Source: a virus. Taken from it: a stretch of 46,124 bases of DNA. Both the position numbers and the translations under genes were made by a program. The stretch spans positions 1 through 46,124 of IMG/VR virus record IMGVR_UViG_3300027969_000157. One strand, 5' to 3'. Positions 1 through 46,124 of the stretch are shown here, one piece after another (the stretch's first letter is position 1; the number at the start of each line of letters is the position of its first letter). The notes under the pieces are model-generated. The model did no database searches. It was not told where the DNA came from and saw nothing but the letters and a program-made list of their open reading frames with translations.

Positions 1-606
1 AATCCACAGCAAAAGACTGCGGAAGATCCGATTGGAGTAGAGCCTAGGGCAGATCAGTTTGATGATGCTTTTGAATACGCAAAGGCATTAGCGGAATGGT
101 CAGCAGAGAAAGCGTTGTATGACAGGGATCAGCAAGACTTAAATCGCAAAGCTGAAGAAGAAAGACAAAAAGTCCTAAAGACTTGGTCTGAGAAACTTCA
201 AAAAGCGAAGCCAAATCTAGCTGATTTTGATGAAATAGTGAATTCTACTCAAGTCGTTGTAAGCAATGAAGTGAGAGATGCCATTATTGAGTCAGATGTT
301 GGGCCTGAGATTCTTTACCATTTAGCTAGTCTAGATGGAGAAGAAGCTGAGAGATTCCAAGCATTGCCGATGGCAAAAGCGCTTAGAGAGATTGGGAAAT
401 TGGAGGCTCGGTTTGAGAAGCAGGAAGCTGCTGAAGAAACTGCCGTTAGAAGTAAGCCTGTTGTTCAGAAGTCTAAAGCACCAGCTCCTCTCAGTCCGAT
501 TAGGGCTACTGGAAGCGCAATGGATACACCTATTGGCTCAGATGGTGAGTTTCATGGTTCGTTCCAAGCGTGGAAAGCAGCTCGAAAAGCAGGGAAGATC
601 AGGTAA
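1..606 (+). CDS. Scaffolding protein, C-terminal part (phage B copy, cut by window start)
   Basis: The reading frame is open from base 1 and ends at TAA 604-606, so about 201 residues of the C-terminal part are present. It aligns along its length with the full 301-aa protein at 35905-36810, for example in DAFEYA-ALA-WSAE, VRDAI-ESDVGP and the final KAARKAGKIR. P22 gp8 scaffolding directs coat assembly and leaves the procapsid through a basic helical C-terminus; the charged, helical composition here and the position directly before the coat gene fit that role. The start codon lies outside the window. Assignment rests mainly on gene order and charge pattern, not on a strong motif. Confidence 0.75.
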   Translation, partial: NPQQKTAEDPIGVEPRADQFDDAFEYAKALAEWSAEKALYDRDQQDLNRKAEEERQKVLKTWSEKLQKAKPNLADFDEIVNSTQVVVSNEVRDAIIESDVGPEILYHLASLDGEEAERFQALPMAKALREIGKLEARFEKQEAAEETAVRSKPVVQKSKAPAPLSPIRATGSAMDTPIGSDGEFHGSFQAWKAARKAGKIR

Positions 607-635
607 AACCCTAATTTCTTTAAAGGAAAAAGAAA

Positions 636-1865
636 ATGAGCAATACTTTATTAACTATTTCCAAGATCACCAACGAAGCGTTGATGGTATTGGAGAACGA
701 ATTAACTTTCACTTCTGAAGTAGATCGTAACTATGATGACCAATTTGCCGTAGTTGGCGCAAAAATTGGTAACACAGTCAATGTTCGCAGACCTGGTCGT
801 TTCATTGGAACAACAGGCCCTGCATTGAATGTTGAAGATTTCAACGAAACTTCAGTTCCTGTAACCCTTTCAACTCAGTTCCATGTGGATACACAATTCA
901 CAACTCAAGATTTAGCTTTGAGCTTGGATATGTTCTCTGATCGTGTTTTGAAACCAGCAGTTGCTGCTATTGCCAACAAAATCGACTTAGATGGTTTGAC
1001 AATGGCTAAAAATGCTACCTACAACACAGTAGGCACAGCAGGCACTCCTCCAACTGGCTTGATTACCTTCCTAAACGCTGGTGCTTACCTTGATTCTGAA
1101 GGCGCTCCTCGTGATGGTCGTAGATCAGTCATTATTGATCCATTCTCAAGCGCAACTATCGTTGATAGCTTGAAGGGTCTATTTGTGCCACAAGAAGCGA
1201 TTTCTACTCAGTATCGTAAAGGTTTGATGGGTCGAGATTCTGCTGGTATGAACTGGAAGATGGATCAGAACATTGTGAACCAAACTTACGGCTCATTTGC
1301 TGGAACAGCTACAGTCAATGTGACTACAGCTACTGGCTTTTTGACAAGCGGTTGGGCTTCTAATGCAAACATCACTTTGACTTTGACTAACGCTGTTAGC
1401 TTGAATCAAGGCGATACATTCACCATCGCTGGTGTTTATGCAGTAAACCCACAAAATCGTCAGTCTTATGGCAAGTTGCGTAACTTTGTTGTGAACACAG
1501 CCGTTAGCGGTTCAGGTGGCACAATCACAGTCAATGTATCTCCTGCTCCTATTTCTGCTGGTCAGTTCCAAAACATCAGCGTAACTAGCTCAGGCGCACA
1601 AGCTGTAGCGTTCTTTAACTCAACTGGTACAACCAGCCCACAAAATATCCTCATGCACAAAAATGCGTTTACTCTCGCAGTAGCCGATCTTGAGTTGCCT
1701 GAAGGTGTTCATTTTGCTGGTCGTGCAAGCGATAAGGAAATTGGTCTGTCAATGCGTGTAGTTCGTCAATACACCATCAACAATGACTCTATTCCTACTC
1801 GTTTAGATGTTCTATACGGATGGGCGCCTCTGTACCCTGAGTTGGCTTGCCGTATTGCATCTTAA
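636..1865 (+). CDS. Major capsid (coat) protein, P22 gp5 family (phage B copy)
   Basis: A 409-aa protein beginning with the same roughly 70 residues as its counterpart at 36844 (TISKITNEALMVLENELTFT, then VDRNYDDQFAVVGAKIG). The stretch around GRFIGTTGP and the DLALSLDMFSDR segment are typical of the P22 coat family, which is about 430 aa long and has a HK97 core with an inserted domain. The most divergent part between copies is residues 215-320 (TATVNVTTATGFLTSGW onward), probably the surface-exposed insertion domain. ATG 636 follows AAAGGAAAAAG. It stands 30 bp after the scaffold gene in the usual scaffold-coat order. Confidence 0.93.
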   Translation: MSNTLLTISKITNEALMVLENELTFTSEVDRNYDDQFAVVGAKIGNTVNVRRPGRFIGTTGPALNVEDFNETSVPVTLSTQFHVDTQFTTQDLALSLDMFSDRVLKPAVAAIANKIDLDGLTMAKNATYNTVGTAGTPPTGLITFLNAGAYLDSEGAPRDGRRSVIIDPFSSATIVDSLKGLFVPQEAISTQYRKGLMGRDSAGMNWKMDQNIVNQTYGSFAGTATVNVTTATGFLTSGWASNANITLTLTNAVSLNQGDTFTIAGVYAVNPQNRQSYGKLRNFVVNTAVSGSGGTITVNVSPAPISAGQFQNISVTSSGAQAVAFFNSTGTTSPQNILMHKNAFTLAVADLELPEGVHFAGRASDKEIGLSMRVVRQYTINNDSIPTRLDVLYGWAPLYPELACRIAS

Positions 1866-1892
1866 TTTATAGACAAAGAAAGGAACTAAATC

Positions 1893-2126
1893 ATGTCTAA
1901 TCCAGGACCAGCATCAACAGTATCATCAGTTTATTTATTCAATGGTAACGCAGCAGATGGTGTTTCCCTTGGTATTTCTACTGGCAAAATTGGTTTTTAT
2001 GGTGTAACTCCAGTTGTTAAAGCTGGCGCAATTACTACCATTGCAACCAACGCAACTGGCACAGCAATTTCTGTAGCAGTTAATGCAATTATTGTTGCAT
2101 TGCAGAACATTGGTGTAACAGCGTAA
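1893..2126 (+). CDS. Small head-associated protein of unknown function (phage B copy, 77 aa)
   Basis: A 77-aa Ala/Val/Thr-rich protein with a good ribosome site (GAAAGGAAC) before ATG 1893. Its first residues, MSNPGPASTV, match the start of the 140-aa protein in the same place in phage A (38141), but the rest does not align. The body is a run of short beta-prone segments without charged clusters. Position directly after the coat gene suggests a decoration or head-completion role, which is inference. A terminator-like hairpin follows 15 bp after the stop. Confidence 0.6.
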   Translation: MSNPGPASTVSSVYLFNGNAADGVSLGISTGKIGFYGVTPVVKAGAITTIATNATGTAISVAVNAIIVALQNIGVTA

Positions 2127-2141
2127 TAATGTTGTAAAACT

Positions 2142-2173
2142 AAGCCCATCCTCAAAAGGGGTGGGCTTTTTTC
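2142..2173 (+). terminator. Rho-independent terminator after the coat/77-aa genes (phage B)
   Basis: AAGCCCA (2142-2148) pairs with TGGGCTT (2162-2168) and is followed by a T run up to about 2172. It falls between the 77-aa gene and the glycosyltransferase-like gene. Phage A has a terminator at the equivalent spot (38588-38616), so attenuation after the highly expressed coat region appears conserved. Confidence 0.8.
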
Positions 2174-2190
2174 TTTGTGAAGGAAGAAAA

Positions 2191-2850
2191 TTGCATATAA
2201 CTGTAGCCATTCCAGCCTATACAGGCACAATTTACATAGCAACTCTTAGATCGCTTATAAATGATCTTGTAATGCTTGTAGCTAGAGGCGATACATTTAC
2301 CCTCATTGATGACATAGGAAGCGCTAATATTGCCGATTGTCGAGGCGCAATAGCCTCCAATTTCCTTAAAACAGATTCTGATTGCCTTGTTTTTGTTGAT
2401 TCTGATGTAGCTTGGGAAAAAGGCGCTCTTTTAAGGCTTGTAGATCACAAGGTTGATCTAGTAGGTGGTATATATCCATATCGAGTTGAAGAACTAGGAT
2501 TCCCTATCAAATACTTGGAAAAAGAAGAACTTTGGGCAGATCCTGAAACAGGCTTGTTAGAAGTTGCTGCTATTCCTACAGGATTTATGCGAATTAGTCG
2601 CAACTGCTTAGAACAAATGATAAAAGCCTATCCTGAACAGTATTACCATGATGGAGCTAAAGATAATCTTTTTTATGATCTATTTTCTCGTATTTGTGAG
2701 GGTGAAAGTAAATACGGAGAGGATTATTCATTTTGTTTTAAATGGAGCAAAATAGGCGGTAAAGTATGGTGCGATCCTGAAATTAAAATGGGTCATACTG
2801 GAAATAAAACTTATGTCGGTCATTTTGGAAACTATTTGCGAAACAGATAA
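2191..2850 (+). CDS. Glycosyltransferase-like protein, GT-A fold (phage B only)
   Basis: A protein of about 219 aa if it starts at TTG 2191, which is preceded by GAAGGAAG at good spacing. The in-frame GTG at 2161 lies inside the terminator and is unlikely to be used. The N-terminus HITVAIPAYTG looks like the nucleotide-sugar binding strand of family-2 glycosyltransferases. VFVDSDVAW holds the DxD-type metal site, and GEDYSFC resembles the ED acceptor-site motif. Phage A has no such gene between the equivalent neighbours (38563 to 38662), so this is an insertion in B or a loss in A. Possible roles are modification of host surface sugars or of virion proteins; no substrate can be deduced. Confidence 0.7.
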   Translation: MHITVAIPAYTGTIYIATLRSLINDLVMLVARGDTFTLIDDIGSANIADCRGAIASNFLKTDSDCLVFVDSDVAWEKGALLRLVDHKVDLVGGIYPYRVEELGFPIKYLEKEELWADPETGLLEVAAIPTGFMRISRNCLEQMIKAYPEQYYHDGAKDNLFYDLFSRICEGESKYGEDYSFCFKWSKIGGKVWCDPEIKMGHTGNKTYVGHFGNYLRNR

Positions 2851-2898
2851 TTAAAGATTAAACTTAGGTAGCCTTAACCCCTATATAAAGGAAAAACC

Positions 2899-3222
2899 AT
2901 GCCATCAACCACTCTTGCTCGTGGAAACGCTTTACAAACTTTTTATGTTTCCCCTTCTATTACTCCAGCCGAAGTCGCTGCTAATATTACTGCTGCCCAA
3001 ACATTTACTGTTCCTGGCTTACTAACAACCGATCATGTAACAGTTTCTTCTGTTGCAGCTCAAACTGCTGGTATTTTTATTGCTGATGCTCGTGTTTCAG
3101 CAGCTAATACATTAAGCGTTCAATTTGGTAACTGCACAACAGGCGCATTAACTCCTGTTGCTGGCTCTTACATTCTTGATGTTATTCGCTTTGAAGGCCC
3201 ATTGCCTGCAACAGCAGTCTAA
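2899..3222 (+). CDS. Small conserved head/decoration-like protein (phage B copy, 107 aa)
   Basis: A 107-aa protein very similar to the one at 38662-38985: both start MPSTTLARGNAL and contain PSITPAEVAANITAAQTFT. It is rich in Ala, Thr and Val, has one or no Lys, and is predicted all-beta. A ribosome site (AAAGGAAA) precedes ATG 2899. It is strongly conserved between A and B while its neighbours change, which argues for a real structural role. I do not recognise the family; a capsid cement or head-tail protein is the contextual guess. Confidence 0.6.
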   Translation: MPSTTLARGNALQTFYVSPSITPAEVAANITAAQTFTVPGLLTTDHVTVSSVAAQTAGIFIADARVSAANTLSVQFGNCTTGALTPVAGSYILDVIRFEGPLPATAV

Positions 3223-3235
3223 TTAAGGATTAATC

Positions 3236-3589
3236 ATGTCATTAACAACTGTAATCCGTTTAGTAGGAAAAACTACTGCATTATCAGTTACAGCATCAGC
3301 TCATGCAGCAGTTACTGTTTCTGCTGTAGGCGGTAGTGTTCTTAGCAACTATGCTTCATTCTTGAATGTTGGTGCAAACTCTGTAGCTATTGAAATTTCT
3401 CCAATAGGGATTACGGCTGTTACAGCTACTTTGCCTGTTGATGGAACAGTTGGCTCATATATTTTGCCTCCATTAATGACTAGACCTATTGTTTTGGCTG
3501 TTCCAGCTAATGATTTCCAAGTATCAGCTATTGGATCAGCAGCAGGCCCAGCACTTGTTTACATTACACCAGTTAGCGATCAGTCTTAA
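3236..3589 (+). CDS. Small beta-rich virion-type protein (phage B copy, 117 aa)
   Basis: A 117-aa Ala/Val/Thr-rich protein that ends ...YITPVSDQS, like its counterpart at 38988-39341 (...YITPVGDQS). N-terminal halves are more diverged. AAGGATTAATC before ATG 3236 gives a plausible ribosome site. It follows the 107-aa gene by 13 bp and precedes the large fibre gene, so a head or tail-attachment protein is likely. No catalytic motif is visible and I do not recognise the family. Confidence 0.55.
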   Translation: MSLTTVIRLVGKTTALSVTASAHAAVTVSAVGGSVLSNYASFLNVGANSVAIEISPIGITAVTATLPVDGTVGSYILPPLMTRPIVLAVPANDFQVSAIGSAAGPALVYITPVSDQS

Positions 3590-3613
3590 TAAATCGCCTT
3601 TTAAGGATTTTCT

Positions 3614-5803
3614 ATGGGCAGTCCATCAGATTCATCTGTTCAGAATTTACTGCCTGTTCAGGCTTATTTTGATGCTCAGAAAAACTTTATAACCTTTATT
3701 GGTCAGGGTCAGCCGTTCTATGCAACGGCTAATCCTAGTCAATCAGGCTTAACAATTACCAATAGCACTTTAAATAGCAGTCCTATTGGTAATACTTCTC
3801 CTTCTACTGGTGTTTTTACTAACATCAGCACAACTACTGGAACAATTTCAACTCAGCCAACAGGCGCAACAGATATAGTCAATTTATTGGCTTTACAGTC
3901 TTATGCTGCTGGAATTAGTTGGAAACAACCTTGTGCAGTTGCAACATTGGCAAATATTACTTTGTCAGGCTTGCAGACCATTGATGGTTATACAACCTTG
4001 GCTGGTGATCGAGTATTGGTTAAAAATCAGTCAAATGCTGCCAATAATGGCATTTATTTGGCTTCTGCAACTGCTTGGACTAGATCTTTAGATGCAGACC
4101 AATGGAATGATTTTGTTTCAGCCATTACTTTTATTGAATATGGCACTCAAGCTGGTGGCGCATGGTTTTGCACAGCAGTTCCAGGTGGAACATTAGGAGT
4201 AACTGCTCTAAATTGGTCACAATTTACTACTTCAGCGACTTATTCTGCTGGTACAGGACTAACTCTTACAGGGTCTGTATTTAGTATTACCCCAGTTGGA
4301 ACTGCTTCTACTTATGGCTCTGCTACTCAAACTCCAGTATTTACTACTAATGCAAGCGGTCAAGTAACTGCCGTTACTAATACAACCATTACTCCAGCCG
4401 TAGGATCAATTACAGGGCTTGGAACTGGTGTAGCAACTGCTTTGGCTGCTGGTGTAACTGGATCAGGAAATATTGTTTTAGCAACAAGTCCTACTTTAGT
4501 CACTCCAGTTTTAGGAACTCCAACTTCAGGTAATTTCTCAACTGGAACATTTACTTGGCCTACATTTAACCAAAACACTACTGGAACTGCTGCCAAGGCA
4601 ACCAATTTAGCAGGAGGAGCTGCTGGTTCAGTTCCTTATCAATCAGCTCTTGATACAACTACATTCTTAGCTGCTGGAACAAATGGTCAAGTTCTTACCT
4701 TAGCATCAGGTATTCCATCTTGGGCAACTCCAACAACAGGCACAGTAACCTCTGTAGGAGGCACAGGGACAGTTTCAGGCATTAGTTTAAGCGGTACAGT
4801 CACTTCTAGCGGAAACCTCACCTTGGGCGGTTCTTTGGATTTGTCAGCTCCTCCTGCTATTGGTGGCGCTACTCCAAATACCATTACTGGCACAACCATT
4901 ACTGCCAATACTAAGTTTGTAAGCCCTTATTTTGATGCTGCAAACTCGGCTGGTGGCGCATTAAGAAATTCAGGTGGAACTGCTTGCTTGCAATGGGGTG
5001 GCGGTGGCGGTGCAAATTTAACAGTTGATGTATCTGCTAATTTAAATGGTGCAAACGCACAAATTGATATTAGCCCTACTGGAACTGGTCATGTCCATAT
5101 AAATCCTGCTGGTACTGGTTCAGTTGAAATTAAACCTACAAACGCTGGAGTAATGGATAACATGGTTATTGGGGGAACAACCCCTTTAGCTGGAACATTT
5201 ACTACATTAAGAATCAATAGCACTTTATCTTTGGCTGGATCAACAGGAACTGCTGGATATGTAGTGACTTCCAACGGAGCTTCTGCTCCAACTTGGCAAG
5301 CCCTTCCAGCCACAGGATTAGCGATTGTTGATGACACAACTACTAATGCAACTCGCTATATAACCTTTACAAGCGCCACAAGCGGAAATATTACAACTGA
5401 GAATGTCAGCTCTACCAAGTTGCAATATAACCCTTCTACTGGTGCTTTAAGTGCTACTAAATACTTTGGTGATGGTTCTTCCTTAACTGGAATCGTATCA
5501 GGCGCAACAATTAGCAACGATACGACTACTGCAAGTAACCTTTACCCATTGTTTTCTTCTGCCACTAGCGGAACTCCAACAACGATTTATACAAGTAATG
5601 CAAAGTATTTGTATAAGCCAAGCACAGGCGATTTACAAGCAAGCCAGGTAGTTGCAAGTAATGGTATTTTTGTAAACGCTACAACTTCAGTATCAAGCTA
5701 TACGATTGCAAGCGGAACTAATGGCTTTACTATTGGGCCATATACTGTTTCTTCAGGTCAATCAATTACTGTTGCTTCAGGTCAAAGGTGGGTAATCCTA
5801 TGA
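3614..5803 (+). CDS. Large tail-fibre/tail-spike type protein (phage B copy, 729 aa)
   Basis: A 729-aa Thr/Ser/Gly/Ala-rich protein made of short beta repeats: GVFTNISTTTG, TGLGTGVATALA, LATSPTLVTPVLGTPTSGNF, GTVTSVGGTGTVSG and similar, which are common in phage fibre proteins. The N-terminal part (PSDSSVQNLLPVQAYFDAQ) is shared with the homologue at 39351 and is probably the virion-attachment end. The last part (FGDGSSLTGIVSGATISNDT onward) is nearly the same in both copies. The stop overlaps the next start as ATGA. In P22 no fibre sits between coat and gp4, so a fibre module has been inserted here. The role as host-contact fibre is inferred from composition. Confidence 0.75.
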   Translation: MGSPSDSSVQNLLPVQAYFDAQKNFITFIGQGQPFYATANPSQSGLTITNSTLNSSPIGNTSPSTGVFTNISTTTGTISTQPTGATDIVNLLALQSYAAGISWKQPCAVATLANITLSGLQTIDGYTTLAGDRVLVKNQSNAANNGIYLASATAWTRSLDADQWNDFVSAITFIEYGTQAGGAWFCTAVPGGTLGVTALNWSQFTTSATYSAGTGLTLTGSVFSITPVGTASTYGSATQTPVFTTNASGQVTAVTNTTITPAVGSITGLGTGVATALAAGVTGSGNIVLATSPTLVTPVLGTPTSGNFSTGTFTWPTFNQNTTGTAAKATNLAGGAAGSVPYQSALDTTTFLAAGTNGQVLTLASGIPSWATPTTGTVTSVGGTGTVSGISLSGTVTSSGNLTLGGSLDLSAPPAIGGATPNTITGTTITANTKFVSPYFDAANSAGGALRNSGGTACLQWGGGGGANLTVDVSANLNGANAQIDISPTGTGHVHINPAGTGSVEIKPTNAGVMDNMVIGGTTPLAGTFTTLRINSTLSLAGSTGTAGYVVTSNGASAPTWQALPATGLAIVDDTTTNATRYITFTSATSGNITTENVSSTKLQYNPSTGALSATKYFGDGSSLTGIVSGATISNDTTTASNLYPLFSSATSGTPTTIYTSNAKYLYKPSTGDLQASQVVASNGIFVNATTSVSSYTIASGTNGFTIGPYTVSSGQSITVASGQRWVIL

Positions 5804-6510
5804 GTATTGTTCTTCAATCTACTGGTGGCGGTCAAATCACCATCCAAGAGCCAACAACTGCTAGTAACTTTACGCAGACCTTACCTGCTGCTAATGGTAC
5901 TGTTGCTTTATATGCTGATCCACAAGTAACAACTTATACATCAGGCTCTGGTACATATACTGTGCCGACTGGGGCTAAATATTTACAAGTTCGTTTAGTC
6001 GGTGGTGGCGGTGGCGGTGGTGCTATTTCAAGTGGTGGAAGTGCTGGCGGTGCTTCAAGTTTTGGTAGTTCTTTTTTATCTGCAAATGGCGGTGGCGGTG
6101 GTTCAGTTGCAACAGGTTCTAATGCTTTAGGCGGCTCTGCTTCGGGTGGAGATATAAACATAACTGGTGGACAAGGCGGTGCTGGTCCACAACCAGTACC
6201 AGCAAGTTATGCTCCTGGCGGTGCTGGTGGAAATTCACCTTTTGGTGGTGGCGCTGGTCAATCTCAAGCTAATACCACTGGTACTGCTGGTGCTACAAAT
6301 AGTGGTGGCGGTGGTAGCGGTGCTTCAGGTGGTTATAGTGGTGGTTCTGCTGGCGGTGGTGGTGCTGGTGGTTATTGTGAAAAACTCATTACATCTCCAT
6401 CTGCTACATATTCTTATGCTGTTGGTGCTGGTGGGGCTGGTGGTTCTAGTGGTACTGCTGGCGGTGCTGGTGGAAGTGGAATAATTATTGTTACAGCATA
6501 TTTTGGATAA
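5800..6510 (+). CDS. Glycine-rich tail adhesin (phage B copy)
   Basis: A 236-aa protein starting at ATG 5800, which overlaps the previous stop. After an N-terminal domain (about 1-60) and the segment YTVPTGAKYLQVRLVGGGGG, the protein consists of poly-glycine stretches separated by short variable loops. It closes with YSYAVGAGGAGG and GIIIVTAYFG. This pattern is like the polyglycine-helix sandwich of receptor-binding adhesins such as those of T-even relatives, where the loops between glycine runs contact the receptor. The copy at 41573 has the same frame but different loop residues. Receptor-binding is an inference from architecture. Confidence 0.75.
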   Translation: MSIVLQSTGGGQITIQEPTTASNFTQTLPAANGTVALYADPQVTTYTSGSGTYTVPTGAKYLQVRLVGGGGGGGAISSGGSAGGASSFGSSFLSANGGGGGSVATGSNALGGSASGGDINITGGQGGAGPQPVPASYAPGGAGGNSPFGGGAGQSQANTTGTAGATNSGGGGSGASGGYSGGSAGGGGAGGYCEKLITSPSATYSYAVGAGGAGGSSGTAGGAGGSGIIIVTAYFG

Positions 6511-6514
6511 TATT

Positions 6515-6796
6515 ATGAACAAATACGCAATCATTCAAAACGGCTTAGTTATTAATTACATTGAGTATCAAACTCAACCCAATAATCCTCCACCTTCTTT
6601 TGAAGAAGAAACAATAGCCGTATTAAACAATAATGTTGGTGTTGGTTATACATATAACAATGGTGTCTTTACTGAACCCCAGCCATTCCCTAGCTGGATT
6701 CTTGTAAACAACAAATGGACTGCACCAGTAGAAAAACCTTCTGATGGTATTTATCTTTGGGATGAAGCTACTACAAGCTGGAAGGAATTAGCATAA
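6515..6796 (+). CDS. Small tail-fibre-associated protein (phage B copy, 93 aa)
   Basis: A 93-aa protein starting MNKYAIIQNGLVINYIEY. An upstream in-frame start at 6488 would overlap the adhesin, so ATG 6515 is preferred. The sequence has a repeated W-x-W-like pattern (PSWILVNNKWTAP, YLWDEATTSWKEL) resembling short carbohydrate-binding or tail-fibre chaperone-like proteins. The homologue at 42288 is about 90 percent alike by eye. The stop TAA overlaps the next start by one base (TAATG). Function unknown; fibre assembly factor is the best contextual guess. Confidence 0.55.
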   Translation: MNKYAIIQNGLVINYIEYQTQPNNPPPSFEEETIAVLNNNVGVGYTYNNGVFTEPQPFPSWILVNNKWTAPVEKPSDGIYLWDEATTSWKELA

Positions 6797-7920
6797 TGGC
6801 TTACGGAACAGTAAACGCTGATGTAATTCAGACTTCTACTAGCGGTGGAATACTAGGTGCTGGTAACGCTTCTATTATGAAGAATAGAATTCAGAATGGG
6901 GCAATGGTTATTGACCAAAGAAATGCTGGTGCTAGTGTTACTTCTGCAACTAATGGCGGCTATACACTTGATAGATGGGCAATTCAAAACAATAGCGGTG
7001 CAAGTCGTTACACTATTCAACAAAATGCTGGTTCAGTAACACCACCAACAGGGTTTAGTAATTATCTTGGATGCACTTCAACTTCTGCTTATACAGTAGG
7101 TAGTGGTGATGCTTTAGGAATGTTTCAGCGTATTGAAGGGTTTAATACTTCTGATTTAGGTTGGGGAACTGCAAACGCTAAAACTGTTACTTTATCTTTT
7201 CAAGTTCGTTCATCCTTAACTGGAACTTTTGGCGGTGCTATTAAAAATAGTGCTGATGATTATTCTTATCCGTTTACTTACACAATTTCTTCTGCAAATA
7301 CTTGGACAACAATCAGCGTAACTATTGCTGGTCCAACAAGCGGAACTTGGGTAGGTGCTACAAACGGCACAGGGGTAATGATTATTTTTGCTTTAGGCAC
7401 AGGCTCTACACTAGCTGGAACTGCTGGCTCTTGGTCGGCAAACGGATATTATGGTGCAACTGGGCAAACGCAAGTAGTCGCTACTAATGGTGCTACATGG
7501 TATGTAACTGGTGTTCAACTAGAAGTAGGAAGTAGTGCTACTGGATTTGAGTATCGTTTATATAATCAAGAATTAAGTGCTTGCCAAAGGTATTATGAAA
7601 AATCTTATTCTATTAATGTAACCCCAGCAACTAATACTGCTTTTGGAACAGTATCATTATTTACAAGTAGCACTCCAGTTGGTTATTTGGCTGGTTCAAG
7701 AAGTTTTTTAGTTTCAAAAAGAACATCACCAACTATAACAATTTATTCTCCTAGCGGAACATCTGGAACTGTGGCTGATGGAAATACTACTGATTATGGT
7801 GCTGGCACTGCAAATCAAATTGGCACAAATGGATTTGGTTTGCAAAACACAAGTGGTTCTACTTATTCCCCAGCAGGAAATTTAATTTATTTCCATTACA
7901 CAGCAAGTGCGGAGCTATAA
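6796..7920 (+). CDS. Receptor-binding tail-fibre protein with variable C-terminus (phage B copy, 374 aa)
   Basis: A 374-aa protein whose first 35 or so residues (MAYGTVNADVI, then GAGNASIMKNRIQNG) match the 314-aa protein at 42569. The NASxMKNRIxNG motif is common at the N-terminus of tail-fibre proteins from aquatic phages. Beyond residue 45 the two copies share only scattered segments such as GVQLEVGSSATGFEYR, which are typical of a carbohydrate-binding-type jelly roll. The last 110 residues are unrelated to the A copy. This looks like the host-range determinant. The gene ends with TAA directly abutting the next ATG. Confidence 0.75.
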   Translation: MAYGTVNADVIQTSTSGGILGAGNASIMKNRIQNGAMVIDQRNAGASVTSATNGGYTLDRWAIQNNSGASRYTIQQNAGSVTPPTGFSNYLGCTSTSAYTVGSGDALGMFQRIEGFNTSDLGWGTANAKTVTLSFQVRSSLTGTFGGAIKNSADDYSYPFTYTISSANTWTTISVTIAGPTSGTWVGATNGTGVMIIFALGTGSTLAGTAGSWSANGYYGATGQTQVVATNGATWYVTGVQLEVGSSATGFEYRLYNQELSACQRYYEKSYSINVTPATNTAFGTVSLFTSSTPVGYLAGSRSFLVSKRTSPTITIYSPSGTSGTVADGNTTDYGAGTANQIGTNGFGLQNTSGSTYSPAGNLIYFHYTASAEL

Positions 7921-8181
7921 ATGTATAAATATCTTTCATTTAATAATGTCAAAAATGGTGTTATCCGTTTATCAGACAACGCTTGCATCCCATTCGACCC
8001 TGACAACACAGACTACCAAGCCTTTAAAACTGCCGTATTAGAACAACAACTTGGCGGTTTAGTAGAAGATGGTGATTCATTTAGCCTAAATACTAATCCT
8101 AATGATTCCATATTAGAAGATGCGGATGGTAATGTAATGACCATTGATGAAGCCAAAGAATATGTAAGGACTTTGCCATGA
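7921..8181 (+). CDS. Small fibre-linked acidic protein (phage B N-terminus, shared C-terminus, 86 aa)
   Basis: An 86-aa acidic protein. Its first 27 residues differ from the 90-aa copy at 43515, but from NTDYQAFKTAVLEQQ onward they are the same apart from L/F at one position. The shared part begins the 977-bp identical block. It lies right after the variable receptor-binding gene, the place where fibre-specific chaperones are usually found. That its N-terminus varies together with the preceding fibre C-terminus supports a matched chaperone or attachment pair; this is inference. The stop overlaps the next start (ATGA). Confidence 0.55.
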   Translation: MYKYLSFNNVKNGVIRLSDNACIPFDPDNTDYQAFKTAVLEQQLGGLVEDGDSFSLNTNPNDSILEDADGNVMTIDEAKEYVRTLP

Positions 8182-8648
8182 GCATGATTATTGATGGGAC
8201 TAATGGTCTAACATTTAACAACGCTACTACACAGAATAGCGGTGGCAAAGTATTGCAAGTAACTACTGCTACATCTACTTCTTCATTTTCCACAAGTAGT
8301 GGTAGTTATGTAACAACTGGAATTTCTGCTTCAATTACGCCCCTATTTTCCACAAGCAAAGTATTAGTTTTATTTTCTGCTTTTAATATGGTTCAAGCTG
8401 GGAACATGGCTCCAACCTTAACTGTTTATCGTGGCGTTTCACCTTTAGATACAACTGGTTTTGCACAAATTTACGCCCCAAGTGGGACTACTACTGGGGG
8501 GGCGTCAGGGGTTTATTTAGATAGCCCAGCCACAACATCATCTACTGCTTACACACTTTATTTTAGAAATCAAAATAACAATGGAAGCGTTACTTTGAAT
8601 AGCTCAAATGGTTTAATTTCTATTGTTTTAATGGAGGTTGCGGCATGA
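8178..8648 (+). CDS. Tail-fibre tip-like protein (156 aa, identical in both copies)
   Basis: A 156-aa Ser/Thr-rich protein (MSMIIDGTNGLTFNNATTQNS). The opening IIDGTNGLTFNN motif is widespread in phage tail-fibre proteins. The rest is predicted beta structure resembling small jelly-roll or complement-like modules. The copy at 43784-44254 is identical in protein. A run of seven G (8496-8502) lies in the coding sequence. It overlaps both neighbours by 4 bp, so it is translated with them. The role as fibre component is inferred from motif and context. Confidence 0.65.
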   Translation: MSMIIDGTNGLTFNNATTQNSGGKVLQVTTATSTSSFSTSSGSYVTTGISASITPLFSTSKVLVLFSAFNMVQAGNMAPTLTVYRGVSPLDTTGFAQIYAPSGTTTGGASGVYLDSPATTSSTAYTLYFRNQNNNGSVTLNSSNGLISIVLMEVAA

Positions 8649-8875
8649 ACAATTATTTTACTCAAGCACTTTATAAGTTATATCCACAAATTATTTCTAC
8701 TGTAAATGACAATGCTTATGATGCAGACGGAAATGAAGTAATTTATGATTTACAAGTCGTAACTGCACAAGCTGAAGCTGATGCACAATCAGTTATTGAT
8801 ATAAGGGCTTCTGCACTAGCTAAACTAGCTGCACTAGGTTTAACCCAAGACGAAGTTAAGGCATTAGTCGGATGA
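8645..8875 (+). CDS. Small tail-fibre-cassette protein (76 aa)
   Basis: A 76-aa protein with an N-terminal part (NNYFTQALYKLYPQIIST, YDADGNEVIYDLQ) resembling short fibre-assembly or spanning proteins, and a helical C-terminal part (ALAKLAALGLTQDEVKALVG) often seen at the end of phage tail-fibre assembly proteins. Its copy at 44251 differs only by D to N in TQDEV. It is tightly coupled by 4-bp overlaps on both sides. Function not established. Confidence 0.55.
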   Translation: MNNYFTQALYKLYPQIISTVNDNAYDADGNEVIYDLQVVTAQAEADAQSVIDIRASALAKLAALGLTQDEVKALVG

Positions 8876-9183
8876 TTACTTATACATGGTCAATTTTAGA
8901 AGTATTTGGCGATCAGACGATTACCAAAGTTCGTTACACATTGAAAGCACAAGATGAGCAAAATACTGTTGAAACTGAAGGCTACCATGAATACTCTGAA
9001 GGATTGGTCAATAAATCTTTATCACAAATTAAAGAGCAAGATTTGATTGGCTGGCTTGTATCTGATACTACCCAAGATGGTTTAAACCCTATAAAATTGA
9101 ACCTAGAAAACCAATTAAAATCATTAAAAATTGACCAAAAAATTGATTTTCCTTGGGAAAACAACACATTTACGGCGGAATAA
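8872..9183 (+). CDS. DUF7936-like small protein (103 aa), spans the B/A junction
   Basis: A 103-aa protein starting MITYTWSILEVFGDQTITKV, a pattern I associate with the DUF7936 family of phage tail-region proteins (Ile/Val-rich start with alternating charged residues, then NQL..L). The first 37 residues nearly match the copy at 44478. After TVETEG the two copies diverge (HEYSEGLVN versus HTFLQGTII). The near-identical block ends inside this gene at 8981, so this copy joins a shared front to a phage A back. Function unknown; it precedes the gp4-like gene by 3 bp. Confidence 0.6.
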   Translation: MITYTWSILEVFGDQTITKVRYTLKAQDEQNTVETEGYHEYSEGLVNKSLSQIKEQDLIGWLVSDTTQDGLNPIKLNLENQLKSLKIDQKIDFPWENNTFTAE

Positions 9184-9186
9184 GTT

Positions 9187-10179
9187 ATGGCAAAGCCAAT
9201 TGACATCATTACTGGTTCTTTAAAAGATATTGGTGCATTGGCGGCCGGGGAAGCCCCTACCAATGATGCGGCGCAAGATGCCCTAGAAATGTTAAATTTG
9301 ATTGTTGACCAATGGTCCAACGAAAACATGATGGTTTTTAACATTCAAGAAATTATTTGGAATGTAATACCAGGCCAAGTTCAATACACCATTGGACCAA
9401 ATCACACTACCAATAACTTTATTGGGGCGCAATATACGGGTTCAATCACCGGCAACGTATTGACTGTAACGGCTATTAGTAGCGGTGCAGTAGTGGTAAA
9501 CCAGTATTTAAGTGGATCAGGCATTACTGATGGCACTAAAATTATTTCCACTTTAACTGGTGCTGGCGGTAACGTTAACGAAGTTGGTACTTATTTACTT
9601 AATATCACTTATGCAAGCCCAGTAGCTTCCCAGCTAATCCAAGCTTATTACGCCAAGCCGTTAAATATTAATTCTGCTTACGTGCGTATTAATACTAGCC
9701 AAAGTAGCGGAAGCCCCATATTAACTGGTGGTATTGACTATCCAGTAGCTTGTATTGCCCTTGAAAACTACAATTCTATTGGCCTTAAAACGCTTAATGG
9801 ACCGTGGCCTAAAGCCCTTTATTTCAATGCAAATGAAGATTCAGGCAACGTTTTCTTATGGCCAAGCCCATCCCAAGGCGAAGTTCATATGTTTGCTGAA
9901 ACATTGTTCAGAACTTATGATTCGCTTTATGACGATGCAACATTGCCACAAGGCTATACGGCGGCATTGCGTTGGTGTCTTGCTGAACGTTTGATGCCGA
10001 TGTATGGCAAAACAAACCCAGTATTGTTAGCCCAAATTGGGGCTTTTGCCGCACAAGCTAAAGCTACCTTGAAATCAACAAATATGGCTCCAATGCGTGT
10101 TTCACGTTATTCAGATGCCTTATTAATGAGCAGAGCAAAAGATGCTGGATGGATTCTCACCGGCGGTTTTAATAATTAA
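9187..10179 (+). CDS. Tail accessory factor, P22 gp4-like (phage A copy, 330 aa)
   Basis: The N-terminus ([20 protein letters not shown], then [11 protein letters not shown]) and the C-terminus ([28 protein letters not shown]) match the P22 tail accessory factor family, which binds below the portal and starts tail assembly. P22 gp4 is about 166 aa; the protein here is twice as long. The extra residues, about 75-155, are one beta-rich repeat ([18 protein letters not shown], then [15 protein letters not shown]). The B copy at 44798 contains two such repeats. It opens the phage A-type stretch after the junction and is followed by the gp10-like gene 8 bp later. Confidence 0.88.
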
Positions 10180-10187
10180 GGTCAAAT

Positions 10188-12296
10188 ATGCCTGATTTTG
10201 GATTTGTTGGCCCATCATATGAAGCCCCTTCCATCTACCAAGATGCACAGGAATGTATTAACTTTCGTCCTGAAATTGATCCATTAAAACAACCTGGACA
10301 AAACGGAGTGGTAGCGTTATATCCAACTCCAGGATTAACAAACAAAGTTACTTTATTCAATACCGCAGAAGTACGGGGCATGAGAACTGTTAGCGGTGGA
10401 AATTATTGCGTTGCAGTATGTGGTCAATATGTTTATGTATTGAGTTCTACATTTACACCAACTATTGTGGGTACTTTAAATAGTTCTACTGGCATAGTGG
10501 GCATTACTGATAACGGCCTAAATGTTTACATAGTTGACGGTTCTTACCGTTATACATGGCGCATTTCTAACCCGTCAGCGGCACAATTTATTGGTAGTGT
10601 AGGGCCATCTAGCACTACATTGACAGTTACAAGTATGAAATCCGGTACTTTAGCCGTAGGTCAACAATTATTTGGTGTAGGTGTTACTCCTCAAACCGTG
10701 ATTACCGCACTTGGAAGCGGTTCAGGTGGAGTTGGTACATACACGCTTAATTTAAGTCAAACTGTTGCTTCACAAACTTTAAATACTGCGGCCGTAGCGG
10801 CTAGGGTTACGGGATCAATTTCTGGCACCGTTTTAACTGTAACTGCGGTCACTAGCGGAACTTTATACCCAGGCCAAACCATTCAAGGTACTGGCGTAAC
10901 CGCTGGTACAATTATTACGGCCTTGGGTGGTTCTGCGGCATTATCTTTTTCTATTACTACTGGTGGTTCAGGATATGCCGTAGGTGACACTATAACGGTC
11001 ACAGGCGGTGTTTATAGCCAACAAGCTACCTACACAGTAGCAACCGTAGCGGCTGGCGTAGTTACCGGTTTAACTACTGTAAACAATGGTGTTTATACAG
11101 TTGTTCCAGGCACACCATCCCAAACAACTACTAGCGGTAATGGTACAGGGTTAACCCTTACATTAACGTTTGGTACAGGCACAGGGGGCACAGGAAGCTA
11201 TGTTGTCAGCACTTCACAAACTGTTGCATCAACTTCACTTTATGTACTTAACTTTAGTGTTATGCCAGCTAATGATGGTCCTTTTACCGGGGCTGATGTT
11301 GTTGATGTGGTGGATAACTACTTTGTATATAACAGGCCAAATACTCAACAATTTGGTGCTTCTTCCCCTTTATCCCCTATTTCCCCATCATTAAGCTTTA
11401 GTTCTAAAGATGGCGCACCGGATAATTTAGTTTCTATTATTGTGGATCACCGAGAAGTGTATTTATTAGGTGAAGTATCTAGCGAAGTTTGGGTAGATAG
11501 CGGATTATTCCCTTTTGCTTTTCAACGTATTCCGGGAACATCCACCCAGCATGGTATTGCCGCTAAATTTAGCGTTGCAAGGTTAGGCAATTCTTTTGCT
11601 TATGTAAGCCGCAATATTCGTGGCCAAGCCCAAATCATGATGATGAATGGCTATATGCCAACCCGTATTAGTACTCATGCCGTAGAAAACACATTAGTTG
11701 ACCAATACATTAATGATGCCAGGGCATGGACTTATCAATTAGAAGGCCATGAAGTGTACGTTGTAAGTTTTCCAACCCTTGATTTAACTTGGGCTTATGA
11801 CGTTACTACCAATATGTGGCATAAATGGCTATGGGTAGATTCTAAAAACGTATTTCATCGGCATCGTGGAAATTGTCATGCAAGTTTCCAAGGATTAAAC
11901 ATTGTTGGTGATTATGAAAACGGTCAGATTTATATGCTTGACCCCAATAATTACACAGATAACGGTGAAGAAATACGCAGAATTCGCCGTGCGCCCCATT
12001 TAATTAGCGATTATCAACGCCAATATTTTGCTGAATTACAAATTCATTTTCAACCTGGTATTGGTTTGCCGGATGGTTCTGTTCCACAAGCTATGTTACG
12101 TTGGTCAGACGATGGCGGCTCTACTTATTCAAATGAGCATTGGACCAGCATTGGCGTACAAGGCGCATACAAAAACCGTGCTATTTGGCGTAGATTAGGG
12201 CAGTCACGGGATAGAATATTTGAAGTGGTAGTGACTGATCCAATCAATGCCGTGATTACTGCGGCCAATCTTAAAGCGGAAGCTGGGGATAACTAA
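10188..12296 (+). CDS. Packaged-DNA stabilisation / tail protein, P22 gp10-like (phage A copy, 702 aa)
   Basis: The start [21 protein letters not shown] and the central part ([36 protein letters not shown] in pieces) are characteristic of gp10-type proteins, which close the portal-gp4 channel and retain packaged DNA. P22 gp10 is 472 aa. About 240 residues (roughly 135-375) are inserted repeats such as [19 protein letters not shown] and [18 protein letters not shown]. The C-terminal segment [18 protein letters not shown] is intact. Context: gp4-like gene upstream, 1-bp overlap with the next gene. Its phage B counterpart starts at 46004 and leaves the window. Confidence 0.88.
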
Positions 12297-12550
12297 TGGC
12301 AACTTCATCCGGAAACCAAGGTGGAATTTGGACTAATACCCAAAATAACCCTTATCCACAATCACCATTATTGGATGAACAAACCAAACGTCCAACCAGG
12401 GCGTGGCAACAATTTTTCCTTGGAATACTCAACTTTACTTCAGCTACCACGGCTACCAAAGGTGCGGCTACGTTACCGGCCAACCCAGTAGGATTTATTA
12501 ATATTACGGTCAACGGTCAACCCTTTAAAGTGCCTTATTACAACCCATGA
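12296..12550 (+). CDS. Small virion-associated protein (84 aa)
   Basis: An 84-aa protein, [20 protein letters not shown]..., with a basic/aromatic segment (KRPTRAWQQFFLGI) and a short C-terminal beta part (GFINITVNGQPFKVPYYNP). The last pattern is common in small phage proteins found next to gp10-like genes. Start and stop overlap the flanking genes (TAATGG and CCATGA). In P22 the needle gene 26 is found at this position, but this protein lacks the long heptad-repeat coiled coil of gp26. Function is therefore left open. Confidence 0.6.
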   Translation: MATSSGNQGGIWTNTQNNPYPQSPLLDEQTKRPTRAWQQFFLGILNFTSATTATKGAATLPANPVGFINITVNGQPFKVPYYNP

Positions 12551-12954
12551 TTAATTACAAGCCGCTTTCCGAACAAGATTCTGACCGTCAAGCGGCATTG
12601 GCAATGATTTATTCATCGGTAAAAGATAGATTAAACATGGAATTTGAGCAATTTGAAGTTGTAATGAAAGATTGGCAAGTTACCCCATTACAAGAACAAG
12701 GCTGGATAATTGGTGGCGTTTTGCAAAAAGAAAATGAAATTCACGTAGGTTATGGGTTAAAACCTTCTTCTTCAATACGTGGTCACATTAAAGCAACCTT
12801 AAAAAAAATCATTGACCAATACGGTAGTGCTATTACTTCTGTTATGGAAGAAAACAAAAAAGGCATTAATTTTTGTAAAAGACTTGGTTTTATTGAATTT
12901 AAACAGGAAAAAGGTAAAATCTACCTTAAATGTGATAGGTGTAACTATGTATAA
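12547..12954 (+). CDS. GNAT-like acetyltransferase protein (135 aa)
   Basis: A 135-aa protein whose C-terminal part (SVMEENKKGINFCKRLGFIEF) is typical of the last helix-strand of GNAT acetyltransferases (N-x-x-x-x-x-F-x-x-x-L-G-F). The acetyl-CoA loop around GLKPSSSIRGHIK is poorly conserved, so activity is uncertain. Similar proteins are found beside head-tail and internal virion genes of podoviruses, including gp13-like proteins of T7-type phages. It overlaps the preceding gene by 4 bp and the next by 8 bp. Confidence 0.65.
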   Translation: MINYKPLSEQDSDRQAALAMIYSSVKDRLNMEFEQFEVVMKDWQVTPLQEQGWIIGGVLQKENEIHVGYGLKPSSSIRGHIKATLKKIIDQYGSAITSVMEENKKGINFCKRLGFIEFKQEKGKIYLKCDRCNYV

Positions 12955-13705
12955 AAAAGTCTATTTAAGCCGTGCCCAAACAAAAGCTATGTCAGCGGAA
13001 TATCCTATTGGCGATCCAACTGGTGGACCAGCTTACGGTGAAAGAAATGACCCAGTTACGGCCACAATTGTAGGCGGTACTGCTCTTGTTGGTGGATATA
13101 TGCAAAGCCAGGCGGCTGGTAAAGCGGCTAACCAATACAGTCAATCTGCCCAACAAGGCATTAATTACAATAAAGAATTGTATGCCGATGTGTTTGCTCA
13201 AAATAAACCATATATGGATTTAGGCCAAAAAGGTGCAAATATTTATGGTCAATTAGCTGATAGCGGTTATTTAACTAACCAACCATCAATGAATGATTTA
13301 ACTCGTTTAATGCCTAATTATGAATTTGGATTAAGACAAGGCCAAGGTCAATTAAATTCTCAAATAAATGCTGGTGGTGGTTTAATTAGTGGTAATGCCA
13401 TTCAAGGCGCCCAACAATTTGCCCAGGGCTATGCTGGAAACGCTTTATCCGATGCGTTCAACCAATATCAAGCTAACCGTACAAACGTAGTTAGCAACGT
13501 AAATGCTTTAACTAGCGTTGGTCAAAATGCCAATCAAACCGTAGCTAATATGGCTGGTGGCACTTCCGGCAACGTTAGCAATATGCTTTCAAGCATCGGT
13601 AATGCACAAGCGGCCGGAACAATGGGCCAAGCAAATGCTTATGGAAATGCTTTAAATAATGTTAGTAATTACGCCATGTTATACGGCATGATGAAAAGAG
13701 GGTAA
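12947..13705 (+). CDS. DNA ejection/transfer protein, gp7-like (252 aa)
   Basis: I place the start at ATG 12947 (MYKKVYLS), preceded by AGGTG; a longer in-frame extension upstream lies within the GNAT-like gene and is probably not used. Ala/Gly/Gln/Asn-rich helices dominate (QSAQQGINYNKELYADVF, YMDLGQKGANIYGQLA, GNALNNVSNYAMLYGMMKRG). This pattern is usual for the smallest of the P22-type ejection proteins (gp7, about 230 aa). The early segment TATIVGGTALVGGYMQSQAAG could insert in a membrane. It is followed after 2 bp by two longer ejection-type proteins. Confidence 0.7.
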   Translation: MYKKVYLSRAQTKAMSAEYPIGDPTGGPAYGERNDPVTATIVGGTALVGGYMQSQAAGKAANQYSQSAQQGINYNKELYADVFAQNKPYMDLGQKGANIYGQLADSGYLTNQPSMNDLTRLMPNYEFGLRQGQGQLNSQINAGGGLISGNAIQGAQQFAQGYAGNALSDAFNQYQANRTNVVSNVNALTSVGQNANQTVANMAGGTSGNVSNMLSSIGNAQAAGTMGQANAYGNALNNVSNYAMLYGMMKRG

Positions 13706-13707
13706 TT

Positions 13708-15144
13708 ATGGCTGGATTTACCGCAGATTTAAACCCAAAACAATCAGGAATGTCACTTGGTGACATTATGAAAGCTGGTATGTACGGCGCAGAAATGGAC
13801 GTTCTGAATCGTCAAGCCGCTATTGCTAGAGAAAAAGAAAAAGAAATTCCTATTATTCAAAATTTTGCTAAAGATCAAAGCAGTAAATTGCCTGATGGCA
13901 GTTTTGATTTAAAACAGTTGCCAGCATTAATGTCAATGGCACCATTAACTGGTCCTGAATTTGCTAAAAATATTACTGATTTGACTAAAAATCATATTGA
14001 AACTAATCGTGCAATGAATGAACTTGCCAAAGACAATAGGCAACAATTTGCTACGATTTATGGCAATTATGGCCAAATGGCGGCGCAAGGCAGACCAGTA
14101 TTGGCACCTGAAGTTATTGCTTCTTTTGAAAGATTAAAAGAATACAACCCACAATTGGCAACCGTAGCCGATGGGCATATTAGAGGTTTAAAAGCTTTTG
14201 GTAATCAACCAATTCCACCCCAAGAATTGATGAAATATCAAAATGAATCATTAACGCCTAGAGAATTGATTGATCAATTTAGCCCTAAAGCCACCGTTGG
14301 TGAAGTTGGCGGTCAAAAAGTTGGTGTTGTTACTACACCTTCATTCATGGGTAGCCAACCTACTGTTTCAACTAGCCCATTGGGTGGTGGTCAACCACAA
14401 ACTACTGGTATGCCATCTACTAGCGCACCAAAAGTTAAAGTATTGCCTGACCTTATTAAAGAAGACCCCGACTTTAATTATACCGGTCCAGCTAATCCTT
14501 TAAATTTAGATGAAGTACGTAGAAAATCTTATGATGCTGGTAAACAAGTTTATAAAGATGCTCCAATAAATGCAATGGCCGCTGAAGAAGGCAAGCAATA
14601 TGTACGTAAAGTAGAAGAAGTTGCTTTTAAAGCAAGCGGTGCTGGTGCTTACAAAACTGCTCAAGATTGGGCAAGACTTATTGTGGCACAACCTGATTTA
14701 GACACTTTGCGTAAAAACATTGCTGGTGTGATGGTTCAAAACGCCAATACTATGGGATTGAATAAAACAGATTCTAGCCGTGGCGATGCCGCAACCATTA
14801 GCGGTAGTGATGCGATTAGCCCTGAAGCATTGCGTGACATTATGCAACGTGCTGATGCTCAATTTACTGCAACTACCAAATTTGCTGAAGGGCTTAAAAA
14901 GTACCGTGAAAAACGTGGTGAAGTCAATTCTGCACTTAATGCTGATAGATTCCAAAGCGCATGGGCTTCTAACTATGATTCACGTATATTCCAATTGCAA
15001 AACATTCGTGATTCCAATTATCCTGAAGCCGTTAAAAAGCAACGCTATGAATCATTGACTAAATCTATGTCAGAAAAAGAATTTGATGAACTAGATAAAA
15101 AAGCAAAAGCAATTGACCGTTTAGTTGAAGGTTCATACAAATGA
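13708..15144 (+). CDS. Ejection (internal virion) protein, gp20-like position (478 aa)
   Basis: A 478-aa mostly helical protein with many Gln, Lys and Glu. It begins MAGFTADLNPKQSG, a motif also found at the start of the unrelated 66-aa protein at 30459. A Pro/Thr/Ser-rich linker (about residues 205-240) separates two helical parts. The second contains the segments ARLIVAQPDLDTLRKNIAG and EALRDIMQRADAQF. In P22 gene order the middle ejection protein (gp20, 471 aa) stands here, and the length agrees well. It overlaps the next gene by 4 bp. Confidence 0.7.
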   Translation: MAGFTADLNPKQSGMSLGDIMKAGMYGAEMDVLNRQAAIAREKEKEIPIIQNFAKDQSSKLPDGSFDLKQLPALMSMAPLTGPEFAKNITDLTKNHIETNRAMNELAKDNRQQFATIYGNYGQMAAQGRPVLAPEVIASFERLKEYNPQLATVADGHIRGLKAFGNQPIPPQELMKYQNESLTPRELIDQFSPKATVGEVGGQKVGVVTTPSFMGSQPTVSTSPLGGGQPQTTGMPSTSAPKVKVLPDLIKEDPDFNYTGPANPLNLDEVRRKSYDAGKQVYKDAPINAMAAEEGKQYVRKVEEVAFKASGAGAYKTAQDWARLIVAQPDLDTLRKNIAGVMVQNANTMGLNKTDSSRGDAATISGSDAISPEALRDIMQRADAQFTATTKFAEGLKKYREKRGEVNSALNADRFQSAWASNYDSRIFQLQNIRDSNYPEAVKKQRYESLTKSMSEKEFDELDKKAKAIDRLVEGSYK

Positions 15145-17510
15145 GTGAAATTTTAGATGATGTGCCTGGTTTATCGTTTGTTGGCCGCCCAAAAAAATCT
15201 TCTGTAACAGTTGATTTAAGCAGTTCGCCGGTTATCGAAACTACAAAAACAGGCAAACCATCTATTAATTTAGGCAACCTTAATCCTGATATTCAGGAAA
15301 GATTGTCTATATTGTCAGATTTATTTAAGGCTGATACCAAGTTAAACCCTAAAGGCGAAGATTTACCAATTACTAGCGGATATAGAACTAGAGAACAACA
15401 ACGCCAGTTATATTTGGACCGTCTTAAAAATCCTAATTTGGTAGCTGAACCAGGCAAAAGCCGTCATGAAGGTGGCAACGCAATTGATATTCACCCAAGG
15501 GTGCCTGATACATTATTAGAACAAGTTGGCTTTCACCGGCCACACGGGTCTAAAGATATGTACCACGTAGAAATTAATCCTAATTCTAGTTTTACTCCAT
15601 CAACAATTGCAGATGATGATGGTTACGGCATCAAATATGCAAAACCTTCAATGTTTGCTGAAACAAAACCAAGTAGTTTTGCCGAAGATTTTAGAAAAAC
15701 TGTTGGCGAAATGTCATATGAAGATTTTAAAAATAAAAGTTTAATTGCTTCTGCCGCTAAATATACTGGTGCATCATTAGGATTGCCAGGATTTACTGAA
15801 CAAGATAAAAAGCAATTAGAAGAAAAAGCCATAGGATTTGTGCAAGGTGTCAAGACTGCCGTTGAAAGCCCAGTTGAAACCGCTAAAAACGTTTACAAAG
15901 CCGTTACTGAACATCCTGGTACCATAGTAGGTGAAATGGTCAAAGGGGCCATATATGACCCTGAATTAATGTTATTGCCTGGTGTTAAGCAAACCGCACA
16001 ATTGGCTGGTGAGGGCGTTAAAGCAGTTGGCCAAGGAATTAAAACTGGTGCCCAAGCGGTACGTGGTGCCGTTATGCCTTCTGAAGCGCAGTTAATAGCC
16101 CAATTTAATGCCCGTAGAACTGCCCCAGGCGGTAGCGTAGGTGCTATGGCAACACCGGATAAAGCAACCGTTGATGCTATGTTGGCTAGTGCAAGCCCTG
16201 AATTACGGGCACAAATAAGTTCTTACCCAACTGAATTGGTAGATATTAAAGCCCTTGAAAATCAACTTAAAGGCGATAAATTTAATTACCAATTGACCAA
16301 AGGCGAAGCATTGCAAGATGCCGCCATGATGTCAGATGAATTTAATAAACGGGCAAAAAGCGAAGATTTAATGGCTCGGTTACAAGACCGTGATGCCAAA
16401 ATTGCCCAAGGATTTTCTACGTTGGCTGAAAAAGCCGCCCCTGATTTACCTGGTGGCATGAACATTGTTGATTATGGTCAAACTGCAATTGATCAATTAT
16501 TGGTTAAAGATAAAGCAAGATTGGCTGATATAAATACTAAATATCAAGCTTTAGAAAAAGCCAATGGTGGAAATTTCCCAATTGACACTAATAAACTTAA
16601 AGCTGATGTAGATGCTGAATTATCCAAAAAAGTTCTTAAATCGTATGCTTCAGACAATATGCGGTCATACCTTAAAGACCTTGAAGATTTCCAAAAACGT
16701 GGAAACATGACGTTTGATGAATTTGAAAATCTGCGTACCAATATGGCTGAAGAAATGCGTTCTAATCCTAATGGAAACGCACGTAGAGTTGCTGGCATTA
16801 TTCGCCAAGAACTTGAAAAACTACCAATGTCAGAAGATTTAAAAGGTATAAAACCATTAGCAGATTTAGCTAGAAATGCAGTTCGTGAACGTTATCAAGT
16901 ATTAGATACCAACCCAGCATACCGTGTAGCCGTTAAAGATACACGTTTAGATAGCGAATTAGCCAATGGCCTAGAACACGTAGCCGCTGATAAATTTATT
17001 AAAAAGTTTGTTGTTGATGGCACAACCGCTGACGTTAAACGTTTGATGGGTGAACTTGGTCAAGATACATTAGGCCATCAAGCCGCCCAAGCTGGTTTAA
17101 TTAAACAACTTGAAAACGTTGCAGTTGGTTCTAAAGGCGTTATTAATCAAAAATCATTTAATGATGCGTTAAATAAAACTGTTGGGAAAAAGCTTTTTGA
17201 TATTATGCCAAACCAAACTGCCGTTGATCTTCAAGATTTGGCTGATTTGGCTAGATTGACTGAACACGTTGGTGGCAAAGGTTTTGCAAATACAAGTGGT
17301 ACTGTTCCAGCAATGATGCGTGAAGGTGCATTTAATGCCATAGAAATGGGTATTAATGCCAAAACAACTTCACCAATTGGAAGTATGGGCAGAGCCGCAA
17401 TGGAAAAACTAACCGCTAACAAAAAAATAAAAGAATCTTTAGAATTAGGTGCTGGGGTAAAGCGCCCAATTAAAGATATGTTAAAAGATTTAGAAAACGA
17501 AGGTAAATAA
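15141..17510 (+). CDS. Large ejection protein with M15-type peptidase domain (789 aa)
   Basis: Residues about 45-150 form a D-Ala-D-Ala carboxypeptidase / L-Ala-D-Glu endopeptidase domain of the M15 (VanY/endolysin) type: SGYRT at 79-83, SRHEGGNAIDIH with H109 and D116, and YHVEINP with H142 as the third zinc ligand. A central membrane-prone Ala/Gly segment and a long helical C-terminal part (to 789) follow. P22 gp16 (609 aa) has this position. A virion-borne peptidoglycan hydrolase that opens a path for DNA during infection is the likely role. The gene is co-translated with the preceding one. Confidence 0.82.
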   Translation: MSEILDDVPGLSFVGRPKKSSVTVDLSSSPVIETTKTGKPSINLGNLNPDIQERLSILSDLFKADTKLNPKGEDLPITSGYRTREQQRQLYLDRLKNPNLVAEPGKSRHEGGNAIDIHPRVPDTLLEQVGFHRPHGSKDMYHVEINPNSSFTPSTIADDDGYGIKYAKPSMFAETKPSSFAEDFRKTVGEMSYEDFKNKSLIASAAKYTGASLGLPGFTEQDKKQLEEKAIGFVQGVKTAVESPVETAKNVYKAVTEHPGTIVGEMVKGAIYDPELMLLPGVKQTAQLAGEGVKAVGQGIKTGAQAVRGAVMPSEAQLIAQFNARRTAPGGSVGAMATPDKATVDAMLASASPELRAQISSYPTELVDIKALENQLKGDKFNYQLTKGEALQDAAMMSDEFNKRAKSEDLMARLQDRDAKIAQGFSTLAEKAAPDLPGGMNIVDYGQTAIDQLLVKDKARLADINTKYQALEKANGGNFPIDTNKLKADVDAELSKKVLKSYASDNMRSYLKDLEDFQKRGNMTFDEFENLRTNMAEEMRSNPNGNARRVAGIIRQELEKLPMSEDLKGIKPLADLARNAVRERYQVLDTNPAYRVAVKDTRLDSELANGLEHVAADKFIKKFVVDGTTADVKRLMGELGQDTLGHQAAQAGLIKQLENVAVGSKGVINQKSFNDALNKTVGKKLFDIMPNQTAVDLQDLADLARLTEHVGGKGFANTSGTVPAMMREGAFNAIEMGINAKTTSPIGSMGRAAMEKLTANKKIKESLELGAGVKRPIKDMLKDLENEGK

Positions 17511-17511
17511 C

Positions 17512-18276
17512 ATGGCAAGCGTACTTTTATCCCCAGTTGGTAATGGCCAACAATTTTTTAACAATAATGGCTTGCCTAATGCTGGTGGATTGATTTATAC
17601 CTACCAAGCTGGTTCTAGCACTTTATTGACTACTTACACAACCGTAAATGGCACTATTGCTAATACCAATCCTATTGTTTTAGATGCTTATGGCCGCACA
17701 CCAAGCGAAATATGGATGCAAACCGGTTATAGCTATAAGTTTGTAATTCAAACTTCTGCGGCAGTTACTTTGCAAACTTTAGATAATCTTTATCCAATAT
17801 TGCAAGCCGCCCCAACTGCTACCCCATCATTACCTACTGGTGCAATTATTCTTTGGTCAGGAAGTTTAGGTTCTGTTCCTACTGGCTATGTTCTTTGTGA
17901 TGGCACTAATTCAACGCCAGATTTGCGTGACCGTTTTGTTATTGGCGCTGGTTCTAACTATGCCGTAGCGGCAACTGGTGGTTCTGCCGATGCTATTGTA
18001 GTAACCCATACCCATACTGCAACTTCTGTTGTTACAGATCCTACACACGTTCATGCTGAAACAAATTATACGGGCGGTATTGCACAATTTCCAATTTCAG
18101 GGCCAGCTTCAAATGGTTTGGCTTTTGCTACAGCAATAGGCAATGGTTCAACAATGAATACCCAATCAGCTTCAACTGGTATTACCGTAACTACAACAAA
18201 CGCCAATGCCGGAACAAGCGGAACTAACGCAAATCTGCCGCCGTACTACGCATTAGCGTACATCATGAAAACATAA
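17512..18276 (+). CDS. Tail-spike/fibre protein with collar domain (254 aa)
   Basis: The first 100 residues (GLPNAGGLIYTYQAGSSTLL, NPIVLDAYGRTPSEIW) follow the pattern of head-binding domains of podovirus tail spikes. Residues about 105-150 (TGAIILWSGSLGSVPTGYVL, CDGTNSTPDLRDRFVIGAGS) are a clear phage tail collar domain. The end (ANLPPYYALAYIMKT) is the typical collar-protein terminus. It starts 1 bp after the ejection gene stop. It is separate from the fibre module after the coat gene, so the virion may carry two kinds of appendage. It stands just before the lysis genes. Confidence 0.82.
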   Translation: MASVLLSPVGNGQQFFNNNGLPNAGGLIYTYQAGSSTLLTTYTTVNGTIANTNPIVLDAYGRTPSEIWMQTGYSYKFVIQTSAAVTLQTLDNLYPILQAAPTATPSLPTGAIILWSGSLGSVPTGYVLCDGTNSTPDLRDRFVIGAGSNYAVAATGGSADAIVVTHTHTATSVVTDPTHVHAETNYTGGIAQFPISGPASNGLAFATAIGNGSTMNTQSASTGITVTTTNANAGTSGTNANLPPYYALAYIMKT

Positions 18277-18277
18277 T

Positions 18278-18445
18278 ATGATTACCATTGATAAAAACGA
18301 AGCCGCTTTATCTGCTCACGAACAAGTTTGTGCTTTTCGTTACGAATCAATTAATGCTCGTTTAAAAAGACTTGAACAAATATTAATTGCTTCTGCTGGA
18401 TTTATGATTGCAGTTCTTATTTCTATTGCACTTAAATTACAGTAA
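18278..18445 (+). CDS. Small membrane protein, XhlA-like (55 aa)
   Basis: A short gene starting one base after the collar gene stop. The 55-aa product has an amphipathic N-terminal helix (AFRYESINARLKRLEQ) and a single C-terminal membrane segment (ILIASAGFMIAVLISIAL). This layout resembles haemolysin XhlA-type proteins that assist phage lysis, and the gene opens the lysis cassette. The family assignment is by topology only. Confidence 0.6.
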   Translation: MITIDKNEAALSAHEQVCAFRYESINARLKRLEQILIASAGFMIAVLISIALKLQ

Positions 18446-18451
18446 TGAGTA

Positions 18452-18904
18452 ATGTCAGACCCTTATGGAATAACAGAAGGAGTAAAAACTCTTTCCAGTA
18501 GCTTGGATGCAAGCCGAGAAGCTAGTAAAGGTTTATCTAAAAGCATTGAAAACATTCAGAATGACGGATTAGATTTAGCCCAAAAACAAGCAAATGACCG
18601 TATAAGGGCTAGGCGTGAAGCAGAGTTTAAAAAAGAACAAGCATTAATAAAAGCATTAAAACAATGGCAACACAACAAACAAATAAATGATGAAGAAGCC
18701 AAGCTAAAGATTGATTTTGTTAAGAAATACGGCGCAAAAGAATGGGAAGCAGTATTAAAAATTAAAGTGGATATAGAAAACTTACGCAAAAAAGACAATG
18801 AAGAATACCAGCACGAATTGAAAGCTATTAAACGTTTACAGTTTTATTGCTTTGCAGTTGCGGCGGTATTTGCTTGGTACTTTACTTGGGGGTACAAATG
18901 GTAG
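18452..18904 (+). CDS. Coiled-coil membrane-anchored protein of the lysis region (150 aa)
   Basis: A 150-aa highly charged protein predicted to be almost all coiled coil (residues 15-120), followed by one C-terminal membrane span (FYCFAVAAVFAWYFTWGY). The topology is the reverse of a usual inner-membrane spanin, which has the anchor at the N-terminus, so I do not call it one. It lies between the XhlA-like gene and the holin. Ribosome site is weak (GAGTAATGTC). Function unknown; membrane-associated lysis or superinfection role is possible. Confidence 0.55.
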   Translation: MSDPYGITEGVKTLSSSLDASREASKGLSKSIENIQNDGLDLAQKQANDRIRARREAEFKKEQALIKALKQWQHNKQINDEEAKLKIDFVKKYGAKEWEAVLKIKVDIENLRKKDNEEYQHELKAIKRLQFYCFAVAAVFAWYFTWGYKW

Positions 18905-18957
18905 CTTATTTGACATTTTGTTTTGTTTATTGGGGTTCATTGGCTTGTTACGCATAA
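18898..18957 (+). CDS. Possible 19-aa hydrophobic peptide
   Basis: ATG 18898 overlaps the end of the 150-aa gene and opens a 19-codon frame encoding MVAYLTFCFVYWGSLACYA. The peptide is almost entirely hydrophobic and would span the membrane once. It fills the gap before the holin. It may be a real lysis micropeptide, or only chance; there is no independent support beyond the overlap start and composition. Confidence 0.25.
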   Translation: MVAYLTFCFVYWGSLACYA

Positions 18958-18967
18958 GGAATAAATT

Positions 18968-19462
18968 ATGGATTGGTTATCAAAATTAGTACCTACTATT
19001 GCCACTTGTTTAGGTGGCCCATTGGCTGGTTTGGCCGTTACTGCGGTATCTAAAGCTTTAGGTATTGATGAAGATAAAGTTCAAAATGTCATTGATAGTG
19101 GTAAGTTAAACGCTGATCAAATAGCTAGTCTTAAACAAGCTGAAATTGAACTACAACGCCAGGCACAAGAATTAGGGCTTAACTTTGAACAATTAGCCGT
19201 ACAAGACCGTGCATCGGCTCGTGACTTACAAAAAGAAACCAAGTCTTTTATACCGCCAGCTTTATCTATTCTTGTAACCATTGGATTTTTTGGTATTTTA
19301 GGCGGTTTAATGTCAGGCAAAATTGAAACTTCCGATGCCCTAATGCTAATGTTAGGTTCTTTAGGAACCGCCTGGACAGGCATTATTGCCTTTTACTTTG
19401 GTTCTTCAGCTAGTAGCCAAGCCAAAGACCAAATGATTCATAATTCAACGCCCATAAAATGA
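18968..19462 (+). CDS. Holin, 3TM gene-transfer-agent type (164 aa)
   Basis: A 164-aa protein matching the pattern of the GTA/phage holin family with three membrane segments: the N-terminal VPTIATCLGGPLAGLAVTAV, then PPALSILVTIGFFGILGGLM, and LMLMLGSLGTAWTGIIAFYF. A charged helical region (residues 35-90) lies between the first and second. It overlaps the endolysin gene by 4 bp, giving a holin-endolysin pair. It would permit release of the endolysin to the periplasm at the end of infection. A clear ribosome site AAGGAATAA precedes ATG 18968. Confidence 0.85.
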   Translation: MDWLSKLVPTIATCLGGPLAGLAVTAVSKALGIDEDKVQNVIDSGKLNADQIASLKQAEIELQRQAQELGLNFEQLAVQDRASARDLQKETKSFIPPALSILVTIGFFGILGGLMSGKIETSDALMLMLGSLGTAWTGIIAFYFGSSASSQAKDQMIHNSTPIK

Positions 19463-20058
19463 CTAATGATCAATTAAAAGCCCTTGGCCTTGGCGAACAA
19501 TGGCTTGACCCATTAAACGAAACGTTTGATAAATACCAAATTAATACGCCGCAACGCCAGGCGTGTTTCCTAGGGCAAACCCTTCATGAATCCGGTAACT
19601 TTAAATTTACTAAAGAAAACTTAAATTATTCGGCTAAAGCATTAATGGCAACCTGGCCAAGCCGGTTTCCTGATATGGATACTGCAACGCAATATGAACG
19701 CCAACCTGAAAAAATAGCCAGCAAGGTTTATGTTGGCCGCATGGGCAATGAAACACCGGAAGATGCCGCCAAATTTATAGGCCGTGGATTGATTCAAATT
19801 ACCGGTAAAGAGAACTATACGCATTGTGGCGAAGCTTTAGGCATTGACTTGATAGCCCAGCCCCATTTTTTAGAAGAACCCCGTTACGCCATGTTATCGG
19901 CTGGCTGGTTTTGGAATAAAAAAGGGTTAAACGCCCTGGCTGATGAAGGCACTAAAGATGCTTTTGAAGTAATGACTAAACGTATTAATGGTGGTTTAAT
20001 TGGTTTAGATGACCGTAAAGCCAAAATGAACGAAGCACTTAAAGCACTAGGAGCATAA
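19459..20058 (+). CDS. Endolysin, glycoside hydrolase family 19 (199 aa)
   Basis: A complete GH19 chitinase-type lysozyme. HESGNF (residues 43-48) contains the catalytic acid E44; E53 in KENLNYSA is the probable second glutamate; GRGLIQITGKENY (108-120) is the substrate-cleft signature. The C-terminal AGWFWNKKGLN and TKRINGG motifs are also present. No signal peptide is seen, so export depends on the holin encoded directly upstream. Size matches phage GH19 endolysins. It cleaves the glycan chain of peptidoglycan. Confidence 0.93.
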   Translation: MTNDQLKALGLGEQWLDPLNETFDKYQINTPQRQACFLGQTLHESGNFKFTKENLNYSAKALMATWPSRFPDMDTATQYERQPEKIASKVYVGRMGNETPEDAAKFIGRGLIQITGKENYTHCGEALGIDLIAQPHFLEEPRYAMLSAGWFWNKKGLNALADEGTKDAFEVMTKRINGGLIGLDDRKAKMNEALKALGA

Positions 20059-20059
20059 A

Positions 20060-20212
20060 ATGCACAACGAAAAAAAAGAAGAAGTTGAATCAAAAGCAAT
20101 GCAGAAAAAAGAAAACAAGCAAATGATTCAAATGCGTAGCGGATTGTTTGAATTAAAGCGTGAATTAAAAAAACATGAACGTGAGCCTATGAACAAGGCC
20201 CACCCCAAGTAA
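20060..20212 (+). CDS. Small charged helical protein (50 aa)
   Basis: A 50-aa gene beginning one base after the endolysin stop. The product is Lys/Glu-rich and probably a single long helix (MHNEKKEEVESKAMQKKENK... ). It ends at TAA 20210-20212, one base before the converging leftward gene. No family recognised. Its tight spacing in the lysis operon and intact frame support a real gene. Confidence 0.5.
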   Translation: MHNEKKEEVESKAMQKKENKQMIQMRSGLFELKRELKKHEREPMNKAHPK

Positions 20213-20335
20213 TTACAAGCTTTTGTAATACTTCCATTTATCTTGGTATTGCTGAAGCACCGATGGTGGCACCCAACCTAATTGCCGCCATCTAATAGTT
20301 ATATCGGTGTAAGAAGTTGGAAAGTATCGGTTCAT
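20213..20335 (-). CDS. Small Trp/Tyr-rich protein (40 aa), end of leftward operon
   Basis: A leftward frame from ATG 20335 to TAA 20213 encoding 40 aa with five Tyr and three Trp (MNRYFPTSYTDITIRWRQLG...). It directly abuts the stop of the converging 50-aa gene and lies 8 bp after the lipoprotein-like gene. A GGGGTTAAC stretch gives a weak ribosome site. No family is recognised. The exact tail-to-tail packing suggests a genuine small gene. Confidence 0.45.
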   Translation of the reverse strand: MNRYFPTSYTDITIRWRQLGWVPPSVLQQYQDKWKYYKSL

Positions 20336-20343
20336 GTTAACCC

Positions 20344-20802
20344 CTAATATTTAAATTTAGGCATACAAGTAACTTCTACTGGAATATCCGCAGTAAAGCC
20401 ATTAATTGAACGTTTAGTGGTGATTACGTGCGCCCGTAGGCCAGCCCCCTCACATTCAGTAACGCCATTAATAACTTCATTCCTAGTAAGACTAGCAACT
20501 TGCTTATCTAATATTAACTGTTGGGATGGGGCTTGGCTATATACGGTGCCAGCAGTGCCTGAAGTGCTACTACAACCGTTAAGCAGTAGCATAAAAACAA
20601 CAAACCCTACAAACAATATGCCAGTAATTACTTCACTAGCTATTTTTTTAAACTTTTTGATTTTGCGTTGTTTATCTTCCCAAGCAAGAAGCTTGTTGTA
20701 TTCCTCACGATCACCCCAACCTTTATCCACCATACGTTGTAGGTTTTCTTGTTTAGCCTGGTAAGCCCAAAATGCTTCTGCTTGTTGTTCTTCACGATTC
20801 AT
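20344..20802 (-). CDS. Membrane/lipoprotein-like protein under repressor control (152 aa)
   Basis: Residues 1-52 are charged and helical. A hydrophobic segment follows (VITGILFVGFVVFMLLL, about 58-74) and leads into LLLNGCSS, a lipobox-like sequence with Cys 77. The C-terminal part after it has two or more cysteines (TECEGAG, VTCMPKF) and would lie in the periplasm. The long cytoplasmic N-terminus is unusual for a lipoprotein, so it could equally be a single-span membrane protein. It has its own promoter with an operator (20846-20874) and 5' hairpin, separate from the rest of the leftward operon. Exclusion or host-takeover function is possible but unproven. Confidence 0.6.
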   Translation of the reverse strand: MNREEQQAEAFWAYQAKQENLQRMVDKGWGDREEYNKLLAWEDKQRKIKKFKKIASEVITGILFVGFVVFMLLLNGCSSTSGTAGTVYSQAPSQQLILDKQVASLTRNEVINGVTECEGAGLRAHVITTKRSINGFTADIPVEVTCMPKFKY

Positions 20803-20822
20803 AATTAATTCCTTTATTTATC

Positions 20823-20838
20823 ACCGCAACATTGCGGT
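20823..20838 (-). promoter_or_regulatory. 5'-UTR hairpin of the 152-aa gene
   Basis: Read leftward, ACCGC-AAUGUU-GCGGU forms a five-pair stem with a six-base loop, about 20 bases before the start codon and just ahead of GAUAAAUAAAGGA with the ribosome site. The leader of the other leftward transcript (22925-22940) has the same element with a compensatory swap of the third base pair (C-G to G-C) and a loop differing by one base. Confidence 0.6.
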
Positions 20839-20845
20839 ATTGGTT

Positions 20846-20874
20846 AATTTACTAAAGATTACTTTAGTTGTAAA
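20846..20874 (-). promoter_or_regulatory. Leftward promoter with embedded operator
   Basis: On the minus strand, -35 TTTACA (20874-20869) and -10 TAAATT (20851-20846) are separated by 17 bases. A perfect inverted repeat, ACTAAAG-N4-CTTTAGT (20851-20868), fills the spacer. The same palindrome type recurs at 22950-22967, 22971-22988 and 23601-23618, so the Cro-like protein probably binds here and blocks RNA polymerase. Confidence 0.72.
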
Positions 20875-20875
20875 G

Positions 20876-21664
20876 CTATTTGTGGTTATTTTTCAACTGC
20901 CAAAATTCCAATAATTTGGTAAACATAAGCCAATAGCGGTCCAAATCTTCTTGTTCGTGTTCCACAACCTTAACACCAGTAAACTGGGTAATGCCATTGA
21001 CCATCTTGTAACCCACAAATACATTGGCACAACGGGCTTTGAACATATTAAATCCCATGCGGTAAGCCGCTAATTGCATCCCATGCTCTGCATAAATTTC
21101 AGCTTTAGAAATATCTTCTGTTTCCTTGGTTTTAATATCAATAACTACGCCATCAAAATCATGCCTTGATTTAGCTATTAAATCGGCCTTACCGCCGTAC
21201 CCAAGGGGATGGGCGAAGGATAGTTCCGATAATAGTAAAAGTTCCCCAAAATGCGTTTTAATGGCTTCTTCAACGGGGCGGCATATTTGCATATGTTCCG
21301 GTATCAATGCACCTTCAAAAAACGATTGAACGATGGCATGAATAGAAGTTCCACGGTCAGCGGCTACACGGCCAGTTTGTTTGGAATCCATCATTACCCG
21401 TTCAAGCCAGGATTGTTCCGATTCCCCAGTTTCCCTAGGAAGGGTTAAAGCACTTAACAGGACGTTTTGTTGTTTCCAAATATCAAGGCCTGGACGTGCC
21501 GCAACCGCAATGATTCCTGAAACGCTAGGGCAAAGGTCAAGTGATCTTGCATCCCGTAACGTTGTTGCTCGTTGCTGGCCGTTCTTGGCAGTAACTGAAT
21601 ATGCTGGGTTTCCTTCACGATCATACCAATGCCCACTTTCCGATTGACGTTCTTTAATTATCAT
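20876..21664 (-). CDS. PD-(D/E)XK exonuclease, RecB/Cas4-like (262 aa)
   Basis: A 262-aa nuclease with the RecB-family order of motifs: GTSIHAIVQSF (H109), GYGGKADLIA with D161, VVIDIKTK with D176 and K178, and HGMQLAAYR with Q197 and Y201 as motif IV. It probably degrades or processes DNA ends for recombination, like lambda Exo or RecB-type phage nucleases, and would work with the SSB-like protein of the same operon. No separate RecT/Erf annealase is visible. The start overlaps the stop of the upstream 61-aa gene by 4 bp. Confidence 0.82.
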   Translation of the reverse strand: MIIKERQSESGHWYDREGNPAYSVTAKNGQQRATTLRDARSLDLCPSVSGIIAVAARPGLDIWKQQNVLLSALTLPRETGESEQSWLERVMMDSKQTGRVAADRGTSIHAIVQSFFEGALIPEHMQICRPVEEAIKTHFGELLLLSELSFAHPLGYGGKADLIAKSRHDFDGVVIDIKTKETEDISKAEIYAEHGMQLAAYRMGFNMFKARCANVFVGYKMVNGITQFTGVKVVEHEQEDLDRYWLMFTKLLEFWQLKNNHK

Positions 21665-21846
21665 TGTTTTGGTTTTCTTCCACGTTTTGGTGCTTCTTCT
21701 TGAACTGGCGTAACTACAACAATTTTGCTGAAATATTCACCGCACCAATCATTTTGACTTTTGTTGGCGGTTTGTGGAAAACGTTTACATACGCCATACG
21801 TATCATTGGTTTGACCAGCATACCATTTACAGTCAATACATTTCAT
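21661..21846 (-). CDS. Small Cys-rich (zinc-binding-type) protein (61 aa)
   Basis: A 61-aa protein with the pattern C-x2-C (KCIDCKWYAG), then C-x-R (GVCKRFP) and NDWCGEYF, four cysteines able to bind a metal ion. The C-terminus is basic (PKRGRKPKQ, an AT-hook-like GRP core). This combination of a Cys cluster and basic tail is widespread in small phage proteins near recombination genes. Function unknown. Starts directly before the 67-aa gene stop, in the leftward operon. Confidence 0.6.
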   Translation of the reverse strand: MKCIDCKWYAGQTNDTYGVCKRFPQTANKSQNDWCGEYFSKIVVVTPVQEEAPKRGRKPKQ

Positions 21847-22050
21847 TTAATCACCTAATGTTTTTAAAATTAAACTTCTATCTTCAGGGTCTTTTACCAT
21901 ACAAGCCGCTTCAGTAATTAAAGCTTTGGTAAAGTTGGACAATGCTTCATAACTGAAACCAATGATTTCAGTTTCTTCATCGTGGCCTATATCTTGAACT
22001 GTTTTCAAAGTGTAGTAATCACAAACCATAAACTTAATCATTGGCTTCAT
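21847..22050 (-). CDS. Hypothetical early protein (67 aa)
   Basis: A 67-aa protein, MKPMIKFMVCDYYTLKTVQD..., with an acidic middle (GHDEETEIIGF) and a helical C-terminus. It lies 8 bp after the SSB-like gene, and its stop abuts the start of the Cys-rich gene. No known family is recognised. Its place inside a tightly packed operon is the main support. Confidence 0.5.
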   Translation of the reverse strand: MKPMIKFMVCDYYTLKTVQDIGHDEETEIIGFSYEALSNFTKALITEAACMVKDPEDRSLILKTLGD

Positions 22051-22058
22051 ATTGCCCC

Positions 22059-22706
22059 CTAGAATGGAATATCGTCATCAATCAATTCTGACGGTGCAGA
22101 ACTAACTGGTAGCGAATTAGGTTCAAACGTATTACGGTATTCGGCAGACTTCTTAATTACGCCTTGCATACCTTCTGACAACTTACTAAATTTATCTTGA
22201 TCAAACGGATCAAGGGTAAAAATCATGGGTTCGTTAACGCCAACGGGTTCGCCTAATTTTTTTAATGCGGCTGGTATTTGGCTAATGCCAGCAATGTTGG
22301 CGTACTCTTTACCATCGTATGTTGAGTGGGTGATAGATACCATGCAACACTTGCCCAGTAAGACTTCTAGGTTAAAGCCATCTAGTTCTTCTTGGGTAAA
22401 TGCTTTACCACGCCAGGCTTCTAAATCTTTACGCAACGTGGCTTTTTCGTCTAGCGATAACGTATATCGTTTAGATACAATTAGCGGTTTGCCTTCTGCG
22501 GTTTGCAATGGCTGGCCATCGTTATCTTCACCATGTAATTCAAACATAGTGATGATTTTGCGTTGCATCTTTTTCTTACCCATCCATTCAGTTGTTTGGG
22601 TGCCAATATCAATGATGCGATATAGCTTGGCAAGAAAACTGCCGGCTGGTGGTAGTTTGAAGTCACTACCGGAACTGGTTTGTTTTGCAATTATCATTTT
22701 TTTCAT
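22059..22706 (-). CDS. Single-stranded DNA-binding-like replication/recombination protein (215 aa)
   Basis: A 215-aa protein ending in ELIDDDIPF, the acidic tip used by SSB proteins to recruit partners. The N-terminal 140 residues (PPAGSFLAKLYRIIDIG, TTEWMGKKKMQRKIITMFEL) are predicted beta and match phage proteins commonly described as SSB-like or DUF669-type. A flexible Ser/Pro-rich linker precedes the tip. It would coat ssDNA during replication or recombination with the RecB-like nuclease. The start overlaps the previous gene by 4 bp. Confidence 0.75.
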   Translation of the reverse strand: MKKMIIAKQTSSGSDFKLPPAGSFLAKLYRIIDIGTQTTEWMGKKKMQRKIITMFELHGEDNDGQPLQTAEGKPLIVSKRYTLSLDEKATLRKDLEAWRGKAFTQEELDGFNLEVLLGKCCMVSITHSTYDGKEYANIAGISQIPAALKKLGEPVGVNEPMIFTLDPFDQDKFSKLSEGMQGVIKKSAEYRNTFEPNSLPVSSAPSELIDDDIPF

Positions 22707-22903
22707 TTTCCAAAAATTTGACCGAAGTCATTAAACATTTCTGTTAATACTGGGTTCTTTTTCCAGCGATTAGGTTTACCGCAAGCTTGCCGTATGCAAT
22801 CTACTTGGGCCTGGGTAAGCAGTTCGCCACCATATTCCATGCAATCTAAAGCTTCTTCTAAAAATTCTTCATGTTCCAACATCAATTGACTTAATTCATC
22901 CAT
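22703..22903 (-). CDS. First gene of the leftward early operon (66 aa)
   Basis: A 66-aa acidic protein, MDELSQLMLEHEEFLEEALD..., with helix-forming heptads in the first 30 residues and a C-terminal part with NRWKKNPVLTEMFNDF. A strong ribosome site (AAGGAGT) precedes ATG 22903. It is the first gene after the leftward promoter and so among the first expressed. Small helical early proteins often act on host enzymes, but nothing in the sequence shows a target. Confidence 0.55.
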   Translation of the reverse strand: MDELSQLMLEHEEFLEEALDCMEYGGELLTQAQVDCIRQACGKPNRWKKNPVLTEMFNDFGQIFGK

Positions 22904-22924
22904 GTTTGCTACTCCTTGTTTATC

Positions 22925-22940
22925 ACGGCACCATTGCCGT
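22925..22940 (-). promoter_or_regulatory. 5'-UTR hairpin of the leftward early operon
   Basis: Read leftward, ACGGCA-AUGG-UGCCGU pairs perfectly and is followed by GAUAAACAAGGAG with the ribosome site. It lies within a few bases of the predicted transcript start. It matches the leader hairpin at 20823-20838, including loop sequence AAUG, with one compensated base pair. Confidence 0.6.
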
Positions 22941-22947
22941 ACTTACA

Positions 22948-22988
22948 AATGTAAAGTAAAATTTAGTTGTTGTAAAGTAATATTTAGT
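22948..22988. promoter_or_regulatory. Divergent control region: leftward promoter and two operators
   Basis: Two near-identical sites, TGTAAAGTAAAATTTAGT (22950-22967) and TGTAAAGTAATATTTAGT (22971-22988), are spaced by 21 bp, two helical turns. On the minus strand, -35 TTTACA (22976-22971) and -10 TACATT (22953-22948) with a 17-bp spacer overlap both sites. The rightward promoter for the Cro-like gene must also be here; its boxes are less clear (TAATAT at 22978-22983 is a possible -10). Binding by the Cro-like protein would shut both directions. Confidence 0.7.
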
Positions 22989-23004
22989 AAAAAAGGAAAA
23001 ATAA

Positions 23005-23229
23005 ATGACTGATGCACAAATGATTGACCTATTGGGCAAGCCAGCAAAGGTAGCAAAGCTATGTGGCGTAACGGTCCAGGCGGTGTGTCAATGGCGCAAC
23101 AACAACGCAATACCAGCCGCCCCATTGATGCTAATAGCGGCAACCATAGAACGTGAAAGCCACGGTTTAGTGTCAAGAAAAGACTTGTTTCCTGAAACTT
23201 ATGGATTGATATGGCCTGAAATAATGTGA
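23005..23229 (+). CDS. Cro/YdaS-like DNA-binding regulator (74 aa)
   Basis: A 74-aa protein with a helix-turn-helix at about residues 12-33 (KPAKVAKLCGVTVQAVCQWR), typical of Cro and YdaS-type regulators of lambdoid prophages and phages. The C-terminal part (LMLIAATIERESHGLVSRKD) probably forms the dimer surface. It is divergent from the leftward operon, with two operators directly upstream. No CI-type repressor and no integrase are found in the 35.6-kb genome, so this may be the only transcription switch. Ribosome site AAAAGGAAAA precedes ATG 23005. Confidence 0.82.
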   Translation: MTDAQMIDLLGKPAKVAKLCGVTVQAVCQWRNNNAIPAAPLMLIAATIERESHGLVSRKDLFPETYGLIWPEIM

Positions 23230-23238
23230 TATAGTTTT

Positions 23239-23360
23239 ATTCATTGAGGACTTGAACACTCATGAATAGGGTTTTATTGGTGGTTTTAGGGTTTCGGAAA
23301 TAAGATAAGAGGTATTTCCAAAGCCGTTCAAGCTAAAGCTACCAATAAAACCCTTTTTTA
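23239..23360 (+). ncRNA. Candidate structured RNA / long-stem terminator after the Cro-like gene
   Basis: Between the Cro-like gene and the next operon there is no gene for 435 bp. The first part folds well. ATTCATTGAG (23239-23248) pairs with CTCATGAAT (23259-23267) with one bulge. Its loop contains CTTGAAC (23251-23257), which is complementary to GTTCAAG at 23326-23332, giving a possible pseudoknot. A 13-pair perfect stem, GGGTTTTATTGGT (23269-23281) with ACCAATAAAACCC (23341-23353), is followed by six T. Inside it, GGAAAT and ATTTCC form a minor hairpin. It acts at least as a terminator; the long loop and pseudoknot suggest more. Confidence 0.5.
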
Positions 23361-23369
23361 TTGTTCAGT

Positions 23370-23560
23370 TCCCATCGTTCTGATTGGGGATTCACCACCA
23401 CCAGCGGTCAGAATAGAAGCGTTACTGGGGGATCAAAGGATGCAATAGCGCAAAGTAGGTGGCGAAGATAGTGCCTACTCCTTGAACGACTGTCGGGTTC
23501 TGTGGCTCCATATAGGGAAAACAGTTGAAGGCGAACCAGGTGGGCTAGGTTCGTCCACCA
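23370..23560 (+). ncRNA. Candidate structured non-coding RNA of unknown class
   Basis: No open frame of useful size exists here, and the region is richer in G and C than its surroundings. Visible pairings: TCCCA (23370-23374) with TGGGGA (23385-23390), whose loop TTCTGA (23378-23383) complements TCAGAA (23408-23413); AGTAGG (23454-23459) with CCTACT (23474-23479); CGACTGT (23487-23493) with ACAGTTG (23521-23527); CGAACC (23532-23537) with GGTTCG (23548-23553), whose loop GGTGG (23539-23543) complements CCACC (23555-23559). Two pseudoknots and three hairpins in 190 nt are more than I would expect by chance. It does not look like tRNA, tmRNA, RNase P or a group I intron core. It could instead be a replication origin. 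Confidence 0.45.
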
Positions 23561-23594
23561 AACGGGAATAAGTATAAATACCTAGTAATAAACA

Positions 23595-23645
23595 TATACA
23601 AGTAAAGTAATCTTTAGTAAGATAGTTGTACTAACATAAGTTAGT
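23595..23645 (+). promoter_or_regulatory. Rightward early promoter with embedded operator and 5' hairpin
   Basis: -35 TATACA (23595-23600) and -10 TAAGAT (23618-23623) are 17 bp apart. The operator AGTAAAGTAATCTTTAGT (23601-23618) fills the spacer. The transcript would start close to the perfect hairpin ACTAAC-ATAA-GTTAGT (23630-23645), followed by GAATAAAAAAGGAT and the first gene. Operator placement is the same as in the leftward promoter at 20846-20874. Confidence 0.72.
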
Positions 23646-23664
23646 GAATAAAAAAGGATAAATA

Positions 23665-24039
23665 ATGTTTGAACAATTTTGGAAACATTACCCCAGGAAG
23701 GTAGCTAAACGTGCCGCCCTTGGGGCATTTAACCGGCTGACTAGCGATGAACAAACCCAGGCCGTAGAAGCCATAGAACAACACGTAGCCTATTGGAAAC
23801 TAAAGGGTACTGAAATGGATTTTATATGCCATGCAACCACGTGGCTAAACCAAGGCCGGTGGGAAGATGAACTGGATATGACACCTAAAGAAGTAAAGCG
23901 TCCTTCATTACCTTGGTATAGTAATGATGAACTTACTTTGGCCAAGGGCCGGGAACTAGGACTTAATGCTTACGCCGGTGAATCTATGGGACAGTACCGC
24001 CAACGAATTGCCCAACAAATCGGAAAAATGGCGGTATGA
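23665..24039 (+). CDS. Replication-protein-type domain protein (124 aa)
   Basis: A 124-aa protein starting FEQFWKHYPRKVAKRAALGAF, then FICHATTWLNQGRWEDEL. This is the domain usually found at the C-terminus of phage replisome organisers (lambda O/DnaT-like proteins), here standing alone at the start of the rightward early operon. It probably helps bring host helicase to the origin. No helicase loader, primase or polymerase is visible, so the phage relies on the host replisome. A clear ribosome site AAAAAGGAT precedes ATG 23665. Confidence 0.65.
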   Translation: MFEQFWKHYPRKVAKRAALGAFNRLTSDEQTQAVEAIEQHVAYWKLKGTEMDFICHATTWLNQGRWEDELDMTPKEVKRPSLPWYSNDELTLAKGRELGLNAYAGESMGQYRQRIAQQIGKMAV

Positions 24040-24205
24040 ATGTGAAATCAGACAGTTACTTGTTTACCGAACCAAGTTTGGGCTTACCGGTTTTAGGAAT
24101 TATTTTCTTAATCCTAAATTTGATAGCCGCCGTGAATTACTTGCAAAAAGTTTTTATGATCAATGGAAAAAAGGCAACCGTGGTGCCTGGGGGGATTGGC
24201 GATGA
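23966..24205 (+). CDS. DUF7696-like small phage protein (up to 79 aa)
   Basis: The core KWRYECEIRQLLVYRTKFG, then SFYDQWKKGNRGAWGDWR, fits the DUF7696 pattern (RYECEVR near the start, QW-x-GNRG-x-GDW at the end), known from phage early operons. The only ATG in this frame before the core is 23966, which overlaps the preceding gene by 74 bp; the real start may be a non-ATG codon closer to the core. Another frame of 57 codons (24036-24209) covers the same DNA. Function of the family is unknown. Confidence 0.6.
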   Translation: MLTPVNLWDSTANELPNKSEKWRYECEIRQLLVYRTKFGLTGFRNYFLNPKFDSRRELLAKSFYDQWKKGNRGAWGDWR

Positions 24206-24297
24206 TTGAATTATTTGTGCTTTTTCTTTTAATTACTGGCGTGTTTGTTTGGGCCGTAATTCTTCACGTTTTAATTAAATTTTGGATGGAAAAATGA
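24202..24297 (+). CDS. Single-span membrane peptide (31 aa)
   Basis: ATG 24202 overlaps the DUF7696-like stop (ATGA), and the 31-codon frame ends in a second ATGA with the next gene at 24294. The product is one hydrophobic helix, IELFVLFLLITGVFVWAVIL, with a basic end. Both flanks are coupled, which supports a real gene. Function unknown. Confidence 0.5.
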   Translation: MIELFVLFLLITGVFVWAVILHVLIKFWMEK

Positions 24298-24635
24298 AAG
24301 CTGAAACACGGGTAGTTGATCCCAATGATTGTGTAGATTACCTATACGAATTTGCCCCTGAATACGCCAAGGCCAAGGGTGAGTTGGCAGAGTTGGAAGC
24401 TTATCGCCATTCATTACGTTCAATCATGATGAAAAAGTCAAACGAACAAAGTTTGGGTGCCCAGGAACGTGAAGCTTACGCAAGCCAGGAATATCAAGAT
24501 TTATGCAAAGCCATTGGTGCGGCAACGTACAAAACAGAAATGTGGAAGTTTAGGCTAGAAAGTGCCAAGTTACGTTTTGAAGCGTGGAGAACCCAAGAAG
24601 CTAGTAACCGTAACCTTGAAAGACTTACAAAATGA
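24294..24635 (+). CDS. Hypothetical helical early protein (113 aa)
   Basis: A 113-aa charged helical protein. I prefer ATG 24294 (MKAETRVVDP), which overlaps the previous stop as ATGA, over an upstream TTG at 24282. The long helices (YAKAKGELAELEAYRHSLRS and MWKFRLESAKLRFEAWRTQE) look like a coiled coil. Proteins with a similar FEAWRTxxAxxR end are frequent next to phage recombination genes, but I cannot name a function. Confidence 0.6.
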   Translation: MKAETRVVDPNDCVDYLYEFAPEYAKAKGELAELEAYRHSLRSIMMKKSNEQSLGAQEREAYASQEYQDLCKAIGAATYKTEMWKFRLESAKLRFEAWRTQEASNRNLERLTK

Positions 24636-24931
24636 ACAATGAACCAGTAGCGTGGACTGCGTGTTTAGATTGTGGTCAAAGAGTTACAAACGATTCTATT
24701 CATACTTGTTCACCACAATTAAAGACACTAACAGATGAGCAAATATTTAAGTTAGCTGAAATGTTAGAAATAAAAATGAATCATGCTTTATATGCTTTTG
24801 CTAGAACCTTAATAACAAATGCACAAGAAAATTTAGATTGTTATGAAAAACTATCTGACGCAAGCAAAATGGTATCAAAACCCATAAGTGAAAAAAGTAG
24901 AGCAATACTAAGAAAGGCACAAGAGAAATGA
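24632..24931 (+). CDS. Hypothetical protein with N-terminal zinc-ribbon-like motif (99 aa)
   Basis: A 99-aa protein. The start EPVAWTACLDCGQRVTNDSI has C-x2-C, with CxP soon after (HTCSPQ), a possible short metal site. The rest is helical (LTDEQIFKLAEMLEIKMNHA), similar to small phage proteins that begin NEPVAW. 4-bp overlaps couple it on both sides. Function unknown. Confidence 0.5.
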   Translation: MNNEPVAWTACLDCGQRVTNDSIHTCSPQLKTLTDEQIFKLAEMLEIKMNHALYAFARTLITNAQENLDCYEKLSDASKMVSKPISEKSRAILRKAQEK

Positions 24932-25101
24932 TTGATTTTTCAACTCCATACCTTGCATTGCACAAATTAATGATAGATTTTCATGCCGCCACCATTAAAG
25001 GTGATTTTCAAAAAGCATATGAAATATCAATAGACATTACAGACGTTTCTCAACAATTAGAAGATATTGCTAAAGGAATGTTTAATGCCTATACAGATTG
25101 A
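24928..25101 (+). CDS. Hypothetical small protein (57 aa)
   Basis: ATG 24928 overlaps the preceding stop (ATGA) and gives a 57-codon frame ending at TGA 25099-25101. The product is helical and slightly acidic (MIDFSTPYLALHKLMIDFHA, then AYEISIDITDVSQQLEDIAK). The end overlaps the next gene by 17 bp. No family recognised; coupling on both sides supports it. Confidence 0.45.
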   Translation: MIDFSTPYLALHKLMIDFHAATIKGDFQKAYEISIDITDVSQQLEDIAKGMFNAYTD

Positions 25102-25564
25102 ATTAGATTACCCACAAATCATGATGGGTGTGTATGCCGGCGGTGTAAGACATTTACAATTTCTTAAACGCAACGCCAAGCCTATGTACGGAAAAGATGT
25201 ATCAACCGTATGGGGTGAGCAGATAGAAGGCGCATTGTCAGAATATGCCCTAGCAAAGCATTTAAACGTGCATTGGGAAGGCGTAGGCGAAGCTGGTGGG
25301 GATGACTTAAAAGATGAAGAAGTCAGGGTTACAACGTATGAAAACGGCAGTTTGTTATTGCACCCAGCCGATAAAGACAATAAACGTTATTGGCTATTGA
25401 CGGGTATTAATGGAAAATACACAATTCATGGGTATATTTATGGCAAAGATGGCAAACAACAACAATATTGGCGTGATCCAGTTGGTGGCCGCCCAGCGTT
25501 TTTTGTGCCGCAATCTGCCTTAATTAAACCCGATAAAAAAGAAAAACATTGGTTAGATGACTAA
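25085..25564 (+). CDS. Phage protein with possible nuclease-like fold (159 aa)
   Basis: I choose ATG 25085 (MPIQIELDYPQ) rather than an upstream TTG. The segment GVGEAGGDDLKDEEVRVTTY resembles a GxD...(E)VR arrangement seen in a group of phage proteins with a PD-(D/E)XK-like core, followed by LLLHPADKDNKRYWLL and IHGYIYGKDG. The usual catalytic lysine is replaced (VRV), so activity is uncertain. It is directly followed by the HNH/Ref-like gene with an 8-bp overlap, so a joint recombination or DNA-end role is plausible. Confidence 0.5.
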   Translation: MPIQIELDYPQIMMGVYAGGVRHLQFLKRNAKPMYGKDVSTVWGEQIEGALSEYALAKHLNVHWEGVGEAGGDDLKDEEVRVTTYENGSLLLHPADKDNKRYWLLTGINGKYTIHGYIYGKDGKQQQYWRDPVGGRPAFFVPQSALIKPDKKEKHWLDD

Positions 25565-25853
25565 AGCAGAACGAGAACATTATGCAAAATTGGCACGACT
25601 TGGGTGCATTGTATGCCGACAAATCCAAAACAGAGGAATTGACGAAATTGCCGATTCGCCCGTTGAAATTCACCACGTGCGCCGGTACGGGGGCAAGCGT
25701 TCCCTGGCCCCAGCATTACCGATTTGTGCATGGCATCACCGACTTGATCCACATTCCAGCGTTCACGGACTTGGGCATAAAGGATTTACAAAATATTGGG
25801 GTTTCTCTGAAGAAGATTTGCTAGAAAACGTGAAAGAATTATTAAATGAGTAG
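25557..25853 (+). CDS. Ref-like HNH nuclease (98 aa)
   Basis: A 98-aa protein with LGCIVCRQ (C-x2-C), EIHHVRRYGGKRSL, LPICAWHH and HGLGHKGFTKYWGFSE. These are the HNH-type signature of the RecA-dependent nuclease Ref of phage P1 and its relatives; the core domain is complete. P1 Ref is longer at its N-terminus, which mediates DNA binding, so this is a minimal form. It may enhance homologous recombination, consistent with the RecB-like nuclease and SSB-like protein of the opposite operon. Confidence 0.78.
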   Translation: MTKAEREHYAKLARLGCIVCRQIQNRGIDEIADSPVEIHHVRRYGGKRSLAPALPICAWHHRLDPHSSVHGLGHKGFTKYWGFSEEDLLENVKELLNE

Positions 25854-25989
25854 CTGGTTAATTATTGTTACTGGATTAATTTATGCCTACATTGGCATAG
25901 AACAAGTCATTAAAGGCAATGTACCTATGGGTGTTACTTATTTATCCTATTCAACTGCAAACGTAGGTTTGTATTACATGGCAAAATAA
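25846..25989 (+). CDS. Small membrane protein (47 aa)
   Basis: ATG 25846 overlaps the end of the Ref-like gene by 8 bp and opens a 47-codon frame to TAA 25987-25989. Two hydrophobic segments are visible (SWLIIVTGLIYAYIGI and MGVTYLSYSTANVGLYYM). It is the last gene of the rightward early operon, before a region of inverted repeats. Function unknown. Confidence 0.5.
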   Translation: MSSWLIIVTGLIYAYIGIEQVIKGNVPMGVTYLSYSTANVGLYYMAK

Positions 25990-25992
25990 TAA

Positions 25993-26065
25993 AAAGTTTC
26001 CCGAACGGGAAAAATTGGCATTAAAGTGCATGAAATTTTAATAAATTTACCGATAGGGAAACTTT
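25993..26065. terminator. Inverted-repeat region between converging operons
   Basis: TTTCCC-GAAC-GGGAAA (25997-26012) is a perfect hairpin; on the minus strand it is followed by CTTTTTATTATTT, a good terminator for the leftward pair. In addition AAAGTTTCCC (25993-26002) is complementary to GGGAAACTTT (26056-26065), so a longer alternative stem is possible. It separates the rightward operon from the leftward metalloprotease/phosphoesterase pair. Confidence 0.65.
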
Positions 26066-26084
26066 ACAATAAATACCCTAAACT

Positions 26085-26438
26085 TTACAATTCCAGCGGA
26101 TCAAAGCCTAGTTCATTGGCTACCATCTTGCAACGGGTTCTAAACGGCTTTCCATGTTGCATCCATTTATCCCCTTTTTGTTTATAAAAACTCATATGTA
26201 CGCACTCATGGGCAAGGGTGGTTAAAACGGTATAAAAGTGGCTACAACGCCCTGATGATATGGTAATGGTGTGAGCATAGTCACCGCCAGTATCTAGCAG
26301 ATACGTACCCATTAATTCAGGATCAGGCGTAACAATAAACTCTATTTCTTCAGGCAATGGCATCGGCCATTTAGTGAATGGGTAAGTGCAATACAGGCTG
26401 GAATACAAATGCTTTAATGCTTCAGGTGTCAATTTCAT
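26085..26438 (-). CDS. SprT-like zinc metalloprotease (117 aa)
   Basis: A 117-aa protein with HECVH at residues 77-81, the HExxH zinc motif, and a further histidine in MQHGKPF (H95) as likely third ligand. This arrangement is seen in SprT/WSS1-like phage proteases. The N-terminal part (LYSSLYCTYPFTKWPMPLPE) has no signal peptide, so it acts in the cytoplasm. Substrate unknown. It overlaps the phosphoesterase gene by 17 bp and is translated after it. Confidence 0.75.
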   Translation of the reverse strand: MKLTPEALKHLYSSLYCTYPFTKWPMPLPEEIEFIVTPDPELMGTYLLDTGGDYAHTITISSGRCSHFYTVLTTLAHECVHMSFYKQKGDKWMQHGKPFRTRCKMVANELGFDPLEL

Positions 26439-27387
26439 GTAATTTGCCCCTAAAGAACACTAGCCCTTCATCTTCATTAATAACTTGAACAAGTTCGGGC
26501 GGCATTAAATGGCCGTTGATATAAGTAAGAACTGCAAATCCGGCACGCCAGTTGACGCTTGCATTTTCATGGTAAATAAATTGTTCATCTTTAACTGCGG
26601 CCATCATTCCGGTATCAACACCGTATAAATCGCCCGTATAATTTGTCCATGGGGTTACTTTTAAAGAATGTAGATGGCCCGTGACCATGCTCAAGCCCCC
26701 CTTTAAAATATTGTTATATACCGCATGAATACCGTTATGCCACCGGTGTTTTATCATTGTATTGTCGTTAACACGCACAGACCAACTGTATGACCAACCT
26801 GGCAAATGATCAGCTAAACACATACCTTTTACGCCTTCATACTGGGGTAAAACGTTAGATAATTTGCCATCAAAACGAAGGTCATGATTACCAATGGTGC
26901 GGTGCAATATACAACCAGCCGGTCTAACTTTTTCAATGTCACCTAATCGGTTTTGAACTTCTTCTAATTCTTGTAAGACTGTTGGGTGTTTTTGATAACC
27001 AATACGGTTATGTTGACTAATTTGTGCAAAATCAAACAAATCCCCATTTAAAACAACCATATTTGGTTTTAATTGTTTAATAAAATGTACAAAAGCACGG
27101 TGTGCAGTAGATACATATTCAGGGTTATAGTGGCAATCAGAACCCACAAAAATCATGCCATTTTTTAATTCATATTGACATTCTATTTTGTTTTCAGGAA
27201 TTTCAAACCTTGGTATTCCACGATTATTGTTAGATACAAGCACAATATCGTGCTTTTTTTCTAGATTTCTTCTACGGGCAATTACACTTCTAGTATCAAC
27301 ATTCAATATTTTGGCTACGGCCGTAGGGGACCTATGTTCTTTAAATAATGCTATAAACTCTTGCTCACTACACGCTGGTTTAGCCAT
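26422..27387 (-). CDS. Calcineurin-like metallophosphoesterase with N-terminal HTH (321 aa)
   Basis: All metal-binding motifs of the calcineurin superfamily are present: SDCH (83-86), GDLFD (115-119), GNHD (166-169), a histidine in KHRWHNG (about 214-218) and GHLH (237-240). Residues 1-50 (EQEFIALFKEHRSPTAVAKI, then RSVIARRRNLEKK) look like a helix-turn-helix that could bind DNA. Phage relatives of this type are common in early regions and may act on nucleic acid ends or nucleotides; the real substrate is not known. It is transcribed leftward from the 57-bp gap shared with the VRR-NUC gene. Confidence 0.85.
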   Translation of the reverse strand: MAKPACSEQEFIALFKEHRSPTAVAKILNVDTRSVIARRRNLEKKHDIVLVSNNNRGIPRFEIPENKIECQYELKNGMIFVGSDCHYNPEYVSTAHRAFVHFIKQLKPNMVVLNGDLFDFAQISQHNRIGYQKHPTVLQELEEVQNRLGDIEKVRPAGCILHRTIGNHDLRFDGKLSNVLPQYEGVKGMCLADHLPGWSYSWSVRVNDNTMIKHRWHNGIHAVYNNILKGGLSMVTGHLHSLKVTPWTNYTGDLYGVDTGMMAAVKDEQFIYHENASVNWRAGFAVLTYINGHLMPPELVQVINEDEGLVFFRGKLHEIDT

Positions 27388-27394
27388 ATATAAA

Positions 27395-27404
27395 CTTTAT
27401 AAAG
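27395..27404. promoter_or_regulatory. Palindrome in the divergent gap 27388-27444
   Basis: The 57 bp between the phosphoesterase start and the VRR-NUC start contains the perfect palindrome CTTTATAAAG. Both genes need a promoter here, so this may be a regulator site, but it is not the operator sequence found elsewhere. No clear -35/-10 pair is recognised. Confidence 0.3.
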
Positions 27405-27444
27405 GTGTTGTTTGCTGATACTAACAAAATTTAATTAAAAAACA

Positions 27445-27726
27445 ATGACATACGCACGAATAGATACAAATCATAAAGAAATAGTAGCGGCATTGCGACA
27501 AATAGGTGCTACCGTGGTGTCACTTGCCGCCATGAAACATGGATGCCCTGACTTGCTTGTTGGTTATCAAGGTGAAACTATATTGATGGAAGTCAAAATG
27601 CCCAAAGGTAAATTTACCCCTGACCAACTAGACTTTATAGGTAAATGGCGTGGCGGTCCAATTAGCCGTGTGGATAGTGTGGATGCCGCAATAAGAGCAT
27701 TAGGCGTAACAAGAAAAATCTTATAA
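27445..27726 (+). CDS. VRR-NUC domain nuclease (93 aa)
   Basis: A single VRR-NUC domain: GATVVSLAAMKHGCPDLLVG with D36, TILMEVKMPKGKFTPDQ with E49 and K51, and Q61. These are the residues of the PD-(D/E)XK-type core. Standalone VRR-NUC proteins of this length are common in phages and may resolve branched DNA. It is separated by 8 bp from the long gene that follows. Confidence 0.88.
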   Translation: MTYARIDTNHKEIVAALRQIGATVVSLAAMKHGCPDLLVGYQGETILMEVKMPKGKFTPDQLDFIGKWRGGPISRVDSVDAAIRALGVTRKIL

Positions 27727-27734
27727 AATAAACT

Positions 27735-30167
27735 ATGGCCTACGAAGAATACGATTACTACAATGAACCATCACCGGTTTCGCTAAAGGAATCGTTACGT
27801 GAAATTTTGTACGGCCTTCAAGATAGAACTAAATTACGTGAAACTGGTACAAGTTTAAAAGAAGCTTTACAACTTACGCCAAACGTCACAGAATCATTAA
27901 GCCGTGGCGGAATTGCCCAGGCAATAGGCACAAGTGGTGATTTACGTGATTTAAGCAATACCATAAACAGTTATTTGCCTAAAAGTGTACGAAACTTTAC
28001 TAGGGCGGCAGAATTCCTTGCCAACCCATATGCAACGGCAATTCAGCAAACCGCCCCAACAACTGAAGAAACATTAGACTTTGTACCCCGTGCTACATCC
28101 CCATATGAGGGCTACAAGCAACATGAAACCCTAGGTGAATACGTTGCCCCATCTCTAGGTTATTTTGGCGGTAAAGCGGCCAAAGCTTATGGAAACTATG
28201 TTGGCCCTACTGCATATAAAGCAGTTGAAGATTACTTGACTAAAACCGGTGGAATACTAAATGCCGTTGAACCTGGTGAAGCCAAAAAAATACAAGAAGT
28301 AGCTTCTGCAATAGATGAATTAGGGTTTCATTCCCCATTAGAAAACGCCATATTAAAAATCCAACAACCCAAAGGTACTGGTGATCAATTCCTAAAACAA
28401 CTGGAAAAAACACCGGGCGTAAAGACTGAAGAACTTGATGTAACTGGGGTAAAGCAATATTTACTTGATCACCCAACTGTTACCAAACAAGAACTATTGG
28501 ATTACATGGGCGAAAGCCGGTTAAAACTTGAAAACAAAATTCTTGTTAAAAGTGAAGATTTAGGAAGCTATGAAGATTATGAATTACGTGGGGGTGACGT
28601 ATATCATGATGATGATTACATAGGTTCAATGGCTGACGATTTGCATTACGACATGAAAAATGATTCAGTTATACGTGATCAAGAACGGCAAGCATTGTTA
28701 GAAGCCGACCCTGAACGTTATGCAGATTACGATACAAACCCATATTCCCAAGCTAGACTTGAAGAAGATATTGATGGCGTTTTGTATGAACAAGCAAAAA
28801 CTATTGCAAAAGAACAATATTATGAAAGCCCAATACGTCATTATTACGATGATCACGGATATGAAATATACGGTAACGATGAAATGGGATATTCATTTAA
28901 AGACCCAAATGGCCGTTTTTTAGACATTGGCGGTAATAGGGGCGTTTATGATTTAAGTGACGCAGAAGCCAATTTGCGTGAACATTTATTTGATCAAGGC
29001 GTACTTGATATGACCGGTGACGGCGTTAAATACGAAGATTACACATTGCCTGGCAATTACACTAATTACCGGGAAATGCTAACAACCTTACCCAGTAAAC
29101 AAGTTAAAGGTTCTGATTTTGAATCAAGTCATTTTGATGAAACCAACATTCTTGCCCATACAAGGCTAAATGACCGCATTATCAATGGCAAAAAGACTTT
29201 AATGGTAGAAGAAATTCAATCAGATTGGCATCAAAAAGGCCGAAAAGAAGGTTATGCAACACCAATTTCTGAAGAAAGAAAAATGGAAATTCGTCTTGAA
29301 TTAGATAAGCTAAATGATATGAAATCTTACGCTAGAAGTCAGCGTGATGCCGCACAAAAAGAAGGTTTAAATACAATTAACGAAGATATGCGGTTAGCTA
29401 ACATTGAACGTCAACAAATAGAATTAAGAAGTGAATTAAGCCCAAAAGGCGTACCCGATGCCCCATTTAAGAAAAATTGGCATGAATTAATGATGAAACA
29501 GATTCTTAATGAAGCAGTTAAAGGTGATTACGATGCCGTAGCATTTACCACCGGCAAGCAACAAGCTGAACGTTATAGTCTTTCCAAACAAATCAACGAA
29601 TTAAGAGCAGAAAAATTGTTAAGCGGCACAAAAGAAGGCCAATATGTCATTACTGCAACCAATAAAAATGGCAACCCGTCAGTAAATAAAACCGTTACTG
29701 AACAAGAATTAGAAAATTTGCTTGGTAAAGATTTAGCCAAAAAAATTGTTGAAGATTCCCCTGATAATCCTGATGGCAAAACTTATAGTGGCCTTGACCT
29801 AGACGTAGGCGGCGAAGGCATGAAGGGCTTTTACGACAAGATATTGCCGGACTTTATTAACAAATATGGTAAAAAATACGGTATTGGCGTTAAAAAAGCG
29901 AATTTACCTAGTGAACGAATGCCTTCACAAGAAGCGGTAAATGATTATTTTAAAAGCATAAATATGTCACGACAAGATTTTGAAAAATTGTCTTTAGATG
30001 AAAGAGGAAAAATACTTGGTAATGCCGCTCCTAAAGGCGATGAAGTGCATTATTTTGATTTATCCGATATGGCTAAAAAAGAAATTAAATCTAAAGGCCA
30101 ACCATTGTTTAGCGGCATAGGTTTAGCGGCCCCAGGCTTGTTGATGGACGATGAAGATAATTATTGA
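27735..30167 (+). CDS. Large polyvalent-type protein, possibly virion-delivered (810 aa)
   Basis: An 810-aa protein with a Tyr/Asp/Glu-rich central part (GSYEDYELRGGDVYHDDDYI and further repeats of that type) and a conserved C-terminal block: TLMVEEIQSDWHQKGRKEGY, FKKNWHELMMKQILNEAVKG, YDAVAFTTGKQQAERYS and HYFDLSDMAKKEIKSKGQPL. This block is found in large 'polyvalent' phage proteins that are often co-injected with DNA. Early residues 75-160 contain Ala/Gly segments. It is located between the early nucleases and the packaging genes, away from the ejection genes. I cannot name an activity; injected effector is the best guess. Confidence 0.6.
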   Translation: MAYEEYDYYNEPSPVSLKESLREILYGLQDRTKLRETGTSLKEALQLTPNVTESLSRGGIAQAIGTSGDLRDLSNTINSYLPKSVRNFTRAAEFLANPYATAIQQTAPTTEETLDFVPRATSPYEGYKQHETLGEYVAPSLGYFGGKAAKAYGNYVGPTAYKAVEDYLTKTGGILNAVEPGEAKKIQEVASAIDELGFHSPLENAILKIQQPKGTGDQFLKQLEKTPGVKTEELDVTGVKQYLLDHPTVTKQELLDYMGESRLKLENKILVKSEDLGSYEDYELRGGDVYHDDDYIGSMADDLHYDMKNDSVIRDQERQALLEADPERYADYDTNPYSQARLEEDIDGVLYEQAKTIAKEQYYESPIRHYYDDHGYEIYGNDEMGYSFKDPNGRFLDIGGNRGVYDLSDAEANLREHLFDQGVLDMTGDGVKYEDYTLPGNYTNYREMLTTLPSKQVKGSDFESSHFDETNILAHTRLNDRIINGKKTLMVEEIQSDWHQKGRKEGYATPISEERKMEIRLELDKLNDMKSYARSQRDAAQKEGLNTINEDMRLANIERQQIELRSELSPKGVPDAPFKKNWHELMMKQILNEAVKGDYDAVAFTTGKQQAERYSLSKQINELRAEKLLSGTKEGQYVITATNKNGNPSVNKTVTEQELENLLGKDLAKKIVEDSPDNPDGKTYSGLDLDVGGEGMKGFYDKILPDFINKYGKKYGIGVKKANLPSERMPSQEAVNDYFKSINMSRQDFEKLSLDERGKILGNAAPKGDEVHYFDLSDMAKKEIKSKGQPLFSGIGLAAPGLLMDDEDNY

Positions 30168-30192
30168 CAAGGTAGTAAAATAGACGAAAATG
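30164..30192 (+). promoter_or_regulatory. Possible promoter before the packaging-side genes
   Basis: TTGACA at 30164-30169 is a perfect -35 box, overlapping the stop of the 810-aa gene. The -10 box is poor (GAAAAT or AAAATG at about 30186-30192). It would serve the 75-aa gene and those downstream. Only the -35 is convincing. Confidence 0.35.
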
Positions 30193-30228
30193 TAGTTTGT
30201 ATTACCCCATCACATAGGAGAACTAATC

Positions 30229-30456
30229 ATGGGCAAAATGGATTCAATGAAGGGTGTACCTTCAACAACTGGCGCAACCCCACCTAAAGGTGCTGATTCT
30301 TCAGATACTTCCGGTGAACGCCACGGTAAGATTGTTAATGGCGTAGCAATGGGCAAAGAAGATATGACTGGCCCTGATCACCAGTTCAACACAGGCCGTA
30401 CCGCTGGTGTTTGCTACACCCACACCCGTGAGTGCTACCAACCTTGTAACGATTAA
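30229..30456 (+). CDS. Hypothetical protein (75 aa)
   Basis: A 75-aa Gly/Thr/Ser/Asp-rich protein with four Cys/His near the C-terminus (GVCYTHTRECYQPCND), possibly a small metal site or disulfide-linked tail. A good ribosome site (TAGGAGAAC) precedes ATG 30229. Low-complexity start (MDSMKGVPSTTGATPPKGAD). No family is recognised. Adjacent by 2 bp to the 66-aa gene. Confidence 0.5.
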   Translation: MGKMDSMKGVPSTTGATPPKGADSSDTSGERHGKIVNGVAMGKEDMTGPDHQFNTGRTAGVCYTHTRECYQPCND

Positions 30457-30458
30457 TC

Positions 30459-30659
30459 ATGGCCTTTACCGCTGATCTAAACCCAAAAAGTAGCAAGTCT
30501 ATGGATTTGCTTGATTTAGTGAAGATGGAAGATTATTTAGGCCGCAGACCTACAAAGTTACCGGCTAAAGTAAATAACATGGTTAAAAGTAGTTCTGATG
30601 ACGTTGGAACCCCATTTAGGTTCAATAGCAATCAGAACGCTAACGATACAACTGGATAA
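30459..30659 (+). CDS. Small protein sharing the ejection-protein N-terminal motif (66 aa)
   Basis: A 66-aa protein starting MAFTADLNPKSSKSMDLLDL. The first ten residues are almost the same as those of the 478-aa ejection protein at 13708 (MAGFTADLNPKQSGMSLGDI), with further similarity for another ten. The remaining 45 residues are polar and probably disordered. It is followed by a terminator. A common N-terminal tag could mean common targeting into the virion, which is inference. Confidence 0.5.
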   Translation: MAFTADLNPKSSKSMDLLDLVKMEDYLGRRPTKLPAKVNNMVKSSSDDVGTPFRFNSNQNANDTTG

Positions 30660-30663
30660 AGCG

Positions 30664-30700
30664 AAAAGCCCTAGCACGTGAAGGTAAACTAGGGCCTTTC
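30664..30700 (+). terminator. Terminator-like hairpin after the 66-aa gene
   Basis: GCCCTAG (30668-30674) pairs with CTAGGGC (30689-30695), and CTTTCT follows. The T run is short, so it may be a leaky terminator or attenuator ahead of the GroES-like gene. Confidence 0.6.
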
Positions 30701-30728
30701 TAACCACACAAGTAATCGGAGAACTTGC

Positions 30729-31046
30729 ATGGCTGATGTAGATTTTATATTAAAACCCCTGGGGGACAAGATAGTTGTTCGCCCGGATAAACGCATTTTA
30801 AGTTCCACCATCATTGTTAATAACAAAGAAGTGGACAACATGGGTACGGTGGTAGCCGTAGGCCCTGGCAAGCGCATTAAAGGCCGCCGTGAAGCCATGC
30901 CAGTAGAAGTAGGCCAATATGTCAGATTTGGCACCATGGGTGGCGATGAATACCTAAAATATCAAGAATACTTTACCAATAATGAACGTTATCTGATAAT
31001 GTCATGGCAAGACGTATGTTTTATAACTGATAGGGAGCAAGCATGA
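30729..31046 (+). CDS. groES: GroES-like co-chaperonin (105 aa)
   Basis: A 105-aa Cpn10 protein. LKPLGDKIVVRPD (8-20) is the opening strand of GroES; STIIVNN (26-32) holds the hydrophobic tripeptide of the mobile loop that docks to GroEL; GTVVAVGPGKRIKGRRE is the conserved second core strand, and VEVGQYVRFG the next. Phages such as T4 (gp31) bring their own co-chaperonin so that host GroEL can fold the coat protein. The gene is placed shortly before packaging and coat genes. P22 itself has none and uses host GroES. Stop overlaps the next start by 4 bp. Confidence 0.85.
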   Translation: MADVDFILKPLGDKIVVRPDKRILSSTIIVNNKEVDNMGTVVAVGPGKRIKGRREAMPVEVGQYVRFGTMGGDEYLKYQEYFTNNERYLIMSWQDVCFITDREQA

Positions 31047-31276
31047 ACATTGATTTACATGATCCGCAAGACACATTAATTGAAAAAATTATGGCCCATT
31101 TTGGCTGGTACAAAGTCAAAAAAGTAGAATTGCCAATTGAAAATTTAGATATAAGCTACACATTTATTACTAAAGACAATAAACCAGCGGTAAAACGCCC
31201 AGCCGCTAAAAAAGTTAACAGAAGAACGCCTAGAAGTGATTTTAAATTTGGAAAGGATGCTAAAAATGGCAACTAA
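31043..31276 (+). CDS. Hypothetical protein with basic C-terminus (77 aa)
   Basis: A 77-aa protein: an acidic, folded-looking first half (NIDLHDPQDTLIEKIMAHFG) and a strongly basic tail (KRPAAKKVNRRTPRSD). The basic tail suggests nucleic acid binding. It overlaps the GroES-like gene by 4 bp and the next gene by 11 bp. No family recognised. Confidence 0.5.
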   Translation: MNIDLHDPQDTLIEKIMAHFGWYKVKKVELPIENLDISYTFITKDNKPAVKRPAAKKVNRRTPRSDFKFGKDAKNGN

Positions 31277-31433
31277 ACCTGGACTTTACGCCAATATCGC
31301 CGCTAAAAGAAATAGGATCAAAGAAGAAAAAGCTGAAGGCAAACCAGTAGAACGTATGCGTAAACCTGGTACAAAGGGCGCACCTACTAAACAAGCATTT
31401 ATTGATTCTGCTAAAACTGCAAAGAAAAAGTAA
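31266..31433 (+). CDS. Small basic protein, KPGLYANIAAKR family (55 aa)
   Basis: I take ATG 31266 as start (MATKPGLYANIAAKRNRIKE). The sequence pattern KPGLYANIxAKRxRI...MRKPGxKGAPTxxAF is known to me from many aquatic phages, where it stands near packaging genes. The protein is very basic and probably binds nucleic acid; no function is established. It overlaps the preceding gene by 11 bp and the next by one base. Confidence 0.65.
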   Translation: MATKPGLYANIAAKRNRIKEEKAEGKPVERMRKPGTKGAPTKQAFIDSAKTAKKK

Positions 31434-31711
31434 TGGCTACTAAAAAACACGATAAGCCCATAGAGCATAAGACCACCGGTAAAGGTAAGACATACAATCC
31501 TACCGACAAAGGTGCTGGCATGACCGCTAAAGGCCGTGCTGAATACAATGCCAAGAATGGCAGTAATCTAAAAGCCCCAGCCCCAAATCCTAAAACAGAA
31601 AAAGACAAAGGGCGTAAAGCTTCTTTTTGTGCCAGGATGGAAGGCGTTGTTAAAAAAGCTAAAGGCCCAGCAGAACGGGCTAAAGCATCACTAAAGAACT
31701 GGAACTGCTAA
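31433..31711 (+). CDS. DUF6321-like small basic protein (92 aa)
   Basis: A 92-aa Lys-rich protein with TTGKGKTYNPTDKGAGMTAK, then ASFCARMEGV and a final Lys/Trp stretch (ASLKNWNC). The TGKGKTYxPTDKGAGMTxKG and SFCARM motifs are those of the DUF6321 family found in tailed phages of marine and freshwater bacteria. Its basic charge suggests DNA or RNA binding. Start and stop overlap neighbours by one base. Confidence 0.7.
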   Translation: MATKKHDKPIEHKTTGKGKTYNPTDKGAGMTAKGRAEYNAKNGSNLKAPAPNPKTEKDKGRKASFCARMEGVVKKAKGPAERAKASLKNWNC

Positions 31712-31863
31712 TGCCATTAAAGAAATCAACATCCCCTAAAGCATTTAAAGAAAACATTAAAACTGAAATCAAAGAAGGCGGCAAGCCAGTAAAGCAAGCC
31801 GTTGCCATTGCGTATGCAGTTAAACGTGAAGCCGCCAAGAAAACCAAACCAAAAAGGGTATAA
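31711..31863 (+). CDS. Small basic protein of a widespread phage family (50 aa)
   Basis: ATG 31711 shares its A with the previous stop (TAATG). The 50-aa product MPLKKSTSPKAFKENIKTEI... GGKPVKQAVAIAYAVKREA belongs to a common family with the KPxKQAxAIAYxxKR core. It is the third basic protein in a row. Function unknown; condensed DNA or histone-like binding is a guess. Confidence 0.65.
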   Translation: MPLKKSTSPKAFKENIKTEIKEGGKPVKQAVAIAYAVKREAAKKTKPKRV

Positions 31864-31865
31864 GC

Positions 31866-32066
31866 ATGATCACTTTTGCAGATTTAGACGTTAAAGAAGT
31901 TCAATTATTACTAGCTGGCTTAAAAAAGCTTCCTATGGAGCTAGTAGAAGAACTCCATAACAAATTGTTAGCAAGTGCTAACGAGCAATGGATAGCCAAG
32001 AATAAGCCAGTAGAGGGTATGCAAGTAAACCCTGAAGATATTACAATTACTAAATCGGCAGAGTAA
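31866..32066 (+). CDS. Hypothetical protein (66 aa)
   Basis: A 66-aa helical protein, MITFADLDVKEVQLLLAGLK..., with no basic bias, unlike the three before it. The segment KEVQLLLAGLKKLPMELVEE is a strong helix. It lies 2 bp after the 50-aa gene and 17 bp before the small terminase. Its position suggests a packaging accessory role but no family is recognised. Confidence 0.5.
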   Translation: MITFADLDVKEVQLLLAGLKKLPMELVEELHNKLLASANEQWIAKNKPVEGMQVNPEDITITKSAE

Positions 32067-32083
32067 AGAAAGCTTTACAAATC

Positions 32084-32395
32084 ATGACTTTATCAATTGA
32101 CACAAATAAAGTGGGTGCGCCTATTGGCAATGACAACGCCAAGAAGGGAAAACTGTTTTATGACCAATTGCGTAAGGTGCTGGTACAGAACGATCAACTG
32201 AAGTTACGCCAGGTAAGCGAGAAGCTAGTTGATGCCGCTATTGAAGGTGAGCCGTGGGCAGTCAAGGAAGTAATTGATAGGATGGATGGCAAAGCGGTAG
32301 CCATTCAGGAAATACAAGGCCCTGGTGGATTAGAACTAAAAGCTGGTTTTGTATTAACTTTTGAAGAACCTAATGGCAACAATTCAGGAAGCTAA
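32084..32395 (+). CDS. Terminase small subunit-like protein (103 aa)
   Basis: A 103-aa protein with GAPIGNDNAKKGKLFYDQLR near the start and LVDAAIEGEPWAVKEVIDRM in the middle, a pattern common to short small-terminase-like proteins that recognise the packaging site. It overlaps the large terminase by 23 bp, the usual pairing. Length is below that of P22 gp3 (162 aa). The assignment rests on pattern and position. Confidence 0.7.
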   Translation: MTLSIDTNKVGAPIGNDNAKKGKLFYDQLRKVLVQNDQLKLRQVSEKLVDAAIEGEPWAVKEVIDRMDGKAVAIQEIQGPGGLELKAGFVLTFEEPNGNNSGS

Positions 32396-33653
32396 AGCTA
32401 AAGCACGCTTTCCGGCAAAGCTTAAATGTTTATTTGAACCAGCCAAGGCACGTTACAGGGTTCTTTACGGCGGCCGTGGTGGTAGTAAGTCATGGAATAT
32501 AGCCAGGGCATTGCTATTAAAAGGGTGCGAGCAATCCATGCGGATACTCTGCGCCCGTGAATTCCAAACCAGTATCAAGGATTCGGTACATAAATTACTG
32601 GTAGATCAAATCCACAACTTGGAATTAGAAGCCCATTATGAGGTAACAGACCGCACCATTAGGGGCATAAACGGTACTGAATTCATATTTGTAGGCGTAA
32701 AGAACAATACAAACAATGTCAAATCCATTGAGGGCATAGATATATGCTGGGTAGAAGAAGCCCAATCAGTAAGCCCTAATAGCTGGAACGTCCTAGTACC
32801 CACCATTCGTAAAGCTGATAGCGAGATATGGATTAGCTTTAACCCTGAACTGCCTACTGATGAAACTTGGAAGCGGTTCGTAATGAACCCACCGGAAAAC
32901 GCAGTAGTTCAGAAGATCAACTGGTCAGATAATCCTTGGTTTCCTGAAGTATTAGATTTAGAACGCCGTGCCTTACAAGGGCGTGATATGGAAGCGTATA
33001 ACAACGTTTGGGAAGGAATTCCCCGTCATACGGTAGATGGTGCCATATTTGCTAAAGAAGTCACTATGGCTGAATTAGAAGGCCGTATCTGTAACGTACC
33101 CTACGATGCAACTAAAGGTGTTCACGCAGTATTCGATTTGGGGTGGGCGGATCAAACGGCCGTGTGGCTACTGCAATTTGTTGGTCAGGAAACTAGGTTA
33201 TTACGTTATTTTGAAGATAATCAGCAAACCATCAGTTATTACATGGCTAAACTGCAATCATTCGGTTACGTTTATGACACCATATGGCTACCGCACGATG
33301 CCAAAGCCAAATCATTAGGTACTGGCAAATCCATAGAAGAAATTGTCAGGGCTACCGGTATGAAGGTACAAATCCTTGACCGTGTGCCAGTAAATGACAG
33401 TATTAATGCCGCAAGAACGATATTCAATAAATGCTATTTCGATAGGCAAAATACTGAAGAAGGCTTACAATGTTTAAGACATTACCGGTATGACGTTGAC
33501 CCTGACACGAAAATGTTTAGTGCCAAGCCACTACACGATGAATATTCGCACGGGGCCGATGCGTTCAGGTACATTGGATTAATGATTAATGAACCTAGAA
33601 AAGCCCAGCCACAAAAGGCAAGTCAAAGGGCACCAATAGGCTGGATGGGATAA
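32373..33653 (+). CDS. terL: Terminase large subunit (426 aa)
   Basis: I use ATG 32373 (MATIQEAKAKARFPAKL). Walker A-type LYGGRGGSKSW (31-41), Walker B ICWVEEAQ (about 124-131), and the nuclease site FDLGWADQT (D255), with a final acidic motif in HDEYSHGADAFRY, are all present. This is the PBSX/Terminase_3 group, typical of headful-packaging phages. It pumps DNA through the portal and cuts it. The next gene is the portal, 2 bp after the stop. No intein or frameshift. Confidence 0.95.
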   Translation: MATIQEAKAKARFPAKLKCLFEPAKARYRVLYGGRGGSKSWNIARALLLKGCEQSMRILCAREFQTSIKDSVHKLLVDQIHNLELEAHYEVTDRTIRGINGTEFIFVGVKNNTNNVKSIEGIDICWVEEAQSVSPNSWNVLVPTIRKADSEIWISFNPELPTDETWKRFVMNPPENAVVQKINWSDNPWFPEVLDLERRALQGRDMEAYNNVWEGIPRHTVDGAIFAKEVTMAELEGRICNVPYDATKGVHAVFDLGWADQTAVWLLQFVGQETRLLRYFEDNQQTISYYMAKLQSFGYVYDTIWLPHDAKAKSLGTGKSIEEIVRATGMKVQILDRVPVNDSINAARTIFNKCYFDRQNTEEGLQCLRHYRYDVDPDTKMFSAKPLHDEYSHGADAFRYIGLMINEPRKAQPQKASQRAPIGWMG

Positions 33654-33655
33654 AT

Positions 33656-35821
33656 ATGGCTGATTACTACGAAGATAAGAAATATTACGGTGACACAGAC
33701 GGGGATTCCCGGATTACCGAAGCAATCGAATTCTTACGTCAGGCGGCCGAAGCTGATACTACCAATCGTCAAGAAGCTTTAGATGATGTCAAGTTTGCCG
33801 CTGGTGATCAATGGCCAGTAGAAATTCAAAATAGCCGTACATTAGAAGCAAGGCCTTGCCTGACAATCAATAAAGTGGATGCGTATGTAAGGCAGATTTG
33901 TAACCAACAACGCCAGCAACGCCCACGTATCAAGTGCCAGGGCATGAATAATGAAACTGATGCCAAGATGGCTGAAATCATTACTGGTATTTGTCGCCAC
34001 GTTGAAGTCAATTCCAATGCTGACCATGCTTATGACACCGCTTTTGACTTTGCGGTACGCATGGGATGGGGCTATTGGCGCATCACTACTGACTATGTAC
34101 GCCCTGATTCGTTTGATCAGGAAATCTACATCAAGCCAATTGACAATCCATTTACCGTATATTTTGACCCTAATTCAACTGCACCTGATGGTTCTGATGC
34201 AGAGAAATGCCTTATTACCGTGGTCATGGCTAAAGAAAACTTTAGAAAAATGTACCCTGATGCCGATGATGGCGGTAGCTTTTCCGCACGTGGTACCGGT
34301 GATAGCAATAGTGAATGGGTAACAAAGCATGATATTCGTATTGCTGAATACTTTTATACCCGTATTGAAAGCACCCATTTAGTTCTATTATCTGATGGCA
34401 CAACTGCCTTTGAAGATGAATTGCCAAACAAGGAAACAATGGAATTGGCTGGCATTTATGAAGTAAGCCGCCGCAAAACATTTAGAAAATCTATTAAATG
34501 GTGCAAGCTAACCGCCATGCAAGTGCTAGAAGAAGGCACTTGGGCTGGTAAATATATTCCAGTAGTGCCAACTTATGGCCAGCAATGCGTTGTAGATAAC
34601 AAACGTAAGAAGTTTGGCCTGGTACGTATGGCTAAAGACCCCCAGCGGATGTATAACTTTTGGCAAACATCCATGACTGAATCAGTAGCCCTGGCACCAC
34701 GGGCTAAATGGATCATGGCAGAAGGCCAAGATGAAGGCCACGAATCCGAATGGTCAAACGCTAACAATACGGCCTATTCTTATTTACGTTACAAGATGAC
34801 TGATATTAATGGTCAGGCCGCACCGCCCCCAATTCGCCAAGCACCGGAACAACCACCAACTGGCATTATGGCGGCCGCACAATCAATTACCCAGGATTTG
34901 CAAGCCGTAGTAGGTATTTTTGATCCTAATCAACTGCCACAAGGAAATATGAGTGGTAAAGCATTGCAAGGTCAACAAATGCAAGTGGATATGACCAACT
35001 TTCACTATTACGACAATTTGACCCGTTCTATTGCCCATACTGGCCGTATTATCCTTGACCTTATCCCTAAAATTTATAGCGCAGAACGTGTAATGCGGAT
35101 TATTGGGGATGATGGCAAACCTGAATTGACCACAATTAATCAAAAAACAGGCCAAATGGATGAAAACGGCGTAGAAAAAATATTGAATGACGTGACCGTA
35201 GGTGAATATGACGTTGTAATGGAAACTGGCCCTGGTTACAACACTAAACGTCAGGAAGCAGTTGATTCCATGATGACTTTGTTAAGTGCTGATCCTGGCC
35301 TAATGCAACAAGCTGGTGACTTAATATTTAGAAATATGGATTTCCCTGGTGCTGAAATCATTGCTGACCGCCTTGCCGCAAGCAATCCATTAGCCCAAAT
35401 TGATGAAAAATCACCAATTCCACCACAAGTTCAAATGCAATTGGCACAAAGCCAGCAACAAATGCAAGCAATGGCACAACAAATCCAGGGCTTACAAATG
35501 ATGATTAAAAACCGTCAGGATGTTGAACAAGTACGTCAAGTTGGTGAAGATAGACGTGCAGTATTGGCCGCTGAAGTCAAACTACATGACCAAAACACCC
35601 GTTCTGTAACTAGCCAAAACAAGACTGAAATTGATGCGTTGATGAAATTGATCCTTGGCCATATGGACACCGCCAGGTTAGAACAAGAAATTGCTTCACG
35701 TAACCAAGACCAAGGCGTTTACATGGACCGTGCGGCAAATAGCATTGTGGACAATATGCAAGCCATGATGCCGCCACCCCCACAAGAACAACAAGGTCAA
35801 CCGCCACAACAAATGATGTAG
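33656..35821 (+). CDS. Portal protein, P22 gp1 family (721 aa)
   Basis: A 721-aa protein, close to P22 gp1 (725 aa). Typical segments are RPCLTINKVDAYVRQICNQQ, then RQQRPRIKCQG, and FDPNSTAPDGSDAEKCLI. A long Gln-rich helix at about 595-640 (QLAQSQQQMQAMAQQIQGLQ) and the following segment would make the barrel region of the portal. It ends in a Pro/Gln-rich tail. The order terL-portal-scaffold-coat is as in P22. Confidence 0.93.
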   Translation: MADYYEDKKYYGDTDGDSRITEAIEFLRQAAEADTTNRQEALDDVKFAAGDQWPVEIQNSRTLEARPCLTINKVDAYVRQICNQQRQQRPRIKCQGMNNETDAKMAEIITGICRHVEVNSNADHAYDTAFDFAVRMGWGYWRITTDYVRPDSFDQEIYIKPIDNPFTVYFDPNSTAPDGSDAEKCLITVVMAKENFRKMYPDADDGGSFSARGTGDSNSEWVTKHDIRIAEYFYTRIESTHLVLLSDGTTAFEDELPNKETMELAGIYEVSRRKTFRKSIKWCKLTAMQVLEEGTWAGKYIPVVPTYGQQCVVDNKRKKFGLVRMAKDPQRMYNFWQTSMTESVALAPRAKWIMAEGQDEGHESEWSNANNTAYSYLRYKMTDINGQAAPPPIRQAPEQPPTGIMAAAQSITQDLQAVVGIFDPNQLPQGNMSGKALQGQQMQVDMTNFHYYDNLTRSIAHTGRIILDLIPKIYSAERVMRIIGDDGKPELTTINQKTGQMDENGVEKILNDVTVGEYDVVMETGPGYNTKRQEAVDSMMTLLSADPGLMQQAGDLIFRNMDFPGAEIIADRLAASNPLAQIDEKSPIPPQVQMQLAQSQQQMQAMAQQIQGLQMMIKNRQDVEQVRQVGEDRRAVLAAEVKLHDQNTRSVTSQNKTEIDALMKLILGHMDTARLEQEIASRNQDQGVYMDRAANSIVDNMQAMMPPPPQEQQGQPPQQMM

Positions 35822-35865
35822 TTGCAAAACACTACATTTAGTATTAAGATTACTTAACAACACTA

Positions 35866-35884
35866 CCTATGGTGTATTCATAGG
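35866..35884 (+). promoter_or_regulatory. Hairpin in the leader of the scaffold gene
   Basis: CCTATG (35866-35871) and CATAGG (35879-35884) form a six-pair hairpin with a seven-base loop, about 20 bases before the scaffold start. Together with the AT-rich DNA upstream (35822-35860), it suggests a separate transcript start for head genes, although no good -35/-10 pair is seen. Confidence 0.4.
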
Positions 35885-35904
35885 GTTAATTCTTGGAGTT
35901 ATCC

Positions 35905-36810
35905 ATGTCAGAAGCACAAGTAGTGGACCAGCCAAAACAGGCCAGTTCAATAGTAACAAGTGAAAATTTAGCGGATTTTAATGCTGATAAATTAGGTTTA
36001 GCTTCCGAATCAAGCCCAACTGCGGCTACTGTTGATGAAAATCCAGTAGAGCCAGCGGCCGAAAAAGGACAGAGTGAACCGGAATTAGCGGAAGATGAAG
36101 CGACCGGAACAGAAGAAAAGAAGCAAAACCCAAAGTTAGAAAAGCGTTTTTCTGAACTTACTAGGCAACGCAAAGAAGCGGAAGCCAAAGTTAAAGAGTT
36201 GGAAGAACGTTTAGCGGCTAAAGAAAGTATTCGGGAGCCACAACCGGCACCTGAAAGCAATCAAAAGCCGTCCCCTGACAGTTACAAAGATGCTTTTGAA
36301 TATGCAGAAGCATTAGCGCAATGGTCAGCGGAACAAGCATTGGCAAAGCGTGAACAGGAAATTAAGCAAAAGGAAGCTGAAGCTAAACGTGAAACGGTCA
36401 TTAAGACCTGGCAACAAAAGCTAGAAGCAACTAAAGCAGAATTACCTGATTACGAAGTTATGGTGGCATCAAGTAGCGTTAAAGTAAACGATACGGTACG
36501 TGATGCAATTGTTGAAAGTGACGTAGGACCAAGAATCCTATACGAACTGGCAAGCAATGATGAATTAGCTGAAAAGCTATCTGACATGACTACTGCAAGT
36601 GCTTTAAAACTAATTGGGAAGCTGGAAGCGCAGTTTGAAAAGACTGATGCCCCAGTAGCGGAAAAGAAAACTGTTGCGGCGAAGTCTAAAGCACCTGAAC
36701 CTATTCGTCCTTTAAGGTCAACTGGTGGCGTAGCCGAAGTAGTTACTGATGGAAATGATCTATCGTATCAACAATGGAAAGCCGCAAGACAAGCCGGGAA
36801 GATTAGATAA
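35905..36810 (+). CDS. Scaffolding protein (phage A copy, 301 aa)
   Basis: Start ATG 35905 is preceded by TTGGAG; an in-frame TTG at 35893 is less likely. Residues 1-100 are acidic and disordered, residues 105-180 form a coiled coil rich in Lys/Glu (PKLEKRFSELTRQRKEAEAK), and the C-terminus KAARQAGKIR is basic, the coat-binding type end of P22 gp8 (303 aa). The length matches well. The phage B copy at 1-606 keeps the C-terminal 200 residues. It lies between portal and coat. Confidence 0.8.
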   Translation: MSEAQVVDQPKQASSIVTSENLADFNADKLGLASESSPTAATVDENPVEPAAEKGQSEPELAEDEATGTEEKKQNPKLEKRFSELTRQRKEAEAKVKELEERLAAKESIREPQPAPESNQKPSPDSYKDAFEYAEALAQWSAEQALAKREQEIKQKEAEAKRETVIKTWQQKLEATKAELPDYEVMVASSSVKVNDTVRDAIVESDVGPRILYELASNDELAEKLSDMTTASALKLIGKLEAQFEKTDAPVAEKKTVAAKSKAPEPIRPLRSTGGVAEVVTDGNDLSYQQWKAARQAGKIR

Positions 36811-36843
36811 GGTTAAACCTAATTTAATTTTGAAAGAAATATC

Positions 36844-38082
36844 ATGTCAAATAATTTATTAACAATCAGCAAGATCACCAACGAAGCGTTGATGGTTCTT
36901 GAAAACGAATTAACATTTACAGGCCAAGTTGACCGTAACTATGATGACCAATTTGCCGTAGTTGGTGCAAAGATTGGTCAGACAGTTAATGTACGCCGTC
37001 CTGGACGATTCCTAGGCGCAATTGGGCCGAATTTAGTAGTTGAAGATTTCAACGAAACTTCAGTACCAGTTACATTGTCAACACAGTTCCAAGTTTCAAC
37101 ACAGTTCACAACCCAAGATTTGGCATTGAGCCTTGATATGTTCTCGGACAGAATTTTGAAACCGGCAATCGCTACAGTTGCAAATAAGATGGATAGAGAT
37201 GGTTTGTTAGTTGCTAAAAACAACACCGCAAACATCGTTGGTACTGCTGGTACTGCACCAACTGGTTTGATTACTTACCTGACTGCGGCCGCTTATCTTG
37301 ATTCTGAAGGCGCACCACGTGATGGCCGCCGTTCATGCACAATTGAGCCATTTACATCTTCAACAATCGTTGATAGCTTAAAAGGTTTGTTTGTTCCAAC
37401 AGAGCAGATTTCTAGCCAATACACCAAAGGCTTGATGGGCCGTGATTCCGGTGGTATGAACTGGTATATGGACCAAAACGTTGTTTCACAAACTTTCGGT
37501 TCTTATGCTTCTGCTACTTTATCTTGCAACGTAACAACTGCAACTGGCTTCTTGACAAGTGGATGGGCTTATTCAAGCAACATCACTATCGGCGCTACTT
37601 CTGCGGCCGCTACATTGAACCAAGGCGATACATTCACCATCGCTGGCGTATTTGCGGTTAACCCACAAAACCGTCAGTCTTATGGCAAATTGCGTAACTT
37701 TGTAGTTCAATCTACAACTGCAATTGGTTCCGGTGGTACTGCAACTGTTACCGTTGTTCCAGCCGTTATTACTGCTGGTCAGTTCCAAAACGTTAGCGTT
37801 ACATCAACTGGTTCACAGACAGTTACACCATTTAACAATACTGGCGTAACTTCACCACAGAACATTTTGATGCACCGCAACGCATTTACATTAGCTTGTG
37901 CTGACTTGGAATTGCCTGAAGGCGTTCATTTCGCTGGCCGTGCTTCTGATAAAGAACTAGGTTTGTCAATTCGTGTGGTTCGTCAATACACCATCAATAA
38001 CGATTCCATCCCAACACGTTTGGACGTTCTGTATGGCTGGGCACCTTTGTACCCTGAATTGGCTTGCCGTGTAGCATCGTAA
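36844..38082 (+). CDS. Major capsid (coat) protein, P22 gp5 family (phage A copy, 412 aa)
   Basis: Homologue of the protein at 636-1865. Long identical segments include VDRNYDDQFAVVGAKIG, FNETSVPVTLSTQF and RVVRQYTINNDSIPTRLDVL. Differences are enriched at residues 215-325, which may be the exposed insertion domain. At DNA level most codons differ at third positions, so A and B separated long ago in this gene. Ribosome site GAAAGAAAT precedes ATG 36844. Forms the icosahedral shell with the scaffold encoded directly upstream. Confidence 0.93.
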   Translation: MSNNLLTISKITNEALMVLENELTFTGQVDRNYDDQFAVVGAKIGQTVNVRRPGRFLGAIGPNLVVEDFNETSVPVTLSTQFQVSTQFTTQDLALSLDMFSDRILKPAIATVANKMDRDGLLVAKNNTANIVGTAGTAPTGLITYLTAAAYLDSEGAPRDGRRSCTIEPFTSSTIVDSLKGLFVPTEQISSQYTKGLMGRDSGGMNWYMDQNVVSQTFGSYASATLSCNVTTATGFLTSGWAYSSNITIGATSAAATLNQGDTFTIAGVFAVNPQNRQSYGKLRNFVVQSTTAIGSGGTATVTVVPAVITAGQFQNVSVTSTGSQTVTPFNNTGVTSPQNILMHRNAFTLACADLELPEGVHFAGRASDKELGLSIRVVRQYTINNDSIPTRLDVLYGWAPLYPELACRVAS

Positions 38083-38086
38083 TGAA

Positions 38087-38114
38087 ATAGGGGGCGTAAA
38101 ACCCCCCATTTTTA
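38087..38114 (+). terminator. Terminator after the phage A coat gene
   Basis: GGGGG (38090-38094) pairs with CCCCC (38102-38107) and ATTTTT follows. The phage B coat gene has no hairpin at this place. It would lower expression after the coat gene. Confidence 0.65.
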
Positions 38115-38140
38115 AACACTAAATTTAAGGAATTAATATC

Positions 38141-38563
38141 ATGGCAAATCCAGGCCCAGCAACAACCGTAACAAATCACCCATCGAACCTAGCAACTAAC
38201 CAGGCTATTCGCCTATTAGCTTCTTATCAGGGTGTTAACGTAAACGCAACTGGCGATACAGTTCTACCAATTTTGAATACTGGTAGCTACTCTGTTTCCA
38301 ACGTTATTTTCACTAACGCTTCTGTAAGCTTATCAAGTGCCGCCGCTGGCTTGTTTACTGCACCATCCGCTGGTGGTACAGGAATCGTAGCTAACGCCGC
38401 ATTGTCAGCTTTAAGTGCTTCAACCGTTGTAAGCCAACGTACTGTTGCTTCAACTGCGGCACAAACCGGTCAAAACTTGTACGTTAACGTAGGTACTGCA
38501 CAAGGTGCGGCGGCTACTATGGACGTATATGTTTACGGTTACGACTTAACTTTCCTACCTTAA
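38141..38563 (+). CDS. Small head-associated protein (phage A copy, 140 aa)
   Basis: A 140-aa beta-rich protein, MANPGPATTVTNHPSNLATN..., with ribosome site AAGGAAT. The first ten residues resemble the 77-aa phage B protein at 1893; the rest is different and nearly twice as long. The middle part (SSAAAGLFTAPSAGGTGIVA) is Ala/Gly-rich. It sits between two terminators. Possibly a decoration protein; no known family is identified. Confidence 0.6.
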   Translation: MANPGPATTVTNHPSNLATNQAIRLLASYQGVNVNATGDTVLPILNTGSYSVSNVIFTNASVSLSSAAAGLFTAPSAGGTGIVANAALSALSASTVVSQRTVASTAAQTGQNLYVNVGTAQGAAATMDVYVYGYDLTFLP

Positions 38564-38587
38564 TAGGGATCAGGAAATAGTGAGGAA

Positions 38588-38616
38588 AGCCACCCCCATA
38601 AAGGGTGGTTTTTTTC
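38588..38616 (+). terminator. Rho-independent terminator after the 140-aa gene
   Basis: CCACCC (38590-38595) pairs with GGGTGG (38603-38608) and is followed by seven T (38609-38615). It corresponds to the phage B terminator at 2142-2173, although the sequences are unrelated. The glycosyltransferase-like gene of B is absent after it. Confidence 0.82.
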
Positions 38617-38661
38617 CTTTTTACGCTTATAATTAATCATCCTCATTTAAAGGAAATTACC

Positions 38662-38985
38662 ATGCCATCTACTACACTCGCACGTGGAAATGCACTTAAT
38701 ACTTTCTACGTTCAACCATCTATTACCCCAGCCGAAGTAGCCGCAAATATTACCGCCGCACAAACTTTTACCATTGCTGGCCTATTAACAACTGACCATG
38801 TAACAGTTTCATGCGTTGGCGCACAAACTGCCGGAATTTTTATTGCAGATTCACGTGTTTCAGCCGCTAATACATTAAGCGTTCAATTTGGTAACTGCAC
38901 CGCTGGCGCATTGACACCAGCCGCCGGTAACTACATTATTGACGTAATTCGTTTTGAAGGTCCATTGCCAACAACGGCGGTTTAA
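38662..38985 (+). CDS. Small conserved head/decoration-like protein (phage A copy, 107 aa)
   Basis: ATG 38662 with ribosome site AAAGGAAA is preferred; an earlier in-frame start at 38605 lies in the terminator. The product is 107 aa, the same length as the phage B copy at 2899 and similar throughout (RFEGPLP-TAV at the end). Conserved in both phages with mostly silent DNA changes, so it is under selection. Family unknown; capsid or tail-attachment role is inferred. Confidence 0.6.
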   Translation: MPSTTLARGNALNTFYVQPSITPAEVAANITAAQTFTIAGLLTTDHVTVSCVGAQTAGIFIADSRVSAANTLSVQFGNCTAGALTPAAGNYIIDVIRFEGPLPTTAV

Positions 38986-38987
38986 TC

Positions 38988-39341
38988 ATGGCCGCCACTA
39001 ACGTATTACGCCCTATTGGGCCAACAACGTATGTTGCAGTAACAACCAGTTCATCTACTGCGGTCACTATTAGTGCTTCAGGAAATAACCAAATGGACTA
39101 TTGCGCCTTTTTAAATACAGGCACAACACCCATTGCAATTACTATTGTTCCAGTTGTAGCTGGGTCAGGAACCGCCGGAACAACGGCTTTTCCATCCGAT
39201 GGTGCTTCAGCAAACATAGTAGTTTTGGGTGTTTCCATGCAAATGCCAATGGTTATTGCCGTACCACCAGTATTTTCGGTAACTGCTAAAGGACTTGCTT
39301 CAGTTGGTTTGTATATCACCCCAGTTGGTGATCAGTCTTAA
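38988..39341 (+). CDS. Small beta-rich virion-type protein (phage A copy, 117 aa)
   Basis: A 117-aa protein with the same length and end (YITPVGDQS) as the phage B protein at 3236. N-terminal part MAATNVLRPIGPTTYVAV differs more. Start lies 2 bp after the previous stop and shares TAATCATGG spacing. It precedes the fibre gene by 9 bp (AAAGGAAAAGT ribosome site for the next gene). Unknown family. Confidence 0.55.
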   Translation: MAATNVLRPIGPTTYVAVTTSSSTAVTISASGNNQMDYCAFLNTGTTPIAITIVPVVAGSGTAGTTAFPSDGASANIVVLGVSMQMPMVIAVPPVFSVTAKGLASVGLYITPVGDQS

Positions 39342-39350
39342 AGGAAAAGT

Positions 39351-41576
39351 ATGACCAGCCCATCTAATTCTGATGTACAGAATTTATTACCAGTTCAAGC
39401 TTACTTCAATTTAGATGGGTCTTTTAATACTTTTATTGGTCAAGGCAACCCGTTTTATGCAACGGCTAATCCGGTTCAATCCGGCCTTACCATTACCAAT
39501 AGCACCTTAAATAGTAGCCCAATTGGTGGTACAAGCCCTTCAACGGGTGTATTTACAAACATTGCAACAACAACCGGCACAGTATCAACCCAGCCAACTG
39601 GCGCAACTGATATTGTCAACTTGCTGGCATTACAGTCTTATGCCGCTGGAATTAGCTGGAAACAACCTTGTGCAGTAGGAACATTGGTCAACATTACATT
39701 GTCAGGATTACAGACAATTGATGGTTACACTACATTGGCCGGTGACAGAGTATTAGTTAAAAACCAAGCAATTGCCGCTAATAATGGTATTTACCTAGCT
39801 TCTGCAACTGCCTGGACACGTTCCCTTGATGCTAATTCGTGGGATGAATTGATTTCAGCTATTTCATTCCTTGAATATGGTTCACAAGCTGGTGGCGCAT
39901 GGTATTGCACCGCACAACCAGGTGGAACATTAGGCGTAACTGCCGTTAACTGGTCACAATTTACTACTTCAGCAACGTATTCCGCTGGAACTGGCCTTAC
40001 CCTTACTGGTACCGTATTTAGTATCACCCCAATAGGAACCGCTTCAACTTACGGTTCTGCTACCCAAACCCCAGTATTTACCACTAATGCAAGCGGTCAA
40101 GTAACTGCCGTAACTAACACAACAATTACTCCGGCCGTAGGATCAATTACTGGCCTTGGTACTGGCGTTGCAACATTTTTAGCAACCCCAACTTCTGCTA
40201 ATTTAGCCGCCGCAGTAACCGATGAAACTGGTTCAGGAGCATTAGTATTTGCCACTAGCCCAACGTTGGTTACACCAATATTAGGTACGCCACAATCAGG
40301 TAACTTTAGTTCCGGTACATTCACTTGGCCTACTTTTAATCAAAACACTACTGGTACTGCTTCAAAAGCAACCAATTTAGTAGGTGGTGCGGCTGGTTCT
40401 TTGCCTTATCAATCTGCCGTTGATACCACAACATTCTTGGCCGCTGGCACTAATGGACAAGTTCTTACATTAGCGGCTGGCGTTCCATCCTGGGCAACTC
40501 CAACAACCGGTACTGTAACTTCTGTTGGAACCGCTGGAACTGTTAGCGGAATTACCCTTACTGGTGGGCCAATTACTAGCACCGGAACAATTACCCTTGG
40601 TGGCACTTTAGATTTATCTTCACCCCCAGCAATTGGTGGCACTACTCCAAATACCATTACTGGTACAACCATTACTGCCAATACTAAATTTGTAAGCCCT
40701 TATTTTGATGCGGCTAATTCGGCTGGCGGTTCATTAAGAAATGCTAGTGGAACTGCTTGCTTGCAATGGGGTGGCGGTGGCGGTGCAAATTTAACAGTTG
40801 ATGTATCTGCTAATTTAAATGGTGCAAACGCACAAATTGATATTAGCCCTACTGGAACTGGTCATGTTCATATAAATCCTGCTGGATCAGGCTCAGTTGA
40901 AATTAAACCTACAAATGCTGGAGTAATGGATAACATGGTTATTGGTGGAACAACACCTTTAGCTGGAACATTTACTAATTTAAGATTTAACGGCACTTTA
41001 TCTTTGGCTGGATCAACTGGAACTGCTGGATATGTGGTCACTTCCAATGGTGCTTCTGCTCCAACCTGGCAAGCCCTTCCAGCCACAGGATTAGGTATTG
41101 TTGATGATACGACTACCAACGCAACTCGTTATGTCACCTTTACAAGTGCTACAAGTGGAAATATTACAACTGAAAACGTCAGTTCTACCAAGCTTCAATA
41201 CAACCCTTCAACTGGTGCTTTAAGTGCTACTAAATACTTTGGCGATGGATCTTCTTTAACTGGAATCGTATCAGGCGCAACTATCAGCAACGATACGACT
41301 ACTGCAAGCAATTTATACCCATTGTTTTCTTCTGCTACAAGCGGAACTCCAACAACGATTTATACAAGTAATGCAAAGTATTTGTATAAGCCAAGCACAG
41401 GCGATTTACAAGCAAGCCAGGTTATAGCAAACAATGGATTAGTTCTTAATAATGCAACTGTATCGTCAAGCTATACGATTGCAAGCGGTTATAACGCAAT
41501 GAGTGTTGGCCCTATGACAGTAGCAAGCGGTCAAACAGTTACAGTATCCTCAGGTCAAAGGTGGGTAATTCTATGA
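39351..41576 (+). CDS. Large tail-fibre/tail-spike type protein (phage A copy, 741 aa)
   Basis: Homologue of the 729-aa protein at 3614. The first two thirds differ from the B copy by many silent changes and a short insertion (ATPTSANLAAAVTDETGSGA at about residue 280). From about 40680 on, the DNA becomes much more similar to B; 40749-40867 is identical to the corresponding B DNA. This change of similarity inside one gene points to recombination. Beta-repeat composition and position are as in the B copy. Confidence 0.75.
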   Translation: MTSPSNSDVQNLLPVQAYFNLDGSFNTFIGQGNPFYATANPVQSGLTITNSTLNSSPIGGTSPSTGVFTNIATTTGTVSTQPTGATDIVNLLALQSYAAGISWKQPCAVGTLVNITLSGLQTIDGYTTLAGDRVLVKNQAIAANNGIYLASATAWTRSLDANSWDELISAISFLEYGSQAGGAWYCTAQPGGTLGVTAVNWSQFTTSATYSAGTGLTLTGTVFSITPIGTASTYGSATQTPVFTTNASGQVTAVTNTTITPAVGSITGLGTGVATFLATPTSANLAAAVTDETGSGALVFATSPTLVTPILGTPQSGNFSSGTFTWPTFNQNTTGTASKATNLVGGAAGSLPYQSAVDTTTFLAAGTNGQVLTLAAGVPSWATPTTGTVTSVGTAGTVSGITLTGGPITSTGTITLGGTLDLSSPPAIGGTTPNTITGTTITANTKFVSPYFDAANSAGGSLRNASGTACLQWGGGGGANLTVDVSANLNGANAQIDISPTGTGHVHINPAGSGSVEIKPTNAGVMDNMVIGGTTPLAGTFTNLRFNGTLSLAGSTGTAGYVVTSNGASAPTWQALPATGLGIVDDTTTNATRYVTFTSATSGNITTENVSSTKLQYNPSTGALSATKYFGDGSSLTGIVSGATISNDTTTASNLYPLFSSATSGTPTTIYTSNAKYLYKPSTGDLQASQVIANNGLVLNNATVSSSYTIASGYNAMSVGPMTVASGQTVTVSSGQRWVIL

Positions 41577-42283
41577 GTTTAGTCTTGCAATCAAGCGGTG
41601 GCGGTCAAATCACCATCCAAGAGCCAACAACTGCTAGTAACTTTACGCAGACCTTACCTGCTGCTAATGGTACTGTTGCTTTATATGCTGATCCACAAGT
41701 AACTGTATATACAAGTAGTAGCGGAACTTACACAACACCGACTGGGGCTAAGTATTTACAAGTTCGGGTAGTTGGTGGTGGTGGCGGTGGCGGTGCAATT
41801 TCAGGAGCTGGTGGCGGTGGCGGTGCTTCAACTTTTGGTTCATCTTTATTAACCGCAAATGGCGGTGGCGGTGGTTCAGTTGCAACTGGGGCTATTGCGT
41901 CTGGTGGAACTGCTACTGGTGGTGACATAAATATATTAGGCGGTCAAGGCGGTGCTGGTCCACAACCAGTACCAGCAAGTTATGCTCCTGGCGGTGCTGG
42001 TGGAAATTCACCTTTTGGTGGTGGCGCTGGTCAATCTCAAGCTAATTCCGCTGGTACTGCTGGTGCTACAAATAGTGGTGGCGGTGGTAGCGGTGCTTCA
42101 GGTGGTTATAGTGGTGGTTCTGCTGGCGGTGGTGGTGCTGGTGGTTATTGTGAAAAACTTATTACTTCTCCGTCTGCCACATATTCTTATGCTGTTGGTG
42201 CAGCAGGAGCAGCAGGGTCTGGCGGAACTGCTGGTGGTGCGGGCGGTTCAGGTGTAATTATCGTAACCGCTTATTTTGGATAA
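41573..42283 (+). CDS. Glycine-rich tail adhesin (phage A copy)
   Basis: Begins at ATG 41573, overlapping the fibre stop (ATGA); 236 aa. The N-terminal region up to ALYADPQVT is identical at DNA level to the B copy for about 100 bases, and GPQPVPASYAPGGAGGNSPF is also identical. The loops between glycine stretches at about residues 75-120 differ (SGAGGGGGASTFGSSLLT against SSGGSAGGASSFGSSFLS). This is the expected pattern for an adhesin whose loops decide receptor choice. Function is inferred from architecture. Confidence 0.75.
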   Translation: MSLVLQSSGGGQITIQEPTTASNFTQTLPAANGTVALYADPQVTVYTSSSGTYTTPTGAKYLQVRVVGGGGGGGAISGAGGGGGASTFGSSLLTANGGGGGSVATGAIASGGTATGGDINILGGQGGAGPQPVPASYAPGGAGGNSPFGGGAGQSQANSAGTAGATNSGGGGSGASGGYSGGSAGGGGAGGYCEKLITSPSATYSYAVGAAGAAGSGGTAGGAGGSGVIIVTAYFG

Positions 42284-42287
42284 AACT

Positions 42288-42569
42288 ATGGACAAATATG
42301 CAATCATTCAAAACGGGTTAGTTATTAACTACATTGAATATGAAACTCAGCCTGACAATCCTCCCCCTGCCTTTGAAGAAGGCACAATAGCTGTATTAAA
42401 TAACAATATTGGTGTTGGTTATACTTATAACAATGGTGTATTCACCGAACCAAAGCCATACCCTAGCTGGGTACTTGTAGATAACAAATGGACTTCACCA
42501 ACAGAAAAACCTTCTGATGGTATTTATCTTTGGGATGAAGCTACTACAAGCTGGAAGGAATTAGCATAA
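42288..42569 (+). CDS. Small tail-fibre-associated protein (phage A copy, 93 aa)
   Basis: Starts at ATG 42288 (MDKYAIIQNGLVINYIEY); a further in-frame start at 42276 overlaps the adhesin gene. Highly similar to the copy at 6515, with the same C-terminal SDGIYLWDEATTSWKELA. The next gene begins within its stop (TAATG). Probably a fibre assembly factor or small fibre part, from context only. Confidence 0.55.
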   Translation: MDKYAIIQNGLVINYIEYETQPDNPPPAFEEGTIAVLNNNIGVGYTYNNGVFTEPKPYPSWVLVDNKWTSPTEKPSDGIYLWDEATTSWKELA

Positions 42570-43513
42570 TGGCTTACGGAACAGTAAATGCCGATGTAAT
42601 CGGAACAAGCGTAGCTGGGTCTAACCTAGGTGCTGGTAACGCTTCTTTAATGAAGAATCGCATTATCAATGGTGATTTTTATGTTGCACAAAGAGCCACA
42701 TCTGCTACTTTGACTGCTGGTGGTACTATTGCTAACGGTTACGCAACTGTAGATAGATTCTACGGCTACTGCACAGGTGCAAATGTGACAATGGCACAAG
42801 TATCAGGCACAGGCAATAATCGTAACTTACTTCAATTTACAGGTGCGGCATCGGTTACGGCAATTGGATGTGGTCAGCGTATTGAATCACTAAACTCATA
42901 CGACTTAGCTGGTTCAACCGTCACTTTATCTGCTTACCTTGCAAACAGTCTTTTAACATCGATAACTTGGACAGCTTATTACGCTACTACAACTGATACT
43001 TTTGGTACTTTAGCTAGTCCTACACGAACTCAAATTGCTACTGGTACATTTACTGTAACTTCTACGCTAACTCAATACAACGCACAAATTGCCATTCCAT
43101 CTTCCGCAACTACTGGTATTGAAATTGTATTTACTGTAGGTTCTCAAACAAGCGGTACATGGCAATTAGGATTGGTTCAACTAGAAGTAGGAAGTAGTGC
43201 TACTGGATTTGAGTATGAAGCCTATTCTTCTCTTTTAAATAAATGTCAACGATATTGCGAAGCATATTATCAAGATTCTTCTACAACATCGCCAATTTCT
43301 TGGCAATATACTGCTGGTGGTATGTATTTTATTTGGCAATATAAAGCTGAAAAAAGAGTACAAGCTACAGTTACAAAAATAAATGGAACATGGACTGGTG
43401 CAACACCATCAATTAGTGGTGGAATATCTACTGCTGAATTCTCATCAGGAACGCCATTTTATTTAAATTCTAGTGCTGGTACTTTAAACTTGTTAGCAAC
43501 TGCGGAATTATAA
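42569..43513 (+). CDS. Receptor-binding tail-fibre protein with variable C-terminus (phage A copy, 314 aa)
   Basis: Shares MAYGTVNADVI and LGAGNAS-MKNRI-NG with the 374-aa protein at 6796. The middle is only distantly related, and VQLEVGSSATGFEYE returns as a conserved island, identical at DNA level over about 40 bases. The end (YCEAYYQDSSTTSPISWQYT onward) is unrelated to the B version and 60 residues shorter. The likely meaning is replacement of the receptor-binding end between conserved anchors. Confidence 0.75.
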   Translation: MAYGTVNADVIGTSVAGSNLGAGNASLMKNRIINGDFYVAQRATSATLTAGGTIANGYATVDRFYGYCTGANVTMAQVSGTGNNRNLLQFTGAASVTAIGCGQRIESLNSYDLAGSTVTLSAYLANSLLTSITWTAYYATTTDTFGTLASPTRTQIATGTFTVTSTLTQYNAQIAIPSSATTGIEIVFTVGSQTSGTWQLGLVQLEVGSSATGFEYEAYSSLLNKCQRYCEAYYQDSSTTSPISWQYTAGGMYFIWQYKAEKRVQATVTKINGTWTGATPSISGGISTAEFSSGTPFYLNSSAGTLNLLATAEL

Positions 43514-43514
43514 A

Positions 43515-43787
43515 ATGTATAAATTAACCTCAAACAATCCATTAACAAATTTACCAAGACAAGTTGTGCAAAGATTGTCTGATGGTGCTTTTATCCCTAT
43601 GGATGAAGATAACACAGACTACCAAGCCTTTAAAACTGCCGTATTAGAACAACAATTTGGCGGTTTAGTAGAAGATGGTGATTCATTTAGCCTAAATACT
43701 AATCCTAATGATTCCATATTAGAAGATGCGGATGGTAATGTAATGACCATTGATGAAGCCAAAGAATATGTAAGGACTTTGCCATGA
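43515..43787 (+). CDS. Small fibre-linked acidic protein (phage A N-terminus, shared C-terminus, 90 aa)
   Basis: A 90-aa protein whose N-terminal 32 residues (MYKLTSNNPLTNLPRQVVQR...) differ from those of the copy at 7921, while the rest is the same apart from one residue (QQF instead of QQL). The change to near identity occurs at 43611. It directly follows the variable receptor-binding gene. The N-terminal half may fit the fibre version with which it is linked. Confidence 0.55.
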   Translation: MYKLTSNNPLTNLPRQVVQRLSDGAFIPMDEDNTDYQAFKTAVLEQQFGGLVEDGDSFSLNTNPNDSILEDADGNVMTIDEAKEYVRTLP

Positions 43788-44254
43788 GCATGATTATTGA
43801 TGGGACTAATGGTCTAACATTTAACAACGCTACTACACAGAATAGCGGTGGCAAAGTATTGCAAGTAACTACTGCTACATCTACTTCTTCATTTTCCACA
43901 AGTAGTGGTAGTTATGTAACAACTGGAATTTCTGCTTCAATTACGCCCCTATTTTCCACAAGCAAAGTATTAGTTTTATTTTCTGCTTTTAATATGGTTC
44001 AAGCTGGGAACATGGCTCCAACCTTAACTGTTTATCGTGGCGTTTCACCTTTAGATACAACTGGTTTTGCACAAATTTACGCCCCAAGTGGGACTACTAC
44101 TGGGGGGGCGTCAGGGGTTTATTTAGATAGCCCAGCCACAACATCATCTACTGCTTACACACTTTATTTTAGAAATCAAAATAACAATGGAAGCGTTACT
44201 TTGAATAGCTCAAATGGTTTAATTTCTATTGTTTTAATGGAGGTTGCGGCATGA
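43784..44254 (+). CDS. Tail-fibre tip-like protein (156 aa, second identical copy)
   Basis: Protein identical to 8178-8648, and I see no nucleotide difference between the two copies. IIDGTNGLTFNN motif at the N-terminus as in phage fibre proteins. The seven-G run is at 44102-44108. In the rest of the duplicated region, silent differences are frequent, so complete identity here shows very recent common origin of this block. Confidence 0.65.
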   Translation: MSMIIDGTNGLTFNNATTQNSGGKVLQVTTATSTSSFSTSSGSYVTTGISASITPLFSTSKVLVLFSAFNMVQAGNMAPTLTVYRGVSPLDTTGFAQIYAPSGTTTGGASGVYLDSPATTSSTAYTLYFRNQNNNGSVTLNSSNGLISIVLMEVAA

Positions 44255-44481
44255 ACAATTATTTTACTCAAGCACTTTATAAGTTATATCCACAAATTAT
44301 TTCTACTGTAAATGACAATGCTTATGATGCAGACGGAAATGAAGTAATTTATGATTTACAAGTCGTAACTGCACAAGCTGAAGCTGATGCACAATCAGTT
44401 ATTGATATAAGGGCTTCTGCACTAGCTAAACTAGCTGCACTAGGTTTAACCCAAAACGAAGTTAAGGCATTAGTCGGATGA
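44251..44481 (+). CDS. Small tail-fibre-cassette protein (76 aa, second copy)
   Basis: Same as the protein at 8645 except for N in place of D in the segment LTQNEVKALVG. Overlaps both neighbours by 4 bp. Helical Ala/Leu-rich C-terminus. Function unknown. Confidence 0.55.
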   Translation: MNNYFTQALYKLYPQIISTVNDNAYDADGNEVIYDLQVVTAQAEADAQSVIDIRASALAKLAALGLTQNEVKALVG

Positions 44482-44789
44482 TTACTTATAGATGGTCAAT
44501 TTTAGAAGTATTTGGCGATCAGACGATTACCAAAGTTCGTTACTTATTGAAAGCACAAGATGAGCAAAATACTGTTGAAACTGAAGGAGAGCATACTTTC
44601 CTTCAAGGCACAATTATTAAGCCTGTATCAGAAATTAAAGAAGATGATTTAACTCGCTGGATTGAGCAAGATACTACCCAAGATGAGGTAAACATCATAA
44701 AATTGAACCTAGAAAACCAACTAGAAGCACTAAAAACCAGTAAAAAGATTGAATTTCCTTGGGAAAACAATACTTTTACCATTGGATAG
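44478..44789 (+). CDS. DUF7936-like small protein (103 aa, phage B continuation)
   Basis: Same length as the copy at 8872. First 37 residues nearly the same; from HTFLQGTIIKPVSEIKEDDL on, it differs. IIKLNLENQLEAL and FPWENNTFT are conserved. Because the identical block ends at 44587, this copy joins shared DNA to the phage B downstream genes, which is the reciprocal of the other copy. Function unknown. Confidence 0.6.
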   Translation: MITYRWSILEVFGDQTITKVRYLLKAQDEQNTVETEGEHTFLQGTIIKPVSEIKEDDLTRWIEQDTTQDEVNIIKLNLENQLEALKTSKKIEFPWENNTFTIG

Positions 44790-44797
44790 GATAAGTT

Positions 44798-45994
44798 ATG
44801 ACCAAGCCGATTGACATTATTAGCAGAGCTTTAAAAGACATTGGCGCTTTGGAAGCTGGAGAACAGCCTTCAGCCGATGCTGCTTTAGATGCTTTTGATA
44901 TGATGAATGACCTCATAGACCAATGGTCAAATGAGAATATGATGGTTTTCAACATAACTGAGATTATTTTTCCAGTTGTGCCAGGTCAAGTTCAATACAC
45001 TATTGGCCCTAATCCATCTACTGCAAACTTTATTGGAGCATCATTTACAGGAACTTTTTCAGGTGATGTTCTTACAGTTACTGGTTTAAATTCAGGAGCT
45101 GTAGCTCAAGGTCAATATCTTAAAGGTCAAGGAATTACGGCTGGAACTCAGATTGTTAGATCTTTAACTGGAGCTGGCGGTCAAGTAAACGAAGTTGGTA
45201 CTTATTTGCTTAATAAAGTTCAAGGTACACAAACTCCTGTATTTACAGGCTCAATATCAGGGACAACCCTAACAGTAACTGCGGTTGCTTCAGGAGCTGT
45301 CAATGTTGGATCGGTTATTAGCGGAACTGGAATTACTGCTGGAACAACCATTAGCGCTTTAATTAGCGGAACTGGTGGAACTGGCACTTATACAGTTAGC
45401 GCATCTCAAACTGTAGCTTCTACAACCATTACTGGAACAATCGTTCCATCAACGATAACTGCTTACTATCAAAAACCATTAGGCATAGATTCTGCCTATG
45501 TAAGGGTAAATACTAGTTCTAATGGTCAGCCTATTGCCAATGGCGGTTTGGACTACCAAATGGCAGTATTGGCTTTGGATAACTACAACTCGATTGGTCT
45601 TAAAACATTGAATGGGCCTTGGCCTAAAGCTGTTTATTTTAATGCTGGAGAACAGTCAGGAAATGTATTTTTATGGCCTAATCCATCACAAGGCGAAGTC
45701 CATTTATTTGCTGAAACCTTGTTTAGCAACTATGGCAATATGTATGACGATATAGTCCTTCCACAGGGCTATTCAATGTGCCTTAGATGGTGCTTGGCAG
45801 AGCGTTTGATGCCTATGTATGGCAAAGCCTCACAGACTCAAATTACGATGATTAACGCTTATGCTGCACAAGCCAAAGCAACGCTTAAAAGAACAAACAT
45901 GGCCCCAGCTCAAAGCGCTCAATTTGCAGATGCAATGCTTTCAAGCCGTCAAAAAGATGCTGGTTGGATTCTTAATGGTGGATTCTTTAGATAA
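44798..45994 (+). CDS. Tail accessory factor, P22 gp4-like (phage B copy, 398 aa)
   Basis: N-terminal [20 protein letters not shown] and C-terminal [20 protein letters not shown] agree with the phage A copy at 9187 and the P22 gp4 family. It is 68 residues longer because it has two beta-repeat units ([18 protein letters not shown] and [18 protein letters not shown]) where A has one. Codons differ strongly from A, with more GCT/GGA and GATC, as in the left-end phage B DNA. The gp10-like gene follows 9 bp after. Confidence 0.88.
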
Positions 45995-46003
45995 GGCTGG
46001 AAA

Positions 46004-46124
46004 ATGGCTGATTTTGGCTTTGTTGGTTCGGCTTATGAAGCTCCTTCCATCTATCAAGATGCTCAGGAGTGTATAAACTTTAGACCTGAAGTTGATCCTA
46101 CAAAACAACCAGGATCAAGGGGAG
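46004..46124 (+). CDS. gp10-like packaged-DNA stabilisation protein, N-terminal part (phage B copy, cut by window end)
   Basis: The first 40 codons from ATG 46004 are present. The sequence [20 protein letters not shown] matches the start of the phage A gp10-like protein at 10188 ([20 protein letters not shown]). CTGGAAA before the ATG is a weak ribosome site. The remainder lies outside the window. Confidence 0.85.
   Translation, partial: MADFGFVGSAYEAPSIYQDAQECINFRPEVDPTKQPGSRG

Follow-up and report, generated by a model that had tools for sequence, protein, structure and literature searches.

The 435-bp gap analysed here (positions 23230-23664) lies in a 46-kb IMG/VR record of a freshwater phage, the whole 46,124-nucleotide stretch being referred to hereafter as the window; features are on the plus strand unless otherwise stated. 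The gap is preceded by a gene (23005-23229) encoding a Cro/YdaS-like DNA-binding protein, which matched both Pfam PF14549 (P22_Cro) and PF15943 (YdaS_toxin) above the cut-off, and is followed by a 124-aa gene (23665-24039) that opens the downstream operon and whose relatives gave the syntenic loci L003-L082. The open-frame list contained no long frame in the gap, an AT-rich stretch (22% GC) follows it, and a blastn search of the region against annotated phages gave no match. Further downstream, within the rightward gene block, positions 26085-27387 carry two genes on the opposite strand, one SprT-like (just below the Pfam cut-off) and one encoding a metallophosphatase; several relatives have opposite-strand gene pairs of similar size at a similar distance. 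The structural-gene block is present twice in the window (571-10298 and 36775-46114, 71-88% identity), and because of this duplication the record probably represents a phage genome of about 36 kb plus part of a second, related strain, joined in a chimeric assembly.

The best promoter-like site of the region (TTGATA-18-TATAGT, extended -10; 10/12, with TG) is located at 23206-23235, within the end of the cro-like gene. The near-palindromic sequence GTAAAGTAATCTTTAGTA occurs at four sites in the window (20850-20867, 22951-22968, 22972-22989 and 23602-23619), against 0.10 expected. Two of these sites precede cro, none lies at the promoter described above, and the last is found just before the 124-aa gene, after the RNAs described below. 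From their sequence and placement, they are probably operators of the Cro-like protein, and their presence before cro and after the second RNA, rather than at the RNA promoter, suggests that the RNAs of the gap escape Cro control.

A preliminary description, based on the letters of the sequence, had proposed that the gap contained a single structured RNA of no recognizable class, or an origin. This interpretation is supported in part. All the pairings it named are present in the sequence, and the gap is indeed structured, with a fold energy well below that of shuffled sequences (z = -5.8) and covariation among relatives. Nearly all of this energy signal comes from the first 120 or so bases (z = -6.8), whereas the remaining structured part folds no better than shuffles when taken alone (z = -0.6), an uninformative value, so the expected energy excess holds for the gap as a whole and for its first part but not for its second. 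Energy alone is thus misleading here, and the comparison of relatives decides; the evidence for the second part is covariation. We conclude that the gap almost certainly holds two RNAs rather than one, and that the second belongs to the catalogued family RF02932, the first having no match in Rfam.

The first RNA (about 118 nt, 23242-23359, its 5' end being placed from the promoter) is predicted to begin with a hairpin (23245-23262) with CTTGAAC (23251-23257) in its loop; similar 5' hairpins are visible in other loci. A long stem follows, with 22-nt arms (23268-23289 and 23333-23354) and a T6 tract (23354-23359), as predicted for an intrinsic terminator. Its complement lies within the final 9 nt of the terminator loop, where GTTCAAG (23326-23332) lies immediately 5' of the 3' arm. 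Both this loop pairing and the terminator stem, as originally proposed, are real, since the architecture recurs in unrelated sequences: a long terminator-like hairpin was found directly upstream of RF02932 in 44 of 88 diverse loci, often with unrelated sequences, and, with the omission of one doubtful case (L114), a kissing pairing of at least 6 bp was possible in 36 of the remaining 43, which include close relatives and do not therefore represent 43 independent events. The mean length of the kissing complement was 6.3, as against 3.9 when each phage was given the tail of another (the highest value in 300 such swaps was 4.28). The alternative fold proposed for a second CTTGAAC, at 23481, is unsupported, because the loop letters of the first RNA differ among phages; that copy belongs to a helix of the second RNA (PK2, below). 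In other loci, hexamers resembling a -10 element cluster ahead of the first RNA, with 31 in one 12-nt window, against a mean of 11.9 and a maximum of 20 in shuffles. Judging from these sequence patterns, the first RNA is a putative terminator RNA with a kissing loop, which recurs among phages and is absent from the catalogue.

The second RNA matched the full model (positions 1-120) of Rfam family RF02932, "Betaproteobacteria-1", at 23377-23498, with a score of 88.3 bits (cut-off 49.4). A literature search by family name or accession found nothing. Copies were collected from 80 loci via the downstream gene, and further copies were obtained with a core pattern, giving 89 diverse copies, 63 of which were aligned over 23376-23568. 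The scan of the genome collection (257 Gb) with this pattern of 15 fixed bases returned mostly chance matches, which were filtered by a profile or covariance model. The limit of conservation places the 3' end at about 23571, giving an RNA of about 195 nt (23376-23571) that extends well beyond the 120 positions of the model. Of the helices described here, P1, P2 and P3b are the three that Rfam models. P1 (23378-23384/23407-23413), which includes the TTCTGA/TCAGAA pairing of the preliminary description, has two-sided changes in all 7 pairs, and P3b (23467-23472/23489-23494) is 98.9% paired; both are fully paired and covarying. In P2 (23419-23451), the inner pairs are 71% paired, and the outer pairs, which are misaligned, were left out of the pair counts.

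The alignment also indicates several helices lying outside the Rfam model. PK1 (23401-23404/23425-23428) joins the P1 loop to the 5' part of P2 (96.8% paired, two-sided changes in 3 of 4 pairs), and PK2 (23436-23440/23479-23483) joins the P2 loop to the P3 region (89% paired, two-sided changes in all 5 pairs). P3a (23455-23459/23474-23478) is pseudoknotted with P3b; like PK1 and PK2, it crosses modelled helices, and its pair 23457/23476 is formed in all 63 sequences (AU 25, GC 24, CG 14). Such a number of distinct compensated pair types would be hard to obtain otherwise. Beyond the 3' end of the model lie P4 (23499-23503/23521-23525; 88.7% paired, all 5 pairs with two-sided changes) and P5 (23530-23537/23548-23556; 85% paired at its closing pairs and 66% at its inner ones). 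The H-type pseudoknot initially proposed in this 3' domain stands only in one half: GAACC/GGTTC is part of P5, whereas GGTGG/CCACC is not general, its middle pairs forming in only 31 of 62 and 28 of 63 sequences, and the third loop of such a pseudoknot would not be long enough to bridge the other stem. For the complete structure P1-PK1-P2-PK2-P3a-P3b-P4-P5, 86.0% of cells were paired, with 562 two-sided changes in the 63 sequences, versus 67.3% and 188 for shuffles and no more than 42% and 125 when partners were slid by 1-3 columns; these counts describe the alignment and do not amount to an independent test, because many pairs were chosen by mutual information on an overlapping alignment. The conservation of pairs in relatives is thus strong, and, on this comparative basis, the 3' domain, PK1, PK2 and P3a are predicted additions to the known family.

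Many unpaired letters of this pseudoknotted fold are invariant in the 63 sequences, and a U-G pair, as read on the plus strand, is kept in 53 of them. The segment GGTGGCGAAG (23458-23467), the ends of which pair in P3a and P3b, was identical in 63/63 sequences, an invariance that provides limited independent support because the viral search pattern required it. Together with GAACGACTG (23483-23494), which follows after a short gap, it has what we take to be a resemblance to the central domain of 16S rRNA, with the two segments in the same order, possibly by chance.

Two short repeats, X1 (23511-23518) and X2 (23561-23568), both with the core GGGAA in the window, flank the P5 segment. These repeats are 5-9 nt long and about 50 nt apart, and their letters vary among phages. 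Their columns covary by identity rather than complementarity, two of the column pairs ranking 8 and 13 for corrected mutual information, among the base pairs. The longest word shared by X1 and X2 had a mean length of 7.0, versus 4.56 (sd 0.14) when partners were shuffled between phages. In comparisons of near-identical RNA cores, the two repeats switched jointly in 64 of 65 cases, corresponding to 17 distinct switches; the comparisons are not independent, because sequences are shared between them and a single recombination event could carry both sites. No complement of X1/X2 was found in the RNA or in the 5-14 kb around it (reverse complements, 4 versus 2.4 expected), and direct copies of X elsewhere numbered 9, versus 2.4 expected on the assumption of equal base frequencies. 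This joint switching is a strong evolutionary signal, and no base-pairing partner found so far explains it.

The syntenic relatives show that the two RNAs occupy slots, in each of which the unit is replaceable by an unrelated RNA. Slot 1 contains either the type present in the window (A), an unrelated type A' (L006, L022, L025 and L026) or other hairpins (L071, L074 and L075), and is empty in L057-L069. Slot 2 contains RF02932 or an unrelated RNA of about 245 nt, RNA C, which is carried by L007, L012, L020, L035, L082 and, in a diverged form, L073-L079 (copies at L012:4004-4244, L035:3466-3708, L082:889-1131 and L076:3810-4059, among others). RNA C has no Rfam match, and two-sided changes were observed in 19 of its 49 predicted pairs. 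The combinations found were A+RF02932, A'+RF02932, A+C, A'+C (L035) and RF02932 without a first RNA, and the flanking genes are the same whether slot 2 is occupied by RF02932 or RNA C. Where the first RNA is missing from AT-rich loci, inspection by eye showed a TANNNT resembling a -10 element immediately ahead of P1, which would make P1 the start of the second RNA there.

In 35 records searched for RF02932 copies, several of which had been picked because they carry RNA C, the family was single-copy in all 25 phage records scoring over the cut-off; Caballeronia temeraria (contig C28) has two copies, at 6608-6724 and 19633-19749, 13 kb apart. The named carriers all belong to the Betaproteobacteria (Variovorax, two Caballeronia and Azonexus), to which Acidovorax phage AP1 can be added. 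Late genes (terminase, portal or capsid) share the strand of the RNA in all 10 mapped records with recognizable ones, and in 17 mapped records the coding up to 10 kb downstream is mostly on that strand, with a long opposite-strand block less than 10 kb downstream in two of them (G018 and G011). Upstream of RF02932, the genes are mostly leftward, with replication genes in AP1 and similar phages, and the gene immediately before it differs among phages. In AP1, RF02932 immediately follows the primase stop codon, ahead of the terminase and structural genes, with no evident promoter or terminator between primase and RNA; likewise, in Variovorax and other prophage-like loci, it lies inside an operon without an evident promoter or terminator of its own. 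Many related phages carry the RNA pair ahead of a rightward operon, probably with a role in transcription control.

We tentatively favour, by analogy with known systems, a role for the second RNA as a cis-acting transcription-control leader of the put/EAR kind. The promoter at 23206-23235 would produce mostly the short, terminated first RNA, which would serve as a gate, and the second RNA would be made by read-through past the terminator; in phages without a first RNA, it would be made by direct initiation or by transcription from upstream genes. Folding on the nascent transcript, the second RNA would then act in cis on the elongating polymerase or the leader, the matched repeats X1 and X2 providing two sites for one partner, such that the long middle or late operon would be transcribed. 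The RF02932 score and the covariation, including that of the pseudoknots, speak for this reading, as do the kissing terminator RNA (36/43), the -10-like cluster before it and the TANNNT before P1 where it is absent. The single copy per record, the shared late-gene strand with mostly co-directional downstream coding, the placement after the primase stop codon in AP1 and the retention of the same flanks with RF02932 or RNA C also point in this direction. Against it, the terminator lies upstream of the second RNA and not only downstream, the gene downstream probably has a Cro-controlled promoter of its own, terminators beyond the second RNA in the window are about as frequent as expected by chance (17, against 13.8), and two records have the opposite-strand blocks mentioned above.

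Three known systems offer partial parallels. The EAR processive antiterminator of Bacillus eps operons is a structured cis-acting RNA heading a long operon, a position that the second RNA appears to share; we know of no homology between the two. The 6S leader of lambda, between pR' and tR', and attenuators in general have a strong promoter followed by a short terminated RNA, with a longer operon behind. The first RNA would similarly be short, terminated and located at a promoter, but its terminator loop is predicted to kiss the 5' hairpin, and a large second RNA comes behind it. The put RNA of HK022, the closest analogue with tested activity, of about 70 nt with two stem-loops, lies downstream of the early promoters, twice (PL and PR), and suppresses termination over distances of at least 10 kb, in cis and without a phage protein (PMC9378689). 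Like put, the second RNA would be a structured RNA in an early phage leader, behind an early promoter and ahead of long operons, but, at about 195 nt, it is approximately three times as large, with five hairpins and three further helices, is preceded by a terminator, and is present once per phage, whereas HK022 has both putL and putR. Membership of the put group is not claimed.

The main rival to the cis-acting leader, and one nearly as likely, is a trans-acting role: both units would be genes for stable small RNAs that bind a protein or RNA of the host or phage (polymerase, a defence factor or a component of the ribosome, for example), their position after cro providing early expression only. 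This would account for the complex pseudoknotted fold with its many invariant unpaired letters, the putative promoter that abuts P1 in loci lacking a first RNA, the predicted termination of the first RNA and the free exchange of units. Less readily reconciled with independent RNA genes are the operon-internal copies of RF02932 in AP1 and in prophage-like loci, those of Variovorax included, for which neither a promoter nor a terminator is evident; the same applies to the late-gene strand, shared in every record tested, and to the fact that in the window no terminator comes immediately after the second RNA. An RNA that cuts, splices or is processed at X1 and X2 would also fit the nested pseudoknots, which reach ribozyme-like complexity, and the joint switching, between near-identical RNAs, of direct repeats separated by about 50 nt; this explanation is improbable, given that no known ribozyme family in Rfam matches and that the RNA and the 5-14 kb around it contain no guide complementary to X.

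We similarly consider it unlikely that the second RNA is a leader riboswitch or a translational control element of the next gene. The leader-region location and conserved unpaired segments would suit such an element, but the distance from the end of the second RNA to the 124-aa gene ranges from about 90 bp to more than 1.5 kb in close relatives, some of which have intervening genes, and a probable promoter with an operator lies between the two. An origin, the other possibility raised in the preliminary description, or a primer RNA has early genes nearby and the AT-rich stretch beyond the gap in its favour; this reading is nevertheless very improbable, as cumulative GC skew shows no turn or extremum at 23.2-23.7 kb, RNA-type G-U pairs are conserved on the plus strand, the upstream genes differ among phages, and RF02932 lies downstream of the helicase and primase genes in AP1.

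A more speculative reading, which we consider rather doubtful, is that the pair constitutes a hitherto undescribed RNA-only phage control cassette, in which a kissing-loop terminator RNA is combined with a large pseudoknotted RNA whose matched, phage-specific repeats read a single partner. If so, specificity would be rewritten by changing both repeats together, and the partner could be a phage protein that evolves fast, a target nucleic acid or a pair of processing sites. RF02932, for which the sources consulted give no function, is now placed in phages, on the late-gene strand, with a fuller predicted structure, a terminator-RNA partner that can be exchanged and, in RNA C, a counterpart that can take its place, and a concrete hypothesis can be proposed for it: RNA-based control of late transcription in phages of Betaproteobacteria.

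One of the phage contigs carrying RF02932 (L161) also contains, at 4325-4382, a match to the type II hammerhead ribozyme, with a score of 38.1 bits (cut-off 37).
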